A DNA stretch of 64,000 nt from Methanolobus chelungpuianus (GTDB lineage Archaea; Halobacteriota; Methanosarcinia; Methanosarcinales; Methanosarcinaceae), in the NCBI RefSeq assembly GCF_024500045.1, contig NZ_JTEO01000005.1, forward strand, positions 124,001 through 188,000, written 5' to 3'. A program made the position numbers and the translations under genes. Each line of letters opens with the position of its first letter. Positions within the stretch are counted from its first letter, which is position 1. The notes beneath the pieces are model-generated. The model had not been told where the DNA came from and ran no database searches. It worked only from the letters and a program-made list of their open reading frames with translations. Positions 1 through 64,000 of the stretch are shown in pieces.

Positions 1-589
1 TTGGAATGCTCTCAATGGCCCTGTCAAAGACCCTGCGGTTGACATCCCTGTGTTTTTCGGGGATCAGTTTCTCAAGCACACCCCACAGGTACTCCTCCGA
101 GAAAGGTAAAAGGCCCGCACCTGCAGCTGCAGCTATCATGGCAACGTTAGCCGCCTTGTAGGTGCCTGCATCCTTTGCAAGCCTGGTGAAATCGGCAGAT
201 ATCATACTCTGGCACTTATCCTGACAGTTATCCCTCAGGAATCCGATGAGCCGGTCAGGCTCATACTTGACCGGACCCTGAGTGGACGGCACTATTGCAT
301 GCTCGTTAACTATCAGGCTGCCGCCTTTACGCATATAGCGAAGGTTCCTGGCTGCCTCTGCAGGTTCAAGCCCTATGATAAGATCGGCTGTCCCCTGAGG
401 TATAAGTGAGCCGCATACTTCATTCCCTATCCTCACATGGCTTGTTACCGAGCCTTCCCTCTGCGCCATGCCTATGGTCTCGGCTGTGGCTACATGGAAA
501 CCTGCATCCATAGCTGCCGTGGCAAGCAGGCGGGAAGCCAGCACGACACCCTGGCCTCCCACGCCTGCGATGAGAATATCGAACTTCAT
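1..589 (-). CDS. iorB: Indolepyruvate:ferredoxin oxidoreductase beta subunit, 3' part off the window
   Basis: Reading leftwards from ATG at 589, the first 196 codons are open and the gene runs off the left edge. The N-terminus has the glycine-rich GVGGQGVVLASRLLA segment followed by AETIGMAQREGSVTSHVRIG, the signature of the gamma-type domain of 2-oxoacid:ferredoxin oxidoreductases and of IorB. With IorA it oxidatively decarboxylates aryl pyruvates (indolepyruvate, phenylpyruvate) to aryl acetyl-CoA with ferredoxin as acceptor, or works in reverse for aromatic amino acid synthesis. Its ATG overlaps the iorA stop (ATGA), so the two are translationally coupled. The family is about 190-200 aa, so the visible part is nearly complete. 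Confidence 0.93.
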   Translation of the reverse strand, partial: MKFDILIAGVGGQGVVLASRLLATAAMDAGFHVATAETIGMAQREGSVTSHVRIGNEVCGSLIPQGTADLIIGLEPAEAARNLRYMRKGGSLIVNEHAIVPSTQGPVKYEPDRLIGFLRDNCQDKCQSMISADFTRLAKDAGTYKAANVAMIAAAAGAGLLPFSEEYLWGVLEKLIPEKHRDVNRRVFDRAIESIP

Positions 590-2475
590 TGTGAGACCTC
601 CTTCAGTGCAATAGCTCCCGAAGGGCACACCTGAGCACACAGATCGCATCCGCTGCATGTATCCTGAATAACAGGCAGGCCCGAAGACACCGAGAATATG
701 GCAGGGCAACCCAGCTGGGATATGCAGAGCCTGCATCTTGTACATTTGTCCTTATCTATAACATACTGCCCGGCTCCCTTGCTGATAGCAACACATCTGC
801 CCCTGAAAACGATAGCTGAAGGCCCTTCAAACTGCATGGACTCCGTGGCTGCAGCCACGCACTCATCAAGGCTGTCCGCTTCAGCGGTCCTGACCATACC
901 GACCCCGCAGCTCCTGAGAACATCCGCGATATCGATTATCTTCGCAGGGGAACCCACAGCAGTCATGCCGATGCCCGGGTGTGGCTGGTGTCCGGTCATG
1001 GCCGTTGTGCGGTTGTCAAGAACAGCGATGGTGATGTCCGCATTGTTATACACGGCACTGACAACGGCAGCTATCCCCGAATGGAAGAAGGTCGAATCGC
1101 CGATAAATGCCACCTGTTTTGCCCTTTTTCCACTGGTGTATTCCTGTGTATGTGAGAGCCCCGCAGCAATGCTGATACCGGCTCCCATGCAGAGGCATGT
1201 GTCGACCATGTTCAGGGGCTGGGCATTTCCAAGTGTATAGCAGCCTATATCACCGGAGAAGACTGAATCGACCCCTTGTTTTGATCTCAGCCTGCCTGCA
1301 GCTTTCTTGAATGCATAGAAGACTGTCCTGTGCATGCAGCCCGCACACAGGGTGGGTGCCCTTACAGGAAGATGAGGCACATCTGCAGGATTGATCGCAG
1401 GCGACGAATGAGAGAGAGCAGGCACATCTTCATCGCTTCCTTCAAGAGCCCTGTTGATACCGTCAATGACAACATCGACATCGTACTCCCCGCTAACAGG
1501 GAAGCAGCCATCCTTCTTTCCATGCACCCTTACATTGAGATGATGCCTGCCAGCCAGCTGGAGGAACTGTTCTTCCAGATAAGGGTCCAGTTCCTCTATT
1601 ACTATCAGATCGGTAATGCCTTCCAGGAATTCGAGAGCCGCCTTCTCGGGGAATGGATACACGGTTCCCACCTTGAACAGTGAGAATGTGCCAGGATAGT
1701 CCCTTGTGGCCTCTTTTGCGTAGAGGTATGAGACACCAGATACAGCAATGCCAATGCTGCTGTTCCCTCTTGATATTGAGTTGAACGAATTGTCCCTGAA
1801 ATATCCGGAAAAACGGTCCGACAACCTTACCTGGAGCTCTTCCAGCAGGGGATGCCTCTGGGATGTGAGTTTGGGGAAGATGGTCCATCTTTTATCCCTG
1901 ACAAATCCCTCTATGTCCCTGGCAACCTGCGCTATGTCCCCGGTTATCACGTCAGCGCATCCGTGTGAGACCCGGGTTGTGGTCCTGAGTATCACAGGTG
2001 TTTCCATCTCATGGGATAATCTGAAGGCCAGCAGGGTCATGTCATAGGCTTCCTGCGGCGTCGACGGATCAAGGACAGGTATATTTGCAAAGTGTCCGAA
2101 TGCCCTTGTATCCTGTTCGGTCTGGGATGAGTGCGGGCCCGGGTCATCGGAAACAAGTATCACAAGAGAGCCTTTCACTCCTATGTATGAAAGGCTCATG
2201 AGAGGGTCGGAAGCTACGTTCAGGCCCACCTGCTTCATGGTGACAATGGCCCTGGCACCCGAGTACGCGGCACCCACTGCTGTTTCGAGCGCCACCTTCT
2301 CATTGGTGGCCCATTCGGCGTAGATGCCGTATTTTTTTGCATGGGAGGCTATGGTCTCCATAACCTCGCTGGAAGGTGTGCCGGGGTACCCGCTTGCTAT
2401 CTGCACGCCGGCCTGCATCGCAGCAAGAGCGATGGCTTCGTTACCCATTAGTATACGTTTACTGGACAATGGCAT
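586..2475 (-). CDS. iorA: Indolepyruvate:ferredoxin oxidoreductase alpha subunit
   Basis: This is a 629 aa protein, the usual IorA length. It has an N-terminal pyrimidine-binding domain (GYPGTPSSEVM near residue 30), a C-terminal thiamine-diphosphate domain (CAGCMHRTVF, then GDIGCYTLG near residue 410, and GDSTFFHSG), and two ferredoxin-type 4Fe-4S clusters at the end (CTRCRLCISQLGCP and CSGCDLCAQVCPSG). It is the catalytic subunit of the cytoplasmic aryl-pyruvate ferredoxin oxidoreductase, first in a two-gene operon with iorB. One cluster motif is CxxCxxCx4C, slightly irregular, as is common in this family. The start at 2475 gives MPLSSKRILMGNEA; the Met at residue 10 is an alternative. Confidence 0.96.
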   Translation of the reverse strand: MPLSSKRILMGNEAIALAAMQAGVQIASGYPGTPSSEVMETIASHAKKYGIYAEWATNEKVALETAVGAAYSGARAIVTMKQVGLNVASDPLMSLSYIGVKGSLVILVSDDPGPHSSQTEQDTRAFGHFANIPVLDPSTPQEAYDMTLLAFRLSHEMETPVILRTTTRVSHGCADVITGDIAQVARDIEGFVRDKRWTIFPKLTSQRHPLLEELQVRLSDRFSGYFRDNSFNSISRGNSSIGIAVSGVSYLYAKEATRDYPGTFSLFKVGTVYPFPEKAALEFLEGITDLIVIEELDPYLEEQFLQLAGRHHLNVRVHGKKDGCFPVSGEYDVDVVIDGINRALEGSDEDVPALSHSSPAINPADVPHLPVRAPTLCAGCMHRTVFYAFKKAAGRLRSKQGVDSVFSGDIGCYTLGNAQPLNMVDTCLCMGAGISIAAGLSHTQEYTSGKRAKQVAFIGDSTFFHSGIAAVVSAVYNNADITIAVLDNRTTAMTGHQPHPGIGMTAVGSPAKIIDIADVLRSCGVGMVRTAEADSLDECVAAATESMQFEGPSAIVFRGRCVAISKGAGQYVIDKDKCTRCRLCISQLGCPAIFSVSSGLPVIQDTCSGCDLCAQVCPSGAIALKEVSQ

Positions 2476-2582
2476 TCCTCTTGGATGGGGATAGTGTCAG
2501 AAAATGGTACGGAAGATTCACATCCGGACATGAAGCATTGCGTATATCTATACGTTAATGTAGGCCTATGGACTCATTTGAT

Positions 2583-2592
2583 GAAATATAAA
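2583..2592 (-). promoter_or_regulatory. TATA-like element upstream of iorAB
   Basis: On the minus strand this reads TTTATATTTC, about 110 bp before the iorA start. It is the best archaeal TATA-box match in the gap between iorA and the cytochrome-like gene. The rest of the 2476-2708 stretch shows no gene. Confidence 0.35.
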
Positions 2593-2708
2593 TGTTTTGT
2601 AACCCGCTCTTCGGTCTCCTGATTATCCCAAGTACCCGGTTTCAGTTTGGGATATCTGAGGCATCAGACAGAATAACCGGTTCTGGCCGGTTGCGAGTTA
2701 CAATAACA

Positions 2709-2747
2709 AAGAAAAAAGAAATTATTCGGCGGATGATGCAATCCGCC
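2709..2747 (-). terminator. Stem-loop and T-rich tract after the cytochrome-like gene
   Basis: Perfect 7-bp arms GGCGGAT (2728-2734) and ATCCGCC (2741-2747) enclose a 6-nt loop. Reading the minus strand they are followed by a T-rich tract at 2720-2709. The position, just past the stop of the gene ending at 2766, fits a terminator. Confidence 0.6.
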
Positions 2748-2765
2748 TGCATCAACTAAGAAACT

Positions 2766-3260
2766 TTACCTTCTCTTTAACAGATACATGGCCGACAGTA
2801 TACCTACAATCCCCAGTATGGCTTCAAATCCCGGGGACTGTTGCTCAGCATCTGGAACAGGCTCTTCTGATGCTGGCTCATCCCCTATTAAGCCATCATT
2901 CTCTTCCGTGACAGGTTCCTCAGGTGCTTCATCATTCACTGCTCCCGGCATGCTTTCAGCATCTCCGGGAAATGTCAGAGTAGTTATCTCTTCCTGATTG
3001 CTGAACCCATCCCCATCAGAGTCCAGGGATTCTATGGCTTCCAAGTCGCCATCGTTCTCCCCATAATCAGCACCATATGGATTCAGAGACTCAATGTCTT
3101 CACCATGACAGGTAGAGCATGTATCCAGTCTTGTGTTATTGGTATTGTAGAATTGATTGAAATCGTCCATCATCCCGGATGTAGCAGATGCAGCTTGTAC
3201 TCCTGCAAGTATTAATACCACCAACAGTAATGGTGACATAACGCTTTGTTTAAAAATCAT
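2766..3260 (-). CDS. Secreted CXXCH cytochrome-like protein with PGF-CTERM anchor
   Basis: This 164 aa protein has a Sec signal peptide (hydrophobic LLLVVLILAGVQAASA within residues 1-27). It then has one c-type heme motif, CSTCH, near residue 48, a calcium-binding DSDGDGFSNQEE loop (EF-hand or thrombospondin type 3 like) near residue 81, and an acidic Pro/Glu-rich spacer. The tail, PGFEAILGIVGILSAMYLL followed by KRR, is a PGF-CTERM sorting signal. Such tails are known to be processed by archaeosortase A and lipid-anchored. The protein is therefore probably held on the outer face of the membrane with one covalently bound heme. It is monocistronic and divergent from the SSS1 unit. The redox partner is unknown. 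It could instead be a non-heme protein carrying a chance CXXCH, but the context makes that less likely. Confidence 0.75.
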   Translation of the reverse strand: MIFKQSVMSPLLLVVLILAGVQAASATSGMMDDFNQFYNTNNTRLDTCSTCHGEDIESLNPYGADYGENDGDLEAIESLDSDGDGFSNQEEITTLTFPGDAESMPGAVNDEAPEEPVTEENDGLIGDEPASEEPVPDAEQQSPGFEAILGIVGILSAMYLLKRR

Positions 3261-3407
3261 GATTGATACCTACCCCCAAATTCAATAAAGAATTATTTAT
3301 GGCATCAGGTATTTATGTTTTTTCAGACGTTGCTCTTATAGCTCATAAAGATAATGTTCAGTTTTCAATAACAGAGCTAACTTCAAACCACGGCTGCTTT
3401 TGATATG

Positions 3408-3429
3408 GCATTCCTTTGTAAAGGAATGC
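3408..3429. promoter_or_regulatory. Perfect inverted repeat between divergent genes
   Basis: Arms GCATTCCTTT and AAAGGAATGC are exactly complementary, separated by GT. The element lies between the divergently transcribed cytochrome-like gene (start 3260) and the SSS1 unit. There is no T-run, so a protein-binding operator is more likely than a terminator. Confidence 0.5.
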
Positions 3430-3490
3430 TTTATCCAGTGTACTATTAAGATCTAGTGTTCAGCAGCAACCACCAGAGACAAATGAAAAG

Positions 3491-3531
3491 GTTTTTAAAC
3501 TTTAATGTTACTTTGTGTACATTTAAGTACA
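3491..3531 (+). promoter_or_regulatory. SSS1 promoter with TRP-box-like operator
   Basis: A TATA box (TTTTTAAACTT, about 3492-3502) is followed by TGTACA-TTTA-AGTACA at 3516-3531. Transcription should start about 25 bp after the TATA box, that is, inside this element. The same TGTACA-N4-AGTACA pattern, in reverse orientation, sits at the trp operon promoter (42771-42786). TGTACA is the known TRP-box core bound by TrpY in Methanothermobacter. Regulation of SSS1 by tryptophan is inferred. Confidence 0.55.
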
Positions 3532-3560
3532 GAACAATTCATCCGGAAGGAGATCATATT

Positions 3561-3629
3561 TTGATAGATAACCACAGAAATGAAGTCATTGCAAAATCCA
3601 AAAGCAGTGAGAAGGAGAGAAATCCGTGA
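3561..3629 (+). CDS. Possible 22-codon leader ORF
   Basis: A TTG at 3561 follows a strong Shine-Dalgarno (GGAAGGAGA, about 8 nt before it). It opens a 22-codon polar ORF ending at TGA 3627-3629. That TGA overlaps the ATG of the next small ORF as TGATG. No family is recognised. It could be a leader peptide or simply a translated upstream ORF. The only evidence is the ribosome site and the overlap. Confidence 0.35.
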   Translation: MIDNHRNEVIAKSKSSEKERNP

Positions 3630-3718
3630 TGCCCCTTCCGTATATCTATCTGCTTATCTCTATAATGCTCATGCTGGGTATCACATTCTATCTAATCCTG
3701 AGGCGCGAACATGCTTAA
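3629..3718 (+). CDS. 29-aa single-span membrane peptide before SSS1
   Basis: ATG at 3629 encodes 29 residues: a short MPLPY start, one hydrophobic helix rich in Leu/Ile/Met, and a basic end RREHA. A Shine-Dalgarno AAGGAGAG lies about 9 nt upstream. The last 8 nt overlap the start of SSS1 at 3711, so the two are translationally coupled. By position it matches the small partner proteins before SSS2-4, though the sequence is different. Probable role: accessory or assembly subunit of SSS1 (inference). Confidence 0.6.
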   Translation: MPLPYIYLLISIMLMLGITFYLILRREHA

Positions 3719-5147
3719 TCATATCCTCCTGGTATTGTATGTCATTGGAATTATCCTGCTTTCCCTCAGGCTCAAACAGGGGACGTTTTCAGGATTCGTG
3801 ATATCGGACCGTAATGTGAAGCATCCCGCAGTCATAGGCATAGCCTACATGGCTGCCTACTTCAGCGCAGCCTCTTTCCTGGGAGGAGGGGGCTTCGGGC
3901 TTATCGCAGGCCTTCCATGGATCATCTGGGCTGTATTCTTCCACGTGGCCTTCGCATGCCTTGCCTTCATCATCGCACCCAGGATTTGGACATTCTCGCA
4001 GAAGTACGATGCCAAGACGGTACCCCAGCTACTGGAGCGCAGGTACAATTCTGAGAGAGGAAAGGTTCTGCTTGCAGGCATCATGCTGGTGATGTACACG
4101 GTCTACCTGGTTGCCATCTTCAAAGGCTGCGCCAATCTGTTCCAGGGTCTCCTGGGAGTGACATACGTTCAGGGACTGCTGATAGCTGTGGTCATCGTAG
4201 CTCTGTATTATGTTATAGGAGGACTCCCGGCCATCCTCTGGATAAGCTTCCTGCAGGGGCTTATCATGCTGGTGGGCGCCGTGTTCCTTTACGGAGGGCT
4301 GATCTCAAATGGCGGCGGCCTGGGTATATGGGAACTTATCCCTGAGAATGTACTCAGCATGAGCGGAGCCGCAGTCCCCTGGCAGAAGACCTTCGGGAAC
4401 GCCTTTGCAATAAGCCTGGGACTCCTGGCACTGCCTGACCTGCTCATCATGCTGTTCTCTGCCAAAGACAAGAGAGTGGTCCGTTTTGCAGGCATCTATG
4501 GCCCTATATCCATCACCATCTACTCCCTGTGTATCTTCTCCCTGGGAGTGCTGGCATACGGGGTGTTCAGCTCTGAGCAGCTGGCACCCTTCATGACAAA
4601 TCCGGACGGCCTGGTGCCTTTCCTGGCTACATCGCTGCTGCCAACCGGATTTGACAGCATAGTGCTACTGGCGGCGATATCTGCAGCCATGTCCACCATG
4701 AGCGCCATCGTGCTGGTGACAACAACCTCACTGACCTCCGATATCATGAAGTACCTGCGTCCGGCCACTTCAGACGACAGAGTGCTCCTGATGACAAGGA
4801 TAGTGGGTGTAGTGATCATAATTGTGTCGGCGTTCTTTGCGATCGATGTACCCCAGATGATCGTACCCCTGGTGTCCGTAAGCATGGGTGTGATCGCCTG
4901 CTGCGTCTTCATCCCGCTGATATTCGGACTTTACTGGGACCGCGGCACTTCTACAGGTTTCACCGCCAGCCTGATAGCAAGCTTTGGTTCTGTGGTGCTC
5001 TGGCAGCTATTCGGAAATCCGCTTATCCATCCCGTATTCATCGGCCTGATATGCGGTACTGTGGCCTACCTGGGAGGAAGCCTGGCAGTTGCCCGCCCGA
5101 TCCAGGCAACTGCAGGAGAGACTGAGGCACCAGTTGAAGCGTATTAA
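3711..5147 (+). CDS. Sodium:solute symporter family protein (SSS1)
   Basis: This 478 aa, about 13-span membrane protein belongs to the solute:sodium symporter (SSS, LeuT-fold) family. It shows the family features YFSAASFLGGGGFGL in TM2, VLYVIGGLPAILW near the middle, and LLAAISAAMSTMSAIVLV, the Na+-site helix. It would import an organic solute with Na+. The sequence does not reveal the substrate, which in the family ranges over proline, pantothenate, sugars and others. It is clearly divergent from SSS2-4. The promoter carries a TRP-box-like operator, which hints at an aromatic amino acid or a related compound (inference). A stem-loop follows the gene. Confidence 0.88.
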   Translation: MLNHILLVLYVIGIILLSLRLKQGTFSGFVISDRNVKHPAVIGIAYMAAYFSAASFLGGGGFGLIAGLPWIIWAVFFHVAFACLAFIIAPRIWTFSQKYDAKTVPQLLERRYNSERGKVLLAGIMLVMYTVYLVAIFKGCANLFQGLLGVTYVQGLLIAVVIVALYYVIGGLPAILWISFLQGLIMLVGAVFLYGGLISNGGGLGIWELIPENVLSMSGAAVPWQKTFGNAFAISLGLLALPDLLIMLFSAKDKRVVRFAGIYGPISITIYSLCIFSLGVLAYGVFSSEQLAPFMTNPDGLVPFLATSLLPTGFDSIVLLAAISAAMSTMSAIVLVTTTSLTSDIMKYLRPATSDDRVLLMTRIVGVVIIIVSAFFAIDVPQMIVPLVSVSMGVIACCVFIPLIFGLYWDRGTSTGFTASLIASFGSVVLWQLFGNPLIHPVFIGLICGTVAYLGGSLAVARPIQATAGETEAPVEAY

Positions 5148-5166
5148 AGCAGACTGTTCTTGGAGT

Positions 5167-5200
5167 GTGCTGAAGGACTCGCTTTCAGCACTTTGTACTT
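5167..5200 (+). terminator. Stem-loop after SSS1
   Basis: GTGCTGAA (5167-5174) pairs perfectly with TTCAGCAC (5184-5191) around a 9-nt loop, followed by the T-rich TTTGTACTTTATTTAT. It lies 20 bp after the SSS1 stop. Confidence 0.65.
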
Positions 5201-5293
5201 TATTTATATCAGGAGACTTTTCAAGTTTTTATCGGGCCGGTCATGAAAACAGATTTAACCATTGGTATCAATAGAACCACAGGGTGTCCCTGA

Positions 5294-5650
5294 TTGAAGA
5301 ATGTGATAAGCAAGAGTTTCGAGATAAAGGATTACATGCTTGAAGGCGCACTTGTCAACGGATTCTGGATGACGCTGGAGGACAGGGAAAACCTCACCAC
5401 AGAAGTGGTTTACACACCAGCCGGTGGAAAGTTCTTCGGACCGGCCGCTACAGGAAGGATGATCAGGGAGATTGCTGCAAAATGCGACAGTTTCAGATCA
5501 CTGCTACCGGAGAACATCAACTGCGAGGTCGCCTTCAAGGATCTAGACAACCTCACATACAGTGCAAACGGCAAACTGCCTGAGATCAGAACCACAGAAC
5601 ACGGCGAGATCAGGGTCATTTACAGGTTTTACGTTAAGTACTATATTTGA
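5294..5650 (+). CDS. Hypothetical protein, 118 aa
   Basis: This is a soluble 118 aa protein of mixed composition. No domain is recognised. Features include VYTPAGGKFFGPAATGRMI and a C-terminus rich in aromatic residues (YRFYVKYYI). The proposed start is TTG at 5294, preceded by GGTG at 7 nt spacing. A GTG at 5303 and an ATG at 5336 are alternatives. It lies alone between the SSS1 terminator and a convergent gene. The codon pattern looks like its neighbours, so it is probably a real gene. Confidence 0.6.
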   Translation: MKNVISKSFEIKDYMLEGALVNGFWMTLEDRENLTTEVVYTPAGGKFFGPAATGRMIREIAAKCDSFRSLLPENINCEVAFKDLDNLTYSANGKLPEIRTTEHGEIRVIYRFYVKYYI

Positions 5651-5744
5651 TCCACTGATAGGAAAGAGAGCACCCATACTTCAAGAACAGAAGCATTGAG
5701 ACAGGCAACAGGGTACCACTGTGCCAGATTTCTCCGCTTGCCGC

Positions 5745-6509
5745 TCAAGTAGATTCCCAGCAAACATTTATATTATCCACATATCCCTTCTCCTCATAGA
5801 ATCCTCTGCGCAGGAAATGGTTTTTCCTTGACTTGTAGAACTCGTATTCGGGAGAATTAGTATAATATATGGAGATAATACCATATTTCTTTCCTTTTTC
5901 GACATATGCGATTTTATCGAAACTGTCCAGTTCCTGCAGTTTTACATCAGAACCTGTACAGTCTACATATGTCAGCCCTTTGTCAGTTGTCTTAAATGCG
6001 TTTAAAGCATACACCTCATCATTGTCATAGAAGTCTACAACTACAAAAGCTGCACGAATACCTGCTTTTTCGGCATTGTTATGAAGACGTTCCGCAAAGT
6101 CCGGGCTTACGCTACTATTCTCATCATAGATTACCCTGTCTGTATCATCTGCCTTCAAAAATGATATTAGCTCATTCCACGTAGGGTCATCTGCAGATTC
6201 GTTATTAATTAAAGCTACATGCTCGCCGGAGGCTTTGAGAGGAACTGCAGTATAAGAAGAATTCACGATATTTTCAGATAGATCAGCCGACGGAAGAGTA
6301 TAACCCATGAGAATGAACATCATTGAAGCAAGCAGAACTATTGCGAGGATGCTGAATACTTTCCTGTGTGCCATTTCTAATTGACTTGATGGATCTTTCG
6401 GCCTTATTTTGTTTATAAGATCATCGAGGTATCCGGGAGGTGCTTTTTTAGGATAGCAGGTATTCTCATCCTCATTATTGTTTAGATCATGCTGTCTTTC
6501 TAACCCCAT
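5745..6509 (-). CDS. Membrane protein with degenerate transglutaminase-like domain
   Basis: The start is at 6509 (MGLERQHDLNN), where GGAGG precedes the ATG at about 6 nt; an upstream in-frame ATG at 6542 lacks such a site. The protein is 254 aa: a cytoplasmic N-terminus, one transmembrane helix (IL-rich, about residues 53-73) and an extracytoplasmic domain. The segments PTWNELISFLKADDTD, FAERLHNNAEKAGIRAAFV and ALNAFKTTDKGLTYVDCTG follow the archaeal transglutaminase-like fold. The usual nucleophilic Cys region reads NSSVSPDF and the expected His is Tyr (VYALNAF). The domain is therefore likely catalytically dead and used for binding. Function unknown. A TATA-like TTTATATAG sits upstream near 6575. 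Confidence 0.65.
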   Translation of the reverse strand: MGLERQHDLNNNEDENTCYPKKAPPGYLDDLINKIRPKDPSSQLEMAHRKVFSILAIVLLASMMFILMGYTLPSADLSENIVNSSYTAVPLKASGEHVALINNESADDPTWNELISFLKADDTDRVIYDENSSVSPDFAERLHNNAEKAGIRAAFVVVDFYDNDEVYALNAFKTTDKGLTYVDCTGSDVKLQELDSFDKIAYVEKGKKYGIISIYYTNSPEYEFYKSRKNHFLRRGFYEEKGYVDNINVCWEST

Positions 6510-6705
6510 GCTTTGCCTCCATAAACAATGCGTAGTGGGCAATTCCTTTACAGAAAAATTATAGAGCCATTTCTATATAAACATGATGATAGATATTGGC
6601 AGGCCATCGACAGGAGTTTATCATAATAACAGGTGTAGGATTTCCAAATTACTGGCTTCCAGTGTTTATATGATACTAAATATAAATTATATATTCCTGG
6701 CCCTT

Positions 6706-8151
6706 CTATCTGAAAGAAGCTAGCAGGGCGATCAGGAACTTCCATACTTTCGGGACCGAGGGAATGTAAAGCCTTTCTTCCGGAGAATGAGGATTGCGTA
6801 TAGTGGGCCCGAAGGATATCATTTCCATGCCCGGATACTTGGAGCCGATTACCGCACACTCAAGGCCCGCATGTATCACTTCGATAGCAGGCTCCTTTGC
6901 AAATATTTCGGAGTAGATGTCCTTGCAGCGCCTGGTAAGAGGCGATAAGGGGTCGGGCTGCCACGCAGGATAACCGCTGCCGTGCCTGACTTCGGCACCC
7001 ATGGATCTTGCTGTGGATGTGATCTTACCGGTTATCTCCTGCAGCTCTGAGCTGGCCGAACTGCGCTGGCTTGTGATAATAACAAGCTGGTCGCCTTCGG
7101 TCCTGATAACCGCCAGATTGCTTGATGCCTGTACAAGCCCGGGCATGTCAGCGGACATTCTGGCAACGCCATGAGGCAGTTCGTTTAACAGGGATAATAT
7201 CTTTTGGGCAGTCTCATGAGGGATTACATGCAGACCCTCATCTTCTTGCTGTATTGAGAGAGTGACAGACAGGGATGTGTCATGTGCAGCATAAATCCTC
7301 CTGGCCTCTTCTTCTGCACGCATAACGATCTCCTCCGCGCGCTTAATATTCTCCAGAGGCATGCCCACAAGTGCCTCTGCATGACGGGAGATAGCGTTAT
7401 GTGCAGAGCCTCCGCTGATGCTCAGGATATGCAGGCTGGCGTTATCCATAAGGCTGCCTAGGACAGCTGCCAGCAGTTTATTTGCATTGGCCCGCTTCTC
7501 ATGGATATTCACGCCCGAGTGACCTCCGGCAAGGCCGGTGACTGCCAGGCGGTACACTTTGTGGCTTGCCGGGAGAGGTGCGCGTTCAAGAGGAAGGCTG
7601 ATGGTAGTGGTCAGGCCGCCTGCACAGCCTGTAATAAATACGCCCTCCTCTTCTGAATCAAGGTTGAGCAGGATCTTCCCGGAAATAAAATCCGGCATCA
7701 GCTCGTTTGCACCCGTAAGCCCGGTCTCCTCATCCACAGTGAAGAGCAGCTCAAGCGGTGGATGAGGTATTTTCCTATGGCGTGCAAGCACCAGGGCCAT
7801 GGCAAGGGCAATGCCGTTGTCAGCCCCGAGCGTAGTGCCGTCTGCCCTGAGCCAGTCGCCTTCGATAATGTGACTTATGGGATCCCTGCTGAAGTCATGG
7901 GCGGAGGCCTGCGTCTTTTCACATACCATGTCCATATGACCCTGAAGTATTACTGCCGGCAGGGTCTCATAGCCCGGTGATGCGGGTACGCTGATAAGGA
8001 CATTGTTCACGCTGTCGAACTTGAAGCCGAGACCGGCAGAAAGGGCCTGTTCTTTCAGCCAGTTGGCTATGTTCTCCTCATGCCCGGAGCATCGGGGAAT
8101 AGCGTTGATCTCCTCAAAAAGTGCAAGTATTTCCTTTGTTATCGCGTCCAT
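6706..8151 (-). CDS. pepD: Aminoacyl-histidine dipeptidase (M20 family)
   Basis: This 481 aa protein has the full length expected of PepD. Zinc-site motifs are visible: GHMDMVCEK (His72, Asp74), TTLGADNG (Asp110), TVDEETGLTGA (Glu140 and Glu141), and a late HAGLECAVIG. The central lid and dimerisation domain is intact. It hydrolyses Xaa-His and related dipeptides in the cytoplasm. It is transcribed divergently from the macro-domain gene across a 97-bp AT-rich gap. Typical of methanogens that recycle peptides. Confidence 0.94.
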   Translation of the reverse strand: MDAITKEILALFEEINAIPRCSGHEENIANWLKEQALSAGLGFKFDSVNNVLISVPASPGYETLPAVILQGHMDMVCEKTQASAHDFSRDPISHIIEGDWLRADGTTLGADNGIALAMALVLARHRKIPHPPLELLFTVDEETGLTGANELMPDFISGKILLNLDSEEEGVFITGCAGGLTTTISLPLERAPLPASHKVYRLAVTGLAGGHSGVNIHEKRANANKLLAAVLGSLMDNASLHILSISGGSAHNAISRHAEALVGMPLENIKRAEEIVMRAEEEARRIYAAHDTSLSVTLSIQQEDEGLHVIPHETAQKILSLLNELPHGVARMSADMPGLVQASSNLAVIRTEGDQLVIITSQRSSASSELQEITGKITSTARSMGAEVRHGSGYPAWQPDPLSPLTRRCKDIYSEIFAKEPAIEVIHAGLECAVIGSKYPGMEMISFGPTIRNPHSPEERLYIPSVPKVWKFLIALLASFR

Positions 8152-8248
8152 GCTCTCTTTCTTGCTTACTTTTATTAGTACTTGCCGATAATAATAAGTA
8201 TATTCTCAAAACCATACATAAAACTAAGCAAAAAAGGTGAGCTGAAGA

Positions 8249-8782
8249 ATGTACGGTCAAAAAAAGTGTAAGATAGATGTTATTCTGGGGGATATCGTGG
8301 AGCAGGAAGTGGATGCAATTGTGAACGCAGCCAATAGCTCACTCCTTGGCGGTGGCGGGGTCGATGGGGCAATCCACAGGGCCGCAGGCCCGCAGCTCCT
8401 CGAGGAATGCAGGACCCTGGATGGCTGTCCCACAGGCGAGGCGCGGATGACCCGCGCTTACAGGCTGCCTGCAAAATGGGTGATACACACAGTCGGCCCT
8501 GTATGGAATGGAGGCAGCGCCGGAGAAGACATGCTGCTCGAAAGCGCATACATGAACTCACTTCGTCTTGCCGGGGAGTACGGCCTAAGAAGCATCGCCT
8601 TTCCGGGGATCAGCATTGGAGCGTATGGTTTTCCGGTAGAGAGGGCTTCTGTGATAGCTGCCGGGGCTGTTAGTAGATTCCTTGAGACAGGTAGCACCCT
8701 TACAGATATACGCCTGGTATGCTTCAATGAGATTGCATATTCGACCTATTCAATGGCAGTTGATGAGCTGTTCAGGAAATGA
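8249..8782 (+). CDS. Macro-domain protein, O-acetyl-ADP-ribose deacetylase type
   Basis: This is a single 177 aa macro domain. It shows DIVEQEVDAIVNAANSSLLG and GGGVDGAIHRAAGPQL (the ADP-ribose phosphate loop with catalytic Asn and Asp), then PTGEARMTRAYRLPAKWVIH and IAFPGISIGAYGFP. This is the MacroD/YmdB type that hydrolyses O-acetyl-ADP-ribose and mono-ADP-ribosylated targets. The start has GGTGAG 8 nt upstream. It stands alone. Confidence 0.93.
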   Translation: MYGQKKCKIDVILGDIVEQEVDAIVNAANSSLLGGGGVDGAIHRAAGPQLLEECRTLDGCPTGEARMTRAYRLPAKWVIHTVGPVWNGGSAGEDMLLESAYMNSLRLAGEYGLRSIAFPGISIGAYGFPVERASVIAAGAVSRFLETGSTLTDIRLVCFNEIAYSTYSMAVDELFRK

Positions 8783-8831
8783 GAGATAAGGGATGTATCT
8801 CTCGTAATTACGAGCACAATTATATTTTCTG

Positions 8832-8852
8832 TATATATATATATATATATAT
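8832..8852. repeat. TA dinucleotide run in a 312-bp gene-free gap
   Basis: About ten TA units lie soon after the macro-domain gene. The whole 8783-9094 gap is otherwise without a convincing ORF or RNA. The run may melt easily or carry promoter elements, but no clear spacing to the next ATG at 9095 supports that. Confidence 0.7.
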
Positions 8853-9094
8853 TTATTTATAGAAAAGGAAAGAAGAATTGCCAGACATATCGGAAAAGTG
8901 CAGAGCCAGACTGAAAACTGACATATATGGACTATGGTGGTACGGGTTACCTGCATCCGTTGAAAGCAGGCCCGGGGGAAAAACGTAATTCATACATGGC
9001 GAAGTATAAGCGAAATGCCTGGTGGTGGCACTTTCCGGGGTTTACTTCCTATTCTCTCAGCAGGCATTTATCATAGAAGTTCTCACATACAGTC

Positions 9095-9820
9095 ATGAAA
9101 GTACTCATAGCCAAGAACATACCGCATGAAGGGCCGGGTATCCTCAAGTCCGTCCTTGACATGAACGGTATCCACTACGATATTATTGATCTTGATCTCC
9201 TTGGTCCTGAGACCCGGATGTTGCTTCCTGACCCCTCTGAATATAATGCAGTCTTTGTTTTCGGCGGCCCTGACAGTGCCAATGATGAAAGCGGCAAGAT
9301 GATTGCTGAGCTTGAAATAATAAAGCGGGCAGTGGAAAATGAGATACCATACCTTGGTATCTGCCTTGGCATGCAGGCGCTTGTGAAGGCATGCGGGGGG
9401 AACGTGTTTAAGAACGAAGTACGGGAAGTGGGAACAAGAGGACCGGACGGCAGATATTTCACAATGGACATCTGTCCGGAAAGGGATAATGACCCGCTTT
9501 TCAGAGGACTGGCAGGTTCTCTTAATATATTCCACCTGCATGGTGAGACCGTCAGCCTGCCTGAGGATATGGAATTGCTTGCCACGGGGAAGTTCTGCAG
9601 GCACCAGATCGTAAAGACCGGTAAGAACGCCTATGGAATACAGGGCCATCTGGAACTGACCCCGGAAATGTTCAACGAGTGGATGTCGGTTGACGCGGAA
9701 TTAAGATCTGGAGACACTGAGAGGATCGCACCTGACTTCCTTGCCAATTATGACGAATACAGGAACAACGGGGAAAGACTGTTCACCAATTTCCTGCAGC
9801 TTGCAGGACTAATCGGGTAA
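9095..9820 (+). CDS. Class I glutamine amidotransferase-like protein
   Basis: This 241 aa protein is a stand-alone triad GATase domain. It has FVFGGPDSANDE, the nucleophile elbow YLGICLGMQALV (Cys near residue 91), HLHGETVSLP and the His/Glu pair in GIQGHLELTPEM. It resembles GMP-synthase-like or gamma-glutamyl hydrolase-like proteins that release ammonia from glutamine or cleave gamma-glutamyl bonds. The true substrate cannot be told. No synthetase partner lies beside it, and no Shine-Dalgarno was seen before ATG 9095. Confidence 0.88.
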   Translation: MKVLIAKNIPHEGPGILKSVLDMNGIHYDIIDLDLLGPETRMLLPDPSEYNAVFVFGGPDSANDESGKMIAELEIIKRAVENEIPYLGICLGMQALVKACGGNVFKNEVREVGTRGPDGRYFTMDICPERDNDPLFRGLAGSLNIFHLHGETVSLPEDMELLATGKFCRHQIVKTGKNAYGIQGHLELTPEMFNEWMSVDAELRSGDTERIAPDFLANYDEYRNNGERLFTNFLQLAGLIG

Positions 9821-9940
9821 TTGAAAACAGGATGAGACTGGGACCGTAAAAACTCCCGGACAAATATATTAAGCCTAAATTAATACAATTTAATAAATAT
9901 ATTTATCTGCACATGCGCCAATACAGGGTATGGTGTCTTG

Positions 9941-11266
9941 ATGACAGGGATAAAAAATGATCCATTATTCGGGCAAATATTCGGGCAAATTACAAGGAAA
10001 ATATCTCTGGTGTTTGCTCTTGCACTTCTTACATTGACATGTCTTACCTTTCCTTTGCCTGCATACGCCCAGACCAGTGCTACTGTTTACCCGTCCGGTC
10101 AGGATGTGTACGCTAACAGCACTTTCAGCATTTACGTAGATATAGAACCTGCAACCCCGTTCGTAGGCGCACAGCTGGATGTGCAGTTCGACAAGGGTCT
10201 CATCACAGCAGACAAAGTAGAAGAAGGGGGACTGTTTGGAAGGGACAGTATCCCTCACCTGCTCAACAAGGGAAGTATTGATAATTCTGCGGGCACTGTA
10301 ACAGGCTCGTATGCAGTGACCCTGGGCGGGACTTCTATCAGCTCGCCGGGCACTTTCATACGCATCGACTGCACAGCAGGCAGCAAAGAAGGATACTGCC
10401 CTCTTGTCCTTTCGAACGTCATACTGAGTGACTCGCAGGGCAGGCCGATTCCTGTCACGGTAGAGAACGGAGGTGTTTTCATCCGCAGTGAAGCGGGTAA
10501 TCAGGAGGGCACCAATGAAAGTAGCCCAGGAGGCGGAAACGCCCCGGCCGGAGGAGGAGGCGCGGGTGGAGGCAGCTCAGCTACATCGGAAGATGCAGGA
10601 AACATCTGCCTGAAAGAAGTAAAAGGTATTCAGGTACTAAGCAATACCACGGTCATGTACCGTTTCAACGAACAGGGAAATCCTGTTGAGTATATCTCCT
10701 ATCACTCGCTGAAGAATGCAGGCCAGATAACAAGCACGATCGAAGTGCTCAACAACTTGTCGGCAACAGTTACACACACTCCGCCAGGGACCGTTTACAG
10801 ACATGTCAACATATGGGTCGGAAAACAGGGATACGCCACGGAGGAGAATATACAGGGAACTGTTATAGGCTTCAGGGTGCCAAAAGACTGGATCATGAAG
10901 AATGGATTCCATGCTGGCTCTATCCGCATGTACAGGTTCAATGAAGGCAACTGGTATGAGCTCCAGACCGGGATTACAGGCGAGGACGCCGCATTCGTGT
11001 TCTTCGAGGCAGACACACCGGGCTTTTCCCCTTTTGCGATCACGGCCTTTGCAATGGCCACAAGCAGCACGCAGAGCAATTCCAATCCGCTTGAGGGCTT
11101 GGTAGCAGATGTCTACGGGACAGCAGAGAACGATACGCAAAGTGAAGCAGCCGTAAGTGACCAGGAAGTGGCTGGCATTCAGGCACTTGGCCAGAACTCG
11201 GCATTCTTCCTTATAGCAGCCCTGCTATTTGTCACAGCCATCGGTGGCTTCCTGAGAAAGGAATGA
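9941..11266 (+). CDS. Secreted cohesin-type surface protein with PGF-pre-PGF domain
   Basis: This protein is about 441 aa. The ATG at 9941 is preferred over the TTG at 9938. Order of parts: a signal peptide ending near AYAQ (residue 45); a cohesin/CBM-like beta-sandwich at about 45-180 (SGQDVYANSTFSIYVDI, GAQLDVQFD); a Gly/Ser linker; a PGF-pre-PGF domain at about 220-370 (VMYRFNEQGNPVEYISY, GFRVPKDWI, WYELQTG, TPGFSPFAITAF); and a C-terminal hydrophobic helix with RKE. PGF-pre-PGF domains are known on archaeal surface proteins, usually before archaeosortase-processed tails. Here the terminal helix lacks a clear PGF motif, so the anchor is probably a plain membrane span. It is probably an adhesin or part of an extracellular complex. 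Confidence 0.85.
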   Translation: MTGIKNDPLFGQIFGQITRKISLVFALALLTLTCLTFPLPAYAQTSATVYPSGQDVYANSTFSIYVDIEPATPFVGAQLDVQFDKGLITADKVEEGGLFGRDSIPHLLNKGSIDNSAGTVTGSYAVTLGGTSISSPGTFIRIDCTAGSKEGYCPLVLSNVILSDSQGRPIPVTVENGGVFIRSEAGNQEGTNESSPGGGNAPAGGGGAGGGSSATSEDAGNICLKEVKGIQVLSNTTVMYRFNEQGNPVEYISYHSLKNAGQITSTIEVLNNLSATVTHTPPGTVYRHVNIWVGKQGYATEENIQGTVIGFRVPKDWIMKNGFHAGSIRMYRFNEGNWYELQTGITGEDAAFVFFEADTPGFSPFAITAFAMATSSTQSNSNPLEGLVADVYGTAENDTQSEAAVSDQEVAGIQALGQNSAFFLIAALLFVTAIGGFLRKE

Positions 11267-11292
11267 TTCCATCCCAGGTGCCACCTTCTTTT

Positions 11293-11520
11293 TTAACAGC
11301 GCCAGCTTCGCATTGTGCTATTGTTCAACATCGTACTGTTGCTCGCGTTTCCCGGACTGCCAGTAATATTTCCTGATGCTTCCGGTGTATCATTCTTCCG
11401 GGTATCCTGACTGCCATTATCAGCATCGAGGGAAGAGGCCCTGAAAAGACCATCAAGTTCCCTCACGGTATCATCACCTACCCCGCTTCCAAGTATCCAG
11501 GCGAGTTTCCGAATCATCAT
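11293..11520 (-). CDS. Doubtful 75-aa ORF
   Basis: The ORF starts MMIRKLAWILGSGVGDD and ends in an Asn/Ser/Thr-rich tail with several N-x-S/T sites. A hydrophobic stretch extends upstream of the ATG without a canonical start. No Shine-Dalgarno, family or partner was found. It may be a remnant or a chance ORF. The remaining gene-free DNA at 11521-11825 holds only the promoter for the methyltransferase gene. Confidence 0.25.
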   Translation of the reverse strand: MMIRKLAWILGSGVGDDTVRELDGLFRASSLDADNGSQDTRKNDTPEASGNITGSPGNASNSTMLNNSTMRSWRC

Positions 11521-11825
11521 GCTTGTTATGACTATCCCCAGGCCACAGTGTTACTCCCATTGGCCGGTCACGTCGCTACCCCACAATAGCACGTGCCAGC
11601 CTGCAATAAATATTGATCAAGGGTTGGCGCATATCCTATAAATTATTAAGTGCAAAACCGGAGAAGCTTTTTCGGAGCAGTGGTCCCTTTTAACTGCTTA
11701 CGTATCCTTTCAGGGGATCCGTTTCCTGCCAATATTCCCTGACAATTTATCCTGGAACTGACATACAGCTTTGGGATGGTGTCCCGGGTAAAAAGCGTTT
11801 TATCCTTTGAAAAAAATCAGCTAGT

Positions 11826-12695
11826 ATGTCATTCAAGCCAATTGGAAAAGTAGTTAATTTTGCTGATGAAGAGACCATGGAACTGCTCGCGCTCTGGAGA
11901 GATGCGGTCAGCGAGATCGACCTGGACAGGCACCTTCATGCCTCATCCTACATATTTGAAGAGTATTCACATTATATTGTCGTTCACGACCCCGTGGAAA
12001 TGGAGTATCCGAAGAACAGGGATGAATGGAACAGGCGCTTCTGCAGGGAGACCGGAGTCTCCGTTGTCAGGTTTATAAAGCATGACGGCAACAGGCTTTA
12101 CTGTAAGGGACTGATGGCCATGAACAATGCGGCAGTATACGGTATTTTGCCATACACCGACTTTGACCATCAGGAAGCCACGTACCCGAAAATGGGAATG
12201 GAAAAGCTCAAGAAGGCAGTCTTTGCTGAAGTTATGCCATCTGTCAGGGGAAAACACATTCTTGATGTGGGTTGCGGTCTCGGGGCTGCCACAATGGAGA
12301 TAGCGCAGCATAACAGGTCATCAAAAGTGCTCGGTATCGACCTGCTGGAAGGAATGATACGCCAGTGTCGCATTAACGCGGAGATGTATGGGGTGGAGAA
12401 TGCAAGCTTTGAGGCTGCAAGCGTGTACAGCCTGCCCCACGAGAACAAGAGCTTCGATACAGTCACATGCTTCTTCATGCTGCACCATCTTGACGATATA
12501 CCAAAAGCCCTGGCAGAGATAAGGAGAGTGCTGCAGGAAGGCGGCAAAGTCTTTGCAGCTGAGCCTCTGGACCACCACCATGGCACCCAAAGGGAAGGCA
12601 GGGACTGGATACAGCTTTTTGAGAATGCGGGATTCTCTGCTGTGAGCAGGAACATCAGCAAGGCAGTGTTCATCGAAGCAACTGCTGAGAAATAA
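11826..12695 (+). CDS. Class I SAM-dependent methyltransferase
   Basis: This is a 289 aa protein. The N-terminal ~120 residues form an unrecognised domain. A Rossmann methyltransferase follows: motif I HILDVGCGLGAATME near residue 140, the acidic GIDLLEGMI, FDTVTCFFMLHHLDDIP, and the post-motif III LQEGGKVFAAEP. It probably methylates a small molecule. The substrate is unknown. No Shine-Dalgarno was seen, and a TATA-like sequence near 11800 suggests a leaderless or near-leaderless transcript. Confidence 0.85.
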   Translation: MSFKPIGKVVNFADEETMELLALWRDAVSEIDLDRHLHASSYIFEEYSHYIVVHDPVEMEYPKNRDEWNRRFCRETGVSVVRFIKHDGNRLYCKGLMAMNNAAVYGILPYTDFDHQEATYPKMGMEKLKKAVFAEVMPSVRGKHILDVGCGLGAATMEIAQHNRSSKVLGIDLLEGMIRQCRINAEMYGVENASFEAASVYSLPHENKSFDTVTCFFMLHHLDDIPKALAEIRRVLQEGGKVFAAEPLDHHHGTQREGRDWIQLFENAGFSAVSRNISKAVFIEATAEK

Positions 12696-12807
12696 GGCCA
12701 AATGGAGGAAGCGGGTGCAATGGAAGCACCCGGCTTTCGAGTCTGTGTGCAACTCTATTTTTAAAGGTAAATTGCCATTTATGGCTGGCAAGTCGTTTGC
12801 ACCTTGT

Positions 12808-12868
12808 TGTTACAAATACAACCCTTTGTAACACAATTTGTACTATGGCTCTATCTGCTATAAATAGG
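12808..12868 (+). promoter_or_regulatory. Inverted repeat and TATA box upstream of SSS2
   Basis: TGTTACAAA (12808-12816) and TTTGTAACA (12825-12833) are perfect 9-bp arms with an 8-nt centre. A TATA box (CTATAAATAGG) follows at 12858-12868. The repeat lies just upstream of the TATA/BRE position, as expected for an activator or repressor site. It is not present before SSS3 or SSS4. Confidence 0.5.
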
Positions 12869-12967
12869 TTATGCGGAGATGGCCGTATGATAACTGAATG
12901 CCAAAAATCGAAAGGTTAAAGTATGGCCTGTGCTAACAATTAGCATTCTACTTCAGAGGAGAAAAAA

Positions 12968-13093
12968 ATGTTAGGCATCGACGACCCACAGATATGGATT
13001 GCATACCTGTTATGCTTCCTGAGCGCAATAGGGTGTATGATCTACGGGATGATACACTGGAACGATGGCAAGGAAAATGAGGAGGCCTGCTGA
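12968..13093 (+). CDS. Small symporter accessory membrane protein, 41 aa
   Basis: The sequence starts MLGIDDPQIWIAYLLCFLSA, continues as one transmembrane span, and ends with an acidic tail after the conserved HWNDG. AGAGGAG lies just upstream of the ATG. Its TGA overlaps the ATG of SSS2 (TGATG), so each symporter is made together with this partner. Two close homologues precede SSS3 and SSS4. Small accessory proteins of symporters are known from archaeal annotation; the exact role (assembly, stability or gating) is inferred. Confidence 0.85.
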   Translation: MLGIDDPQIWIAYLLCFLSAIGCMIYGMIHWNDGKENEEAC

Positions 13094-14703
13094 TGGCAGT
13101 CAGCACACCAATCCTTGGTATTGCCGTGCTCATCTACATGATGGTAGTGATCTACATCGGATGGATCGGATACAAGCAGACAAAAAGTACAGAGGACTTC
13201 ATGCTGGCAGGCAGAAAAGTAAATCCCCTGGTACTAGCTTTGTCCTATGGTGCAGCATTTATAAGCACTTCAGCCATTGTAGGCTTCGGAGGATATGCGG
13301 GAGCTTTCGGCATGGGTGTGCTGTGGCTCGTGTTCATGAATATCTTCGTAGGCATATTCATCGCATTCGTTGTCTTTGGGGCCAGGACCAGGCGCCTCGG
13401 GGTCAACCTGAAAGCTGTTACATTCCCTGAACTAATCGGGAGAAGGTTCCAGTCCCGTTTCATACAGGGTTTCGCGGGTGCCCTGATCACTATATTCATG
13501 CCTCTCTATGCCGGAAGCGTGCTCATAGGAGGAGCCCGTTTCATGGAGACCGCACTGAATATAGATTATAACAGCGCGGTCCTCATACTAGCTGTTATCG
13601 TCGCAGCCTATGTTATCACAGGAGGGCTTATTGCAGTCATGTACACTGACGCCCTGCAGGGAGCACTCATGTTCGTAGGCATGGCTATACTGTTCTTCCT
13701 CACCTATGCTAAACTGGGAGGTGTCGTGGAAGCTCACCAGGCGCTTACCAACATGGCCCATATGGTGCCTGAGAACCTGGCTGCTGTGGGACATACAGGC
13801 TGGACGTCTATGCCCGTCTTCGGCTCACCAACCTGGTGGACACTTGTCTCCACTATAGTTCTCGGAGTAGGGATCGGTGTGCTGGCCCAGCCGCAACTTG
13901 CCGTCAGGTTCATGACAGTAAGGGACACAAGATCCCTCAATAGAGCGGTACTCTCCGGGGGACCCTTCATATTCATGATGGCAGGCGTGGCATACGTTGT
14001 GGGAGCACTCTCAAATGTATACTTCCTGGAGACCAGAGGCATGATATCACTCGAAGTCGCCGGAGGCAATATCGATGCGATCATTCCCGCATATATCAAC
14101 AGCGCAATGCCCGACTACTTTGTGATCTTCTTCCTGCTGACACTGCTGGCTGCCGCCATGTCCACCCTGAGCTCACAGTTCCATACCATGGGCACTGCCA
14201 TAGGTCATGATCTCTACCGGGAGTTCCTTATGAAAGGTAAGCTCGGCCATACGATCAGCATCACCAAGCTCGGCATTGCGGTGACCATTGTCATGAGCGT
14301 GATACTTGCATACATCCTCCCATTCAGTATAATCGCAAGGGCGACAGCAATATTCTTCGGCCTCTGTGCTGCGGCTTTCCTGCCTATGTACACCGGAGCC
14401 CTGTTCTGGAAAAGGATGAACAAGCAGGGTGCGATCGCAAGCCTCCTTGTGGGAACTTTCACCAGCCTGTTCTGGCTTACCTTCGTCCATGCAAAGGAAG
14501 CAAGTGCCCTGGGCATAAGCAGAGCGCTCTTTGGTGTCGATACCATCCTGACAGGTACCTGGACAGTAGTGGATCCGATCCTTATAGCCACACCACTCGC
14601 TTTCGTGACAGCGGTGGTCGTCAGCCTGGCAACACAGCCCGACCCGCAGGACCATGTCGACAGATGTTTCAACAGCCTGAATAAAGGCGATTTGCCCGCC
14701 TAA
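13093..14703 (+). CDS. Sodium:solute symporter (SSS2)
   Basis: This 536 aa, about 13-span protein belongs to the SSS family. TM1-2 read GIAVLIYMMVVIYIGWIGYK and SYGAAFISTSAIVGFGG; the Na+-site helix is LLTLLAAAMSTLSSQFH. ATG at 13093 overlaps the stop of the 41 aa partner by one base. It shares most of its sequence with SSS3/4 but has clear substitutions, so it is the older copy of the trio. The substrate cannot be read from sequence. Acetate, amino acids, pantothenate or osmolytes are all possible for this family. Confidence 0.92.
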   Translation: MAVSTPILGIAVLIYMMVVIYIGWIGYKQTKSTEDFMLAGRKVNPLVLALSYGAAFISTSAIVGFGGYAGAFGMGVLWLVFMNIFVGIFIAFVVFGARTRRLGVNLKAVTFPELIGRRFQSRFIQGFAGALITIFMPLYAGSVLIGGARFMETALNIDYNSAVLILAVIVAAYVITGGLIAVMYTDALQGALMFVGMAILFFLTYAKLGGVVEAHQALTNMAHMVPENLAAVGHTGWTSMPVFGSPTWWTLVSTIVLGVGIGVLAQPQLAVRFMTVRDTRSLNRAVLSGGPFIFMMAGVAYVVGALSNVYFLETRGMISLEVAGGNIDAIIPAYINSAMPDYFVIFFLLTLLAAAMSTLSSQFHTMGTAIGHDLYREFLMKGKLGHTISITKLGIAVTIVMSVILAYILPFSIIARATAIFFGLCAAAFLPMYTGALFWKRMNKQGAIASLLVGTFTSLFWLTFVHAKEASALGISRALFGVDTILTGTWTVVDPILIATPLAFVTAVVVSLATQPDPQDHVDRCFNSLNKGDLPA

Positions 14704-14730
14704 CGGGTCTTTTTCTGCCCTGTGCATCCT

Positions 14731-14750
14731 TCTGGCAGGCAACTGCCAGA
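14731..14750 (+). terminator. Stem-loop after SSS2
   Basis: TCTGGCAG, GCAA loop, CTGCCAGA: a perfect 8-bp stem with a tetraloop 27 bp after the SSS2 stop, followed by the pyrimidine-rich TACCTTTCACTTTGACCTTT. Confidence 0.6.
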
Positions 14751-14852
14751 TACCTTTCACTTTGACCTTTTCTGGAATAACTGTATCTTCAGGCCTTCGA
14801 TATATGCTACAATCCTCAGACCATTATTGAGCTGACCGGGAACTATAACATA

Positions 14853-14866
14853 TATTTAAATATTGT
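14853..14866 (+). promoter_or_regulatory. TATA box for the SSS3 unit
   Basis: ATATTTAAATATTG lies about 70 bp before the 40 aa partner ORF, whose ATG has AAGGAG upstream. It gives SSS3 its own promoter, separate from SSS2. Confidence 0.5.
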
Positions 14867-14928
14867 AAAGCGATGAGACATATTCACCTTAACTGTCAGG
14901 GTCCACTATCACCTGTAAGGAGAAAAAA

Positions 14929-15051
14929 ATGCTTGGAATCGATGATCCGCAAATATGGCTTGCTTATATCCTCTGTTTCTTAAGTGCACTGGGCTGCATG
15001 GTCTACGGTGCTCTGAAGTGGAATGAGGGAGAAGAAGAGGAGGTGTGCTGA
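14929..15051 (+). CDS. Small symporter accessory membrane protein, 40 aa
   Basis: The sequence starts MLGIDDPQIWLAYILCFLSA, has one membrane span, and ends in a strongly acidic GEEEEVC tail. AAGGAG precedes the ATG. The stop TGA overlaps the SSS3 ATG as TGATG. It is nearly identical in its first 20 residues to the partners of SSS2 and SSS4. The invariant start and the acidic Cys-terminated tail suggest a conserved docking surface. Confidence 0.85.
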   Translation: MLGIDDPQIWLAYILCFLSALGCMVYGALKWNEGEEEEVC

Positions 15052-16670
15052 TGGCTGTCAGTACATCAGCCCTCGGCATTGTAGTCCTTATTTACATGAT
15101 GCTCATTTTCTATCTGGGATGGCTTGGCTACAAGAAAACGCAAATGACAGAAGATTACATGATCGCAGGCAGGAAGATGAATCCCTATATCCTGGCGATC
15201 TCCTACGGAGCCACCTTCATCAGCACATCGGCCATCGTAGGATTCGGCGGAGCCGCGGGTGCACTCGGAATGGGACTTCTGTGGCTCGCGTTCATGACCA
15301 TCTTCGTCGGAGTGTTCCTGGCCTTTGTCGTGTTCGGCAAAAGGACCCGCCGTATCGGGTTGAAACTGGGCGCCGTTACGTTCCCCGAGCTGCTCGGCAG
15401 GAGATTCCAGTCCCGCTTCATACAGGGTTTCGCAGGCGCCCTTATTGGCCTTTTCATGCCACTTTATGCAGGCATCGTGCTTATCGGGGGAGCAAGGTTC
15501 GTTGAGACCACCCTCAGTATCAACTACGATGTTGCCGTTCTGATACTCACAATCATAGTTGCTGCCTATGTCATCACAGGCGGTATCATTGCCGTGATGT
15601 ACACCGATGCCCTGCAGGGCGCCCTGATGTTCTTGGGAATGGCACTACTTCTCGCTTTCACCTATGCTAAACTGGGAGGCGTTGTGGAAGCCCACCAGGC
15701 GCTCACCAATATGGCCCACCTCGTACCTGAGAGCCTGCAGGCGGGAGGACACCTGGGCTGGACGGCCATGCCCGAGTTTGGGTCATCGATATGGTGGAAT
15801 CTCGTATCCACACTGATATTGGGTGTAGGTATTGGTGTGCTGGCCCAGCCGCAGCTTGCCGTCAGGTTCATGACAGTAAGTAACGACAGGGCACTGAATC
15901 GTGCAGTGCTGGTGGGAGGGCCGTTCATCCTGATGATGACAGGAGTTGCCTTCACTGTTGGGGCGCTCTCAAATGTATACTTCTTCGAGAAACTCGGCGT
16001 AATATCAGTAGCGGCTGCTGGAGGAAATACAGACCTCATCATACCCCATTACATCAATAGCGCCATGCCGGACCTCTTCGTAGTCCTGTTCATGCTCACC
16101 CTGCTGGCTGCCGCCATGTCCACCCTGAGCGCCCAGTTCCATACCATGGGCACTGCCATCGGCCACGATTTCTACCGGGAGTTCCTGAAGAAGGGAGAGC
16201 TTGGCCAGACCATCAATATCACCAGGCTTGCCATTGCAGTAACCATCCTTATCAGCGTGGTGCTTGCCTACACCCTGCCCATAAGCATCATAGCAACCGC
16301 AACAGCCATATTCTTCGGCCTCTGTGCTGCATCCTTCCTGCCGATGTATGTGGGAGCATTGTTCTGGAAGCGCATGACAAGGGAAGGTGCCATTGCAAGC
16401 ATGCTTGTGGGAGCTTTCGGCAGCCTGTTCTGGCTGCTGTTCGTACACGCCAAGGAAGCGGTACCCTTCGGACTCAGCCAAGCCATTTTCGGCAAGGCCA
16501 CACTGTTGAGCGGGACATGGACGATCATTGACCCCATAATCGTTGCCACACCGCTGGCTTTCCTGACTGCTGTTGTCGTGAGCCTCCTTACAAAGCCGGT
16601 CCCACAGGAGCACCTTGAACGCTGTTTCAGCAAAAAGACAGGGAAGAATCCAAACAGGAAGTCTTTTTGA
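15051..16670 (+). CDS. Sodium:solute symporter (SSS3)
   Basis: This is a 539 aa SSS symporter. The start ATG at 15051 matches the SSS2 and SSS4 starts (MAVST) and is coupled to the preceding partner; a GTG at 15045 is inside the partner and less likely. It carries the family motifs SYGATFISTSAIVGFGG and TLLAAAMSTLSAQFH. By eye it is almost identical to SSS4 over long blocks, even at silent positions, which indicates a recent duplication or gene conversion. The C-terminus (KKTGKNPNRKSF) differs. Confidence 0.92.
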   Translation: MAVSTSALGIVVLIYMMLIFYLGWLGYKKTQMTEDYMIAGRKMNPYILAISYGATFISTSAIVGFGGAAGALGMGLLWLAFMTIFVGVFLAFVVFGKRTRRIGLKLGAVTFPELLGRRFQSRFIQGFAGALIGLFMPLYAGIVLIGGARFVETTLSINYDVAVLILTIIVAAYVITGGIIAVMYTDALQGALMFLGMALLLAFTYAKLGGVVEAHQALTNMAHLVPESLQAGGHLGWTAMPEFGSSIWWNLVSTLILGVGIGVLAQPQLAVRFMTVSNDRALNRAVLVGGPFILMMTGVAFTVGALSNVYFFEKLGVISVAAAGGNTDLIIPHYINSAMPDLFVVLFMLTLLAAAMSTLSAQFHTMGTAIGHDFYREFLKKGELGQTINITRLAIAVTILISVVLAYTLPISIIATATAIFFGLCAASFLPMYVGALFWKRMTREGAIASMLVGAFGSLFWLLFVHAKEAVPFGLSQAIFGKATLLSGTWTIIDPIIVATPLAFLTAVVVSLLTKPVPQEHLERCFSKKTGKNPNRKSF

Positions 16671-16696
16671 ACTATCAGTCTGATCATCCAGCCGAT

Positions 16697-16731
16697 ACTG
16701 GCAGTTCCCGCCAGTAGTTCCTTCCTTTTTT
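16697..16731 (+). terminator. Stem-loop and T-run after SSS3
   Basis: ACTGGC (16697-16702) pairs with GCCAGT (16710-16715), followed by TCCTTCC and a T-run at 16726-16731. It is 27 bp after the SSS3 stop. Confidence 0.6.
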
Positions 16732-16817
16732 ATTGTGGATTGGCGCAACCACAGGCTTTAAGGCTTCGGTTTTGCAGCATTCGTGAGTTTCATACGGGTC
16801 TAAAGGAATAATTTAGA

Positions 16818-16829
16818 TAGGTTTAAATA
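16818..16829 (+). promoter_or_regulatory. TATA box for the SSS4 unit
   Basis: AGGTTTAAATAG lies about 65 bp upstream of the 40 aa partner ORF, giving SSS4 its own promoter. Confidence 0.45.
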
Positions 16830-16892
16830 GTGAAGTGTGCTAACATTTGTCACGGTAATTGTTATACTTTTGTAAAAATGCAGGTGATAAAA

Positions 16893-17015
16893 ATGCTTGG
16901 AATCGATGACCCGCAAATATGGCTTGCCTATGTTCTTTGTTTCCTGAGTGCTGTAGGATGCATTATCTACGGCGCTCTGAAATGGAATGATGGAGAAGAA
17001 GAGGAGGAATGCTGA
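16893..17015 (+). CDS. Small symporter accessory membrane protein, 40 aa
   Basis: The sequence starts MLGIDDPQIWLAYVLCFLSA, with one span and an acidic GEEEEEC end. The frame is open upstream to a possible start at 16830, but alignment with the two sister proteins and GGTGAT just before 16893 fix the start here. Its TGA overlaps the SSS4 ATG (TGATG). Confidence 0.85.
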   Translation: MLGIDDPQIWLAYVLCFLSAVGCIIYGALKWNDGEEEEEC

Positions 17016-18601
17016 TGACTGTCAGCACGCCGGTACTCGGTATTGTTGTTCTTATATATATGATGGTGATCTTCTACCTGGGATGGCTTGGCTACAAAAA
17101 AACGCAGATGACAGAAGATTACATGGTTGCTGGCAGGAAGATGAACCCTTATGTGCTGGCGATCTCCTACGGAGCCACCTTCATCAGCACATCGGCCATA
17201 GTGGGGTTTGGCGGAGCTGCCGGCGCACTTGGCATGGGCCTTCTGTGGCTTGCTTTGATGAACATTCTGGTAGGCATCTTCCTGGCCTTTGTCATCTTCG
17301 GCAAAAGGACCCGGCGTATCGGATTGAAACTGGGCGCCGTTACGTTCCCCGAGCTGCTCGGCAGAAGGTACCAGTCACGCTTCATACAGGGATTCGCAGG
17401 AGCTCTGATTGGTCTTTTCATGCCCCTTTATGCAGGCATCGTGCTTATCGGTGGAGCAAGGTTCGTTGAGACCACCCTCAATATCAACTATGACGTTGCT
17501 GTTCTTATCCTTACGGTCATAGTCGCTGCGTATGTTATTACAGGCGGCCTTATTGCCGTGATGTACACTGACGCCCTGCAGGGTGCCCTGATGTTCCTGG
17601 GAATGGCGTTACTTCTAGCTTTCACCTATGCTAAACTGGGAGGCGTTGTGGAAGCCCACCAGGCGCTCACCAATATGGCACATCTCGTACCTGAGAGCCT
17701 GCAGGCAGGAGGACATCTTGGCTGGACGGCCATGCCTGTGTTCAGCTCGCCAATCTGGTGGAACCTTGTGTCAACACTTGTTCTTGGTGTAGGCATCGGT
17801 GTGCTGGCCCAGCCGCAGCTTGCCGTCAGGTTCATGACAGTAAGTAACGACAGGGCACTGAATCGTGCAGTGCTGGTGGGAGGGCCGTTCATCCTGATGA
17901 TGACAGGCGTTGCTTTCACTGTTGGGGCGCTCTCAAATGTATACTTCTTCGAGAAACTCGGCGTAATATCAGTAGCGGCTGCTGGAGGAAATACAGACCT
18001 CATCATACCCCATTACATCAATAGCGCCATGCCGGACCTCTTCGTAGTCCTGTTCATGCTTACCCTGCTGGCTGCCGCCATGTCCACGATGAGCTCACAG
18101 TTCCATACCATGGGCACTGCCATAGGCCATGATTTCTATCGTGAGTTCCTGAAGAAGGGAGAGCTTGGCCAGACCATCAATATCACCAGAATAGCAATAG
18201 CTGTTACTATCCTCGTCAGCGTGGTGCTTGCCTACATCCTGCCCATTAGTATCATAGCAACCGCAACCGCCATATTCTTCGGCCTGTGTGCTGCATCCTT
18301 CCTGCCGATGTATGTGGGAGCATTGTTCTGGAAGCGCATGACAAAGGAAGGCGCCATTGCAAGCATGCTTGTGGGAGCTTTCAGCAGCCTGTTCTGGCTG
18401 CTGTTCGTACATGCCAAAGAAGCGGTACCCTTCGGGCTCAGCCAGGCCATTTTCGGCAAGGCCACACTGCTAAGCGGCACATGGACAGTGGTGGACCCTA
18501 TAATAGTCGCCACACCTCTTGCATTCCTGACAGCTATTGTCGTGAGCCTGCTTACAAAACCAATCCCGCAAAAACATCTGGAGAACTGCTTTGGGGAGTA
18601 G
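17015..18601 (+). CDS. Sodium:solute symporter (SSS4)
   Basis: This is a 528 aa SSS symporter. The start at 17015 gives MTVSTPVLGIVVL, aligned with SSS2/3 and coupled to the small partner. About 13 spans and the same Na+-site helix (LLAAAMSTMSSQFH). The block 17805-18059 matches SSS3 15841-16095 almost base for base. The two probably carry the same substrate, with different promoters allowing separate control (inference). Confidence 0.92.
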   Translation: MTVSTPVLGIVVLIYMMVIFYLGWLGYKKTQMTEDYMVAGRKMNPYVLAISYGATFISTSAIVGFGGAAGALGMGLLWLALMNILVGIFLAFVIFGKRTRRIGLKLGAVTFPELLGRRYQSRFIQGFAGALIGLFMPLYAGIVLIGGARFVETTLNINYDVAVLILTVIVAAYVITGGLIAVMYTDALQGALMFLGMALLLAFTYAKLGGVVEAHQALTNMAHLVPESLQAGGHLGWTAMPVFSSPIWWNLVSTLVLGVGIGVLAQPQLAVRFMTVSNDRALNRAVLVGGPFILMMTGVAFTVGALSNVYFFEKLGVISVAAAGGNTDLIIPHYINSAMPDLFVVLFMLTLLAAAMSTMSSQFHTMGTAIGHDFYREFLKKGELGQTINITRIAIAVTILVSVVLAYILPISIIATATAIFFGLCAASFLPMYVGALFWKRMTKEGAIASMLVGAFSSLFWLLFVHAKEAVPFGLSQAIFGKATLLSGTWTVVDPIIVATPLAFLTAIVVSLLTKPIPQKHLENCFGE

Positions 18602-18648
18602 CGAAGGATAGAGTAGGCCCGGGAATTATTACCATATCCGGTCAAATG

Positions 18649-18681
18649 TGTGGACCAGCCGCTGTCCACATCTCTTTTTTT
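18649..18681 (+). terminator. Stem-loop and T-run after SSS4
   Basis: TGTGGAC (18649-18655) and GTCCACA (18664-18670) form a perfect 7-bp stem with an 8-nt loop, followed by TCTC and seven T. It is a good terminator. The remaining 18682-18879 shows no gene. Confidence 0.75.
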
Positions 18682-18879
18682 AGGTATGTTAAATATAATA
18701 AAAACTCAGCTCCCAGCAATGTCAGCACGCAATAGCTGTAAATGAGACTAGAGAAAGGCAAAAGTCTTATGACGAGAACTAGAGGGGATATGTATTTTAT
18801 AAATGTAATCGACTTTTGCCTTAACTATCTTCGACATACAGAAATATAAACCTAACCATCAGAAAGACAAAAAATGCAG

Positions 18880-19593
18880 TCAAGACGGGCATTCATTAGC
18901 CCTGAGGTCAATATAGCCTCCTGCACCCAGGATAATCACATCTGCGCCAGATGTCTTTTTTACATGTGACTCAAAAATATGGGGATCCTGTGATATGCGA
19001 TCATATGTGTTATAATGCATGGGAATTGCAATCTTGGGGCGCAACATGTCCACAGCAAGTGCAGCATCACGGGCATCCATGGTGTACCGGCCCCCAATAG
19101 GAACTATTGCAACATCGGGCTTATAGAGCTCGCCTATAAGCTGCATATCCCTGAACAGTCCTGTGTCACCGGCATGATAGATGCAGATATCCCCCACGCG
19201 GATAATGAAACCTGCAGCCCTTCCACCGTCAAATGTATGTCCTGATTCGTCGATAGATGACGAGTGGCAGGCGTCGGTCATTGTGATATTGACATCCCCC
19301 TGGCTTATCGTGCCGCCAATGTTCATTCCTTCTGTCCGGACGCCCCTGGATTTGAGATATTGTGAGAGCTCATGTATGCAGATCACAGTGCAACCGGTCC
19401 GTTGTGCGATCTTGACAGTATCGCCAAGGTGATCGAAATGCCCGTGGGTAACGGCGATGAAGTCAGGCTCCACCTCCGTGGATCTGACTGCTGCAGCAGG
19501 ATTGCTGTCAAGAAAAGGGTCAATCAGCAGCGTATACTTTGAACGCACTTCGAAACATGAGTGACCAAGCCATGTCAGCCGGACATTTTTCAT
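18880..19593 (-). CDS. UPF0173-type metal-dependent hydrolase
   Basis: This 237 aa protein has the metallo-beta-lactamase fold. It starts RLTWLGHSCFEV, then LLIDPFLDSNP and the metal motif THGHFDHLGD (HxHxDH), with further ligands in TDACHSSSID, YHAGDTGLF and IPMHYNTY. This is the UlaG-like UPF0173 family of uncertain substrate. Length and motifs are complete. It is divergent from the DUF2117 gene. Confidence 0.92.
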   Translation of the reverse strand: MKNVRLTWLGHSCFEVRSKYTLLIDPFLDSNPAAAVRSTEVEPDFIAVTHGHFDHLGDTVKIAQRTGCTVICIHELSQYLKSRGVRTEGMNIGGTISQGDVNITMTDACHSSSIDESGHTFDGGRAAGFIIRVGDICIYHAGDTGLFRDMQLIGELYKPDVAIVPIGGRYTMDARDAALAVDMLRPKIAIPMHYNTYDRISQDPHIFESHVKKTSGADVIILGAGGYIDLRANECPS

Positions 19594-19682
19594 GAGCAGA
19601 TTGTGGCTTTCATCAGACTAATAGATTACCATATAAGACATATCGGAACCATTATATCTACAACCGGATACACAGCCGGATT

Positions 19683-20861
19683 ATGGTAAGCAATATGGAT
19701 ATAGGCATCGTTGTGCATGGCCCGGATATCGTGGATTCGGGCATGGCGCTGAGAATCATAAAGCTGCTCGAAGGATTCGGCACTTTCAGCGCGGTCATGG
19801 CAGGCACCATAGGCAAGACTGCCGTGCTTGATGCCCATCTTGAGGAACTGATAGACATAAGGATGTCACTCAGGCCCAGCGCATGTATAGAGGAATTCTT
19901 CCTGACAAAGGATGCAGTCGTTCTGCTGAACCATGGCAAGACCATAGATAACGGGCGCATTTTCGCCAATATGGTTGTCTCGAACCTAAGGGATCGTGAC
20001 CTTAAGCCACTTGTCCACGTAGAGAGGCCCTCATCCGGAGACGGGGAGGTCATCCCGTGGAACGTATTATCGGTCAGTTTTGCAGCAGAGCTCTCCCGGA
20101 TACTGGGAATAGGCCTGTCAAGGGTACCGGAAATTGTCACACCTGTCAGCATAGAGGATCAGGGGCACCGCATAATCAGAAGGGTGTTCGGTGTGCATCC
20201 AGGAGAGAATATACTCATCAACGGGATCGTTGTTGCCTATGCCCTTTCAGCTGATGTGAGCATAGTCACGGAGGACGGGTTCGTCACGGAGATAAATGGG
20301 GCCACGATCAAAGAGCACGGCCTGGAAAAGCTCCATAACTATGAAGAGCGGACTCCCGTTGACATCACCAAATGCTGGATAAAGAGCGGACCCCTCAGGG
20401 GAAACAATTTTTCTGCACGCCTTTACAGTAAAAAGGGCTCTTCGGAAAGATTGACCGGGAAAGGCGCCGGTAACGGAGGCATGGCTCCTTCGGCCAGCGT
20501 AAGGGCTGCCATCATCGACCATGAGGCCGAACGGTCCTTTGAGCTGGCAGCAGGTGCACAGGTAGCTGTTACCATAGGCGATGATACCACAGAGATCGCC
20601 GGGGATATATTGTACCGGCTGGGAATACCTATCATAGGAATAACTGATGGGGACGCTGACGGTTTTACGCACAGGAAACATATGTTCCCGGGTTCTCTGG
20701 TCTTCAGGCTCCAGCCGGGACACGATGACATCGTAGGCAGGAAGATAAGAACGGATATATTTGGTGGTAACAACAGCGAGTACTTTTCATCCATAACAGA
20801 GCTACATAATAAAATTGCTTTACTAGCCAAGGACTGTGTGAAGTTTACTAGAAATTATTAA
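19683..20861 (+). CDS. DUF2117 domain protein
   Basis: This 392 aa soluble protein has the methanogen-typical N-terminus DIGIVVHGPDIVDSG followed by VMAGTIGKTAVLDAH, the DUF2117 pattern. Other conserved stretches are LLNHGKTIDNGR and the C-terminal GIPIIGITDGDADG. The molecular function is not known. A TATA-like sequence near 19648 places the RNA start close to ATG 19683, so the message may be leaderless. An in-frame ATG at 19695 is the alternative. Confidence 0.82.
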   Translation: MVSNMDIGIVVHGPDIVDSGMALRIIKLLEGFGTFSAVMAGTIGKTAVLDAHLEELIDIRMSLRPSACIEEFFLTKDAVVLLNHGKTIDNGRIFANMVVSNLRDRDLKPLVHVERPSSGDGEVIPWNVLSVSFAAELSRILGIGLSRVPEIVTPVSIEDQGHRIIRRVFGVHPGENILINGIVVAYALSADVSIVTEDGFVTEINGATIKEHGLEKLHNYEERTPVDITKCWIKSGPLRGNNFSARLYSKKGSSERLTGKGAGNGGMAPSASVRAAIIDHEAERSFELAAGAQVAVTIGDDTTEIAGDILYRLGIPIIGITDGDADGFTHRKHMFPGSLVFRLQPGHDDIVGRKIRTDIFGGNNSEYFSSITELHNKIALLAKDCVKFTRNY

Positions 20862-20961
20862 TTTTTCCCCACTTTAATTATGACCATATATAACTTTAAA
20901 TATAATAATTGCATACTAGGTATTAGAGCTCTTAGTGAGCACAATTAAATCAGGGGTTATT

Positions 20962-21342
20962 ATGAAAGAATATGAAGTCAAAATACTGGATGACACAGAC
21001 TACAGGTTCATTGAAGCTTTAAAGAGTCTGGGAATGTCTAGGAACGTTGCCACAACGCTTACCTATCTCTCAAATGTGCAGGAAGCCTCCTCACAGGAAA
21101 TAGAGATGAGCACCGGACTTCGGCAGCCGGAAGTAAGCGTCGCCATGAGGCAGATGCGCGAAAGAAGCTGGATCGACATCCACAACAAGAAGGCTGTTGG
21201 AAAAGGCAGGCCTACAAAGATCTACAGACTTTCCGCACCTGTGGAAGATATTATCAAGCACTATGAGCGCAAGATAATAGAAGATACAAAAACAACGATG
21301 GATGCCATTACTAAACTCAAGAACATCACACGTAAGGCGTGA
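20962..21342 (+). CDS. Small winged-helix transcription regulator
   Basis: This is a 126 aa protein from ATG 20962, which is preferred because AGGGG lies upstream; an in-frame GTG at 20935 also exists. The winged helix covers about residues 15-90: MSRNVATTLTYLSN, then QEIEMSTGLRQPEVSVAMRQ (recognition helix) and the wing KGRPTKIYRL, followed by a C-terminal helix likely used for dimerisation. It is an ArsR/TrmB-like regulator conserved in methanogens. A TATA box TTTAAATA lies near 20896. Targets are unknown. Confidence 0.82.
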   Translation: MKEYEVKILDDTDYRFIEALKSLGMSRNVATTLTYLSNVQEASSQEIEMSTGLRQPEVSVAMRQMRERSWIDIHNKKAVGKGRPTKIYRLSAPVEDIIKHYERKIIEDTKTTMDAITKLKNITRKA

Positions 21343-21537
21343 TGTATCCCACTTTTTACGGTAATAAGGTATATCTGTCGAACAGGTGGAGTCCCCTTTC
21401 CTGACGGCCCCTGGCTGCAGGAGGGGATGAAAACCATACATGCAAAATAAGAGTTCTCAATTTTTCCTATATTGCTTTTTAAGATAGCTGTGCTCCTATC
21501 AGCTTTAAAGGGACTTCACTGCTCATCACCAGAAACA

Positions 21538-21750
21538 TTATCCCTGTGATGCGATGCATATTATGGTCAGGTTGCCGGACATGGCCGTCCCATCAACAGG
21601 AACGGCCTGCCCATTGTTTAAAATGAGAACGGTCTCCTGATTGAGACCGAGTGTTTCAAGGATCTTTTCATAAGTGGTTCCTTGCGGAACTTCTAATTCC
21701 CTGTTCGAAATATAACCATTCAATACCTCAATGTGCATTTGTATGTTCAA
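21538..21750 (-). CDS. ThiS/MoaD-like ubiquitin-fold protein
   Basis: This 70 aa beta-grasp protein has EVPQGTTYEKILETLGLN, TVLILNNGQAVPVD and GNLTIICIASQG. The pattern is that of ThiS, MoaD and archaeal SAMPs, small sulfur carriers or protein modifiers. It ends in a single Gly (ASQG) instead of the Gly-Gly needed for classical activation. The start is TTG at 21750, overlapping the stop of the upstream 41 aa ORF as TTGA, which supports coupled translation. A carrier role is therefore likely but unproven. Confidence 0.75.
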   Translation of the reverse strand: MNIQMHIEVLNGYISNRELEVPQGTTYEKILETLGLNQETVLILNNGQAVPVDGTAMSGNLTIICIASQG

Positions 21751-21872
21751 TCTGTGATTTCACCACCTTCTTTTACGAGGTCGTTGAGGTTTTCCTGAAG
21801 CAGTTTTTCATCGAATTCTTCGTATTTCTTTTCACCCTTACGTTCATAACCTCTTTTCTGGAACTTTGACAT
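21747..21872 (-). CDS. Conserved-looking 41-aa charged protein
   Basis: ATG at 21872, with GAGGTG 8 nt upstream, encodes 41 residues. It opens with the basic MSKFQKRGYERKGEKKYEEF and continues as an acidic amphipathic helix (DEKLLQENLNDLVKEGGEIT). Its TGA overlaps the TTG start of the ThiS/MoaD-like gene. No family name is known to me. It could be a partner or target of that protein; the many lysines would suit a modification substrate (inference). Confidence 0.65.
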   Translation of the reverse strand: MSKFQKRGYERKGEKKYEEFDEKLLQENLNDLVKEGGEITD

Positions 21873-22100
21873 ACTAAAGCACCTCAATTTACATCTGTTG
21901 CGATAGGCTTTAATCTTTTCGGGTTCACAGCACCAAGCTCTTGAAATCTGAAAATAAAGAAGGAAAAGTTTACGATGGACATCAAGTAGAGTAATAGAAC
22001 ATCTAAAAATAAAATTACACCATCATATTAATACACAATTATACCTTTCATAATAGTGTAAAAGCTACTTCAACTGCGGCCTAAAAAAACGAGCGAAATC

Positions 22101-22769
22101 ATGTCTGTTCAGGTATCAACTGATTTTCTGAGAATGCTTGAAGGAAAGAGCTCAATTTTCTTTCACCAAGAGCCTGCACTGTGCCCTAAACCACTGACAG
22201 ACATCATTAACGGCATTGGGACAGCTTTTGCTTTGCCCGTGATCTGCATGTACTGGAGTGAACAGACAGAACAGCTCACATATGGCCTGCAGACAGCTCC
22301 CGCAATGTTCCCCGTCTCAAGGGATTTCACAGCCACCCTGATCAGGCTGGGAAAACTGCTTGCCGAACAGCAGTATATTATCGTGGTCCACGGCCTTGAC
22401 GAGATGGCATTTACTGTTGACGGAAGACCTTTATGTAAGTTCATCGGCATCCTTGCTGACAAGTGCAGCGGGAGGCATTCAACTATGCTGGCAGTCTCCC
22501 GTAATCCGCACCTGGATGAAGAGTACGGCATCGACACACGCCACCTGTTTGATAACAGGTTCAGGATAGAAGGGAGCACGATCCGGCAGGTGGGACCGGA
22601 CGGCCATACATTATCCGTTTATGATCTCTTTGGTGAGAGGCAGGCGGCAGCAAAGCCGGTGGGTACAGACATGGAGAAAATAAGAGAGATATTCAGACTG
22701 ACGCCTGAAGAACAGAAAGAACTGGACAGGATTGCAAACAATAAACTGAGGGATCTCAACATACGATGA
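22101..22769 (+). CDS. DUF835-like protein of the motility island
   Basis: This 222 aa soluble protein has no Walker A motif. It has a Walker B-like strand and loop, YIIVVHGLDEMAF, followed by LCKFIGILADKC, TMLAVSRNP and HLFDNRFRIEG. This arrangement resembles DUF835, a RecA-like domain without ATP-binding loop found in archaeal sensory proteins. The C-terminus is charged and helical (LTPEEQKELDRIANNKLRDL). It converges on the MinD/ParA gene. Membership in the island is inferred from position and from kinship with RecA/KaiC-type domains. Moderate certainty on the fold. Confidence 0.5.
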   Translation: MSVQVSTDFLRMLEGKSSIFFHQEPALCPKPLTDIINGIGTAFALPVICMYWSEQTEQLTYGLQTAPAMFPVSRDFTATLIRLGKLLAEQQYIIVVHGLDEMAFTVDGRPLCKFIGILADKCSGRHSTMLAVSRNPHLDEEYGIDTRHLFDNRFRIEGSTIRQVGPDGHTLSVYDLFGERQAAAKPVGTDMEKIREIFRLTPEEQKELDRIANNKLRDLNIR

Positions 22770-22803
22770 CCTTTGACCGCGACCGTTGAATCACGCGGGA
22801 TAA

Positions 22804-23526
22804 TCATATCAGTTTTTCTGCAATTGACTTCAACTGCGCACAATAGGCACAGTCCGGTTCATCCTCCATTACGAGCTTACGTGACCAGGCACGCGCTACC
22901 GAATTATCATAAGTCATTGATCCCAGGAGCCTGATGCCAAGCTTTTTGCTGAAATCCTTTACCACTTCATCTATCTCCTTCTGCTTGTCGGCAGGAGTTC
23001 TGTTGAAAAGCAGGTAGGTCCTGGTCCCAAGCTTTTCCGCCATACTGGAAAGAATGTAGGTCCCCCTGATATCCTGCACATCAATGGTCGAGATAATGGT
23101 AGCCCTGTCGGCAATGTTCATAGCCAGCAGGCTTGACCTGTTAATTCCGGGGCTGCAATCGAAAAGGAAGTGATCGATGGAGAATTCACGTTGGAGGGTA
23201 TTTATAAGCTCAAGTATCTTCCCCCTTGCCTCCCCGGGCGTATCGAACATCGTGACAATATCTTCCTCACATGCCTTCGAAGGTACTATATAAAGATCCT
23301 TGTTGCCGTACCTGTAAACCACATCAGATGGCCTGCATGTCCCCTGCAGGAAATCAACAAGTGTCATGTCATACCTGATGTTGAAGAGTGAGTGCATACC
23401 TGGGCCGTTAACGTCTGTATCAACTATGCATACCTTTTCCCCGCGTGCCGACAACAGGGCACCCAGATTTCCAACAAAGGTGGTTTTTCCCGTGCCTCCC
23501 TTGTATGAATGAAAACTCAGCATCAT
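22804..23526 (-). CDS. MinD/ParA-family ATPase
   Basis: This 240 aa protein has the deviant Walker A KGGTGKTT (residues 9-16), the Asp switch in IVDTDVNGPGMHS, Walker B-like FLFDCSPGINR and a C-terminal CAYC pair. MinD/ParA ATPases form ATP dimers that place cell structures; haloarchaeal MinD4 is known to position archaella and chemoreceptor arrays. It lies 5 bp downstream of a coiled-coil wHTH gene in a two-gene operon. No membrane-targeting helix is obvious at the end. Role in placing the archaellum or array is inferred. Confidence 0.85.
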   Translation of the reverse strand: MMLSFHSYKGGTGKTTFVGNLGALLSARGEKVCIVDTDVNGPGMHSLFNIRYDMTLVDFLQGTCRPSDVVYRYGNKDLYIVPSKACEEDIVTMFDTPGEARGKILELINTLQREFSIDHFLFDCSPGINRSSLLAMNIADRATIISTIDVQDIRGTYILSSMAEKLGTRTYLLFNRTPADKQKEIDEVVKDFSKKLGIRLLGSMTYDNSVARAWSRKLVMEDEPDCAYCAQLKSIAEKLI

Positions 23527-23531
23527 TTATC

Positions 23532-23948
23532 TCACCCCAGCAGCTGGTCAAGCTTGTTCTCCACTTCCTCAACCACAGACCACTGGTCATCCCTTGCAGT
23601 CTCGTCCCTTCTCTTCATGGAGTAGTATATCTTTTTACCCTTCCTTTCCCTTTCCAGCCATCCGCCCCTGTAAAGCTCATTGAGGTACTTGTTCTCAATG
23701 GACCTGTGCCTGCCGGTAACAACGCTTACGTCATCTGCTGTGCAGGACTTGAGATTAGAGACAGCAAACAGTGATTTACGGATAGAGTCCGGGACTGTCA
23801 GAAAAACAGCCATCTTGTCATCTATCTGAGAGGGGGAATATGTTTCGATCCTGGACAGGCGCATCTCCAGAGAAGACAGGCGCCTATTTAAGTCCTCCAG
23901 AGCCTCTATAAGACTGGTTTCATTGTACAGGTCAGGCATGGTCATCAT
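23532..23948 (-). CDS. Coiled-coil plus winged-helix protein
   Basis: This is a 138 aa protein. Residues about 8-40 form a coiled coil (ALEDLNRRLSSLEMRLSRIE). A winged helix follows at about 55-115 (LKSCTADDVSVVTGRHRSIE, then LERERKGKKIYYSMKR), and then a second helix. It is upstream of and operonic with the MinD/ParA ATPase. It may be an autoregulator or the DNA/partner-binding adaptor for that ATPase, by analogy with ParA-ParB pairs (inference). Confidence 0.7.
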   Translation of the reverse strand: MMTMPDLYNETSLIEALEDLNRRLSSLEMRLSRIETYSPSQIDDKMAVFLTVPDSIRKSLFAVSNLKSCTADDVSVVTGRHRSIENKYLNELYRGGWLERERKGKKIYYSMKRRDETARDDQWSVVEEVENKLDQLLG

Positions 23949-24118
23949 CGTTTATTGTGCTTATACTACTATGTAGAAATTTAATAGTTGTGATAATATA
24001 TAAGTTTGATTAATTGAGCAACAGAAAGGCGCAGGCAATTCCTTTATCCTGTTAATTGCAGGTCCAATATTCGCGATAAATATATAAATAAGTGCAACGT
24101 AAAACACCTGGAGAAAAG
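23949..24118. promoter_or_regulatory. Divergent promoter region
   Basis: This AT-rich gap separates the wHTH-MinD operon (minus) from the KaiC-like gene (plus). TAAATATATAAATAAG at about 24075-24090 is a TATA box about 30 bp before ATG 24119. TATATTATCACAAC read on the minus strand (about 24000-23987) could serve the other side. Confidence 0.5.
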
Positions 24119-24808
24119 ATGCGAAGTTCAGCTTTCGTAAAAGGACTTGACGATATCCTCTGCGGAGGATTCATCCTGCCTTCAAACATCCTTATTGCAG
24201 GGTCCGCAGGCTCAGGTAAGACTAATCTCTGCCTTCAGTCACTTTTCAATGCATCTAAAGTAGGAGAGAGATGCGCCTACATATCACTCCTGTCAGGATC
24301 CAGGGAAAAGATAATCCTGACCACGCGCCAGCTGGGCTTTTTCGATCAGGAGGTACTTGCTTCCGGAATGCTGGCCATACACTCCATCAACACGGATATC
24401 ATTGCCAAAGGGGACTTCTCCGTTTTTGAATATATCACCGAGCAGGTGCTGAGCACTTCTCCCACAAGAGTGGTGATAGACACGGTCACAACCCTGGAAG
24501 CAATAGGCAGCACTTTCGAGGAAAGAGAGTTCAGGGGATGTGAGTTAAGGGCTTTCGTGCACAACCTGTTCCAGGAATTTGAAGACCGGGGCATATTGCT
24601 AATGGTCACAGGAGAAATACCACACGGGTCCATTACTGTTAGCCCATGGTCATATATGGTGGACACTATCCTGTCCCTTGAAAGGAACACAACTCTCCAC
24701 GGGCTTGAGAGACATCTGGAAGTCATTAAGATGCGCGGCAGTGACTTTATACCGGGCAGGCATCCTTTTGTGATAGGTCCGGAAGGGATCGAGATCCTGA
24801 AAAAGTGA
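24119..24808 (+). CDS. KaiC/ArlH-like RecA-family ATPase
   Basis: This protein is 229 aa from ATG 24119, chosen because GGAG lies 5-6 nt upstream and the TATA box at about 24080 excludes the GTG at 24092. Walker A is AGSAGSGKTN, Walker B RVVIDTVTTLE, and the KaiC-type opening is FVKGLDDILCGGF. The single RecA domain is the size of ArlH (FlaH), the ATP-binding protein at the base of the archaellum, but no arlI/arlJ follows. It may be a regulator that competes with or modifies ArlH (inference). Confidence 0.8.
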   Translation: MRSSAFVKGLDDILCGGFILPSNILIAGSAGSGKTNLCLQSLFNASKVGERCAYISLLSGSREKIILTTRQLGFFDQEVLASGMLAIHSINTDIIAKGDFSVFEYITEQVLSTSPTRVVIDTVTTLEAIGSTFEEREFRGCELRAFVHNLFQEFEDRGILLMVTGEIPHGSITVSPWSYMVDTILSLERNTTLHGLERHLEVIKMRGSDFIPGRHPFVIGPEGIEILKK

Positions 24809-24820
24809 CCCCTGGATAGT

Positions 24821-25603
24821 TCATGCACACAGAGTTTCCAGAAATTGCTCTATCTCTTCTGAAAGTTTCCTGTCCAGCAGGTGTCTTGAAGTGGTCAGGT
24901 ATCGCTCAAAAGTAACGATGTCATCCCTTGGGATGGACTTACCCATATTTGATCTGAACCTGAGGGACTCATAGGAATCTATCAGCTCGGGCATGACCAT
25001 ACGCGGATAGTTCCCGGCAAGCTGCCTCAGAAGAAGCCTGGCTTTCGGATATGGCAGTATCAGATGGTCCCTGTAGCGAAGTGACACTGTACAGTCAGTA
25101 TCGCATATAGTGTCAAACATGAGCCTCTGCCTGAAGAAACGGGCAGCTCCTGGGTTATCAGGTTTTGTTACCACATTTGAATATAAATGTCCGGCAGCAA
25201 TGGCAAAGAGCAGCCTGCCCACACCCATGTTCCTGAACGAAGGATGCACCTCAATGCTGCGCAACAGATGAACAGAGTGCCTGACAAGACTCTTTTTCCC
25301 CCTGTGAATTTTTTCAAGATTATCAGATACCTTCTCGAATCTTGCAAACCCAAGCATCCGGCCGCACGTATCAAAGGAAACGAAAAGCGGGTGACCTGAG
25401 GAGACAGAAGACCTCATCAGGAAGTCATAAGGCATACCAAAATTGTTATGGAAATAATTGAAACCCGGCGCTCCTGACTGGCCTACCTCTATCCTGAGGC
25501 CTTCAAGGGCTTCCTCGGACTCCAGCAGACCGTACGACACAGTACCGGCCCTGTGCAATACGCTGATCCCCTTTACACACATTTTCCCGTACCGTTCTTT
25601 CAC
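24821..25603 (-). CDS. GNAT-fold acetyltransferase-like protein 1
   Basis: This 260 aa protein has a GNAT core: the LGFARFEKVSD strand, IEVHPSFRNMGVGRLLFAIA with the acetyl-CoA loop R-N-M-G-V-G, then FRQRLMF. The start GTG overlaps the stop of the coiled-coil gene by GTGA, so it is last in the long minus-strand operon beginning at the CheF-like gene. A related protein sits at 31124. It probably acetylates a protein Lys or N-terminus; the partner is unknown. Confidence 0.7.
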   Translation of the reverse strand: MKERYGKMCVKGISVLHRAGTVSYGLLESEEALEGLRIEVGQSGAPGFNYFHNNFGMPYDFLMRSSVSSGHPLFVSFDTCGRMLGFARFEKVSDNLEKIHRGKKSLVRHSVHLLRSIEVHPSFRNMGVGRLLFAIAAGHLYSNVVTKPDNPGAARFFRQRLMFDTICDTDCTVSLRYRDHLILPYPKARLLLRQLAGNYPRMVMPELIDSYESLRFRSNMGKSIPRDDIVTFERYLTTSRHLLDRKLSEEIEQFLETLCA

Positions 25604-27192
25604 ACGTTGGCCAGCTCTCTCAAGGTGAAATAGGTATATCTCCCCTTCTTGAAAGACACCAGCAGTTGTGACTGTTCCATCCGGTCCACAATAGCTGAGA
25701 GCTCATCGGCACCTATGGGAGCGCACATGGAGCCTATCTGGCCCTCCAGCTGCTTCAGGGTCACAGGGCCACCACTCAGCTCTTCAATGATCACCTGCTC
25801 AATATGTCCCGGTGAGAAAGCATCAGCATATATCCCCTCAACAGCATCCTGAACAGTATCCGGAGGACAATCCTGTACCCTGTTAGTTCCATCAGTCGGT
25901 GCAGATCGGAGTTGCTCCAAGTCTTCACGTACCTTCAGGATATCTGCATGGGCGAGCCGGGCCTTTTCCGCATCCTCTGATGATCGCTGTATCTGTTGCT
26001 GCATATTTGCAAGGGTCTCGTTGACCTCTTCCCGGAAAGAGCCAATTGCTTCGGAAATTAGCATCATTTCGTCCCGGTTAGCTTTTAAAGACAGGCTCTC
26101 CGCAATTAAAGCCATGTCCTGCAAAGGAGCCTGCATGGGAGCGCCAGGAGCTGTAAGTGCCTGGCTGCGGGTTTCCTCAATGTCCTTGCCCAGTTTCCTG
26201 AGTGCTTTCGTGTGCAGGTTCACTGCCTTTGCGATGCTCTTTATCTGATCCTGTATCCCTTCAATGCCCTTGGAGTATAACTTTGCATCCTCCAGCTGGT
26301 TGTTCTGGAGCTCTGCCATGAACTGCATATTCTCTGTCAGGTTCGTGAGCTCCTCAGCCAGACCGGACAGCTGCGAGGATATCCTTTCAATGGACCTTTC
26401 ATGGGAGACAACTTTCTGGACTGTGTATTCCCTGCTTCCTGTCTCGACGAAGGACCTGAAGTCCTGAGAGCTGTAATTGGGCACTGCCTGGGAGAGGATC
26501 TTGAAAAGCTCGATATAGGTTGCATGGATCTGCTTAATGGAAACCAGCTTGGAAGATACCGCGTCTGAGAGCCCTTTTACCAGGAACACGCCGTTCTCGA
26601 ACCTGAAGAAGTCCACTCCTGCGCTGAACTGGCGGACCTTGTCCCTGGTATCCTCCACGATCTGGGAGGATTCCCTGTCACCGAATATGTTCAGCATGGA
26701 CGCATAAAGGTCGTTCAGAGTCTTTGCATAGGTGATCTCAAGTACATCAGGCGGGACCTTTGCAGCATCAAGGGTCTCTGCACTGAGCGAGTCCTCCGCC
26801 CTTACGATCCTTCGGAGCCGTTTGGAGAAAATATCGAAATCCCTTCTAAGCTGCCTGAACTCTTCCTGGCCGGACATCCGGGACATCTCATCATGGATCT
26901 GAGAGAGAGAACCTTCATGTTCACTGAGCCCCTCATTAACCTTAGCCTGCAGTTCTTCGAACCTTCTTTCGAAGAATCCGAGCCTTGCCTCCAGCTCCTC
27001 ATAACAGGGGACTTTTGAAGGTGCTTCCATATCCTGTTTATTGCAGGGATCATCGGGCTCTTCGGAGCATATCCCATGGAATTCCCGTCCCTGATCCGGA
27101 CATTCCGGAGAAGTATTATCGTAACTGTCAGACCCACGCTCATGGGAGTGATTCTCTTCCGCTTGTGTTCCGGCAACTATTTCACTGCTCAT
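25600..27192 (-). CDS. Long coiled-coil protein with C-terminal winged helix
   Basis: This is a 530 aa cytoplasmic protein. It has an acidic low-complexity N-terminus (about 1-65), coiled coils at about 70-135 and 265-420, a helical middle (SAGVDFFRFENGVFLVKGLS), and a winged helix at about 465-530 (FSPGHIEQVIIEELSG, KKGRYTYFTLREL). GGTGGTG precedes ATG 27192. It sits between the Roadblock and GNAT genes. The shape suggests a scaffold like ArlC/D/E of the archaellum cytosolic ring, but the ArlD/E domain itself is not seen. Function unknown. Confidence 0.65.
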   Translation of the reverse strand: MSSEIVAGTQAEENHSHERGSDSYDNTSPECPDQGREFHGICSEEPDDPCNKQDMEAPSKVPCYEELEARLGFFERRFEELQAKVNEGLSEHEGSLSQIHDEMSRMSGQEEFRQLRRDFDIFSKRLRRIVRAEDSLSAETLDAAKVPPDVLEITYAKTLNDLYASMLNIFGDRESSQIVEDTRDKVRQFSAGVDFFRFENGVFLVKGLSDAVSSKLVSIKQIHATYIELFKILSQAVPNYSSQDFRSFVETGSREYTVQKVVSHERSIERISSQLSGLAEELTNLTENMQFMAELQNNQLEDAKLYSKGIEGIQDQIKSIAKAVNLHTKALRKLGKDIEETRSQALTAPGAPMQAPLQDMALIAESLSLKANRDEMMLISEAIGSFREEVNETLANMQQQIQRSSEDAEKARLAHADILKVREDLEQLRSAPTDGTNRVQDCPPDTVQDAVEGIYADAFSPGHIEQVIIEELSGGPVTLKQLEGQIGSMCAPIGADELSAIVDRMEQSQLLVSFKKGRYTYFTLRELANV

Positions 27193-27207
27193 TATGGCAC
27201 CACCGCA

Positions 27208-28023
27208 TTATACGAACGACTCCAGTTTGCGCCTTATATCGGGTATCCACTCGGCCTCGCACATATCAGCAACATAGTCCCCATGCAGAGGACGTATCTG
27301 GTCCCTGATTATCATTTCCACCAGTAATGGCCACAGATCCTCCGTCATCCACTTAGGGGATGATGCGATCTCATTGAAAGCCATGGCAAGCGCAGGCTCC
27401 ACTTCGCCCCTGCCCATGACACCGGTGATCTTTTCCTTGATGTCGGCAAGTATCTCCATGTTCTTCTTGTATTCTGAAGACTGGGTGTACATCTCATTGA
27501 ACACTACCTTGGCAAGTATGCGCAACTCAGAGGCCACCTCATCAGAATAATTAGACAGCTGGTCGGCAGTCATAGGACGCTGCTCGAATACATGCTGTAT
27601 GACCTCACGTGCAACCTGTATCTTATGCATGTCATCCGAAAGGTCGGCCTTGCCGGTGAAAAGGGATATGAGTAACGCACCTCTCCCCACAGAGGAGAAG
27701 ATCACAGTGCCGAAATCGTATTCTATCACTGACTGTTTCAGCCCCATGGCAAGCTGCTGGCTTACGTGCAGGAGGTTGTTGCTTATGAGATTTGTCAGCT
27801 CGAATATCTTGGGGCCTATGCTTTCCGGGATGTAGGAGGCATATATCCTGCCATCAGCGCCTGCAAACAGCAGTACGTCAACATCACTGGACTCGTATGT
27901 CCTTTTAAGCTGCGAGACCAAGGCAAACTTCAGGAGGGATACGTCTTCCAGATCATCCTTTGTCTTTTTAACCGCCAAGTTTACCACATCTGTAATACTA
28001 CCGGACCATTTCTTCCAGGTCAC
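27208..28023 (-). CDS. Roadblock/LC7-type domain protein
   Basis: This protein is up to 271 aa. Residues about 45-125 follow the Roadblock pattern: VDVLLFAGADGRIYASYIP, VIEYDFGTVIFSSVGRGALL. The C-terminal half is helical and unrecognised. Roadblock proteins regulate small GTPases and scaffolds in archaea and bacteria (MglB-like). The proposed GTG start at 28023 overlaps the KaiC gene by 26 bp; GTG 27987 or TTG 27978 would avoid this and are equally possible. No Ras-like GTPase is present in the window. Confidence 0.65.
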   Translation of the reverse strand: MTWKKWSGSITDVVNLAVKKTKDDLEDVSLLKFALVSQLKRTYESSDVDVLLFAGADGRIYASYIPESIGPKIFELTNLISNNLLHVSQQLAMGLKQSVIEYDFGTVIFSSVGRGALLISLFTGKADLSDDMHKIQVAREVIQHVFEQRPMTADQLSNYSDEVASELRILAKVVFNEMYTQSSEYKKNMEILADIKEKITGVMGRGEVEPALAMAFNEIASSPKWMTEDLWPLLVEMIIRDQIRPLHGDYVADMCEAEWIPDIRRKLESFV

Positions 28024-29059
28024 GGAGACTGTCTATCTCTATTAGGCCTTCATCCTCGCCTTTCAGGTCTGCGCTAATATCGGGCTCAGAAGCCCTGGAT
28101 GACAGTTCCCTCAGGTCGAGCTGAATATCGGAAGGTATGCTTTCCTCTTTCCTGCGGGCGATCTCATCCCTGGTAAGAGCATCAGTGAGCCCCTGGGATT
28201 CGAAGAATATCTGCAGGGTCTCCTTGGGAGAGAATGGGTATGACCAGTTCTCCCTGACATACGCAAGGCGTTCCAGCACAATCTCACTGGCGCCAAGGTC
28301 CGCAGCGGTCCTGATGGCCTTATTGAACAGGTCATCATACTTGCGCATATCCTCTGCAGATACCAGCGGGGTGGTGCGCACAACGACCCCTATACCGCGC
28401 ACGAAAATGTAGGGATAGACTTCCTCACCATGCCTTGTCGCACGCATCTTAACGATCTCCAGCGCCCTGTTGAAGGCGCCTCCTATGGGACGGTAGGTCA
28501 GGTGGACCGCGCCGTCTGACATGTAGATAGGTATAAGCACATCCTCACCGATGGTCTCACCGGGAGCCGCATGCTCTTCGGTTGTTATCAGCACAGGGCC
28601 CAGCTGCTTGAGCGTATAGAACAGCTTGGTGATTATCTCGCGCTGTTCCTGCTTATCCTGGATAGCCCATGTAAGGGGTGTCAGCGGATCGATCACCACG
28701 CGGGTCTTCACCGAGAAGTTCTTGTTCATTTCCACAAGAGCCGGCAACTGCTCATCCACCAGTTTAACAAAATCCTTACCCTTGGAATGGAAGAAGAACA
28801 GCTCTTTTTCGTAATACCTGTCAAGATTGAAGCCAAGCATCTTGGCTTCCCGCAGTATCTGTTCAGGCGGTTCTTCCATGCTTATGTATAAACCGTTCTC
28901 ACCATGCTCCAGGCCATAGTTCAGGTACTGCATTGCAAAAGTGGATTTACCGGTACCGCTTGAACCGACCACGAGCAGTGTGGTGTTATCCCTGACCCCG
29001 CCCTCGATGACCCTGTCAAGGCCTGCAATCCCGGTTGGGATCCTTCTCTCTCTGCTCAT
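27998..29059 (-). CDS. KaiC-family ATPase with C-terminal extension
   Basis: This 353 aa protein has one KaiC domain: IPTGIAGLDRVIEGGVRDN, Walker A GSSGTGKST (residues 32-40), YISMEEPPEQIL, Walker B RVVIDPLTPL. Beyond residue 240 there is an unusual charged extension with IEIDSLRDLEEMVR at the end. GGAGG precedes the ATG, which overlaps the stop of the LSm-like gene (ATGA). It probably hexamerises and signals through ATP state; in the island it may be the energy- or time-sensing core (inference). Confidence 0.85.
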   Translation of the reverse strand: MSRERRIPTGIAGLDRVIEGGVRDNTTLLVVGSSGTGKSTFAMQYLNYGLEHGENGLYISMEEPPEQILREAKMLGFNLDRYYEKELFFFHSKGKDFVKLVDEQLPALVEMNKNFSVKTRVVIDPLTPLTWAIQDKQEQREIITKLFYTLKQLGPVLITTEEHAAPGETIGEDVLIPIYMSDGAVHLTYRPIGGAFNRALEIVKMRATRHGEEVYPYIFVRGIGVVVRTTPLVSAEDMRKYDDLFNKAIRTAADLGASEIVLERLAYVRENWSYPFSPKETLQIFFESQGLTDALTRDEIARRKEESIPSDIQLDLRELSSRASEPDISADLKGEDEGLIEIDSLRDLEEMVR

Positions 29060-29391
29060 TCACATGCCTCCACATCAAGAGTCTCAGGCTCGATAGCCTT
29101 CAGTTCCCCCATTTCCACAGAGAGGATAAGGGATTCATTACCGTCGAAGGGGAAGCTCTTCTCGACATAAATGGCTTCGATAGAAGCACCCATTATAAGC
29201 ATGTGGTCGCTTATGTCCACCCAGCCCACATCATTCTTCCTGACGACCTTTTTCAGCAGTATGTTACTGGTCTCTGTATCCATCCCTGCGCATTCCCCTC
29301 TGTAATGCGATGATCGCGTGATAACGCGGACCATCTGGCCGATAAAGCCAGATAGACAATCATCCATGAGTTTCCTTTTGGAGCCGGACAT
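29056..29391 (-). CDS. LSm/Sm-like small protein
   Basis: This 111 aa protein has FIGQMVRVITRSSHYRGECA, then DTETSNILLKKV and MLIMGASIEAIYVE. The spacing matches Sm1 (G-x-x-V-x-V...G...D-x-x-x-N-I-L-L) and Sm2 (I-x-G-x-x-I-x-x-I). The final ~25 residues are acidic. Sm folds usually bind RNA or act as ring adaptors. It lies between V4R-like and KaiC genes, with an ATGA overlap to the latter. The fold call is by motif reading only. Confidence 0.5.
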   Translation of the reverse strand: MSGSKRKLMDDCLSGFIGQMVRVITRSSHYRGECAGMDTETSNILLKKVVRKNDVGWVDISDHMLIMGASIEAIYVEKSFPFDGNESLILSVEMGELKAIEPETLDVEACE

Positions 29392-29404
29392 TCTCTAACC
29401 TCTT

Positions 29405-30322
29405 CTAACCTTTTTTCATCTTAGCCATCAGTTCGGCAAAACTGTCTGCTTTCCTGGCTTCTTCCTGTATCTTCACGTTCTGCTGCGATGCAGCCTGGCT
29501 GGCAGGCTGCGGGGGCACAGGAGTTGTGGCCTGGACCTTTTGGGCCATTGCACCGAAAGCTGACCCAAAGGTATTATGGGAGGATGCTATGGATGCCAGT
29601 TCTTCCCGGGTTTTCCATGGCGGGTCGAAGATCTTCTCCTGTTTTTTCATATTCGCTGCGAACTGCATGTAGGCATTACCGATCTCGGAAAGCCTTCCGC
29701 TGTCCAGCAGCTTGTATATCGTCAGGGCCCTGACCCTTTCCACAAGTTCGTTCTCATTTACCGGGGGCCTTATACCCGAAAGTATCATCCTGTCATGCTC
29801 GTCCAGCAAGACCTGGTAAGCGGATATGGGCTGCAGGGACACCTTGAACCTGCAGACATGGTTACCGTTCTTGATACACTCGATCTCCTCCACCGAGCAT
29901 TCAAGTTCAAGCTCCTCAGTAAAGAACCTGTGCAGGGCATCTGTGGTGGCAACACATACTTTCTGATTGTTCAGGGCAGGATAACAGTTGCATACCGGAT
30001 TATTGGGAACTGCAAAAACGTAATTCATCGGAGCGTAGGAGATAAGCTGCATGGCCCCCAGGCCTGCTTCGGAGAACAGCCTCACATGGAAGTTATAGAG
30101 AGCTGTAGCCTTTATGGCATCTATTGTGAAGGCTTTGAGGAATTTGCGGGTCTCACTCCAGGGGACCTTTGCCCTCGGGAATCTCTCGCTGATATTCTGC
30201 TGTATCTTGAGCAGTGCGCCAAAGGCACCCATGGATTGTGCAAAGCTGCCATCGTTCATCGAAGGCACTCCGCCGGGTGAAGCGGTCATAAATGGTGGCA
30301 GACCGGGAGGCATGTCACTCAT
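29405..30322 (-). CDS. V4R-like (4-vinyl reductase fold) sensor protein
   Basis: This is a 305 aa cytoplasmic protein with a Pro/Gly-rich N-terminus. A V4R-like domain covers about residues 45-170: CNCYPALNNQKVCVA, then FFTEELELECSVEEIECIKN and HVCRFKV, the Cys-x(n)-C-x-x-x-G-x-x-x-C ending typical of V4R. The rest is a helical Ala/Gln-rich tail. V4R domains bind small hydrophobic or heme-like ligands in archaeal and bacterial sensors. GGAGGTG precedes ATG 30322. Second gene of the CheF-led operon. Confidence 0.6.
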   Translation of the reverse strand: MSDMPPGLPPFMTASPGGVPSMNDGSFAQSMGAFGALLKIQQNISERFPRAKVPWSETRKFLKAFTIDAIKATALYNFHVRLFSEAGLGAMQLISYAPMNYVFAVPNNPVCNCYPALNNQKVCVATTDALHRFFTEELELECSVEEIECIKNGNHVCRFKVSLQPISAYQVLLDEHDRMILSGIRPPVNENELVERVRALTIYKLLDSGRLSEIGNAYMQFAANMKKQEKIFDPPWKTREELASIASSHNTFGSAFGAMAQKVQATTPVPPQPASQAASQQNVKIQEEARKADSFAELMAKMKKG

Positions 30323-30364
30323 AAAGCCACCTCCGCAGCAGGAAATGTTACAGAGCGATACACC

Positions 30365-30952
30365 TTACATCATCTCCATTATCTGTTTCTTGCCTTCTTC
30401 CGTAAGGGTTCCTGAATTGTCGCACAGTTTCTGGTCCCTGAGGCTCTTGAAACTGTCTGCCAGGGTCTGGCTGTCAGCCCCGGTGAAAAAGGCAAGTTTT
30501 TGCAGGTCGTTGACACCTGTATACAGCATATACAGTAATTTCTTATCAATATCGGAAAGTGACTGTTTCTTTGTGGGTGTCCCGCATATAGGCTGCAGGT
30601 ATGTTTTCAGGGTGTTTATCACAGCCTCGTTACCTGCAAGTAGCGCCACGGCCGGCGTTGTCGCACCTTGTATCACGCTGGACGCCTGTACATAGTCGAT
30701 AATAAGCACATGGGAAGTACCTATGGCCCTTTGGGCCTTCATTTTGATAGAGTCCGTAACTTCCCTGCCGATCATGGTAATATTCTGAAGGGGTATCGTT
30801 GACCAGCCACCGCCCTCCGAGAACCACAGATTGAGATTGGTCAGGTAAAGTACACCTTTTTCCCAGTTATCCGAATACAGGGAATTACCCATCATCACAG
30901 CCTTGAAAATATATGTCAGATCCACTTTTGCTATGCCCTGCTCTTGAGCCAT
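30365..30952 (-). CDS. CheF-like taxis adaptor
   Basis: This 195 aa protein has an N-terminal PH-like module (KGVLYLTNLNLWFSEGGG, STIPLQNITMIGREV) and a C-terminal winged helix (KLLYMLYTGVNDLQKLAFFT, LADSFKSLRDQKLC). This is the two-part plan of archaeal CheF (DUF439), the adaptor that joins phosphorylated CheY to the archaellum switch. It is shorter than typical CheF (about 280-300 aa). No che genes are in the window. It leads a seven-gene minus-strand operon. Confidence 0.65.
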   Translation of the reverse strand: MAQEQGIAKVDLTYIFKAVMMGNSLYSDNWEKGVLYLTNLNLWFSEGGGWSTIPLQNITMIGREVTDSIKMKAQRAIGTSHVLIIDYVQASSVIQGATTPAVALLAGNEAVINTLKTYLQPICGTPTKKQSLSDIDKKLLYMLYTGVNDLQKLAFFTGADSQTLADSFKSLRDQKLCDNSGTLTEEGKKQIMEMM

Positions 30953-30979
30953 CAGACCACACCATGAGACTTAATCAGT

Positions 30980-31080
30980 AGAATATAATATATTATAATA
31001 ATTATAATTAAACTAGATATAGTCATACGCATATTAATAACCTTCTATATGCAAAATAATATAAAAATAATTTAAAGAGC
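30980..31080 (-). promoter_or_regulatory. AT-rich promoter of the CheF-led operon
   Basis: On the minus strand this contains CTTTAAATT (31077-31069) and ATATATTATATTC (about 30995-30982), both TATA-like. The second is about 30-40 bp before ATG 30952. It marks the border between the upstream GNAT-HDAC genes and the CheF operon. Confidence 0.45.
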
Positions 31081-31123
31081 AGACTTTGCCAGGACTATGA
31101 CTGCGGACAGCCAGCCGGCTAGA

Positions 31124-32041
31124 TCAGGCAGCTTTTCTCACTGGAAGGAAATAGCGCTCCCTGCCACAGGATGAGCAGATGAAAGCAGTTCCGGGTTTAG
31201 GCCCGCCCTGCAAGAACTTGCCTGCCATGTTCTCGCCGCACTCGCAGGAAGACAGCATTTTCTGGTTACCGATGAACTCTCCCCGGAGGTCCAGCCGTAC
31301 AGGCGTAGAGGCATCAGGCACCAAAGACACTTCATTACTGCTGCGATCTTCACATATAGTGTGATCAGTACCTGCAGTACCATCGGTTGTGTTCTCAGGG
31401 GCAACAGATGCCTTTTTCAAGCCCCCTGCCTTGACATCGGATGCAATGGCAGACCGGGTCCTACCCTTTGATGCAGGATATTCGCCCGGGAACAGTTTCA
31501 TTCTGCACTGCTCTGTCCGGTCCTGGGTCACATGCATCCTTTCCAGGGACAGGCCAGACTTTGAGCCCTCATCCAGCAAAAGATAACCGGGGTGGTCTGC
31601 AAGTCCGACGGGACAGTTCTTTGCAGGAAGAATGAAACTCAGGGAAACGAAGAAGTTTTTAGCATTTGCATTAACGGGTTTTGTGATAATGTGACCCGGG
31701 AGTATCCTGGAAATAAGAGTGAACAGAGTTCTTCCAAGTCCTTTGCTGGCCAGTTGGGGAGAGACCTCTATCGCACGAAGTACAAAGACGGGCCTTCCGT
31801 CAGTCGAAGGCTTACTCCAGCTCTCATTCATGGACCAGCCAACGATCGACTTTTCCAGCACCGCGACCACAAGATATACATTAGGCCTCTTGAGCCAGCT
31901 CCTGAAATTAGCCATATAGTCGGACATGCCCAGGTGCTTTTTAAAATAGGTGAATTCCCCGATCCCCAGCTTGTCCAGCTCGAAGGCATGCTCAAGTAGA
32001 TAGAAATGCACTCCGTCCGAGTTTCTTGCGATCTCGATCAT
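31124..32041 (-). CDS. GNAT-fold protein 2 with zinc-ribbon tail
   Basis: This protein is 305 aa, starting at 32041 (MIEIARNSD) with an ATGA overlap to the preceding deacetylase gene. Residues about 15-160 resemble a GNAT domain and the other GNAT protein at 24821: RAIEVSPQLASKGLGRTLFT, then HIITKPVNANAKNFF. The CoA loop reads ASKGLG, missing the usual Arg/Gln. A variable linker and a zinc ribbon follow, C-E-C near residue 270 and C-S-S-C about 20 residues later. It could be active, or a binding module derived from GNAT. Confidence 0.65.
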   Translation of the reverse strand: MIEIARNSDGVHFYLLEHAFELDKLGIGEFTYFKKHLGMSDYMANFRSWLKRPNVYLVVAVLEKSIVGWSMNESWSKPSTDGRPVFVLRAIEVSPQLASKGLGRTLFTLISRILPGHIITKPVNANAKNFFVSLSFILPAKNCPVGLADHPGYLLLDEGSKSGLSLERMHVTQDRTEQCRMKLFPGEYPASKGRTRSAIASDVKAGGLKKASVAPENTTDGTAGTDHTICEDRSSNEVSLVPDASTPVRLDLRGEFIGNQKMLSSCECGENMAGKFLQGGPKPGTAFICSSCGRERYFLPVRKAA

Positions 32042-33087
32042 ATAGCATCGCCCACCTTGCATAGCCGAGGTTTACCGATATTCCAGTAAGGGCTTAGTAC
32101 AAACTTCAGTCTTGATAGTTTTTCATGGAACTCCCTTCTTGTATTGACATGCCGGGATGCAAGCAGGTCTATCTGGTCGACTTCATCCGGGATAGTCCTT
32201 CTGCCCATAAGCCCGTCAAGGACGACCGCAGAGAGCATGCCAATATCCTCGTGATAGCCTCCCTCCAGCAGGCAGACGACTTTCCACCGGCTGGCAAGAA
32301 GACCGATTATATGATAATAGCCGTCCACTGTAAGGTCCAGCTGGGACAGAGGCTCCTTGTAGTAGGCGTCGAAGCCACACTCCAGAATGACGATATCCGG
32401 CTTGAAATCCTTAAGCACCTCCTCAATAATCTCTTCAAAAAGTATTGCATACTCCGTATTTCCGGATCTGGGAGGCATCTCCATGTTGATGGAAAGACCG
32501 AGCGCCGGACGGATGCCGATATCCCTGATGAAACCATTATAAGGATAGAAATTCGAAGGGTCCTGATGAACGGATATGCACAGCACCTGCGGGTCGCCGG
32601 AGAATATGGCGTGAGTGCCATCGGATGCGTGTGCGTCGATGTTCAGTATTGCTATCTTCTGTGTCCCGTAAGAGTGTTTAAGAAATCTGGCAAGGATGGC
32701 AGAATTGTTGAATATGCAGAATCCTCCGGAAGTAGTTGCTCCTGCATGATGTCCCGGTGGACGCACCAGAGCAAATGAATGGTCACATGCTCCGCATGCT
32801 ACAACATCCCCTGCACGGATCACAGCACCTGCTGCCTCGAGAAGTACTTCGAAAGAGCCTTCGCAGAGATAAGTATCCTTACCGGGGCTTTTGCGGGACT
32901 GACTGATGCATTGCACTACGCTGTCAACATACTCCTGCGTATGGACCCTCAGTATGTCCTCCATGGCAGCAGGTTCGGACATGAACATAAAGCATCTTCC
33001 ATCATCCAGATACCTGTTCAGGGAGAGGTAGTCAAGTATCCTGTCCAGCCTCGATGGATTCTCGGGACCCGGATACCCGTTGAGCAT
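32038..33087 (-). CDS. Histone-deacetylase-family hydrolase 2
   Basis: This is a 349 aa arginase/deacetylase-fold enzyme. The whole zinc site is present: RPPGHH (His113, His114), LNIDAHASDG (Asp151, His153), ECGFDAYY (second Asp) and LLEGGYHE (catalytic Tyr). It is therefore probably an active lysine or polyamine deacetylase. The N-terminal segment NHHLHDP and GYPGPENPSRLDRI aligns with the family start, yet the first part lies upstream of ATG 33087 with no canonical start; translation may begin at ATA 33138, 5 nt after GGTG (see findings). Overlaps the GNAT 2 start. Confidence 0.85.
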   Translation of the reverse strand: MLNGYPGPENPSRLDRILDYLSLNRYLDDGRCFMFMSEPAAMEDILRVHTQEYVDSVVQCISQSRKSPGKDTYLCEGSFEVLLEAAGAVIRAGDVVACGACDHSFALVRPPGHHAGATTSGGFCIFNNSAILARFLKHSYGTQKIAILNIDAHASDGTHAIFSGDPQVLCISVHQDPSNFYPYNGFIRDIGIRPALGLSINMEMPPRSGNTEYAILFEEIIEEVLKDFKPDIVILECGFDAYYKEPLSQLDLTVDGYYHIIGLLASRWKVVCLLEGGYHEDIGMLSAVVLDGLMGRRTIPDEVDQIDLLASRHVNTRREFHEKLSRLKFVLSPYWNIGKPRLCKVGDAI

Positions 33088-33147
33088 GGGATCATGCAGA
33101 TGATGGTTCTTATTGCAGGTCAGGCCGACACGGACTATTGTAACACC

Positions 33148-35013
33148 TCACGCGAGCAGCGGTATGACCTTTTTCACTTCTGCGACCTTGGTCATGGTCT
33201 CTGCGAATATCCTTTTCTGCTGGTCCTGCTTATAGCTTGAGAGACCCAACTGGTCCGTTACAGGGTTTGGCTTGCCCTGAAGGGCACTCAGGACACTGTG
33301 GCAAAGCTGCCCGTTAAAATCGTGATATCCTCCCTCCATCAGCAGCACGATGCCACCACGATAAGCGGACCGGAGCCTGGAAGCCATCCCGTGGAAGCCT
33401 TCGGATGTCAGGTTCAAACCTACATTCTTTTCCCTGTGATGAGCGTCAAATCCGCAGGAACATATCACGAACCCCGGTGCAAAGCGCTCGATGAGTGGCA
33501 CTACAACCTCATCAAACGCAAACATGTATTCCTCGTCACCTGCACCCTGCGGCATCTCAACATTGACAGAATACCCTTTCCCTGCACCTGTCCCCGTCTC
33601 CTTCGTGTAACCCCGCCTGGGATAGAATCCATGCGGGTCGCGATGAAGGGAAACCGTAAGCACAGTGGGGTCCTCGTAGAATATCTCCATGGTTCCGTCT
33701 CCTGCATGCGCATCCCAGTCAAGTATCAGTATCTTCTCGATCTTCTTCACAGCCTGAAGATATCTCGCAAGGATGGCGGCGTTGTTGAAAAGGCAGAACC
33801 CGCCATATCTGCTCCTGCTTGCATGATGGCCTGGAGGCCTTGTCATCACAAAGGAGAAGGAATATCTATTGCCCGACACCAGGTCACCTGCTTTGATTGC
33901 AGCCCCCGCGGAGAGTTTTGCAATGTCGTATGAGCGGGGTGTGATGTAGGTGCTATCCCCCAGGAAGCCGCCGCCGTTTGAGGCATAGTTGCTCACAAAA
34001 CGGATGTAGGATTCTTCATGGGCTCTCAGGATATCCTCTTCTGATGCCATGGGCACATCATCCAGGAATGTGCAGTGACTGTCTTCAAACACGTGGCTCT
34101 TCTCGAGGTACCACATCGCCTTTATTATCCTGTCAGGAACTTCAAACGTCCTGACCGACAGAACGGAAGGATCATGGTCAATATGCTTGCGGTTGTAGAT
34201 AAAAGCCACATTTCCCGCAGCAAGCTCTTCGGCAGAAGATACCTGCGCTTCCCTGAGACAATCATTGTCAGGAGTTCCAGCTCCTGCTGTCTTCTTTTGA
34301 TGAATGGCTGCTTTATGCTTCTTTGCAAGCATGATCTGATCAGCAGGGAGAGAGGACTTGGGCTCAGACAGAGCAGGCCCATGTGCATAAAAGGAAACAG
34401 CAGTTGAACCCGTAGAGGGCAGTGGATCGTATTTATTGAAAGCCGTATTCCTGCAAGTGTCCTCATCTGAAACATGCACTTTGCCGGGAGCAATGCTGTC
34501 ATCGGTCTTGCATAGTCGCCTTTCAGCAGGTCTTTCAGAGATGGGACCAAGCACTGTCGCCACCGGTCGATGTGGGACGGTCTTCAGAGCCTCAGCCACT
34601 ATTGCTGCATATACATGATCGTCCTCGTTCACGAGTGACCCGGCTTCCTTTCCGGAGAGATCAATGTCGACTGACTGGAACTCTACTTCCCTGAAAGCAT
34701 CCGAGAAAATTGATGGCTCCACTTGAACAGGGGCCTCTTCTATGGATACCACTGCAAGCTTTGAACGGGCTTCGGTCCCTGGCTGGGCTTCAGCGGAACT
34801 ATCCCCTATAACATCTCCCACATCAGAGATATGGCCAGAGCCAATATCTGCTTCGATCTCTTCCAATATCTTTGCGACCTCACGGGAAGTCTCAGCCAGT
34901 TCAGAACCGGGATGCCCATTAAAGTAGGAGGACATGACATCATTGAGCAGCTTCCGGGCATCTTTCTGCCCATTATCCTGCCTCCATGTTTCATCTTTTT
35001 GAGCCGCAGACAT
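33148..35013 (-). CDS. Histone-deacetylase-family hydrolase 1 with long N-terminus
   Basis: This is a 621 aa protein. The first ~265 residues are an acidic, low-complexity extension. The deacetylase domain follows: YNRKHIDHDPS, TRPPGHHASRSRYGGF (His396, His397), LDWDAHAGDG (Asp434, His436), CSCGFDAHH and LLMEGGYHDF. All zinc and catalytic residues are kept. The extension might tether it to a partner. It is 24 bp after the CARDB lipoprotein gene and just before deacetylase 2, which is a paralogue. Confidence 0.88.
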   Translation of the reverse strand: MSAAQKDETWRQDNGQKDARKLLNDVMSSYFNGHPGSELAETSREVAKILEEIEADIGSGHISDVGDVIGDSSAEAQPGTEARSKLAVVSIEEAPVQVEPSIFSDAFREVEFQSVDIDLSGKEAGSLVNEDDHVYAAIVAEALKTVPHRPVATVLGPISERPAERRLCKTDDSIAPGKVHVSDEDTCRNTAFNKYDPLPSTGSTAVSFYAHGPALSEPKSSLPADQIMLAKKHKAAIHQKKTAGAGTPDNDCLREAQVSSAEELAAGNVAFIYNRKHIDHDPSVLSVRTFEVPDRIIKAMWYLEKSHVFEDSHCTFLDDVPMASEEDILRAHEESYIRFVSNYASNGGGFLGDSTYITPRSYDIAKLSAGAAIKAGDLVSGNRYSFSFVMTRPPGHHASRSRYGGFCLFNNAAILARYLQAVKKIEKILILDWDAHAGDGTMEIFYEDPTVLTVSLHRDPHGFYPRRGYTKETGTGAGKGYSVNVEMPQGAGDEEYMFAFDEVVVPLIERFAPGFVICSCGFDAHHREKNVGLNLTSEGFHGMASRLRSAYRGGIVLLMEGGYHDFNGQLCHSVLSALQGKPNPVTDQLGLSSYKQDQQKRIFAETMTKVAEVKKVIPLLA

Positions 35014-35036
35014 TTTTCATCGTCCCTGTACCGGAT

Positions 35037-35984
35037 TCATTGGACCTGTACCCATACAGGATCAAGTGTGCCTGTGTACCTGTTACCCATATACTCAAAG
35101 ACCACAGTAGGTTCTTCCACACCCATCCAGCCTGCCACCTTCGGCTTCAGGACCCAGGTCCTTTTTGCAGTCTCTCCCGGGGCTATAGTACCAAAGAAAA
35201 GACTTGGCATCTCAACATCCACAGTACTGGCAAACCTGGCCCTGATGGCAAAATTCTCATAGGGCTGCTGTGCAAAGTTCTTCACCCACACATCAACAGT
35301 GGTCTTACTGCCTGCGGTGACCTGATGCACAGGTACCAGTCTTATGTACTGGGAAAGGGTCTCTCTGGGAAGTTCGGTTGCATTGGAAGTGTCTATCACC
35401 CTGTTGGCGTTTTTCTTTTTATCCTTCTCTTGCTTGTTCAGATAGACACCTGAACCCAGCATGAGCACTGAAGCTATGAATATCATCCCTGAATTATCTG
35501 CGATATCATCGATGACAGTTCTCTTAACCTCTATGTCAAGTTCTGCAGCCTCTCCCATTTCCAGGGGAGTGAATGACACGCGCGTTATTATCCAGCCAAC
35601 CTCAGAATCCTGGAGCCTGAAATATATAGGGATTGTGGAGGTGCCCTTTTCCTTACCTGACAGGTCCAGGCTGGCAACAAGGCATTCCGTTTGCACAAGA
35701 GCGAGACTATCTGATACCTCTGCCGAGGTTATGTTTATTTCCTTTATCCCACCTTCAGCAATGCCTTTGTTCTTGAATATCATTGTAATGCTTGCAGGTG
35801 CCAGGAAATCCTTACCCCTGTAAAGAGCAAACGCCGTTCCAGGATCGTCCTCATTGACAGCGTTCAGGAAATCGACCACTGTGGATTCAACTGACTCCTC
35901 AGGAGATGCACCAATGCAGCCACTCTGGAAAACAAAGGATGCAAGGATAATTATACAAACGGTATAAGCGGACCTGTGTTTCAT
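35037..35984 (-). CDS. Membrane-anchored protein with CARDB-like domain
   Basis: This is a 315 aa protein. Its signal sequence ends in a lipobox-like FQSGC (about residue 22). An extracytoplasmic alpha/beta segment (SVESTVVDFLNAVNEDDPGT) follows. A transmembrane helix near residue 160 (GMIFIASVLMLGSGVYL) is followed by a basic KQEKDKKKN, then a C-terminal CARDB-like Ig domain (VPVHQVTAGSKTTVDVWVKN). The inside/outside layout is uncertain. The ATG at 35984 has GGTGC upstream. It links archaellin-side genes to the deacetylases in one gene row. Confidence 0.6.
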   Translation of the reverse strand: MKHRSAYTVCIIILASFVFQSGCIGASPEESVESTVVDFLNAVNEDDPGTAFALYRGKDFLAPASITMIFKNKGIAEGGIKEINITSAEVSDSLALVQTECLVASLDLSGKEKGTSTIPIYFRLQDSEVGWIITRVSFTPLEMGEAAELDIEVKRTVIDDIADNSGMIFIASVLMLGSGVYLNKQEKDKKKNANRVIDTSNATELPRETLSQYIRLVPVHQVTAGSKTTVDVWVKNFAQQPYENFAIRARFASTVDVEMPSLFFGTIAPGETAKRTWVLKPKVAGWMGVEEPTVVFEYMGNRYTGTLDPVWVQVQ

Positions 35985-36034
35985 ATAAGCACCAGATATA
36001 GATAGATAAGTATACAGAGTAATTTTATTGAAGC

Positions 36035-36763
36035 TTATTTATTTTTATTATGCCTGATTATATATAATGCTGTTGCGCCGAGCATGACCTCAACCAGTAT
36101 CAGAAGCGGGAGGAAAAGGCGGTGCTCATAGAAGGGCTCTTCCTTTATCCAGACGATGGATGCTGATTCTATTCTCTGCACGTCACCGATCATATAGGAA
36201 GTAACACCACTTTCCCCTTTTAGCAGGATTTTGTTATCCTGTTTTGTTAAAGTAGCATTCTCAAGCCCGTCATAAGTAACAAGCCCCACACCTGCAGGGA
36301 GTACAAACCTGACTTCCTCAATACGGTACTCTCCGAGCACCCATATTTTGTGCTCACCTGAAGAAAGTGTGGAATTGAGCAGATAAAGTATCTTCGTGGC
36401 CACATTCAGGTCAGAGCCATCCAGGGAGCCTGCGGCATCATTGAACTCCATTTCTATAGACTCAATTGACAATCCTACTGATCCGTCATCCACTGCAATG
36501 TATTCCAGGAATTGTTCTCCACCATTTGAAAGATAATGCTCCTTGAATAACTCGATCTCGGATACGTTAATGTTCCCATCATTATCCGCATCGAGGTTTT
36601 CCCTGAAAGCCAGGGCATCTTCAGAGGTATAGGTCTCACCCACAGTAAAGATGATCTTGTCATCATACAATTCAATATAATTGGTAAAGGAAACCTCTGC
36701 CGAGACAGTTGCAGTGAGGCAGCAGCATATGATCAGGAATAAAAGAATGTTCTTTGTGCTCAT
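36035..36763 (-). CDS. Secreted membrane protein with EF-hand-like loop
   Basis: This is a 242 aa protein from ATG 36763 (signal peptide LLFLIICCCLTATVSA), with GAGGG upstream; an earlier in-frame ATG at 36799 is inside the archaellin end. It has a calcium-binding loop DADNDGNINVSE near residue 60, beta-rich extracellular segments, and one C-terminal helix (LPLLILVEVMLGATALYII) with a basic tail. It follows archaellin 1 by 32 bp. Role unknown; a surface partner of the archaellum is possible. Confidence 0.65.
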   Translation of the reverse strand: MSTKNILLFLIICCCLTATVSAEVSFTNYIELYDDKIIFTVGETYTSEDALAFRENLDADNDGNINVSEIELFKEHYLSNGGEQFLEYIAVDDGSVGLSIESIEMEFNDAAGSLDGSDLNVATKILYLLNSTLSSGEHKIWVLGEYRIEEVRFVLPAGVGLVTYDGLENATLTKQDNKILLKGESGVTSYMIGDVQRIESASIVWIKEEPFYEHRLFLPLLILVEVMLGATALYIIRHNKNK

Positions 36764-36795
36764 ATCATCCCTCGTAAAAATTAGAAGGGTCCAGT

Positions 36796-37581
36796 TCACG
36801 GATAGAGCTGGATCGCTTCTTTGGTACCATAAGACGACGGGGTTAAAAATGTAGCCATTGTCGTTGCACCGGATTCAGGTGTCAGTACTATTGTTACATC
36901 AGTACGCGGACCAATGTCAAGATTGGAGTCCTTTTGGTTGCCAGCTGTAGAGACATCACCGATGGTAGTGAACGAAAGGTCGCCATCAGAGACAGTGGAT
37001 ACATAGATAATTGCAAGATCTCCCGTGTTCATGATGGGATTCGCCTGAGTGAAAGACATGTCCTCATCCCTTATCTTCTGTACAGTGAAGAAGTATCTTG
37101 CATTATGGCCCGGCGTTGCCTGAGTGTTCTCAATCAAGGCTTCCAGGTTATCCAGTGCATTGCCACTTGATGAGAAGTTGCTCATCGGACTGCCATATAT
37201 TCGGTCGTTGTCAGCGTAAAGCAGGTCATTGGTATTCGCCCCATCAGATATTGTAACTATCAGCTGGTTAAGGTCCACCGGTGAGCTTCCCACATTAAGA
37301 CCAACCCGTATCTTCAACAAAGAGACGTTGCCTGCTATATCGGTAGCATTGTTCTTTGCACGGACACCCTCGATGTTCTTGACTATGAGGTTCGAGGAGA
37401 CCTCCTGGGTTGCCTGCTTGCCCGTGGACTGGGCCTGCTGCTGAAGAATTCCGGAAGTCTGGATAAGCACAGAAGCAGCTACCGCAGCAATAAGCACCAT
37501 AGCAATGAATATAATAAGCGTGCCGATGCCCACCTGGGCTCTAGTGTCGTTTAATATCCCGGCATTTATTCTTACCTTCAT
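36796..37581 (-). CDS. arlB: Archaellin 1
   Basis: This 261 aa archaellum filament protein has a class III signal peptide. The sequence ...[19 protein letters not shown] should be cut by the ArlK (FlaK) peptidase between Arg and Ala, leaving the hydrophobic assembly helix. The C-terminus keeps the archaellin ending SSYGTKEAIQLYP. GGAG lies about 9 nt before the ATG chosen (37581); another ATG at 37590 is too close to GGAG. Second of the archaellin 2-1 pair. It is the most divergent of the four copies. Confidence 0.92.
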   Translation of the reverse strand: MKVRINAGILNDTRAQVGIGTLIIFIAMVLIAAVAASVLIQTSGILQQQAQSTGKQATQEVSSNLIVKNIEGVRAKNNATDIAGNVSLLKIRVGLNVGSSPVDLNQLIVTISDGANTNDLLYADNDRIYGSPMSNFSSSGNALDNLEALIENTQATPGHNARYFFTVQKIRDEDMSFTQANPIMNTGDLAIIYVSTVSDGDLSFTTIGDVSTAGNQKDSNLDIGPRTDVTIVLTPESGATTMATFLTPSSYGTKEAIQLYP

Positions 37582-37616
37582 GAAGACCATCTCCAGGTAA
37601 AAGGAATGGCGTGCAG

Positions 37617-37637
37617 GGATCTACACACCACAGATCC
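37617..37637 (-). promoter_or_regulatory. Stem-loop between archaellins 2 and 1
   Basis: GGATCT (37617-37622) and AGATCC (37632-37637) are perfect arms with a 9-nt loop, directly after the archaellin 2 stop. An outer pair AAAAGGA (37599-37605) with TCCTTTT (37635-37641) would compete with it, so two alternative RNA folds are possible. No T-run follows, so it may tune or process the message rather than end it. Confidence 0.5.
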
Positions 37638-37639
37638 TT

Positions 37640-38401
37640 TTACGGATATAACTGAACAGTTTCCTTAACACCGTAGGATGAAGGAGTTACGAACTCAGCG
37701 ACTGTTGTAGCACCGGACTCTGGTGTAAGAACTATGTTCACAGTAGTCCTTGGAACAAGATCCAGTTCAGATGATTGAAGATCCCCTGTAATGGATCCGA
37801 TATCAGGAAGGCTAGCCGAAGTAGGCGATATCGTTGCAATGTTCACCATGATCAGATCACCGGTATTCATAACGGGGTTGGCCTGAGAGAATGAGCCATC
37901 TTCATCGCGTATCTTGTCCACTGTATAGTACTTAGTAGGGTTTCCTGAAACGGTAAGTAACTTCTCCAGGTTTGCAGCTGCAGTAGCAGTACCATCGAAA
38001 TCGGTCATAACGGAATCATATGATTTGTCATTACCTGCGTACACAAGGTTGTGTGCGACAGTACCATCGGTAATAGATATAACTACCTGATTCACATCTA
38101 CAGGAGCACTGCCTACGTTAAGACCAACTGAGAGCTTGAGAAGATCAATGGTTGATGACAAAGTACCATTGTCTTTTGCACGTACTCCCTCTATATTCTT
38201 GACCATCAGGTTGGATGAGACTTCCTGGGTTGACTGCTTACCGGTGGACTGGGCTTTCTGCTGCAGTATCCCGGATGTCTGAATCAGTACGGCTGCCGCG
38301 ACAGCAGCGACGAGCACCATGGCGATGAATATGATAAGGGTACCGATACCCACCTGGGCCCGGGTGTTAATACTCATTGAGAGTGTTCTGTTTGCTTTCA
38401 T
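37640..38401 (-). CDS. arlB: Archaellin 2
   Basis: This is a 253 aa archaellin from ATG 38401, with AGGAGG 7 nt upstream; the TTG at 38407 is too near. The signal [14 protein letters not shown] is followed by [20 protein letters not shown]. The ending [16 protein letters not shown] is the same as archaellin 4. Leader and first codons are near-identical to archaellin 4, pointing to segmental duplication. It is the first gene of the cassette transcribed leftwards. Confidence 0.93.
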
Positions 38402-38562
38402 GTACAATCCTCCTATTATCCAGATTAGTGGATAGTGAAAATTATATATAATTTAAATATATATAACATTTGGTTGGAAATGTCAAACTGCAAACATCAC
38501 CTTTTTGTAGTATAAGAATATTAATATATAATATTAAATTAAAAAAAGGACCTGATAGAGAT
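38402..38562. promoter_or_regulatory. Divergent promoter of archaellin 2 and the 7-TM gene
   Basis: This AT-rich region has TATA-like stretches for both directions (about 38440-38462 on the minus side, 38521-38545 on the plus side). It contains a 35-bp segment at 38461-38495 that recurs exactly at 41743-41777. Inside that segment, CATTT-GGTTGG-AAATG forms a small inverted repeat. Confidence 0.6.
38461..38495. repeat. 35-bp repeat, copy A
   Basis: Exact match to 41743-41777, in the same place relative to an archaellin and a 7-TM gene. It is either a conserved control element or a relic of segmental duplication. The flanking DNA differs more, which favours selection on this segment. Confidence 0.9.
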
Positions 38563-39369
38563 ATGAGTGCCGGGCTATTGTTAAATGCAACCATATGTTT
38601 TGCAATCACCATATCTTCCTTCGCCTTCGCGTGGGTGCTTGCACGGGGCAGCCCGGAGCACAACTGTAAGAGTAAACCGGCACTATGGTCCCTTATTATC
38701 CTGTGGCTGCTTGTCGGCCTGACATACCTGCCCACTACAATAAGGATGACAGCCGCATATATGGGCTATCCCCAAGCTGACGTTCTTATGTATTATATTG
38801 CGGCAGTGCCTTTCTCTTTTGTCTCGGTGCCGCTGGTATTCTTCATTCTCTATGTGATAATAGGAGACCAGAGGGTAAGCAGCTATATATCTTTCCTTTT
38901 CGTGCTGTTTGGTGCTGCATACCTGGTGCTGCTGTACTCAAGCGGGGTCATTGGCCCCATGATCACACCCCTGACATCACTCTTTACGATCAACAGCGAT
39001 ATCGCAATCAACATCTATCTCATCGGGCTCTTTGTCATACCCACTGCGATGATAATAGGACTCCTCTTCCTGATATTCCTGCAGCGAATGCCAAAAAGGC
39101 TCAGGTACAGGACTGCCCTGCCCCTCGTTGCCATATCCTTTGTTTTTGATTTCATGCTGACGGATATGATCACACTTGATGATGCAATGCAGCTTGCTGC
39201 AAGGATCTTTGTGCTCATAGGTACGGTTCAGGCATTCCTTGCATACTTCCCCCCCATGACCCTGCAGGAAAGGCTTGGAATTAAAGAGTACGAATATAAC
39301 CTGTACGAAAAGGACAATGACCAGGACTTTGATGAGGATTATGAAGAGGAGGCCACCATCAATGTCTGA
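38563..39369 (+). CDS. 7-TM membrane protein A
   Basis: The start MSAGLLLNATICFAITISS at 38563 is supported by the paralogue at 41841. 268 aa, seven hydrophobic segments. The basic loop QRMPKRLRYR between TM5 and TM6 lies inside by the positive-inside rule, giving outside N-terminus and inside acidic C-terminal tail (about 35 residues rich in Asp/Glu). This is a receptor-like topology. No known domain is recognised. Its stop lies within the next ORF (8-nt overlap), so it is coupled to a winged-helix gene. Confidence 0.75.
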   Translation: MSAGLLLNATICFAITISSFAFAWVLARGSPEHNCKSKPALWSLIILWLLVGLTYLPTTIRMTAAYMGYPQADVLMYYIAAVPFSFVSVPLVFFILYVIIGDQRVSSYISFLFVLFGAAYLVLLYSSGVIGPMITPLTSLFTINSDIAINIYLIGLFVIPTAMIIGLLFLIFLQRMPKRLRYRTALPLVAISFVFDFMLTDMITLDDAMQLAARIFVLIGTVQAFLAYFPPMTLQERLGIKEYEYNLYEKDNDQDFDEDYEEEATINV

Positions 39370-39724
39370 TGACATAGATGTCAAACTGGAACAGGATGTC
39401 GCCGAGTTCTACCAGTCCTTAGGAGTACACCAGGGGCCGGGAGATATACAGTACAGGCTCATCCTCAAGGTCCTCAGCAGGAACGAAGGCAAGGTCACAG
39501 AGTTCTCAGAGATACGCGAGTACACGGATAAGTTTGCAGATAAGGGAAGTATAGGCAGCAAGATGAAGACCGTGTTCCAGCTCGAAGGACTGGCAGAAAA
39601 GGTAAAGAGGGGCGGGTATATAATTACCGACAAGGGCCTCACAGCATCAAACTTCCTCAAGGACACAACTGCATTCTACAAGAAGAACAAGAGAATGGGC
39701 GAGATCATTGAAAGGATGCCCTGA
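39362..39724 (+). CDS. Winged-helix protein coupled to 7-TM protein A
   Basis: This is a 120 aa protein from ATG 39362, which lies inside the 7-TM gene. A winged helix is likely: YRLILKVLSRNEGKVTEFSE, then SKMKTVFQLEGLAEKVKRGG and YIITDKGLTASN. It could be a DNA-binding output of the 7-TM protein. No second copy follows the other 7-TM gene. The fold is a motif guess. Confidence 0.6.
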   Translation: MSDDIDVKLEQDVAEFYQSLGVHQGPGDIQYRLILKVLSRNEGKVTEFSEIREYTDKFADKGSIGSKMKTVFQLEGLAEKVKRGGYIITDKGLTASNFLKDTTAFYKKNKRMGEIIERMP

Positions 39725-40078
39725 GGATCTGCAACAATGTGCTGCACGCTAAACCCATATCATGGGAAATAATTACCCATCAAAAGCAACCCGGGACAAG
39801 CAAGCATCATTCAACCACTCTTTTTCAAGCGTTGCTTCTAGATGTGTTTTTAGGGCAAAGAACCATAAAGGAATGTCTCTGTCGAGAATATATATTCAGA
39901 ACTGTGCCTTGCTAAACTCATACGACAGCATCCATGAAGCAGAAGTAGTCACTTGTCACCCGAATGAGAAGTATCAATAACAGAAGAGAGTAGATAATCT
40001 TTCAGCACGAGACCAAATGCAGGAACAGCCTGAAATTAGGACTGTTTCAAAAAAGGAAAGATAAGGTGGTTTATCACC
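39725..40078. other. 354-bp gap without a clear gene
   Basis: It separates the 7-TM A/wHTH pair from the end of archaellin 3. CCCAT-ATC-ATGGG near 39754-39766 is a weak hairpin. A 72-codon ORF (39762-39980, plus strand) has no ribosome site or family and is probably chance. Confidence 0.6.
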
Positions 40079-40858
40079 TTATGGATAAAGTTGCACTGTT
40101 TCCCTGATACCATATGAGGAAGGAGTGACGAACTCTGCAACCGTGGTGGCACCGGCTTCCGGAGTGAGCACAATGTTCACTGTGGTCCTGGGTGCAACCA
40201 CCAGACCGCTGTCCTTCAGCCCTGTAGTAGTCTCACTTCCGACCTTAGTAAATGACTTGTCACCGGATGCAACAGTGGATATATAGATCGTCACCAGGTC
40301 ACCGGTGTTCATGATAGGTTTCTCCTGAGAGAAAGAACCATCCTCATCACGTATCTTTTCCGCGGTGAAGAAGTACTTTGCATTATCACCTGGCGATGTC
40401 TGATTGCCTGTCAGCATCTGCACCATATTCTGGATACCAGTGTTCGAGGTTGTAAAACCGCTCATCGGATATCCATATGTCTTGTCATTGTTGGCATACA
40501 CAAGATTATTTGTCGTAGTGCCATCTGTAATGGAAACAACTACCTGGTTCACATCCACCGGAGAACTTCCAACATTCAGCCCCACATTGAGCTTCAGCAA
40601 AGAGACGTTGCCTGACATGGAAGAAGCATCCTTTGCACGGATACCCTCTATATTCTTTATCATCAGGTTGGACGATACTTCCTGGGTTGACTGCTTGCCT
40701 GTAGCCTGTGCTTTCTGCTGCAGTATGCCTGAGGTCTGGATCAGTACGGCTGCCGCAACAGCCGCAACCAAGACCATAGCAATGAATATAATAAGGGTAC
40801 CGATACCCACCTGGGCTCGCGTGTCCTTATTCATGAGCATTTTTGTATTTGCTTTCAT
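40079..40858 (-). CDS. arlB: Archaellin 3
   Basis: This is a 259 aa archaellin. Start [14 protein letters not shown], then [30 protein letters not shown] precedes the ATG. The ending is [16 protein letters not shown]. It is the second gene of the archaellin 4-3 pair, separated from archaellin 4 by a terminator-like hairpin. The central domain ([16 protein letters not shown]) differs from the other copies, as expected for the exposed part. Confidence 0.93.
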
Positions 40859-40872
40859 AATACCTTCTCCTT

Positions 40873-40900
40873 AAAAACATGTACATGGGACTGTACATGT
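40873..40900 (-). terminator. Hairpin plus U-run between archaellins 4 and 3
   Basis: Perfect 9-bp arms ACATGTACA (40877-40885) and TGTACATGT (40892-40900) with a 6-nt loop. Read on the minus strand the stem is followed directly by TTTT(T). It lies 8 nt after the archaellin 4 stop and 20 nt before archaellin 3. It should lower archaellin 3 relative to archaellin 4 by partial termination. Confidence 0.65.
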
Positions 40901-40907
40901 CTTCATC

Positions 40908-41684
40908 TTACGGGTAAAGCTGTACGGTCTCCTTGACACCGTATGAAGAGGGTGTTACGAATTCAGCGACTGTTGTGGCACCGGCTTCAGGAGTGAGGAC
41001 AATGTTAACAGTTGTCCTTGGGACAAGACGCAGTCCTGAAGATTTTAAAGTAGTAGTAGTATCCATGGTTCCCATATAAGTATAAGTGCTAACATCCGGA
41101 GAAGATGTTGCAAGGTACACCAGTATCAGGTCACCAGTGTTCATAACAGGATTTGCCTGTGAGAATGAACTATCTTCATCACGAATCTTATCTACGGTGA
41201 AGTATTTTTTAGGTGCATCAGTTGTTGTCAGTAAAGATATAAGGTTGTCTGTACCATCTGCTGCAGTGTCATCAAACTCACTCCAGACACCATATGTCTT
41301 AGTATTTCCTGCATATACAAGATTATGTGCAACAGTACCATCGGTTATTGAAATGACCACCTGCTTGACATCTACAGGCGCACTGCCTACGTTGAGACCA
41401 ACAGACAGCTTGAGCAGGTCTATTGTTTCGGAGAGAGCAGTAGCATTACCGTCTGCTTTTGCGCGTATGCCTTCGATGTTCTTGATCATCAGGTTGGATG
41501 ATACTTCCTGGGTTGACTGCTTACCGGTCTGCTGGGCTTTCTGCTGCAAGATACCGGAAGTCTGGATCAGCACGGCTGCCGCGACAGCAGCGACGAGCAC
41601 CATGGCGATGAATATGATAAGGGTACCGATACCCACCTGGGCCCGGGTGTTCTTACTCATTGAGAGTGTTCTGTTTGCTTTCAT
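40908..41684 (-). CDS. arlB: Archaellin 4
   Basis: This is a 258 aa archaellin from ATG 41684, with AGGAGG 7 nt upstream (identical leader to archaellin 2). Signal [14 protein letters not shown], then [20 protein letters not shown]; ending [16 protein letters not shown]. Probably the major filament subunit of the second cassette, because it lies promoter-proximal. Confidence 0.93.
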   Translation of the reverse strand: MKANRTLSMSKNTRAQVGIGTLIIFIAMVLVAAVAAAVLIQTSGILQQKAQQTGKQSTQEVSSNLMIKNIEGIRAKADGNATALSETIDLLKLSVGLNVGSAPVDVKQVVISITDGTVAHNLVYAGNTKTYGVWSEFDDTAADGTDNLISLLTTTDAPKKYFTVDKIRDEDSSFSQANPVMNTGDLILVYLATSSPDVSTYTYMGTMDTTTTLKSSGLRLVPRTTVNIVLTPEAGATTVAEFVTPSSYGVKETVQLYP

Positions 41685-41742
41685 GTACAATCCTCCTATT
41701 ATCCAGATTATTGGATGTTATTATTATATAATTAATTAATAT

Positions 41743-41777
41743 ATATAACATTTGGTTGGAAATGTCAAACTGCAAAC
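41743..41777. repeat. 35-bp repeat, copy B
   Basis: Exact copy of 38461-38495, in the divergent promoter of archaellin 4 and 7-TM B. Confidence 0.9.
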
Positions 41778-41840
41778 GAGACACAATTACACAACACAAA
41801 TATATAAATAGGCATAATTAAATAGAATAATCAGACTAAA

Positions 41841-42647
41841 ATGTATACAGGACTGCTCTTAAACAGCACCATATGCTTTGCCATCGGCATCTCATCCCTT
41901 GCATTTGCCTGGGTGCTTTTAGCAAAAAATGAACAGAACAGGGAGAACAGCAGGCCAGCCCTTTTCTCACTTGTGGTCTTCTGGACGCTGGTGGGACTTA
42001 CGTACCTCCCCACATCCGTGAGGATGATGGCAGCATATATGGGAAACATGGAACTTGATGCCATACTCTATTTCATAGCTGCAGTCCCCTTTGCTTTTGT
42101 CTCGGTTCCCATGGTGTTCTTCATCATTTACATAATAACAGGCAGCAAAAAGACGGGAGAGTATCTTGCACTGGTGTTTACCATCCTCGGAGGAGCATAT
42201 CTGGCATTCCTGTATGACAGTGGCATCGTAGGCCCGGAAATCAGCGAGTGGGCATCTCTGTTCAGCATAAACAGCAATCTTGCGGTCCATATATACCTTA
42301 TGGGACTATTCGTTATACCCACTGCCATGATACTTGGCCTCCTGCTGCTCATCCTGCTGCAGAGGGTGCCGCGGAGAATACGCTACAGGACAGTCCTGCC
42401 GCTGGTTGCCATATCATTTGTTTTCGACTTCATGCTGACAGATATGATAGCCATCCTTGATTTCATGCAGGTCTTCTCCCGGCTGTTCGTCCTCATAGGG
42501 ACCGTACTGGCATATCTTGCATACTTCCCGCCGCTCACAGTACAGGAGAAGCTCGGCATCCTGGAATATAACGCAGGAACGTGTGTTTTTGACAGCATCG
42601 AGGCAGAGCTTGACTCCATGCAGCCGGACAGCACGGCCCGGTCATAA
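41841..42647 (+). CDS. 7-TM membrane protein B
   Basis: This 268 aa protein is a paralogue of 7-TM A: MYTGLLLNSTICFAIGISS, WTLVGLTYLPTSVRMMAAYM, IRYRTVLPLVAISFVFDFML. Seven spans, outside N-terminus, inside tail rich in acidic and Cys/Ser residues. No winged-helix gene follows it. It faces archaellin 4 across the repeat-bearing promoter. The pairing suggests that each 7-TM protein relates to its archaellin pair, as sensor or membrane partner (inference). Confidence 0.75.
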   Translation: MYTGLLLNSTICFAIGISSLAFAWVLLAKNEQNRENSRPALFSLVVFWTLVGLTYLPTSVRMMAAYMGNMELDAILYFIAAVPFAFVSVPMVFFIIYIITGSKKTGEYLALVFTILGGAYLAFLYDSGIVGPEISEWASLFSINSNLAVHIYLMGLFVIPTAMILGLLLLILLQRVPRRIRYRTVLPLVAISFVFDFMLTDMIAILDFMQVFSRLFVLIGTVLAYLAYFPPLTVQEKLGILEYNAGTCVFDSIEAELDSMQPDSTARS

Positions 42648-42749
42648 TAAGAAGCGTACCGCTGCTCCGTTCATAACCTGAAACATATGTGGCTCTTCAT
42701 CGAGCAGCTGAGGAGTCCGCAGAACAGTTTTTGATATCTTCACCAAAAG

Positions 42750-42786
42750 CAATAAATAGCATAAATTCTATGTACTTTTTTGTACA
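42750..42786 (+). promoter_or_regulatory. trp operon promoter with TRP-box-like operator
   Basis: A TATA-like CAATAAATAG (about 42750-42759) is followed by TGTACT-TTTT-TGTACA (42771-42786). Its reverse complement is TGTACA-AAAA-AGTACA, the same pattern as at SSS1 (3516-3531). The expected RNA start falls inside the element, so a bound TrpY-type repressor would block initiation. Confidence 0.65.
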
Positions 42787-42810
42787 TCATAGAACATATG
42801 TGGTTATTAT

Positions 42811-43644
42811 ATGCATTCCGTTATCCAGGAAATAGTAAGGTCAACTGAAGAAAGAGTCAGGCAGATAGAACATCCGCAAGAACATAGACAACTGCCCTTT
42901 AAGAAAAGAGATATTGCTGAAATAATCGGCAGGAAGAAAGCAGAAGGGAAGGTGGCTGTGATAGCCGAGGTCAAACCATCCTCACCACGAAGGAAACTGC
43001 GGGACATACTTCCTGCGGATGCAGCAATCATAGCCAGGCAAATGGAAGATGCCGGTGCGGTGGCAATATCGGTGCTGACGGAACCCCATTTCTTTAAAGG
43101 TTCCCTGGAAAACCTGTCGGCAGTAAGGAAAGAAGTCGCTCTCCCGATCCTGCGTAAGGATTTCATAATCAGTGGAAAACAGATAGATGAGGTCGAGGCT
43201 GACATGATACTGCTAATCGTCAGCGTCCTCGGAGAATCTGCCGGAGAACTGGTCCGCTTGGTGCAGAGCAGAGGGATCGAGCCGCTGGTCGAAGTGCACA
43301 ATGAGGAGGAACTTGATATTGCTCTTTCAACGAATGCACGCCTGATAGGCATCAATAACAGGGATCTGAAGACACTTGAGACTGACCTTGAAGTTACCTT
43401 ACGCCTGGCACCAGTTGTCCGTAAGTATGATAAAGAGAACGGAACAAGGCACATCGTCATCAGTGAAAGTGGGATCGGTGATGCCAGCGATGTACGCAGA
43501 GTGATAGCTGCCGGAGCTGACGGGATACTTGTCGGCACATCCATAATAGAAAGCGGAGACATATATGCAAGAACAAAGGAACTTGTTGAAGCACTTGACT
43601 TATATTCGTTCCGAGATGGCGATACTACAGAGGTTTTGAAATGA
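42811..43644 (+). CDS. trpC: Indole-3-glycerol-phosphate synthase
   Basis: This is a 277 aa TIM barrel. It shows [17 protein letters not shown] (active Lys and phosphate-site residues), [31 protein letters not shown] and [16 protein letters not shown]. It makes indole-3-glycerol phosphate from CdRP. First gene of trpC-trpB-trpA; its stop overlaps the trpB ATG (ATGA). Confidence 0.97.
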
Positions 43645-44843
43645 AAAGATCAATGTATGGCAGATATGGAGGACAATTCGTCCCTGAAGTGCTGATGCCG
43701 GCACTTAACGAGCTGGAAGAAGCGTATGAGAGATACAGGGATGACCCCCGCTTCCTTGAAGAGCTTGCATATTACATGAAGGAGTTTGCCGGCAGGGAGA
43801 CTCCCCTGTACTTTGCCCGGAACCTCAGTAAGAAGTACGGTACAAAGATATATCTCAAGAGAGAGGATCTTGTCCATGGGGGAGCACACAAGCTGAACAA
43901 CACCATAGGCCAGGCACTCCTGGCAAAATACATGGGAAAGAAGAGGCTTATCGCAGAAACCGGGGCGGGGCAGCACGGGACTGCAACTGCCATGGTGGGT
44001 GCCAACATGGGATTCGATACAGAGGTCTACATGGGTGCAAAAGATGTGCAGAGACAGCACATGAATGTCTATCGCATGCAGCTCATGGGAACTGTCGTAC
44101 ATTCCGTCCAGTCAGGCTCAAAGACCCTCAAGGACGCCATCAATGAGGCATTGCGGGACTGGGTCACCAATGTGGAGAACACGCACTATCTGATAGGTTC
44201 GGTCGTGGGACCACACCCATATCCCATGATCGTGCGGGATTTCCAGAGTGTTATAGGGAATGAGGTCAAGAGGCAGATAATAGAGAAGGAGGGACGCTAT
44301 CCTGATTCCATTGTCGCATGTGCCGGCGGCGGGAGCAATGCCATGGGCATTTTCCACCCGTTCATTGAGAACAGGGAAGTGAAGCTGTTTCCGGTGGAAG
44401 CCGGAGGATGCGGATTGAAGAGTACAAAAAAAGAGGCACTACACTCGGCTTCGCTCTGCGCGGGCGAGGACGGGATACTGCAGGGTGCACACACAAGGGT
44501 GTTGCAGGACAGATACGGGCAGATACTCGAGTCAAGCTCGGTTTCCGCAGGGTTGGATTATTCCGGAGTCGGGCCTGAACTTGCACATCTTGCCGATATC
44601 GGGAGGATTAAGCCCTGTAACGTTAACGATGAGGAGGCCCTGGAGGCATTCTACGAACTGAGCAGGACAGAAGGAATAATACCGGCACTTGAGTCCTCGC
44701 ATGCCATCGCATATGTGATGAAGATGGCGCAGAGCGGAGAGCTTGGAGACCTTGTAGTAGTAAGCCTTTCCGGAAGAGGAGATAAGGACCTTGAGACGGT
44801 CTTCAGCTTAAAGAAGAAAGAGAACAGGAGGGTTTGCCTATGA
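43641..44843 (+). CDS. trpB: Tryptophan synthase beta subunit
   Basis: This 400 aa protein is the classical TrpB1 type. PLP Lys lies in [14 protein letters not shown]; further motifs are [26 protein letters not shown] (phosphate cup) and [12 protein letters not shown]. It joins indole and serine. The short N-terminus and the neighbouring trpA fit a TrpAB complex. ATGA overlap with trpC and with trpA. Confidence 0.97.
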
Positions 44844-45613
44844 AGATCCTGGAAAAGTTTGAACAGCTTGAGAAAAACAAAGAGAAAGCCCTTATCGCGT
44901 ATGTGTGTGCAGGCGACCCCGATGCGGACACCACAAAGGAAATAGTCAGCTCCCTGGTAAGAGGAGGCGCGGACATCGTTGAGCTTGGATTACCCTTCTC
45001 GGACCCCGTGGCCGACGGGCCCACCATCCAGGCAGCCTCCCAGCGTGCCCTTGATGCCGGAATGAATCCTGACAGGTATTTCGAACTTATCGCATCCATG
45101 GATGCCGGCGTGCCCCTGGTGTGTATGACCTACTACAATCTCATATATAAGAGAGGACTGGATAAGTTTGCCAGCGATTGTGCCGGATCGGGAATCTCAG
45201 GCATCATAGTACCGGACCTGCCTGCAGAGGAGGCAGATGACCTTCACGCTGCATGCAGGAAACATGGCATTGACCTTATCTTCCTGATCACCCCTGTGAC
45301 CAACGGGGACAGGATAGAAAAGATACTGGACAGGACATCCGGGTTCGTGTACATCGTGTCCCGCCTTGGAGTCACAGGAACCAGGGTTGATGTGGCACAA
45401 TCCACAAGAGAGATACTCTCCAGGGTGCACACCGAGGTACCAAAGGCCGTAGGTTTCGGGATATCTGACAGGGAACAGGCCGCCGAAATAATAGCTGCAG
45501 GTGCCGATGCAGTCATTGTCGGCTCTGCATTTGTGAATATTGTCGCCTCCGCAGACAATGTGAGCGAGAGAGTGGAGTCACTTGCAAGAGAACTGAAGAG
45601 CGCCTGTAAGTAG
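44840..45613 (+). CDS. trpA: Tryptophan synthase alpha subunit
   Basis: This is a 258 aa TIM barrel from ATG 44840, overlapping the trpB stop (ATGA) with GGAGGG upstream; a TTG at 44834 is in frame but less likely. Catalytic Glu lies in [18 protein letters not shown] and Asp in [12 protein letters not shown]. It releases indole for TrpB. trpE, trpG, trpD and trpF are not in the window. Confidence 0.96.
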
Positions 45614-45687
45614 ATGATGAGCTCCCAAGACAGGACCGGAAAAGAAGAAAAGTGAAATACTGAACGTTGCATGGAGGTGCGGGACCT

Positions 45688-46980
45688 TCATGCAGCAAAC
45701 AGCTGATCGACGAACCACTGGGGATCGAACTTCTGAAGATCGTCGTAACCCTGTCCCATACCTAAGAACAGAATGGGCTTGCCTGTGATATAGGCGATAG
45801 AGATGGCTGCGCCACCCTTGGCATCGGCGTCAGTCTTGGTGAGTATGGAACCGCTGAGGGGCACCGCGTCATTGAACTGTGATGCCCTTTCCACGGCATC
45901 ATTACCTGCCACTGCCTCGTCGACGAATATCAAAAGGTCCGGAGCGCTGACACGGCAGACCTTCTTGAGCTGCTCCATGAGATTGATGTTGGTGTGCATA
46001 CGCCCTGCAGTATCCGAGAGCACTACATCGACCTTGTTTGCCCTGGCGTGCTGCATGGCATCATAGACAACAGCTGCCGGATCACCCTGTTCCTGATGCT
46101 TGATGACCTTTACACCAAGCTTCTTTCCATGGATGGCTATCTGGTCGATAGCACCTGCCCTGAAAGTATCGCCTGCGGCCAGGACAACCGAATAACCCTG
46201 GTCTGTGAGACGCTTTGCAAGCTTTGCTATGGAAGTGGTCTTGCCTGTGCCGTTAATGCCTACAAAGACAATATGCACCGGCTTTTTTGCATTGCGCACA
46301 TATTCATCAAAATCGAATACGTTGGCACTCATCACATCGTAAATAGCTTTCTTGAGGGCGTTCTCGACTATATCGCCGGTATCCTTGCCTATGCGACGGC
46401 GCGTACCCACCAGCTGGCTCTTGACCGAATCAACAATAGCCTCAGACACTGAAAGGGCTATGTCGCTTTCAAGAAGCGCCATCTGGAGATCCCAGAGAGG
46501 CTCTTCCAGATCATCCTCTTCCAGGATGAACTCCCTTTCCATGACAAAGGCTTTTGCCTTCTGTGCAAAGCCTATTTTCTTTGCTTTCTCTGCAGCAGTC
46601 TTTGCCTGCTCCGGAGGTACCGCTCCCTTTACAGGTACTTCTGCCGTTGGTTCCTCTTTTGGCTGCTCTTTCTTTGAACCTGGCCAGCCAAAGGAGAATC
46701 TCTTTTTCTCAGCTTCCTTCTTCTCAGATTCTTTTTCCTGCGGCTTTGCCACGGAAGTTTCTTCTTCGGGCTCAGGCTTCTGTTTCTCAGTACCTTCCCA
46801 TGGAACTTCAGCCATTGCAGCCGATACCCGAGGAACTTCTGCTTCCTCTTGCTTGACGACCTCAGGCTCTTCCGCAGGCTCCTCCGGCAGTTCAGGCTCC
46901 ACATCTACTGCCTTCTCATCGATCTTAGTGCCGATCTTATCCTTGAAACTGCTGAGTTTCGACTTGAGCTTATTGAACAC
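45688..46980 (-). CDS. ftsY: Signal recognition particle receptor FtsY
   Basis: This is a 430 aa SRP-type GTPase. Residues about 1-135 form a long acidic, Glu/Lys-rich A domain, longer than in many archaea. The NG domain follows: GINGTGKTTSIAKLAKRLT (P-loop), DTAGRMHTN, TKTDADAKGGAAIS and the end GQGYDDLQKFDPQWFVDQLF. It docks SRP-ribosome complexes to SecYEG. Last gene of a translation operon that begins at rpl39e. Confidence 0.96.
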   Translation of the reverse strand: MFNKLKSKLSSFKDKIGTKIDEKAVDVEPELPEEPAEEPEVVKQEEAEVPRVSAAMAEVPWEGTEKQKPEPEEETSVAKPQEKESEKKEAEKKRFSFGWPGSKKEQPKEEPTAEVPVKGAVPPEQAKTAAEKAKKIGFAQKAKAFVMEREFILEEDDLEEPLWDLQMALLESDIALSVSEAIVDSVKSQLVGTRRRIGKDTGDIVENALKKAIYDVMSANVFDFDEYVRNAKKPVHIVFVGINGTGKTTSIAKLAKRLTDQGYSVVLAAGDTFRAGAIDQIAIHGKKLGVKVIKHQEQGDPAAVVYDAMQHARANKVDVVLSDTAGRMHTNINLMEQLKKVCRVSAPDLLIFVDEAVAGNDAVERASQFNDAVPLSGSILTKTDADAKGGAAISIAYITGKPILFLGMGQGYDDLQKFDPQWFVDQLFAA

Positions 46981-47010
46981 TTACTTCAACCCGTAAATAA
47001 AAAAAGAGAA

Positions 47011-47451
47011 TTATCTTGGAACCTGTGCCTGCTCCTGAGCCTGCTGCTGCCTGGAGATGAAAGCCTCGATAGCCTGCATCTGCTGGCCGATCTTTGACAG
47101 GGAGGCGGACATGTTCTCAAATGCCTTTTCAAGCCTTTCCTTACGGTGCTCCATGATCTCCTTTGCCTCGCTGAGCGAACGCTCAACACTTATGCCTGCA
47201 CCGACATCAACAACTATATTGTCAACGCGCGCGATATTAGCATATACAAATGAGCCGGAACCTATAGGGAACATCATCTCGGTACCTTCTTTTACATTAG
47301 AGAGCTCTTCGATGGTATTCAGGGCCTTTGCACTTTCATCGGCAGACATCCTTATCATGGTCATCTGCTGCTGGAGGAGCTCGGCGCGTTTCTGGAGCTC
47401 ACGGTGCTGCATCACTAATGCCCGGGGGTCCTGCTCATTCACACCAGACAT
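47011..47451 (-). CDS. pfdA: Prefoldin alpha subunit
   Basis: This is a 146 aa protein with two coiled-coil helices flanking a beta-hairpin core (EMMFPIGSGSFVYANIARVD, VVDVGAGISVERSLSEA). It forms the hexameric holdase with beta subunits and hands nascent chains to the thermosome. Only 3 bp separate it from the L18a gene. Confidence 0.95.
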   Translation of the reverse strand: MSGVNEQDPRALVMQHRELQKRAELLQQQMTMIRMSADESAKALNTIEELSNVKEGTEMMFPIGSGSFVYANIARVDNIVVDVGAGISVERSLSEAKEIMEHRKERLEKAFENMSASLSKIGQQMQAIEAFISRQQQAQEQAQVPR

Positions 47452-47454
47452 GAA

Positions 47455-47631
47455 TTATGCCTCTTTTATGCTCTCTATCTTGACGAAGTTTCTCTTAATG
47501 CCGTGTTTGCTTCCGAATAAGGAGTACACTTTGTCAAGAGCGTTCTTCTCATTCTGGCTTTCCACTTTCTTTGTGAATTTCTCCCATTCAACACCTGCTT
47601 TAAAAGTACCTTTGACCTGGAAATTCTTCAT
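47455..47631 (-). CDS. rpl18a: Ribosomal protein L18Ae (LX)
   Basis: This 58 aa protein begins [20 protein letters not shown] and ends [10 protein letters not shown]. It is the archaeal LX/L18a family of the 50S subunit, normal length 55-80. Its position between aIF6 and prefoldin alpha is the common archaeal arrangement. Confidence 0.9.
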
Positions 47632-47664
47632 ATGAAATCACCTTTAATATCCATTATTATCTGA

Positions 47665-48315
47665 TCAGAAACCCAGCGCGTCCTCTATTCTTCCCAGCTC
47701 GTGACCGGAGGTCTGCGAGCCTGCAACATAACCCTTGGAGTTTGCGATCAGGCCGGAGCCCACCATCTGTGTACCGAAGTTACTGGTGCCGATGTCCACC
47801 GGAAGCTCAAAGAGCTCCTCAAGCAGTGCCAGTTCATCGGCTGTGGCCCTTGGGTGCACGAGCAGGCCTTTGTTGGTCGCAACACCTGCCATTCCCACGG
47901 TCCTGATGCCGCCTATCGTACCCCTGCGCACATCCACCTTCAGGGATTCTGCAATTACCTCTACTGCCCTGTCGGTCATTTCAGGATGTACCAGTGCAGC
48001 CGTATCGTTCAAGAGTACTATATTGCCTATTGCGTTAAGTTTGCTGGGCACGTAATGTACCGGAAGTCCAATCTCATCAGAGTCTTTTACGGTAGCGTGG
48101 CTCGCTACTAGCAGGCCGTTGGAATTACCCCTGCAGAGGGAGCCTACTACAATACTGCCGTTGACAAGTGTCTCGAAAGCGCGGACTCCCAGGAGCTCCT
48201 CAAGGATACCGCAAACATTATCACCCGTACCCGAAGGCACGAGTGCGATATCCTCTGTGCAGGTTGAAAAAGCCCCGATTATGGGGCTCTCATCGATATT
48301 CAATGTACGTATCAT
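47665..48315 (-). CDS. eif6: Translation initiation factor aIF6
   Basis: This 216 aa protein has the pentein fold. It starts [20 protein letters not shown] and repeats the internal motifs [24 protein letters not shown] and [12 protein letters not shown]. aIF6 binds the large subunit and blocks premature joining. Complete length; part of the rpl39e-rpl31e-aIF6-rpl18a-pfdA-ftsY operon. Confidence 0.97.
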
Positions 48316-48349
48316 TATCTACCGCATTATCTGTGAGATGGTCCTGCGC

Positions 48350-48616
48350 TTATGCGAGTTCCGCCTGTACTTCCCCGTCCTCGAACTTTGCAGCCCTTAC
48401 ACGAATGGAGAGAGGTGGCTTCCCGTTGCCGCGTGACCAGACCTTCTCATTGATGGTCTTGTCAAGTTTTACCATTCCGGGTTCGGCCTTCATGTGCTTT
48501 GTAAGGTATTCCCTTATGACACTGACAGCCCTGTCGGACCTCTTCCACCTTGGTGCTGTTTTAACTGAGCGGAGAGGGATAGTATAGATCTGTTCTTTAA
48601 TTGCGTCGTCTGCCAT
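48350..48616 (-). CDS. rpl31e: Ribosomal protein L31e
   Basis: This is an 88 aa protein from ATG 48616 ([15 protein letters not shown]), with GGTGAT upstream; an ATG 9 nt earlier touches the ribosome site. The family core [20 protein letters not shown] is intact. Confidence 0.95.
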
Positions 48617-48626
48617 TATCATCACC

Positions 48627-48782
48627 TTACTTCACATCAAGACTGCTTCTTCTCCAGTTCCTTCTCTTGGGGTGGCCCACGACCTTCCTGTTGGTCTTGA
48701 CGATGACCCACACGGGAACCCTGTGGTTCTGCCTGTGTGCCTTGGCCAGCCTCATCTTCTGTCCTTTGCTTTTTTGGCTCAC
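48627..48782 (-). CDS. rpl39e: Ribosomal protein L39e
   Basis: This is a 51 aa basic protein, the standard L39e length. It opens with GTG at 48782 ([19 protein letters not shown]) and ends [15 protein letters not shown] lies 5-6 nt upstream, which decides the GTG start. First gene of the operon. Confidence 0.92.
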
Positions 48783-48877
48783 TTGTCTCACCTGTGTATA
48801 ATTGTAAATATCATTCTGGATAATATTGTAAATACTGATCGGGGTTTCAATCTATAACAAGATTATTCTATAAATCC

Positions 48878-49513
48878 TTAATCATGTATACAGATAGTCT
48901 TAACCTCTTTACTGGGCACCTTTTTTCGTTCAATCACATGCGATTGGATATGCGAGGGGAACAGTTCATTTATTCTCTGTGCACCAGCCCTTATCCTGAT
49001 GAACTCCCTGAGTTCGGTTTCGTAATCCGCCTTGATCACGTTCTCGCTCTGGCCTTCATCTATGACAAGGTGCTGTTTCACCAGCTCATTGACCGCGCTG
49101 CGCCCTAAACCCTTGAGGGGTGACATGTAGCTGACCCCATACCGGTCCTCGATACTCCTTATCCGGGAGATATCCGGCACAGGCACGCGATCATCACGCC
49201 GGATCCCGTCTGCGATGAAGCGGACATCCACATCAGAGGCCAGATATTCCATGGCCGCCAGATGAATGTGATTTATCGCACTTCTCGGAAATCCTTCCTT
49301 TATGATCATCCCATAAGCTTTTTCAAGCACCTGCATGTCAAGCCTTGCGACCCTATGTGAGAATCCCAGCTTCTCAGCAGCTTCCCTTGCAACATCCCCG
49401 ACGGGGAGTAAGGAAAAACTGCATGTGACCAGTTCAACTTCAAAGAACGGTTCCAGCAGGATAGCTGCAAGGGAACTGTCCTTTCCTCCGCTGAACAGTA
49501 CTGAGACCCGCAT
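48878..49513 (-). CDS. PP-loop ATP pyrophosphatase family protein
   Basis: This is a 211 aa protein with the P-loop VSVLFSGGKDSSLAA at its N-terminus and a HUP-like fold. It belongs to the N-type ATP pyrophosphatases (related to tRNA or diphthamide modification enzymes). It probably adenylates a substrate; the target is unknown. It is 9 bp after the PDCD5-type gene and in one unit with it. Confidence 0.8.
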   Translation of the reverse strand: MRVSVLFSGGKDSSLAAILLEPFFEVELVTCSFSLLPVGDVAREAAEKLGFSHRVARLDMQVLEKAYGMIIKEGFPRSAINHIHLAAMEYLASDVDVRFIADGIRRDDRVPVPDISRIRSIEDRYGVSYMSPLKGLGRSAVNELVKQHLVIDEGQSENVIKADYETELREFIRIRAGAQRINELFPSHIQSHVIERKKVPSKEVKTICIHD

Positions 49514-49522
49514 TGGATCGGC

Positions 49523-49882
49523 TCACATACGCTTTATTGTCGGCTCACGCTTCTGGGGTTGTAACTGGACCAGGAGCTGCTTGAGCTTCTCGTCATCGAT
49601 CTTGGACTGGATCCTGCCGTTCTGGGCAAGCATTATCAGTTGGGACTCGAGTTGTTCCACCATCTCTTTACGCGACATCTTTAATGTCGTCAGGCGCTCA
49701 CGTGCCTCAGGCGTAAGGATCTGGCGAAGCAGAGCCTGCTTTTTTGCTTCCATATCAGCACGTGCCTGCTCCTGCTGCATCGCCGCCTGCATGTCGCCGG
49801 GGGCCACCTGCTGCTGGGAAGCCTGTTGCTGTTGAAGTTGTTCAAGCCTTCTTCTTCTTATCTCTTCAAGATCATCCGCCAT
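49523..49882 (-). CDS. PDCD5-family DNA-binding protein
   Basis: This is a 119 aa helical protein from ATG 49882 (MADDLEEIRRRRLEQLQQQQ), with GAGGTGA upstream. Gln-rich helix, then ILTPEARERLTTLKMSRKEM and the last helix KIDDEKLKQLLVQLQPQ. Archaeal PDCD5 homologues bind DNA or act as chaperone adaptors. Downstream of S19e. Confidence 0.93.
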   Translation of the reverse strand: MADDLEEIRRRRLEQLQQQQASQQQVAPGDMQAAMQQEQARADMEAKKQALLRQILTPEARERLTTLKMSRKEMVEQLESQLIMLAQNGRIQSKIDDEKLKQLLVQLQPQKREPTIKRM

Positions 49883-49952
49883 ATAACTCACCTCGGTATA
49901 AAGAGATGTTATCACTATATCCTTATAGCATTATTGAACAGGTGTTCCGGCC

Positions 49953-50402
49953 TTAGTATTTTGCAAGGCCCGGGATCTTCTCCACGAGTTCCTTCTTGAC
50001 CTCGTATGCGGCATTGTCCATGAAGGACTGTCCCTGGGGGGACACTGAGCGACCGCTCTTGAGGGTCTTTACGAAACCTGCCGCTTCAAGCTGCTGCAGG
50101 GCCTCTCTTGCGATAGAGCCACTGCCCTTTACCTTGTGGTTGGGGCTTGAGCCCATGTTCTTGTTGCCGCCATATACAGAGCGCAGCCTCTCCACGCCGA
50201 TGGGGCCCTGGGTATATACTGTTCTCAGGACCGCGGCACAGCGTGTGTACCACCATTCTCTGTCAGTCGGAGGCAACTCCTTGTGTGAGCCTGTCTTCAC
50301 GTATGGGGCCCACTCCGGCGGGTTAACCTTGTCATTCTCTTTAAGCTTCTCTGCTACCTTAGCGATCAGCGCGGCTGCAGGAACATCATATGCAGTTGTC
50401 AT
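49953..50402 (-). CDS. rps19e: Ribosomal protein S19e
   Basis: This is a 149 aa small-subunit protein: [34 protein letters not shown] and [20 protein letters not shown]. Standard length. GGAG precedes the ATG; a TATA-like GCGTATATACT lies near 50510. Confidence 0.95.
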
Positions 50403-50577
50403 ATTATTCTCCTAAATACTTGATAAATATCCGTTCCGGACTCAAGGGAACAGATGTTTTGTTCGTGCTGGAGTTTGTTGTGTAAACTCTTGAGTAGTAT
50501 ATACGCTTTTCGGCAGATATTCGGGGAGCAGGCCATTCATCCGGCCCTGACAGTAAAGTTTCCCCGGGATTGCCTGC

Positions 50578-51849
50578 CTATCTCCTGAATGTCTGCTCCC
50601 TAGCAGGCCCTACGGAAACATACGTTATCGGAACGCCCATCTTCTTTTCAAGATAAAGTATGTATTTCTGTGCATTCCCAGGAAGATCATCAAAACTCCT
50701 GACGCCTGTCAGGTCGCTCTCCCAACCGGGAAGATCCTCATACACCGGCCGGCATCCTGCAAGCTCGGCAGTTCCTTCCGGAGGATAATCTATGATCCGC
50801 CCATCAAGCTCGTAAGATACACACACCCTTACCGGATCAAGCTGCGAGAGCACGTCCAGCTTTGTGAGTGCCAGGGAAGTATAACCGTTAAGATAGATAG
50901 CCTTCCTGAGCAGCGGAAGATCGAACCATCCGCAGCGCCTCGCCCTGCCGGTGGTGGTCCCGAACTCCCTGCCCACCTGCTGGATCTTCCTGCCGGTCTC
51001 ATCCGTAAGCTCTGTTGGCAGAGGCCCTTCTCCCACGCGGGTTATATAAGCTTTGACAATCCCAAGTACCTCAGTGACCTTAGTAGGACCGACACCCAAG
51101 TTAGCACACGCGGAACCTGCCACAGTGCTTGAGGATGTTACGAACTTCTGTGTGCCGTGGATGACGTCAAGGTGCGTGCCCTGGGCACCTTCCGCAAGCA
51201 CGTTCCTGCCTTTTTCCAGCGCCTTGTTTATCTCGTAGGACACATCCGTAATATAGGGAGCAAGCCTGCGTCCCAGTCCCAGGTACCTGTTAACAAGTTC
51301 TTCTCTTGTCACAATAGAAGGGTCGCCATCAAGCTCCCTGATGGCGGCCTCTTTTGAGGAGGCAAGTTCGGAAAGCCTTCTCTTCAGCCTTTCCGGGTCC
51401 GCCAGGTCAGCCATGCGGATCTCATCCCTGGCTACCTTGTCAATATAAGCAAAACCAATACCTCGCTTGGTCGTACCGATCTTCTCTGTCCTCCTGGACT
51501 CCTTCAGGCCGTCAAGTTCCACATGGTAAGGCATGATGATACTGGTCTTGGCATCAACCCCGAGCTTTTCAGGGGTCAGCACAATGCCACCCTCCGCCAG
51601 CATATCCATTTCCTGCGCAAGCACTTCCGGGTTGAGCACCGTGCCGGGACCTATCAGCACCCTGGAATCCAGAAGGAAACCGGAAGGAATAAGGTGAAGC
51701 TTGTAGACATCCTCTCCCACCTTCACAGTGTGTCCCGCATTGTCCCCTCCCTGGAAGCGGACGACCAGGTCATAGTCCCCGGACATGAGGTCAACTATCT
51801 TTCCTTTGCCTTCATCGCCAAACTGCGCACCTGTAATGATCGTGAACAT
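50578..51849 (-). CDS. purA: Adenylosuccinate synthetase
   Basis: This is a 423 aa protein with the P-loop-like GAQFGDEGKGKIVD, then GGDNAGHT and IGTTKRGIGFAYID, TTTGRARRCGWFDL and KLDVLSQLDPVRVC. It makes adenylosuccinate from IMP, aspartate and GTP in AMP synthesis. The 5' side has no Shine-Dalgarno; the RNA is probably nearly leaderless. Confidence 0.97.
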   Translation of the reverse strand: MFTIITGAQFGDEGKGKIVDLMSGDYDLVVRFQGGDNAGHTVKVGEDVYKLHLIPSGFLLDSRVLIGPGTVLNPEVLAQEMDMLAEGGIVLTPEKLGVDAKTSIIMPYHVELDGLKESRRTEKIGTTKRGIGFAYIDKVARDEIRMADLADPERLKRRLSELASSKEAAIRELDGDPSIVTREELVNRYLGLGRRLAPYITDVSYEINKALEKGRNVLAEGAQGTHLDVIHGTQKFVTSSSTVAGSACANLGVGPTKVTEVLGIVKAYITRVGEGPLPTELTDETGRKIQQVGREFGTTTGRARRCGWFDLPLLRKAIYLNGYTSLALTKLDVLSQLDPVRVCVSYELDGRIIDYPPEGTAELAGCRPVYEDLPGWESDLTGVRSFDDLPGNAQKYILYLEKKMGVPITYVSVGPAREQTFRR

Positions 51850-51895
51850 GGATGCAGGATTAAGCCTGCTGGCTTAATAAAGTTTTGATTGCAGC

Positions 51896-52255
51896 TTATA
51901 GGTCCTCGTCAAAGACCACCATGCGAGTGCCCTCATCAAAACTCGCCGAACTGCCTGCCTTATAGCATCTAAGGGTTCTGGCTATCCTCATATCTATAAG
52001 GGTATCAATGAGCTTCTCAGCCAGGCTCAGGGTTACATTGAACTCTGACTGGAGCATATATATGGCATCAGGCCTTTTGATGGAAAAATTGCAGAAAGCA
52101 GACCTTTTATCCGAAGTGCAGGAAGAGTAGCCCTCACACCGGGCAACACGGGAGCTGTTCTTGAAATGGATAGCGAGCCCCTGCCATGAATGAACGTTAT
52201 GCATGCCTTTAATACCATATATATTGGATTTAGTGCGCTCTTTGGGGCCTATCAT
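51896..52255 (-). CDS. Hypothetical protein, 119 aa
   Basis: The start MIGPKERTKSNIYGIKGMHN at 52255 is preferred, because a TATA-like TTTTATAG lies near 52295 and the upstream ATG at 52327 would be before the promoter. A helical C-terminal half (SEFNVTLSLAEKLIDTLIDM) may form a small wHTH-like or ribbon fold. Three Cys lie at about 51-65. No family is known to me. Confidence 0.5.
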   Translation of the reverse strand: MIGPKERTKSNIYGIKGMHNVHSWQGLAIHFKNSSRVARCEGYSSCTSDKRSAFCNFSIKRPDAIYMLQSEFNVTLSLAEKLIDTLIDMRIARTLRCYKAGSSASFDEGTRMVVFDEDL

Positions 52256-52326
52256 AAATAAGGAATATATCCTTATTTTATAATTATTTTTGCTATAAAA
52301 GCTGGTGTCATCATGAGTTGACACCA

Positions 52327-52791
52327 TTATATGAAGAATGAATAGAACACACTGAAAGGCTCTGTATGGAACGGATACAGGTAATAGATACTGCCCGCTG
52401 CCAGATCATCCAGCATCAGATGAGATGCAAAGCCTGCGCCTGCAAATAACGCCACGGACATGGCTTTTGTGTGTTCCCTGTAGGTAAGGTAACCCATAGC
52501 CATAGCGAGGAAGAATACCGTCAGGCCAAAGAACAGGGAATGCGTTGGTATCGGACCAATCGTCACATGTTTGAGATTGCCGTGAAGGAAGAAGTTCCAC
52601 AATGCCGGCACGTCCGGGAAAAGAGAGCCAAGGCTTCCTGCGGCAAACAGAAGTCCCAGATGCTTCGTATCGCTCAGCTGTACTACCTTACCTTTGAAGC
52701 GCATCACTGCTATCCCAAGCACGCCGGCCAGGAAAGTGCAGAAAGTGAAAAAGAGGAGATGACCCGGAGGATATGGCATGCATCTACACAT
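52327..52791 (-). CDS. Membrane-bound metal-dependent hydrolase (DUF457/YdjM type)
   Basis: This 154 aa protein has four to five spans. It carries the family residues GSLFPDVPALW, IPTHSLFFG and FASHLMLDDL, the His/Asp set of the YdjM-like predicted hydrolases. Substrate unknown. Two ATGs (52791, 52779) compete and neither has a clear ribosome site. Confidence 0.75.
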   Translation of the reverse strand: MCRCMPYPPGHLLFFTFCTFLAGVLGIAVMRFKGKVVQLSDTKHLGLLFAAGSLGSLFPDVPALWNFFLHGNLKHVTIGPIPTHSLFFGLTVFFLAMAMGYLTYREHTKAMSVALFAGAGFASHLMLDDLAAGSIYYLYPFHTEPFSVFYSFFI

Positions 52792-52838
52792 CCTTCGATT
52801 CAGGATATCCCAGAGAATCGTTCATGGCCCCTGCCCCA

Positions 52839-53729
52839 TCACAGCATTACAAGTGGCAGTAATACGAACAGCACTATGTTGGCGACGCCATGGGCCACTG
52901 CGACCAGCGGCAGGCTCCGTGTCCTCTGGAACAGGTACCCCAGAACTATACCTACAACAAAAATATAGGCCATCTCGGTGATCTCGCCGTAAATAGAGTG
53001 CATTACCCCGAAGAGAAGGCTTGCCGCTAGCAGGCCGGGCGTCAAACCAAACAGTCCCTCAAGTTTGACCTGTATAAGGGACCTGAATATGAACTCCTCT
53101 ATTAACCCGACATACAGGAAAACCACACTGGCAAATACAAGGATGAACGGGTCGGACAGGCCGGGTATCAGATAACTGGAGCCTATTATAAGGTACTCTC
53201 CTGCACCCAGCAGAGCACCCAGAACAATGCCTATGGGAATGTATGCCACAAGTCTTTCATACACGATCCCAAGTTGCACGTCAGTCAGTCCCTGATGCCT
53301 TATCATCAGGTAGACAGGTATCAGCATAGGTATATACACAACTACGAAAAGCAGCAATGATGCATCCGAGATAGGCATTGATACGTTGACCAGCCTGAGC
53401 AGAGGCAGAAGCATCAATGCCTGGAGAGCATATACCGTCTCGCGTTCCCTGATAACGGATAAAAGCAGAGGGATGCTTATAAGCAACAGGAAGTGCAGGG
53501 AGATACCGCCCTTGACATTCCCGGAGAAGAGAAGCAGCTCGGCAAGTATGATGGCCAGGACAAAAGCCCCAACTGTCCTTCCTGAAGACAGCGATTGAGA
53601 AAAGCTCAGCCTGTAAAGGTTGTCCTGCCCGTAGCCTTCGTTATCCGGCTGAAGCTTTATTTTTTTCCACTCAAGGATTTTCTGCTTTTTTGTAAATGCA
53701 TCTGTATGATGCGAATCATCCTCATACTC
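52839..53729 (-). CDS. CPBP-family intramembrane metalloprotease
   Basis: This is a 296 aa protein from ATG 53729, with GGGGGAG upstream; an open frame to 53774 is less likely. Eight or so spans. The catalytic motifs are LIEEFIFRSLIQVKLEG (EExxxR) and GVMHSIYG, then VAVAHGVANI. This is the Abi/CaaX protease family, which may process membrane proteins or act in bacteriocin-type self-protection. It is just downstream of a DUF1616 gene. Confidence 0.87.
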   Translation of the reverse strand, partial: EYEDDSHHTDAFTKKQKILEWKKIKLQPDNEGYGQDNLYRLSFSQSLSSGRTVGAFVLAIILAELLLFSGNVKGGISLHFLLLISIPLLLSVIRERETVYALQALMLLPLLRLVNVSMPISDASLLLFVVVYIPMLIPVYLMIRHQGLTDVQLGIVYERLVAYIPIGIVLGALLGAGEYLIIGSSYLIPGLSDPFILVFASVVFLYVGLIEEFIFRSLIQVKLEGLFGLTPGLLAASLLFGVMHSIYGEITEMAYIFVVGIVLGYLFQRTRSLPLVAVAHGVANIVLFVLLPLVML

Positions 53730-53745
53730 CATTTTGCTCCCCCTG

Positions 53746-54636
53746 TTAATCGTCCCCTGTCCCATCCTGCACATCCAGCCACAGGTAAAGTTCCCTGTAA
53801 GGTTCGGAAAGTTCTGTATCCTTGTAAAGAAGGAACTGCAACTTCATGCCATTACCGTAAACATCTGGCTTGAAGGTTACTTCACTTTCCCATCTTTCAT
53901 CATTCCCGAGATGTATATCCTCACCTGCAGCCTGCGAGGGGAGAGGTTTTCCATCAAGCAGGATCTCCAGTCTGTAATCAACAGATCTTTCTTCCTGGTT
54001 CACTATACCCACCATTACGCTACCGCTGTCACCAATACTTAAGTTTGTCGGATATCCGCTTGAAGTCCCATCCGGCCCCAGCAGGTAGAACTCAGTGAAT
54101 CCTACCTTTGGCTTGGGGTTCTCAATGACATATGCTACAGTCACAGCCGAGATAAGTACGGCGAATACCAGGGATATTCTCAGTACAGATTCAAGCCGCG
54201 AGTGTCTTCCTGAGAGAAAACTTACAGGTGGCCGGTATAGTGAACTGAGGGAAGGTGAGAAAGCCATTCCTTCAGGCAGCCTGTGACGCCGTATGAATGC
54301 AACCGCACACATCACCAGTATCAGTGCAGAGATGGATATCATCAGGGGCCCGACATTCATGCCCCATGGGGCAGAGAGCAGACCATATCCGATAAAAGGT
54401 ACGACAGCAACACTCAGACCGATGCTGTAAGTAAATCTTTCGGCACCTGAAAGGTCATCTTTCCCGGGAAAGAGAGCAGCCACCATTGCGTATCCCGGAA
54501 GGACCAATACCATCACAATCCCAAGAAAAGCGCGCAACTCGATGATGTTCAGGAGAGGATGGAACACGAACAGATTCGTGAGCAATACACCTGAAGCTAC
54601 AAGGAGAAGATCACCAGGTACCCTACTTCTAACCAT
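53746..54636 (-). CDS. DUF1616 membrane protein
   Basis: This is a 296 aa protein. Four spans lie in the first ~130 residues with VLVLPGYAMVAALFPGKDDL and ERFTYSIGLSVAVVPFIGYG, the DUF1616 signature; then another span and an extracytoplasmic beta-rich domain (VGIVNQEERSVDYRLEILLD). DUF1616 proteins occur by S-layer and glycan genes in euryarchaea. Function unknown. Confidence 0.85.
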   Translation of the reverse strand: MVRSRVPGDLLLVASGVLLTNLFVFHPLLNIIELRAFLGIVMVLVLPGYAMVAALFPGKDDLSGAERFTYSIGLSVAVVPFIGYGLLSAPWGMNVGPLMISISALILVMCAVAFIRRHRLPEGMAFSPSLSSLYRPPVSFLSGRHSRLESVLRISLVFAVLISAVTVAYVIENPKPKVGFTEFYLLGPDGTSSGYPTNLSIGDSGSVMVGIVNQEERSVDYRLEILLDGKPLPSQAAGEDIHLGNDERWESEVTFKPDVYGNGMKLQFLLYKDTELSEPYRELYLWLDVQDGTGDD

Positions 54637-54887
54637 AATTAAACACCACTCAATAAGCCAATAGGCATAAAGGTTTATAAAAATGTTTCAACCCGTAGAA
54701 GGAAAATCTGAGAAAATTACCGGGAGATGATAATATCAGGTATAAAATGTCCGGATTCACTTAACTTTAGTAAGAAATATTGCTCCATACAATTCCATGA
54801 CAGTAAATGTTAAGTCTTTTAACTGAATATTAGGATTGGGATTTTAAACTAAGGGTTGAGTGTACAATAAAAGGTTGAGTGTGTGAT

Positions 54888-55154
54888 ATGGAAATAGTTC
54901 TTACCCATCCAAGCGTACTTATAGACCTGTCTTCGGTCGAGAACTTAAGTATGTATAGCAATCTGGGACTGTCAGAATATAGCAGCTTCGGGGTTGCTGC
55001 TTTTGTAATACTGCTTGCTTCCAAGAAGGTCCTGAAAGAATCTGACAGGTGGAGCCCGGATATAAGTTCCGCCCTGCAGATGGCCATTCTGCCGTTAATG
55101 ATAGCATTCATTGCAATATTTGCCTTCAACATCATGAGATTTGCCGGGCAATGA
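54888..55154 (+). CDS. Small two-span membrane protein, 88 aa
   Basis: ATG 54888 (MEIVLTHPSV) gives 88 aa; a GTG 9 nt earlier is possible. Two hydrophobic segments (SSFGVAAFVILLASKKV and ILPLMIAFIAIFAFNIM). Upstream, GGTTGAGTGT occurs twice (about 54854 and 54873). No family recognised. It opens the glycan region on the plus strand. Confidence 0.6.
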   Translation: MEIVLTHPSVLIDLSSVENLSMYSNLGLSEYSSFGVAAFVILLASKKVLKESDRWSPDISSALQMAILPLMIAFIAIFAFNIMRFAGQ

Positions 55155-55231
55155 CCTGGGGCTCTCTCCGTCAAACGTATGGGGAACGGCACGTAAAAGC
55201 ATCAGGGAGTAGCATTTGAAGTGGTACTAAC

Positions 55232-56503
55232 ATGAGTAAATCATATCTGCTGGAATCTGTAAGAACAAGGACCACATGGAATACAGAAGATCTGTTTGAC
55301 AGTATGAGGGATCCTCTTTACAGGAACTCGGCCTTTCTTGTGATGGGCAGACTGTTGAATGTGGGCGTAGGATTCTTTTTCTGGCTGATAGCAGCCAGGC
55401 TGTATCAGACTGCAGAGGTCGGCGTAGCAACTGCCCTGATATCATCGGTCACGCTAATCATGTTCATTGCGAGCTTTGGTTTCAATTTCTCACTTATAAG
55501 GTTCATAAAGATAAGCGGGAAAGAGAGCGTACTCAACACGTCTATATGTATTACCACCGTAGCTGCCGTGGTAGTAGGAGTAACATACCTGTTGCTGCTG
55601 GATATCTTTTTTGAGAACAGTGCCCTCATACAGGATACCTCCTACGGGATGTTCTTCTTGCTCACAGTGGTAATGCACTCAATATTCTTCATTACCGGGG
55701 AATCGTTCAAGGCGCTCCGTGACACAAAGGACTACTTTATGCAGAACACGGTGCTTTCCGCAAGAGTGATACTACTGTTCCCTCTTGTGTTCCTTGGAAG
55801 CTTTGGTATATTTGGTGCTATTGGGATTACATACTTCCTGGCAACAGTCTATAGCGTGATCGTGCTGAGCAGGAGGGTGAAACTTAACTTAAGGATAGAC
55901 AGGGAATTCTTAAGCAAATCTTTCAGTTTCTCCTCGGGCAATTATATCTCGAACCTGCTCTATGAAAGCCCTTCACTACTGATGCCCCCGATAATACTGA
56001 GCCTAATAGGTAAACAGGAGGCAGCTCTTTATTATATAGCCATGGCAGTGAGCAGTCTTATATGGATAGCGCCGATGTCCCTGAGTGCCTCGCTCTTCAT
56101 CGAGGGCAGTTACGGGGAAAACCTGAAGAAGAATGTCGTCAAATCCGGAAAAGCAATACTTGTTGTCCTTGTGCCCAGCATTATATTCATTTACCTGTTT
56201 GGAGGTTTCGTACTGGAAATATTTGGCCGGGACTACGTTGAAGCCCTGCCACTGCTGCATATACTGGTACTCTCAAGTTTCTTTGTGGCTCTGCATGACA
56301 TGTTCATTCCCATCCTGAATATAAAGATGAGGGTGAGCAACCTGATAAAACTCAATTTCGTGAGGTTTTGCCTTTTGCTTGGATTATCTTATATATTCCT
56401 CCGGGATTACGGAATCATAGGATTCGGCTATGCATGGATGATAACTCATATCCTTCTTACCGTAATAACACTCTGGCTTTCGAGGAAAGAGGGATGGATT
56501 TAA
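55232..56503 (+). CDS. Oligosaccharide flippase (Wzx/MATE-like)
   Basis: This is a 423 aa, about 12-span protein of the polysaccharide biosynthesis/MOP superfamily: NSAFLVMGRLLNVGVGFFFW, then YQTAEVGVATALISSVTLIM, ESPSLLMPPIILSLIG and FGRDYVEALPLLHIL. It should flip lipid-linked sugars to the outer face for surface glycan or N-glycan assembly. Followed by GT-C and AsnB-type genes on the same strand. Confidence 0.85.
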   Translation: MSKSYLLESVRTRTTWNTEDLFDSMRDPLYRNSAFLVMGRLLNVGVGFFFWLIAARLYQTAEVGVATALISSVTLIMFIASFGFNFSLIRFIKISGKESVLNTSICITTVAAVVVGVTYLLLLDIFFENSALIQDTSYGMFFLLTVVMHSIFFITGESFKALRDTKDYFMQNTVLSARVILLFPLVFLGSFGIFGAIGITYFLATVYSVIVLSRRVKLNLRIDREFLSKSFSFSSGNYISNLLYESPSLLMPPIILSLIGKQEAALYYIAMAVSSLIWIAPMSLSASLFIEGSYGENLKKNVVKSGKAILVVLVPSIIFIYLFGGFVLEIFGRDYVEALPLLHILVLSSFFVALHDMFIPILNIKMRVSNLIKLNFVRFCLLLGLSYIFLRDYGIIGFGYAWMITHILLTVITLWLSRKEGWI

Positions 56504-56547
56504 ATCATTGGATGAAAATTTAATATAGGTTTAAGGTGGGTTGGTGT

Positions 56548-58431
56548 ATGGGGAATCTTACCAATAGATATTATAAGACGTATAGCGCTATTCTTATAGG
56601 GAGTTGCGCACTTGCAATACTGGGCGTGTCACTGCCGTTGTTATTCGGACAGGCAAATCTGGCCATGCTTGGCTCTTATTTGGCTATCCCAATGATCCTG
56701 GCCCCGATACTCTACGTGAGACAGAAGAACAATAAGGACTATTTCAGTGAAATAGACAGCAAATATTACTATCTCTTCCCGGCGCTCTTCTTCGTATTCT
56801 TTGCCATATCTATAGCACTGCTTTACTTTAATGCGATCAGGCCTTACAGCTATTATGCAGTCATAACCGTAATGGCCACATTGATCCTTGCCCAGATCCT
56901 TTTCTTCCCGACTGCAAGAAGCAGGACAGTGCTGATACTTTTTCAGTCTAGCCTCTTACTGCTCGACCTTATATGGGGAGTTAACCTGAACTACTTTTTC
57001 TCCATCGAAAGGACGGACTCCTTCTTCCACTCATGGATGATACAGATACTGGTGGAGGAAGGAACCATCAACGAGAGTTTTGACCTGTACAGGGCATTTC
57101 CTCTGTGGCACATCCTCTGCGCCGCGATCTACAAGATCAGTGCCATGGATATGTCGTATTACAAGGCCATGTACCTGATCAACGGCCTGATCTTTGCAGC
57201 CATACCCCCAGGGGCATATATCCTTGCAAGGAAACTGTTCACCGAGGAAAAGATAGCACTGCTCGCTGCCCTTTTTGTATCCTTCTATCCGGACGTGCTC
57301 AAATACGGGATAGCAGCACTTGCAAGAAGCCCCATCTCCTTCTTAGGCATACTGCTTGTGATCACACTGCTGTACCACCGGAGCTTTGCTGCCACCCTGA
57401 TGGCTATTGCGATGACAATATCCATAATCGTGTTCCATACGGTATCCATCCCGTTTGTACTGGTGGTACTTGCAGTACTATACCTGCTCCAAAGGATATA
57501 TGTTGCCATAAGCGAACACCAGACAGTGGACATTGATTACATGGCGTTTGCAGTTGCTGCGATGTTAGCCTACTGGATGTATATCTCCCTGGACCTTTTT
57601 GCGACCCTTATAGGAAATATAATGGCCTCGGCCCCTGATGAGATCACAGCAACAGGAGTGTTCCTTGCCCCCCTGAATGAACTTTTCAATTACCTTCACT
57701 ACTCACCGCTTCTCTTCTTCTTGCTCATCGGGACACTGGAATCATTAAGGAAAGATCACATCTCACACACTGCAAAGGTTATATGTCTGGCAGCGTTGCT
57801 GTTCACTGCATTCTCCTTTCCGGGCCCGAGCCTGCTCATTACCAAACTGGGAGGTAACTTCAACATTGACAGGTTCGGAGAATACGTGTTCTTCCTGATA
57901 GTCCTTGCAGTATCGCTGGGTTTCTATACCATCTATGCCAGGTCCAAGAGACCCTTAAAGAGTGCCCTTATAGTCCTTTTCATGATACTGGTGTTCCTTT
58001 CGGTTTCCAACGACTTCATCGCTTCGGACAACCCGCTTGTCAAACGGCCTTTCTATACATTCTACCTGACGGAAGAAGAGGTAAATGGCTTTGATCACGC
58101 CGGCAACACATCAAAAGGCTTTGTGATGTCAGACTTTATCACGTACAGGTATATGGAGACCACACCTTACAGGGAAAGAGGCCATATGCTGGAAGTGGAC
58201 CCAAACAGCCTGGACTTCCTCAGGAGTGGGCCTTCCGACCTTATACTGATACGGAAAGGGGAACTTGGGGAAAGACCTCTGAGATTCCTTATCAGTGAGG
58301 AAGGATTCATAAAAAGGCCCAGCATGAGCTCGGTATTGGAATATTATTACTCCGACAATGAACAATTGTGGTCATCCCTTGAAGAGTACAACAGGATATA
58401 CGATTCAAGCAGTATTGCAACTTACATATGA
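56548..58431 (+). CDS. GT-C-like multispan glycosyltransferase A
   Basis: This is a 627 aa protein from ATG 56548 (MGNLTNRYYKTYSAI), aligned to the start of copy B at 61812. About 13 spans. The early loop IERTDSFFHSWMIQ, with an Asp after the first spans, and FHTVSIPF resemble GT-C enzymes (GT39-like), which use polyprenyl-phosphate sugars at the outer face. The soluble C-terminal part (about 500-627) is extracytoplasmic. Donor and acceptor unknown. Near-identical to copy B. Confidence 0.65.
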   Translation: MGNLTNRYYKTYSAILIGSCALAILGVSLPLLFGQANLAMLGSYLAIPMILAPILYVRQKNNKDYFSEIDSKYYYLFPALFFVFFAISIALLYFNAIRPYSYYAVITVMATLILAQILFFPTARSRTVLILFQSSLLLLDLIWGVNLNYFFSIERTDSFFHSWMIQILVEEGTINESFDLYRAFPLWHILCAAIYKISAMDMSYYKAMYLINGLIFAAIPPGAYILARKLFTEEKIALLAALFVSFYPDVLKYGIAALARSPISFLGILLVITLLYHRSFAATLMAIAMTISIIVFHTVSIPFVLVVLAVLYLLQRIYVAISEHQTVDIDYMAFAVAAMLAYWMYISLDLFATLIGNIMASAPDEITATGVFLAPLNELFNYLHYSPLLFFLLIGTLESLRKDHISHTAKVICLAALLFTAFSFPGPSLLITKLGGNFNIDRFGEYVFFLIVLAVSLGFYTIYARSKRPLKSALIVLFMILVFLSVSNDFIASDNPLVKRPFYTFYLTEEEVNGFDHAGNTSKGFVMSDFITYRYMETTPYRERGHMLEVDPNSLDFLRSGPSDLILIRKGELGERPLRFLISEEGFIKRPSMSSVLEYYYSDNEQLWSSLEEYNRIYDSSSIATYI

Positions 58432-58553
58432 AGATACAAAGAAGGATGAATGGGAATAATAGATCAGAAGGTAATATAATGGCAGAAATAATGGTTTTAG
58501 CCGGGGTCTGCATAATCTTATAACTGATTAAAATTAAGATAGTGTGTGGTAAA

Positions 58554-60443
58554 ATGTGCGGGGTTACGGGGTTTAATTGGAAAAATGAGCGGCTGCTACA
58601 TAAGATGGGCGAAGCTATCAGGCACAGAGGGCCTGATAGTGAAGAGACGTATGTGGATGGGAGCGTCTCACTGGGGCATAGAAGACTGACAGTGTTCAAC
58701 CCGTCGGGAGATGGCCATCAGTCCATGCCCAGCGAGGATGGAAGCCTTGTTATATCGTTCAATGGGAGGATCCATAATTATTCAGAATTGCTGGATGAAA
58801 CGGCATCCGGAGGAGATAGCCTGAAAAGCCGGGGTGATGCGGAACTTATACTGGATTGCTATAAGGAATATGGCACCGACTGCGTGCAGCATTTCAATGG
58901 CATGTGGGCTTTCTGCATCTATGATAAAGCAAAGCAGACACTTTTTCTTAGCAGGGACAGGTTCGGGATCAAGCCCCTGTACTATTATTACGATGGCAGT
59001 TCCTTCATTTTCGCCTCGGAGATCAAGGCCATCCTCGAGCACGACATACCCCGCAAGGAAAACAGGGAGATAATATTCGATTACCTTTACTACAACCTGA
59101 CAGATCACACGGAGGACACCTTTTTCGAGGGCATCAGGAGACTTATGCCAGGGCATAACCTTGTCTTTGATCTCAGGAACGGGAAAATGGAGATCAGCGA
59201 GTATTATAATATCAGGGCACGGATCCGAAGAACTCCAGCGGACTATGAAAAGATAAGAGAACTGTTCACGGGTTCAGTTAGAAGATCTGTCGCTTCAGAT
59301 GCACCTGTAGGCAGTTGCCTGAGCGGAGGGATCGACTCCTCATCGATAGTCGTCACCATGAGAAAAGTAGACCCAGACGCCCTTATAAAGACATTCTCCA
59401 TGAAGTTCCCGGGGAAGAACATCGATGAAAGCATGTATCAGAAAGATGTCAGCAGGAAGGCAGGTGCTTTGAACTACTCCGTAACTCCCGAACCTGCAGA
59501 GCTCATGCGGGATCTTGAAGACCTGTTCATGACACAGGAGGAGCCATTCAGCGGAACAAGCGTGTACGGGCAGTACAGGGTCATGAAGCTTGCAAAGGAT
59601 AATGGTGTCACTGTCCTGCTGGATGGTCAGGGGGCTGACCAGGTCCTTTCGGGAAGCAGCTATTTTAACGGTTACTATTACTATGAGCTGATGAAAAGAC
59701 TGGATATTGTCAACCTTTTAAGGGAAGCAAGCCAGAGCTATCATAAATCCAGATGCCTTTCCCCGTTGATGTACCTGTTCCTGCGCGTGGCTCCTGAAGA
59801 TATAAAGAGGTCCCTTTACAACCACCATAAGGTTCCTTACCTCGCCAGGAGCTTCATTAAAGAGAACGAACACCGCAAAGATATCCGGTGGTACCTTTCC
59901 TCACTGGATGAGGCTGTCTGCGGCAGTGTCAGCCTGTATGCTCTGCCGCACCTGCTGAGGTTCCTTGACAAGAACTCCATGCGGTTCTCAATTGAATCCA
60001 GGCTTCCCTTCCTTGACCATGTTTTAGTGGAGTACCTGCTTTCCCTGCCTTCGGCACAACGGATAAACAACGGAGTTACAAAATATGCATTCAGGAAAGC
60101 TATGGAAGGGGAACTCCCGGAAAGCGTGCTTGCAAGGCACGACAAGATAGGTTTCGCAACACCTGAGGAGAGCTGGCTGAACGAAAAGAGGATCAGGGAC
60201 TTTGTCTACCGCATCATAGATTCTGAAGATTTCAGGTCAAGGGATTTCTGGAGCTGGGCCCTGGTGAAAGACATGTTCAAAAAGCTTCATTCCGGCGAAT
60301 CCCAGAACATCTTTGTGGGGACAGAAATATGGAGGTGCATATCGGTGGAACTGTGGATGAGGATGTTTATAGAAAGAAAGGGATTCCCAGCCACTCCAGA
60401 AGAAAGCGGTATAAAGGTGCCCATTTATAGCCCGATCCTATAA
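58554..60443 (+). CDS. asnB: Asparagine synthase-type amidotransferase
   Basis: This 629 aa protein starts at ATG 58554 so that Cys2 becomes the N-terminal nucleophile (MCGVTGFNW). The in-frame ATG at 58542 would bury it. Glutaminase: HRGPDSEETYVDGSVSLGHR, SFNGRIHNYSEL, RDRFGIKPLYYY. Synthetase: SCLSGGIDSSSIV and LLDGQGADQVLSG. It transfers ammonia to Asp or, given its place in a glycan cluster, to a sugar acid such as a uronic acid (inference). Confidence 0.9.
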   Translation: MCGVTGFNWKNERLLHKMGEAIRHRGPDSEETYVDGSVSLGHRRLTVFNPSGDGHQSMPSEDGSLVISFNGRIHNYSELLDETASGGDSLKSRGDAELILDCYKEYGTDCVQHFNGMWAFCIYDKAKQTLFLSRDRFGIKPLYYYYDGSSFIFASEIKAILEHDIPRKENREIIFDYLYYNLTDHTEDTFFEGIRRLMPGHNLVFDLRNGKMEISEYYNIRARIRRTPADYEKIRELFTGSVRRSVASDAPVGSCLSGGIDSSSIVVTMRKVDPDALIKTFSMKFPGKNIDESMYQKDVSRKAGALNYSVTPEPAELMRDLEDLFMTQEEPFSGTSVYGQYRVMKLAKDNGVTVLLDGQGADQVLSGSSYFNGYYYYELMKRLDIVNLLREASQSYHKSRCLSPLMYLFLRVAPEDIKRSLYNHHKVPYLARSFIKENEHRKDIRWYLSSLDEAVCGSVSLYALPHLLRFLDKNSMRFSIESRLPFLDHVLVEYLLSLPSAQRINNGVTKYAFRKAMEGELPESVLARHDKIGFATPEESWLNEKRIRDFVYRIIDSEDFRSRDFWSWALVKDMFKKLHSGESQNIFVGTEIWRCISVELWMRMFIERKGFPATPEESGIKVPIYSPIL

Positions 60444-60492
60444 ATAGGTCTCATCTGTTCCCACCGCTCCCTGGCAAGCATAAGAAGAGAGC

Positions 60493-61509
60493 TCACATGA
60501 GTGAACTGCTCTTCTTGTACAGGTTGAGGTATACCCACTCGGCCACAACCCCAATGTTCCTGCGCCTGAATACCCTGTAATTTGTCTCAAGGGAAGGATT
60601 AAAGCGTGATTTAAAAGAGCAAAGCCGCTGTGTGTCAGCTCCTCCTATCTCGAACATGCGGCCTGTTTCCCTGGCTATTTTGACAAGTTCCCAGAATATA
60701 AGCTCATTGACAGGCAGGTTCACATCAGGTTTGGGTGTGCCCAGCCATGAGATCACCTTGTCCTTGTATATAATGACGATACTGGACCCTATGATATTGC
60801 CATTTTCGTCATACACGTAATATAACTTTATATTAGCAGGATACAGTCGAAGGAGGTCTGCAAGATAATCCATATTCATGATCGGGAATCTTATACCCTG
60901 TTCCTCATATCTTTTAGATAACAGATCCGAAAACAATGAGAGGTCATTGCTCTCTTTCATCTCCATATTGAACTTGTTTTTCCGGATCTTGTTTATCATG
61001 TTCCTCGTCGATCGGCTGAATCCGCTGAATATGTCATCCAGGGGAGCATCAGTAGGAATATAATAAGTGAACAGAGGGTCAACTGAATAACCATTCCATT
61101 TGAACTCCCTGATGTCATCCAGAGACGGTGTCAACTGGAAAGACACATAGGCAGGAGATATTTCTTCAAGTCTTTCGGTTACTAGTTTTATAATCTCCCT
61201 GAGGCGGACCTCCTTGCCGTTCTGTGTAAGATCGGCATAGTCTGAACTCATTATAAATCCCATGTATGGTACCCCTGTGCGCGGGGGTGGAGAGAGTGCC
61301 ACGTTCAACCCGTAATTTGTCTTCAGGAAAGCCGGAAATATACATATCAGGTTATCATCGCTATACATAGCATAAGGAAGCAAAGTGTAACCTGTATGCT
61401 TCTCAATGGCCTTCAGAAAACCCCATTTATGAAAAAGAGTCCCATATGGACTACTGTCGACAAAATCGTCCCATATGCTGGAATCATCTATAACCAATAA
61501 TTGCATCAT
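60493..61509 (-). CDS. FemAB-like GNAT transferase A
   Basis: This is a 338 aa soluble protein with two GNAT-like halves of the FemX/FemAB type (LLPYAMYSDDNLICIFPAFL, then YYVYDENGNIIGSSIVIIYK, WLGTPKPDVNLPVNELIFWE). In archaea such proteins add aminoacyl or acyl groups to surface polymers or sugars. It is convergent with AsnB. A second copy lies at the right edge. Confidence 0.75.
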   Translation of the reverse strand: MMQLLVIDDSSIWDDFVDSSPYGTLFHKWGFLKAIEKHTGYTLLPYAMYSDDNLICIFPAFLKTNYGLNVALSPPPRTGVPYMGFIMSSDYADLTQNGKEVRLREIIKLVTERLEEISPAYVSFQLTPSLDDIREFKWNGYSVDPLFTYYIPTDAPLDDIFSGFSRSTRNMINKIRKNKFNMEMKESNDLSLFSDLLSKRYEEQGIRFPIMNMDYLADLLRLYPANIKLYYVYDENGNIIGSSIVIIYKDKVISWLGTPKPDVNLPVNELIFWELVKIARETGRMFEIGGADTQRLCSFKSRFNPSLETNYRVFRRRNIGVVAEWVYLNLYKKSSSLM

Positions 61510-61811
61510 CCCCTCCCAAATATCAAAGAATAATCCTTATACACTGATGATAAAGCGCCCCGGACATAAAGCCATCCCAAAGCCATATCCTGAAAGGGCG
61601 ATCCTCATAGACAGAAGTTTATCCAGGCATTTACACATTACTGTAATCCTATGCAATATCTGTTTATACGCTCTTTTATTTAACTATTCACTTATCGGTC
61701 TTTAGGACCAATCTTTTACTGCACATGATTAATTATAGAGAAATAATTGCAGCTGCTGAAAAGAGGAACGGGTTTTATAGCTGAAGCCTAATATAAGACT
61801 AGGGTTGGTGC
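61510..61811. other. 302-bp gap before GT-C copy B
   Basis: It holds no ORF with a ribosome site. Just before 61812 the sequence GGTTGGTG provides the Shine-Dalgarno, as at copy A (56536-56547). AT-rich stretches near 61735 may hold the promoter. Confidence 0.6.
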
Positions 61812-63695
61812 ATGGGGAATCTTACCAATAGATATGATAAGACGTATAGCGCTATTCTTTTAGGGAGTTGCGCACTTGCAATACTGGGCGTGTCATTGCC
61901 ATTGTTATTCGGACAGGCAAATCTGGCCATGCTTGGCTCTTATTTGGCTGTCCCAATGATCCTGGCCCCGATACTTTACGTGAGACAGAAGAACAATAGG
62001 GACTATTTCAGTGAAATAGACAGCAAATATTACTATCTATTCCCGGCGCTCTTCTTCGTATTCTTTGCCATATCTATAGCACTGCTTTACTTTAATGCGA
62101 TCAGGCCTTACAGCTATTATGCAGTCATAACCGTAATGGCCACATTGATCCTTGCCCAGATCCTTTTCTTCCCGACTGGACGAAGCAGGTCCATGCTGAT
62201 ACTCTTCCAGTCAAGCCTCCTACTGCTTGACATCATATGGGGAGTGAGCCTGAACTACTTTTTCTCCATTGAGAGAACTGACTCCTTCTTCCATTCATGG
62301 ATGATCCAGATACTTGTGGAAGAAGGGACCATCAACGAGAATTTCGACCTGTATAGGAATTTTCCCCTGTGGCATATCCTCTGCGCCGCGATCTACAAGG
62401 TCAGTGCCATGGATATGTCGTATTATAAGGCCATGTACCTGGTCAACGGAGTTATTTTTGCAGCCATACCTCCGGGAGTGTACATACTCTCAAAGAAACT
62501 GTTCACCGAGGAAAAAGTAGCTCTGCTCGCTGCCCTCTTTGTGTCCTTCTATCCTGAAGTGCTCAAATACGGGATAGCCGCACTTGCAAGAAGCCCCATC
62601 TCCTTCTTAGGCATATTGCTCGTGATCACACTGCTGTACCACAGGAGCTTTGCTGCCACCCTGATGGCTATTGCCATGACGATATCCATAATTGTGTTCC
62701 ATACGGTATCAATTCCTTTCTTGCTTGCGGTGTTTGCAGTACTATACCTGCTCCAGAGGATATACGGCGTAGTAAGCGAACAAGAGATAGTGGACGCCGA
62801 TTACTTGGCATTTGCAGTTGCTGCAATGTTAGCCTACTGGATGTATATCTCTATAAGCCTTTTCGAAACGATCATTAACAACATAACGGCTTCAGCTCCT
62901 GACGAGGTTTCAACTAGAGGCGTTTTTCTGGCTCCTCTTAACGAGCTGTTCAATTACCTTCACTATTCACCGCTTCTCTTCTTCTTGCTCATCGGGACAC
63001 TGGAAGCATTGAGGAAAGATCGTATACCACATGGTGTAAAAGTTGTATGTATTGCCGCATTACTTTTCACTGCTGTATCTTTTCCTGGCCCGGGTCTGCT
63101 CATCACCAAACTGGGCGGCAACTTTAATATTGACAGGTTTGGAGAGTACGTCTTCTTCCTGATAGTCTTTGCCGCATCCTTTGGTTTCTACACCATTTAT
63201 ACCAGATCCAGGAGACACTTAAAAAGCACTTTGATAATACTTTTCATGATACTGGTGTTCCTTTCGGTTTCCAATGACTTCATCGCTTCGGACAATCCGC
63301 TTGTCAAACGGCCGTTCTATACATTCTACCTGACGGAAGAAGAAGTAAATGGCTTTGATCACGCCGGCAATACATCAAGAGGCTTTGTGATGTCAGATTT
63401 CGTTACAACCAGATACATGTATTTCACATACTACAGAGAGAAAAGCCATATACTCGAAGTAGATAACCAAACACAGAATATCGTCAAGGGCAATGATTCA
63501 GATCTGGTTCTCATAAGAAAAGGGGAGCTTGAGAGAAGACCGCTGAGATTTTATATAGCGGAGAAAGGATTTATCAAGGAGCCCAGCATCGATGATTCCT
63601 TGGAATACTACTATCCTAGTAATAAGAAGTTGTGGTCTTCTCTGAATAAATATGATAAGATATACGACTCAAGCAGCATCTCAACTTACATATGA
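61812..63695 (+). CDS. GT-C-like multispan glycosyltransferase B
   Basis: This is a 627 aa paralogue of copy A. The first 290 residues and the region 470-560 are almost identical, also at base level; the region after 300 and the last 60 residues differ more (for example STRGVFLAPLNELFNYLHYS and NQTQNIVKGNDSDLV). A recent duplication with diversifying ends. Same predicted GT-C role; the differing C-terminal domain may set acceptor choice. Confidence 0.65.
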   Translation: MGNLTNRYDKTYSAILLGSCALAILGVSLPLLFGQANLAMLGSYLAVPMILAPILYVRQKNNRDYFSEIDSKYYYLFPALFFVFFAISIALLYFNAIRPYSYYAVITVMATLILAQILFFPTGRSRSMLILFQSSLLLLDIIWGVSLNYFFSIERTDSFFHSWMIQILVEEGTINENFDLYRNFPLWHILCAAIYKVSAMDMSYYKAMYLVNGVIFAAIPPGVYILSKKLFTEEKVALLAALFVSFYPEVLKYGIAALARSPISFLGILLVITLLYHRSFAATLMAIAMTISIIVFHTVSIPFLLAVFAVLYLLQRIYGVVSEQEIVDADYLAFAVAAMLAYWMYISISLFETIINNITASAPDEVSTRGVFLAPLNELFNYLHYSPLLFFLLIGTLEALRKDRIPHGVKVVCIAALLFTAVSFPGPGLLITKLGGNFNIDRFGEYVFFLIVFAASFGFYTIYTRSRRHLKSTLIILFMILVFLSVSNDFIASDNPLVKRPFYTFYLTEEEVNGFDHAGNTSRGFVMSDFVTTRYMYFTYYREKSHILEVDNQTQNIVKGNDSDLVLIRKGELERRPLRFYIAEKGFIKEPSIDDSLEYYYPSNKKLWSSLNKYDKIYDSSSISTYI

Positions 63696-63712
63696 AAAAC
63701 AAAGGAAAGCGT

Positions 63713-64000
63713 TCACGTTAGTGAACTGCTCTTCTTATAGAGGTTCAGGTAGGCCCATTCTGCCACAACCCCAATGCTGCTACGCCTGAATACCCTGTAA
63801 CTTGTCTCAAGGGAGGGGTTAAAATGGGACTTAAAAGAACATAGCCTTCGGGTATCAGCTCCACCTATCTCAAAAACACTATTTGTGTTCTTGGCCATCT
63901 TGATGAATTCCCAGAATATGAACTCATTGACAGGCAGGTTCACATCCGGCTTTGGAGTTCCAAGCCAAGAGATCAGCTTGTTTTTATACATGATAGCTAA
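63713..64000 (-). CDS. FemAB-like GNAT transferase B, 5' part off the window
   Basis: The C-terminal 96 codons are visible and the frame is open to the right edge. KNKLISWLGTPKPDVNLPVN, EIGGADTRRLCSFKSHFNPS and FRRSSIGVVAEWAYLNLYKK match copy A closely. The same order (GT-C then convergent FemAB) repeats, so the duplicated unit is at least GT-C plus FemAB. Confidence 0.75.
   Translation of the reverse strand, partial: LAIMYKNKLISWLGTPKPDVNLPVNEFIFWEFIKMAKNTNSVFEIGGADTRRLCSFKSHFNPSLETSYRVFRRSSIGVVAEWAYLNLYKKSSSLT

Follow-up and report, generated by a model that had tools for sequence, protein, structure and literature searches.

On the balance of the sequence evidence, a block of genes lying against the archaellins of Methanolobus chelungpuianus may be regarded as an alternative CheF module, which in Methanolobus and its relatives would connect a chemotaxis (Che) system without CheF to the archaellum of AQVGIGTL type. 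The island probably replaces and extends the standard CheF link, because it turns up precisely where the standard CheF is lacking. In the window, by which we mean the whole 64,000-nucleotide stretch analysed, an operon of short CheF, V4R, LSm, KaiC, Roadblock and coiled-coil genes adjoins a co-directional archaellin-deacetylase-acetyltransferase operon:

24821-25603, minus strand: GNAT acetyltransferase 1 (PF00583, 26.4 bits), absent from the Methanosalsum island
25600-27192, minus strand: coiled-coil protein, acidic and length-variable, with a conserved core and a C-terminal wHTH
27208-28023, minus strand: Roadblock/LC7 protein, Roadblock domain plus C-terminal helical extension
27998-29059, minus strand: KaiC-family ATPase, Walker motifs intact, with a conserved acidic C-terminal tail motif
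29056-29391, minus strand: LSm-like small protein, overlapping KaiC by 4 nt
29405-30322, minus strand: V4R protein, with a V4R ligand/redox-sensor domain and a conserved Lys-rich C-terminal motif, SFAELxxKMKK
30365-30952, minus strand: short CheF, one PH-like domain plus a CheF-type C-terminal (CheY-binding/wHTH-like) region
31124-32062, minus strand: GNAT acetyltransferase 2 (PF00583, 20.2 bits against a cut-off of 20.7)
32038-33087, minus strand: histone-deacetylase-fold hydrolase 1 (PF00850, E 1.1e-77)
33148-35013, minus strand: histone-deacetylase-fold hydrolase 2 (PF00850, E 5.2e-82), with an N-terminal extension of about 290 aa
35037-35984, minus strand: membrane protein of the archaellin operon, in conserved order
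36035-36799, minus strand: membrane protein of the archaellin operon, in conserved order
36796-37590, minus strand: archaellin 1 (PF01917)
37640-38407, minus strand: archaellin 2 (PF01917)
40079-40858, minus strand: archaellin 3 (PF01917)
40908-41690, minus strand: archaellin 4 (PF01917)

This gene block is real and conserved. All genes named in a previous sequence-only reading were found in the window's gene list at the coordinates and strands it gave, and the tight minus-strand row that it described was confirmed down to its two overlaps, which are exact (KaiC/LSm at 29056-29059, acetyltransferase 1/coiled coil at 25600-25603). That reading had proposed a search for conserved gene order in Methanosarcinaceae; this was run on 20 related genomes of five genera (Methanolobus, Methanomethylovorans, Methanosalsum, Methanohalobium and one further genus), in which the order short CheF, V4R, LSm, KaiC, Roadblock, coiled coil was kept, as was that of the second row it had recognized (GNAT, deacetylase, membrane proteins, archaellins). 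Four-base overlaps and spacing recur along with the gene order, the LSm-KaiC overlap being conserved in most genomes. Rather than being scattered away from archaellin loci, the island is adjoined by archaellins in 18 of the 19 genomes, M. chelungpuianus included, whose contigs reach far enough, and the conserved unit goes beyond positions 22101-35013 to take in the archaellins, a wHTH gene and a pair of genes for multi-pass membrane proteins, up to 42.6 kb. The grouping is more than chance: its order, spacing and overlaps are repeated across those 20 genomes and five genera, whereas four genomes, each of a different genus, lack the flank of MinD, a small KaiC and the 22101 gene next to the island. 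It might still be that unrelated signalling genes have stayed together by vertical inheritance in a single family, and every carrier found does belong to the Methanosarcinaceae; we hold this to be very improbable, as flanking genes do not stay whereas operon overlaps are conserved, and as in Methanosalsum natronophilum (G099), where the locus is broken up, short CheF and LSm have moved together and now lie side by side at the ArlCE/archaellin/Che locus.

By profile comparison the 195-aa short CheF is a true CheF homologue in shortened form. Alignment by hhalign of 15 island proteins with four reference CheFs, taken from CheW-CheF-CheY loci of Methanosarcinaceae, gave a probability of 97.2 and an E-value of 2.9e-11, which bears out the earlier label of a CheF-like gene and overturned the candidate view of a mere PH plus wHTH protein that is not CheF. 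The alignment pairs residues 12-190 of the island protein with residues 91-259 of the 266-aa CheF, namely the second PH domain and the C-terminal domain (layout of CheF as in PMC9126983), and the C-terminal region of short CheF is thus homologous to the domain of CheF that binds phosphorylated CheY. With the alignment beginning at CheF residue 91, the first PH domain of CheF is absent, and the 195 residues of the short protein do not contain the two tandem PH-like domains of CheF. Short CheF scores 17.7 bits against a Pfam PF04283 gathering score of 25, all 15 orthologues match this family below the cut-off, and Foldseek matches of its structural model (pTM 0.53) are to PH-like folds. The gene is present in 32 of the 33 island genomes; G111 has kept ArlCE and CheW and has lost short CheF together with the N-terminus of V4R. 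Some of these genomes also encode a second family of PH-plus-wHTH proteins, tandem and about 400 aa long, which might act alongside short CheF in the same role.

The distribution of the island follows that of chemotaxis genes lacking the canonical adaptor. Forty-seven Methanosarcinaceae genomes were taken as archaellated on the basis of a strong ArlCE, and the Che system was scored by CheW. A census by Pfam PF04283 was replaced by one with a CheF family alignment, because the former missed CheF in G019, G024 and G053. CheW was present in 38 of the 47 genomes, 33 of which carry the island and five canonical CheF, with none carrying both; the nine archaellated genomes without CheW have neither. 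Canonical CheF (E < 1e-145) was found in 12 Methanosarcinaceae genomes and the island in 33, again without overlap. Where the CheF profile matched an island genome its best match was the island gene, and in island genomes retaining Che this CheF-like gene is the only one of CheF type. The absence of canonical CheF is not explained by an absence of Che, an option rejected for M. chelungpuianus, which has CheW, CheA, CheB, CheC, CheR and CheY, with a CheY-CheB-CheA-CheC-CheR cluster that lacks CheF. At the level of genera the match between island and Che is five against three (Fisher p 0.018), a figure to be read with the relatedness of the genomes in mind. In G097 canonical CheF is linked to a second archaellum with short archaellins, and in the other archaellated genomes with canonical CheF the same link may hold, so that the mutual exclusivity may reflect two archaellum systems and not a replacement in place. 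Some of the island-bearing genera are described as non-motile.

Physical linkage speaks for the CheF module. In the complete genome of Methanosalsum (G004) the block has archaellum genes on one side and, on the other, a Che operon without CheF, all in a single stretch with the order ArlCE, archaellins, membrane proteins, deacetylase, GNAT2, short CheF, V4R, LSm, KaiC, Roadblock, coiled coil, HK, MCP, CheW, CheY, CheB, CheA, CheC, CheR. By sequence, a short CheF with the second PH-like domain and C-terminal CheY-binding region stands in place of canonical CheF; if the island is such a module, phospho-CheY would dock on its tail, and its PH-like domain would contact the cytosolic ring of ArlCE, alone or through a coiled-coil/Roadblock scaffold.

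The partner proteins suggest further inputs. The V4R protein scores 32.1 bits against PF02830 (cut-off 31) and matches the MsvR model at E 1.4e-6; its Cys123, Cys149 and Cys157 are present in 21 of 21 sequences with spacings of 26 and 8, those of the zinc-site cysteines of DmpR, and a profile search of the PDB gave no useful match. The LSm-like profile matches Sm D3 at E 7.7e-4, with LSM-clan Pfam matches of the window protein below cut-off. KaiC at 27998 is well supported (PF06745, 158.7 bits), Walker A and the Asp are invariant in its orthologues, and as ArlH it was rejected (51.7 bits against a required 215). The V4R protein may sense a hydrophobic ligand or redox state, the ligand being a guess, and ATP hydrolysis or autophosphorylation by KaiC on a Roadblock/LSm/V4R assembly could conceivably gate the signal, KaiC switching being likewise conjectural. 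A bolder reading, which we consider unlikely, is that KaiC, Roadblock, V4R, LSm and the coiled coil form a new archaeal signalling complex around the CheF homologue, in which a ligand or the redox state, together with reversible acetylation of lysines, sets the bias of the archaellar switch independently of CheA.

The sequence-only reading had combined sensing with positional control. Its sensory, motility-linked part and the co-occurrence with archaellin loci stand, while positional control, in which Roadblock, the coiled coil and MinD/ParA would set the archaellum or the chemosensory arrays at the pole, appears quite improbable. Near the island in Methanolobus lie:

22101-22769, plus strand: fast-diverging gene without family (20-49% identity)
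22804-23526, minus strand: MinD/ParA ATPase, 240 aa (PF13614, 58 bits)
23532-23948, minus strand: wHTH protein paired with MinD
24092-24808, plus strand: small KaiC, KaiC Pfam-supported, in Methanolobus and two Methanomethylovorans-group genomes

These genes are accessory. Methanosalsum, Methanohalobium and some others lack the MinD/wHTH pair and the small KaiC next to the island; MinD/ParA is missing from that position in G004, G014, G087 and G143, and synteny thus rejected it as a core part. MinD4 carries a long C-terminal extension, for which the MinD/ParA of the window, being a core of only 240 aa, leaves no room. The small KaiC had been labelled ArlH-like, wrongly: the true ArlH is G000:C4:408948-409643, in the genome's own motor operon, and it matches another ArlH far better than either island KaiC. 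The 22101 gene had no Pfam or NCBIfam match. In favour of polar placement, Methanolobus does have a MinD close by, the coiled coil resembles polar scaffolds in its length, its acidity and its variable size (481-1018 aa; features from an alignment of 14 orthologues), and the best Foldseek matches of the Roadblock protein include MglB of Myxococcus and Thermus; yet the island holds no MglA-like GTPase, and this general MglB likeness is the sole pointer to the pole among our tests. The Roadblock protein has no Pfam match; its profile matches the solved Roadblock/LC7 structure of Roadblock3 (PDB 9jue) at E 3.4e-4, and its model (pTM 0.46) matches MglB and Asgard Roadblock structures at E 4e-5 to 1e-3. 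It is 70-96% identical between genera and was not found outside Methanosarcinaceae among 295 genomes of the phylum.

The acetylation enzymes and the archaellin promoters bear on another alternative, that the island is a hub for archaellum expression or assembly and not for rotational switching. The elements and divergent genes concerned are:

38456-38495, minus strand: 40-bp archaellin operator/promoter element, copy 1, identical to copy 2
38563-39369, plus strand: multi-pass membrane protein a, about 7 TM by eye, divergent from archaellin 2
39360-39724, plus strand: wHTH protein after membrane protein a, the same pair occurring in Methanosalsum
41738-41777, minus strand: 40-bp archaellin operator/promoter element, copy 2, identical to copy 1
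41841-42647, plus strand: multi-pass membrane protein b, about 7 TM by eye, divergent from archaellin 4

The 40-bp element has only two copies in the genome, one ahead of each archaellin operon, and is conserved in relatives; its core occurs nowhere else in the genome with up to three mismatches allowed. Membrane proteins a and b were aligned with each other and with their orthologues, and the wHTH protein at 39360-39724 is a candidate archaellin regulator. GNAT2 bears a zinc-ribbon-like CxCG/CxxC motif at its C-terminus, with the Cys motif in 19 of 19 sequences listed. Of the class I/II histone-deacetylase fold, the His pair and the DxH, Asp and Tyr catalytic motifs are kept, exact variants differing in a few orthologues, and deacetylase 1 is absent in four genomes. 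KaiC, V4R and the wHTH domains of short CheF, the coiled coil and the 39.4-kb gene would then time the archaellin operons, and the acetylation enzymes would act in maturing the filament or the factors that assemble it. The many wHTH domains, the unique operator common to the archaellin operons, the deacetylases and GNAT2 close behind the archaellins, and the effect of the Haloferax KaiC homologue CirA on motility and cell shape (PMC13286277) would all fit. We nevertheless find this doubtful: control of expression or assembly does not predict that the island should be wholly absent from archaellated genomes without CheW, and the match of the short CheF C-terminal domain to the CheY-binding tail of CheF and the contiguity of the Methanosalsum locus with che genes also speak for the CheF module. 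In that module the GNAT/deacetylase pair, produced along with the filament proteins, would adjust the module or its targets by adding and removing acetyl groups on lysines, one conceivable target being the V4R tail SFAELxxKMKK. A literature search for links between the archaellum and either deacetylases or lysine acetylation found no paper, and with acetyltransferase/deacetylase pairs placed in the archaellin operon, lysine acetylation in archaeal motility can be tested directly.

Among known systems the closest is archaeal CheF (PF04283), the adaptor between phosphorylated CheY and the archaellar C-ring, which shares its PH-like domain and C-terminal region with short CheF; the latter occurs in genomes with Che and archaellum and without canonical CheF, and is che/arl-linked in Methanosalsum. 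CheF has two PH domains and its gene lies between CheW and CheY, whereas short CheF has one and belongs to a KaiC-Roadblock-V4R-LSm operon. To our knowledge canonical CheF is the only case in which the route from archaeal chemotaxis to the motor has been established; if our reading is true, a lineage with short CheF among KaiC, Roadblock and V4R is a natural rewiring experiment. The V4R domain, which we take to be related to TRAPPC3/Bet3, shares with the sensors DmpR/MopR/PoxR and MsvR the cysteine spacing of the DmpR zinc site and similarity to the MsvR model, but the island protein has no AAA+ activator part, leaves the rest of MsvR unmatched and has its partners as separate proteins. The Roadblock/LC7 fold is common to MglB, Asgard Roadblock proteins and the island protein, which differs in its additional C-terminal helical half and in that the island encodes no small GTPase to partner it. 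A role of KaiC proteins as hubs was reportedly proposed by Makarova in 2017. Type IV pilus/archaellum loci of archaea provide a precedent for KaiC-like ATPases and Roadblock proteins (PMC4858521), whose genes stand beside archaellum genes there as they do in the island; here a single conserved operon joins the two to a CheF homologue, V4R and LSm, and the island thereby offers a concrete hypothesis for the function of archaeal KaiC-Roadblock sets.

Every gene named by the sequence-only reading was found in the window (124001-188000 of G000:C5, in a genome of 2.6 Mb), and the two 4-base overlaps it claimed are both exact, that between KaiC and LSm being kept in most relatives. Among the window proteins Pfam identifies KaiC, ParA, V4R, GNAT, deacetylase and archaellin proteins, and profile searches were required to recognise Roadblock (PDB 9jue, E 3.4e-4) and LSm (Sm D3, E 7.7e-4). 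Structure comparison of a predicted model also matched Roadblock to MglB folds, the predicted models being modest in confidence (pTM 0.46 for Roadblock and 0.53 for short CheF). All four full-length archaellins of the genome lie in the window. Elsewhere in it, two near-duplicate multi-pass membrane proteins of 627-631 aa (56536-58431 and 61812-63695) occupy a surface-polysaccharide-like region.

Gene order was compared in 20 relatives, with up to 20 kb taken either side of the island. Two rows are kept: short CheF, V4R, LSm, KaiC, Roadblock, coiled coil (and GNAT1); and GNAT2, HDAC1, HDAC2, mem35, mem36, archaellins. Both are ordered alike in Methanolobus, Methanomethylovorans, Methanosalsum, Methanohalobium and one further genus, some of these names being probable assignments. 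V4R, KaiC, Roadblock and the coiled coil occur in 20/20 relatives, with identities of 70-96% for Roadblock and 67-93% for KaiC; this Roadblock protein was not found outside Methanosarcinaceae among 295 genomes of the phylum. MinD, wHTH, small KaiC and gene 22101 are accessory, since this flank is missing beside the island in four relatives (G004, G014, G087 and G143).

Pfam CheF scores are weak for all 15 short CheF orthologues analyzed, and real Methanosarcinaceae CheF genes are flanked by CheW and CheY. When a profile built from four Methanosarcinaceae CheF sequences was aligned to the short CheF family, the two matched with probability 97.2 (E 2.9e-11) over CheF residues 91 to 259, i.e., the second PH-like domain and C-terminal region. 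Because the alignment begins at residue 91, the short CheF lacks the first PH domain. Structural work on CheF (PMC9126983) assigns CheY-P binding to the C-terminal domain and proposes that the two PH-like domains are turned towards the archaellar C-ring. Direct profile search detected the short CheF in 32/33 island genomes; in the exception, G111, it is gone together with the V4R N-terminus. This deletion (L069:3940-4843) lies in a single-contig Methanolobus genome which still has ArlCE and CheW. Separately, a 400-aa tandem protein in genome G069 (L126:9059-10261, contig C1) carries two copies of the short CheF's PH-plus-wHTH unit and adjoins KaiC and a probable histidine kinase; similar proteins occur in G065, G089, G095, G124, G135 and several g5/g3 genomes. 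This locus is a second CheF-related KaiC module.

The same CheF profile found canonical CheF (E < 1e-145) in 12 Methanosarcinaceae genomes, none with the island, and in none of the 33 island genomes; in those island genomes that it hits at all (E about 1e-14 to 1e-7), its top match was the island short CheF gene. Strong ArlCE is present in 47 genomes, 38 of them with CheW; these 38 carry either the island (33) or canonical CheF (5), never both and never neither, genome-level counts being inflated by relatedness and the genus-level island/Che match being 5 vs 3 (p 0.018). All nine ArlCE genomes without CheW have neither. CheF adjoins CheW in the five ArlCE genomes with canonical CheF, and in G097 the CheW/CheF locus serves a second, short-archaellin archaellum. 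The island therefore accompanies a CheF-less Che system and the AQVGIGTL-type archaellum.

In the genome itself the Che cluster (CheY, CheB, CheA, CheC, CheR; G000:C4:616093-623232) was found to contain no CheF, and the motor operon from ArlCE to ArlJ (G000:C4:406638-412995) no archaellin of the window's kind. These parts are adjacent in a complete Methanosalsum genome (G004), in the order ArlCE, archaellins, mem36, mem35, HDAC2, GNAT2, short CheF, V4R, LSm, KaiC, Roadblock, coiled coil, HK, MCP, CheW, CheY, CheB, CheA, CheC, CheR. In M. natronophilum (G099) the short CheF and LSm are paired on the ArlCE/archaellin/Che contig, and V4R, KaiC, Roadblock, coiled coil, GNAT2 and HDAC2 remain joined away from them. 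Between CheC and CheR of the own cluster lies a 706-aa protein with an actin/Hsp70-fold-like (PilM/FtsA-like) start (G000:C4:620275-622395, in L146), which is absent from the Methanosalsum che operon. Upstream of arlCE in the motor operon (L080:7505-10437; G000:C4:402505-405437) are a GvpD/KaiC-like ATPase, a REC-fused protein and a CheY; this may be the KaiC-REC fusion that PMC5847659 describes from six genera of Methanosarcinaceae. Outside the motor operon lies the gene for a long second ArlCE-like protein (L082:2421-5219; G000:C4:437421-440219), conserved family-wide; it has 932 aa and carries FlaC and Arch_fla_DE domains at its C-terminus.

Each archaellin operon is preceded by an identical 40-bp element, GTTTGCAGTTTGACATTTCCAACCAAATGTTATATATATT, which leads into a TATA-like stretch:

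38456-38495, minus strand, 40-bp element upstream of an archaellin operon
41738-41777, minus strand, 40-bp element upstream of the other archaellin operon

Allowing up to 3 mismatches, its 26-bp core has only two sites in the genome, both at archaellin operons, and the reversed core, used as a control, has none. Variants lie upstream of archaellins in Methanolobus, in Methanohalobium and in the Methanomethylovorans group. Judged from the spacing, the deacetylases and GNAT2 would be transcribed from the archaellin 2 promoter as well; the membrane protein-wHTH pair adjoining the element is a candidate regulator. Away from the other archaellins, the genome encodes an unusual archaellin-like protein of 288 aa that contains an insert (L129:9850-10716; G000:C2:429850-430716); its relatives, 355 aa in G004 and 359 aa in G099, are encoded close to the long ArlCE-like gene.

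Homology, gene order, distribution and linkage of the island are direct observations, and the mechanism beyond them is partly our inference. From the known family it follows that CheF links CheY-P with the archaellum. A gating complex may be built from V4R, KaiC, Roadblock, LSm and the coiled coil, and acetylation would tune it. V4R domains bind hydrophobic ligands (PMC2253512), and that of DmpR holds zinc by Cys151, Cys177, Cys185 and a Glu (PMC7264223). The island V4R resembles DmpR in that its Cys123, Cys149 and Cys157, present in 21/21 sequences, have the same spacing as these zinc-site cysteines, and it also resembles the redox-sensing MsvR (PMC3729527).
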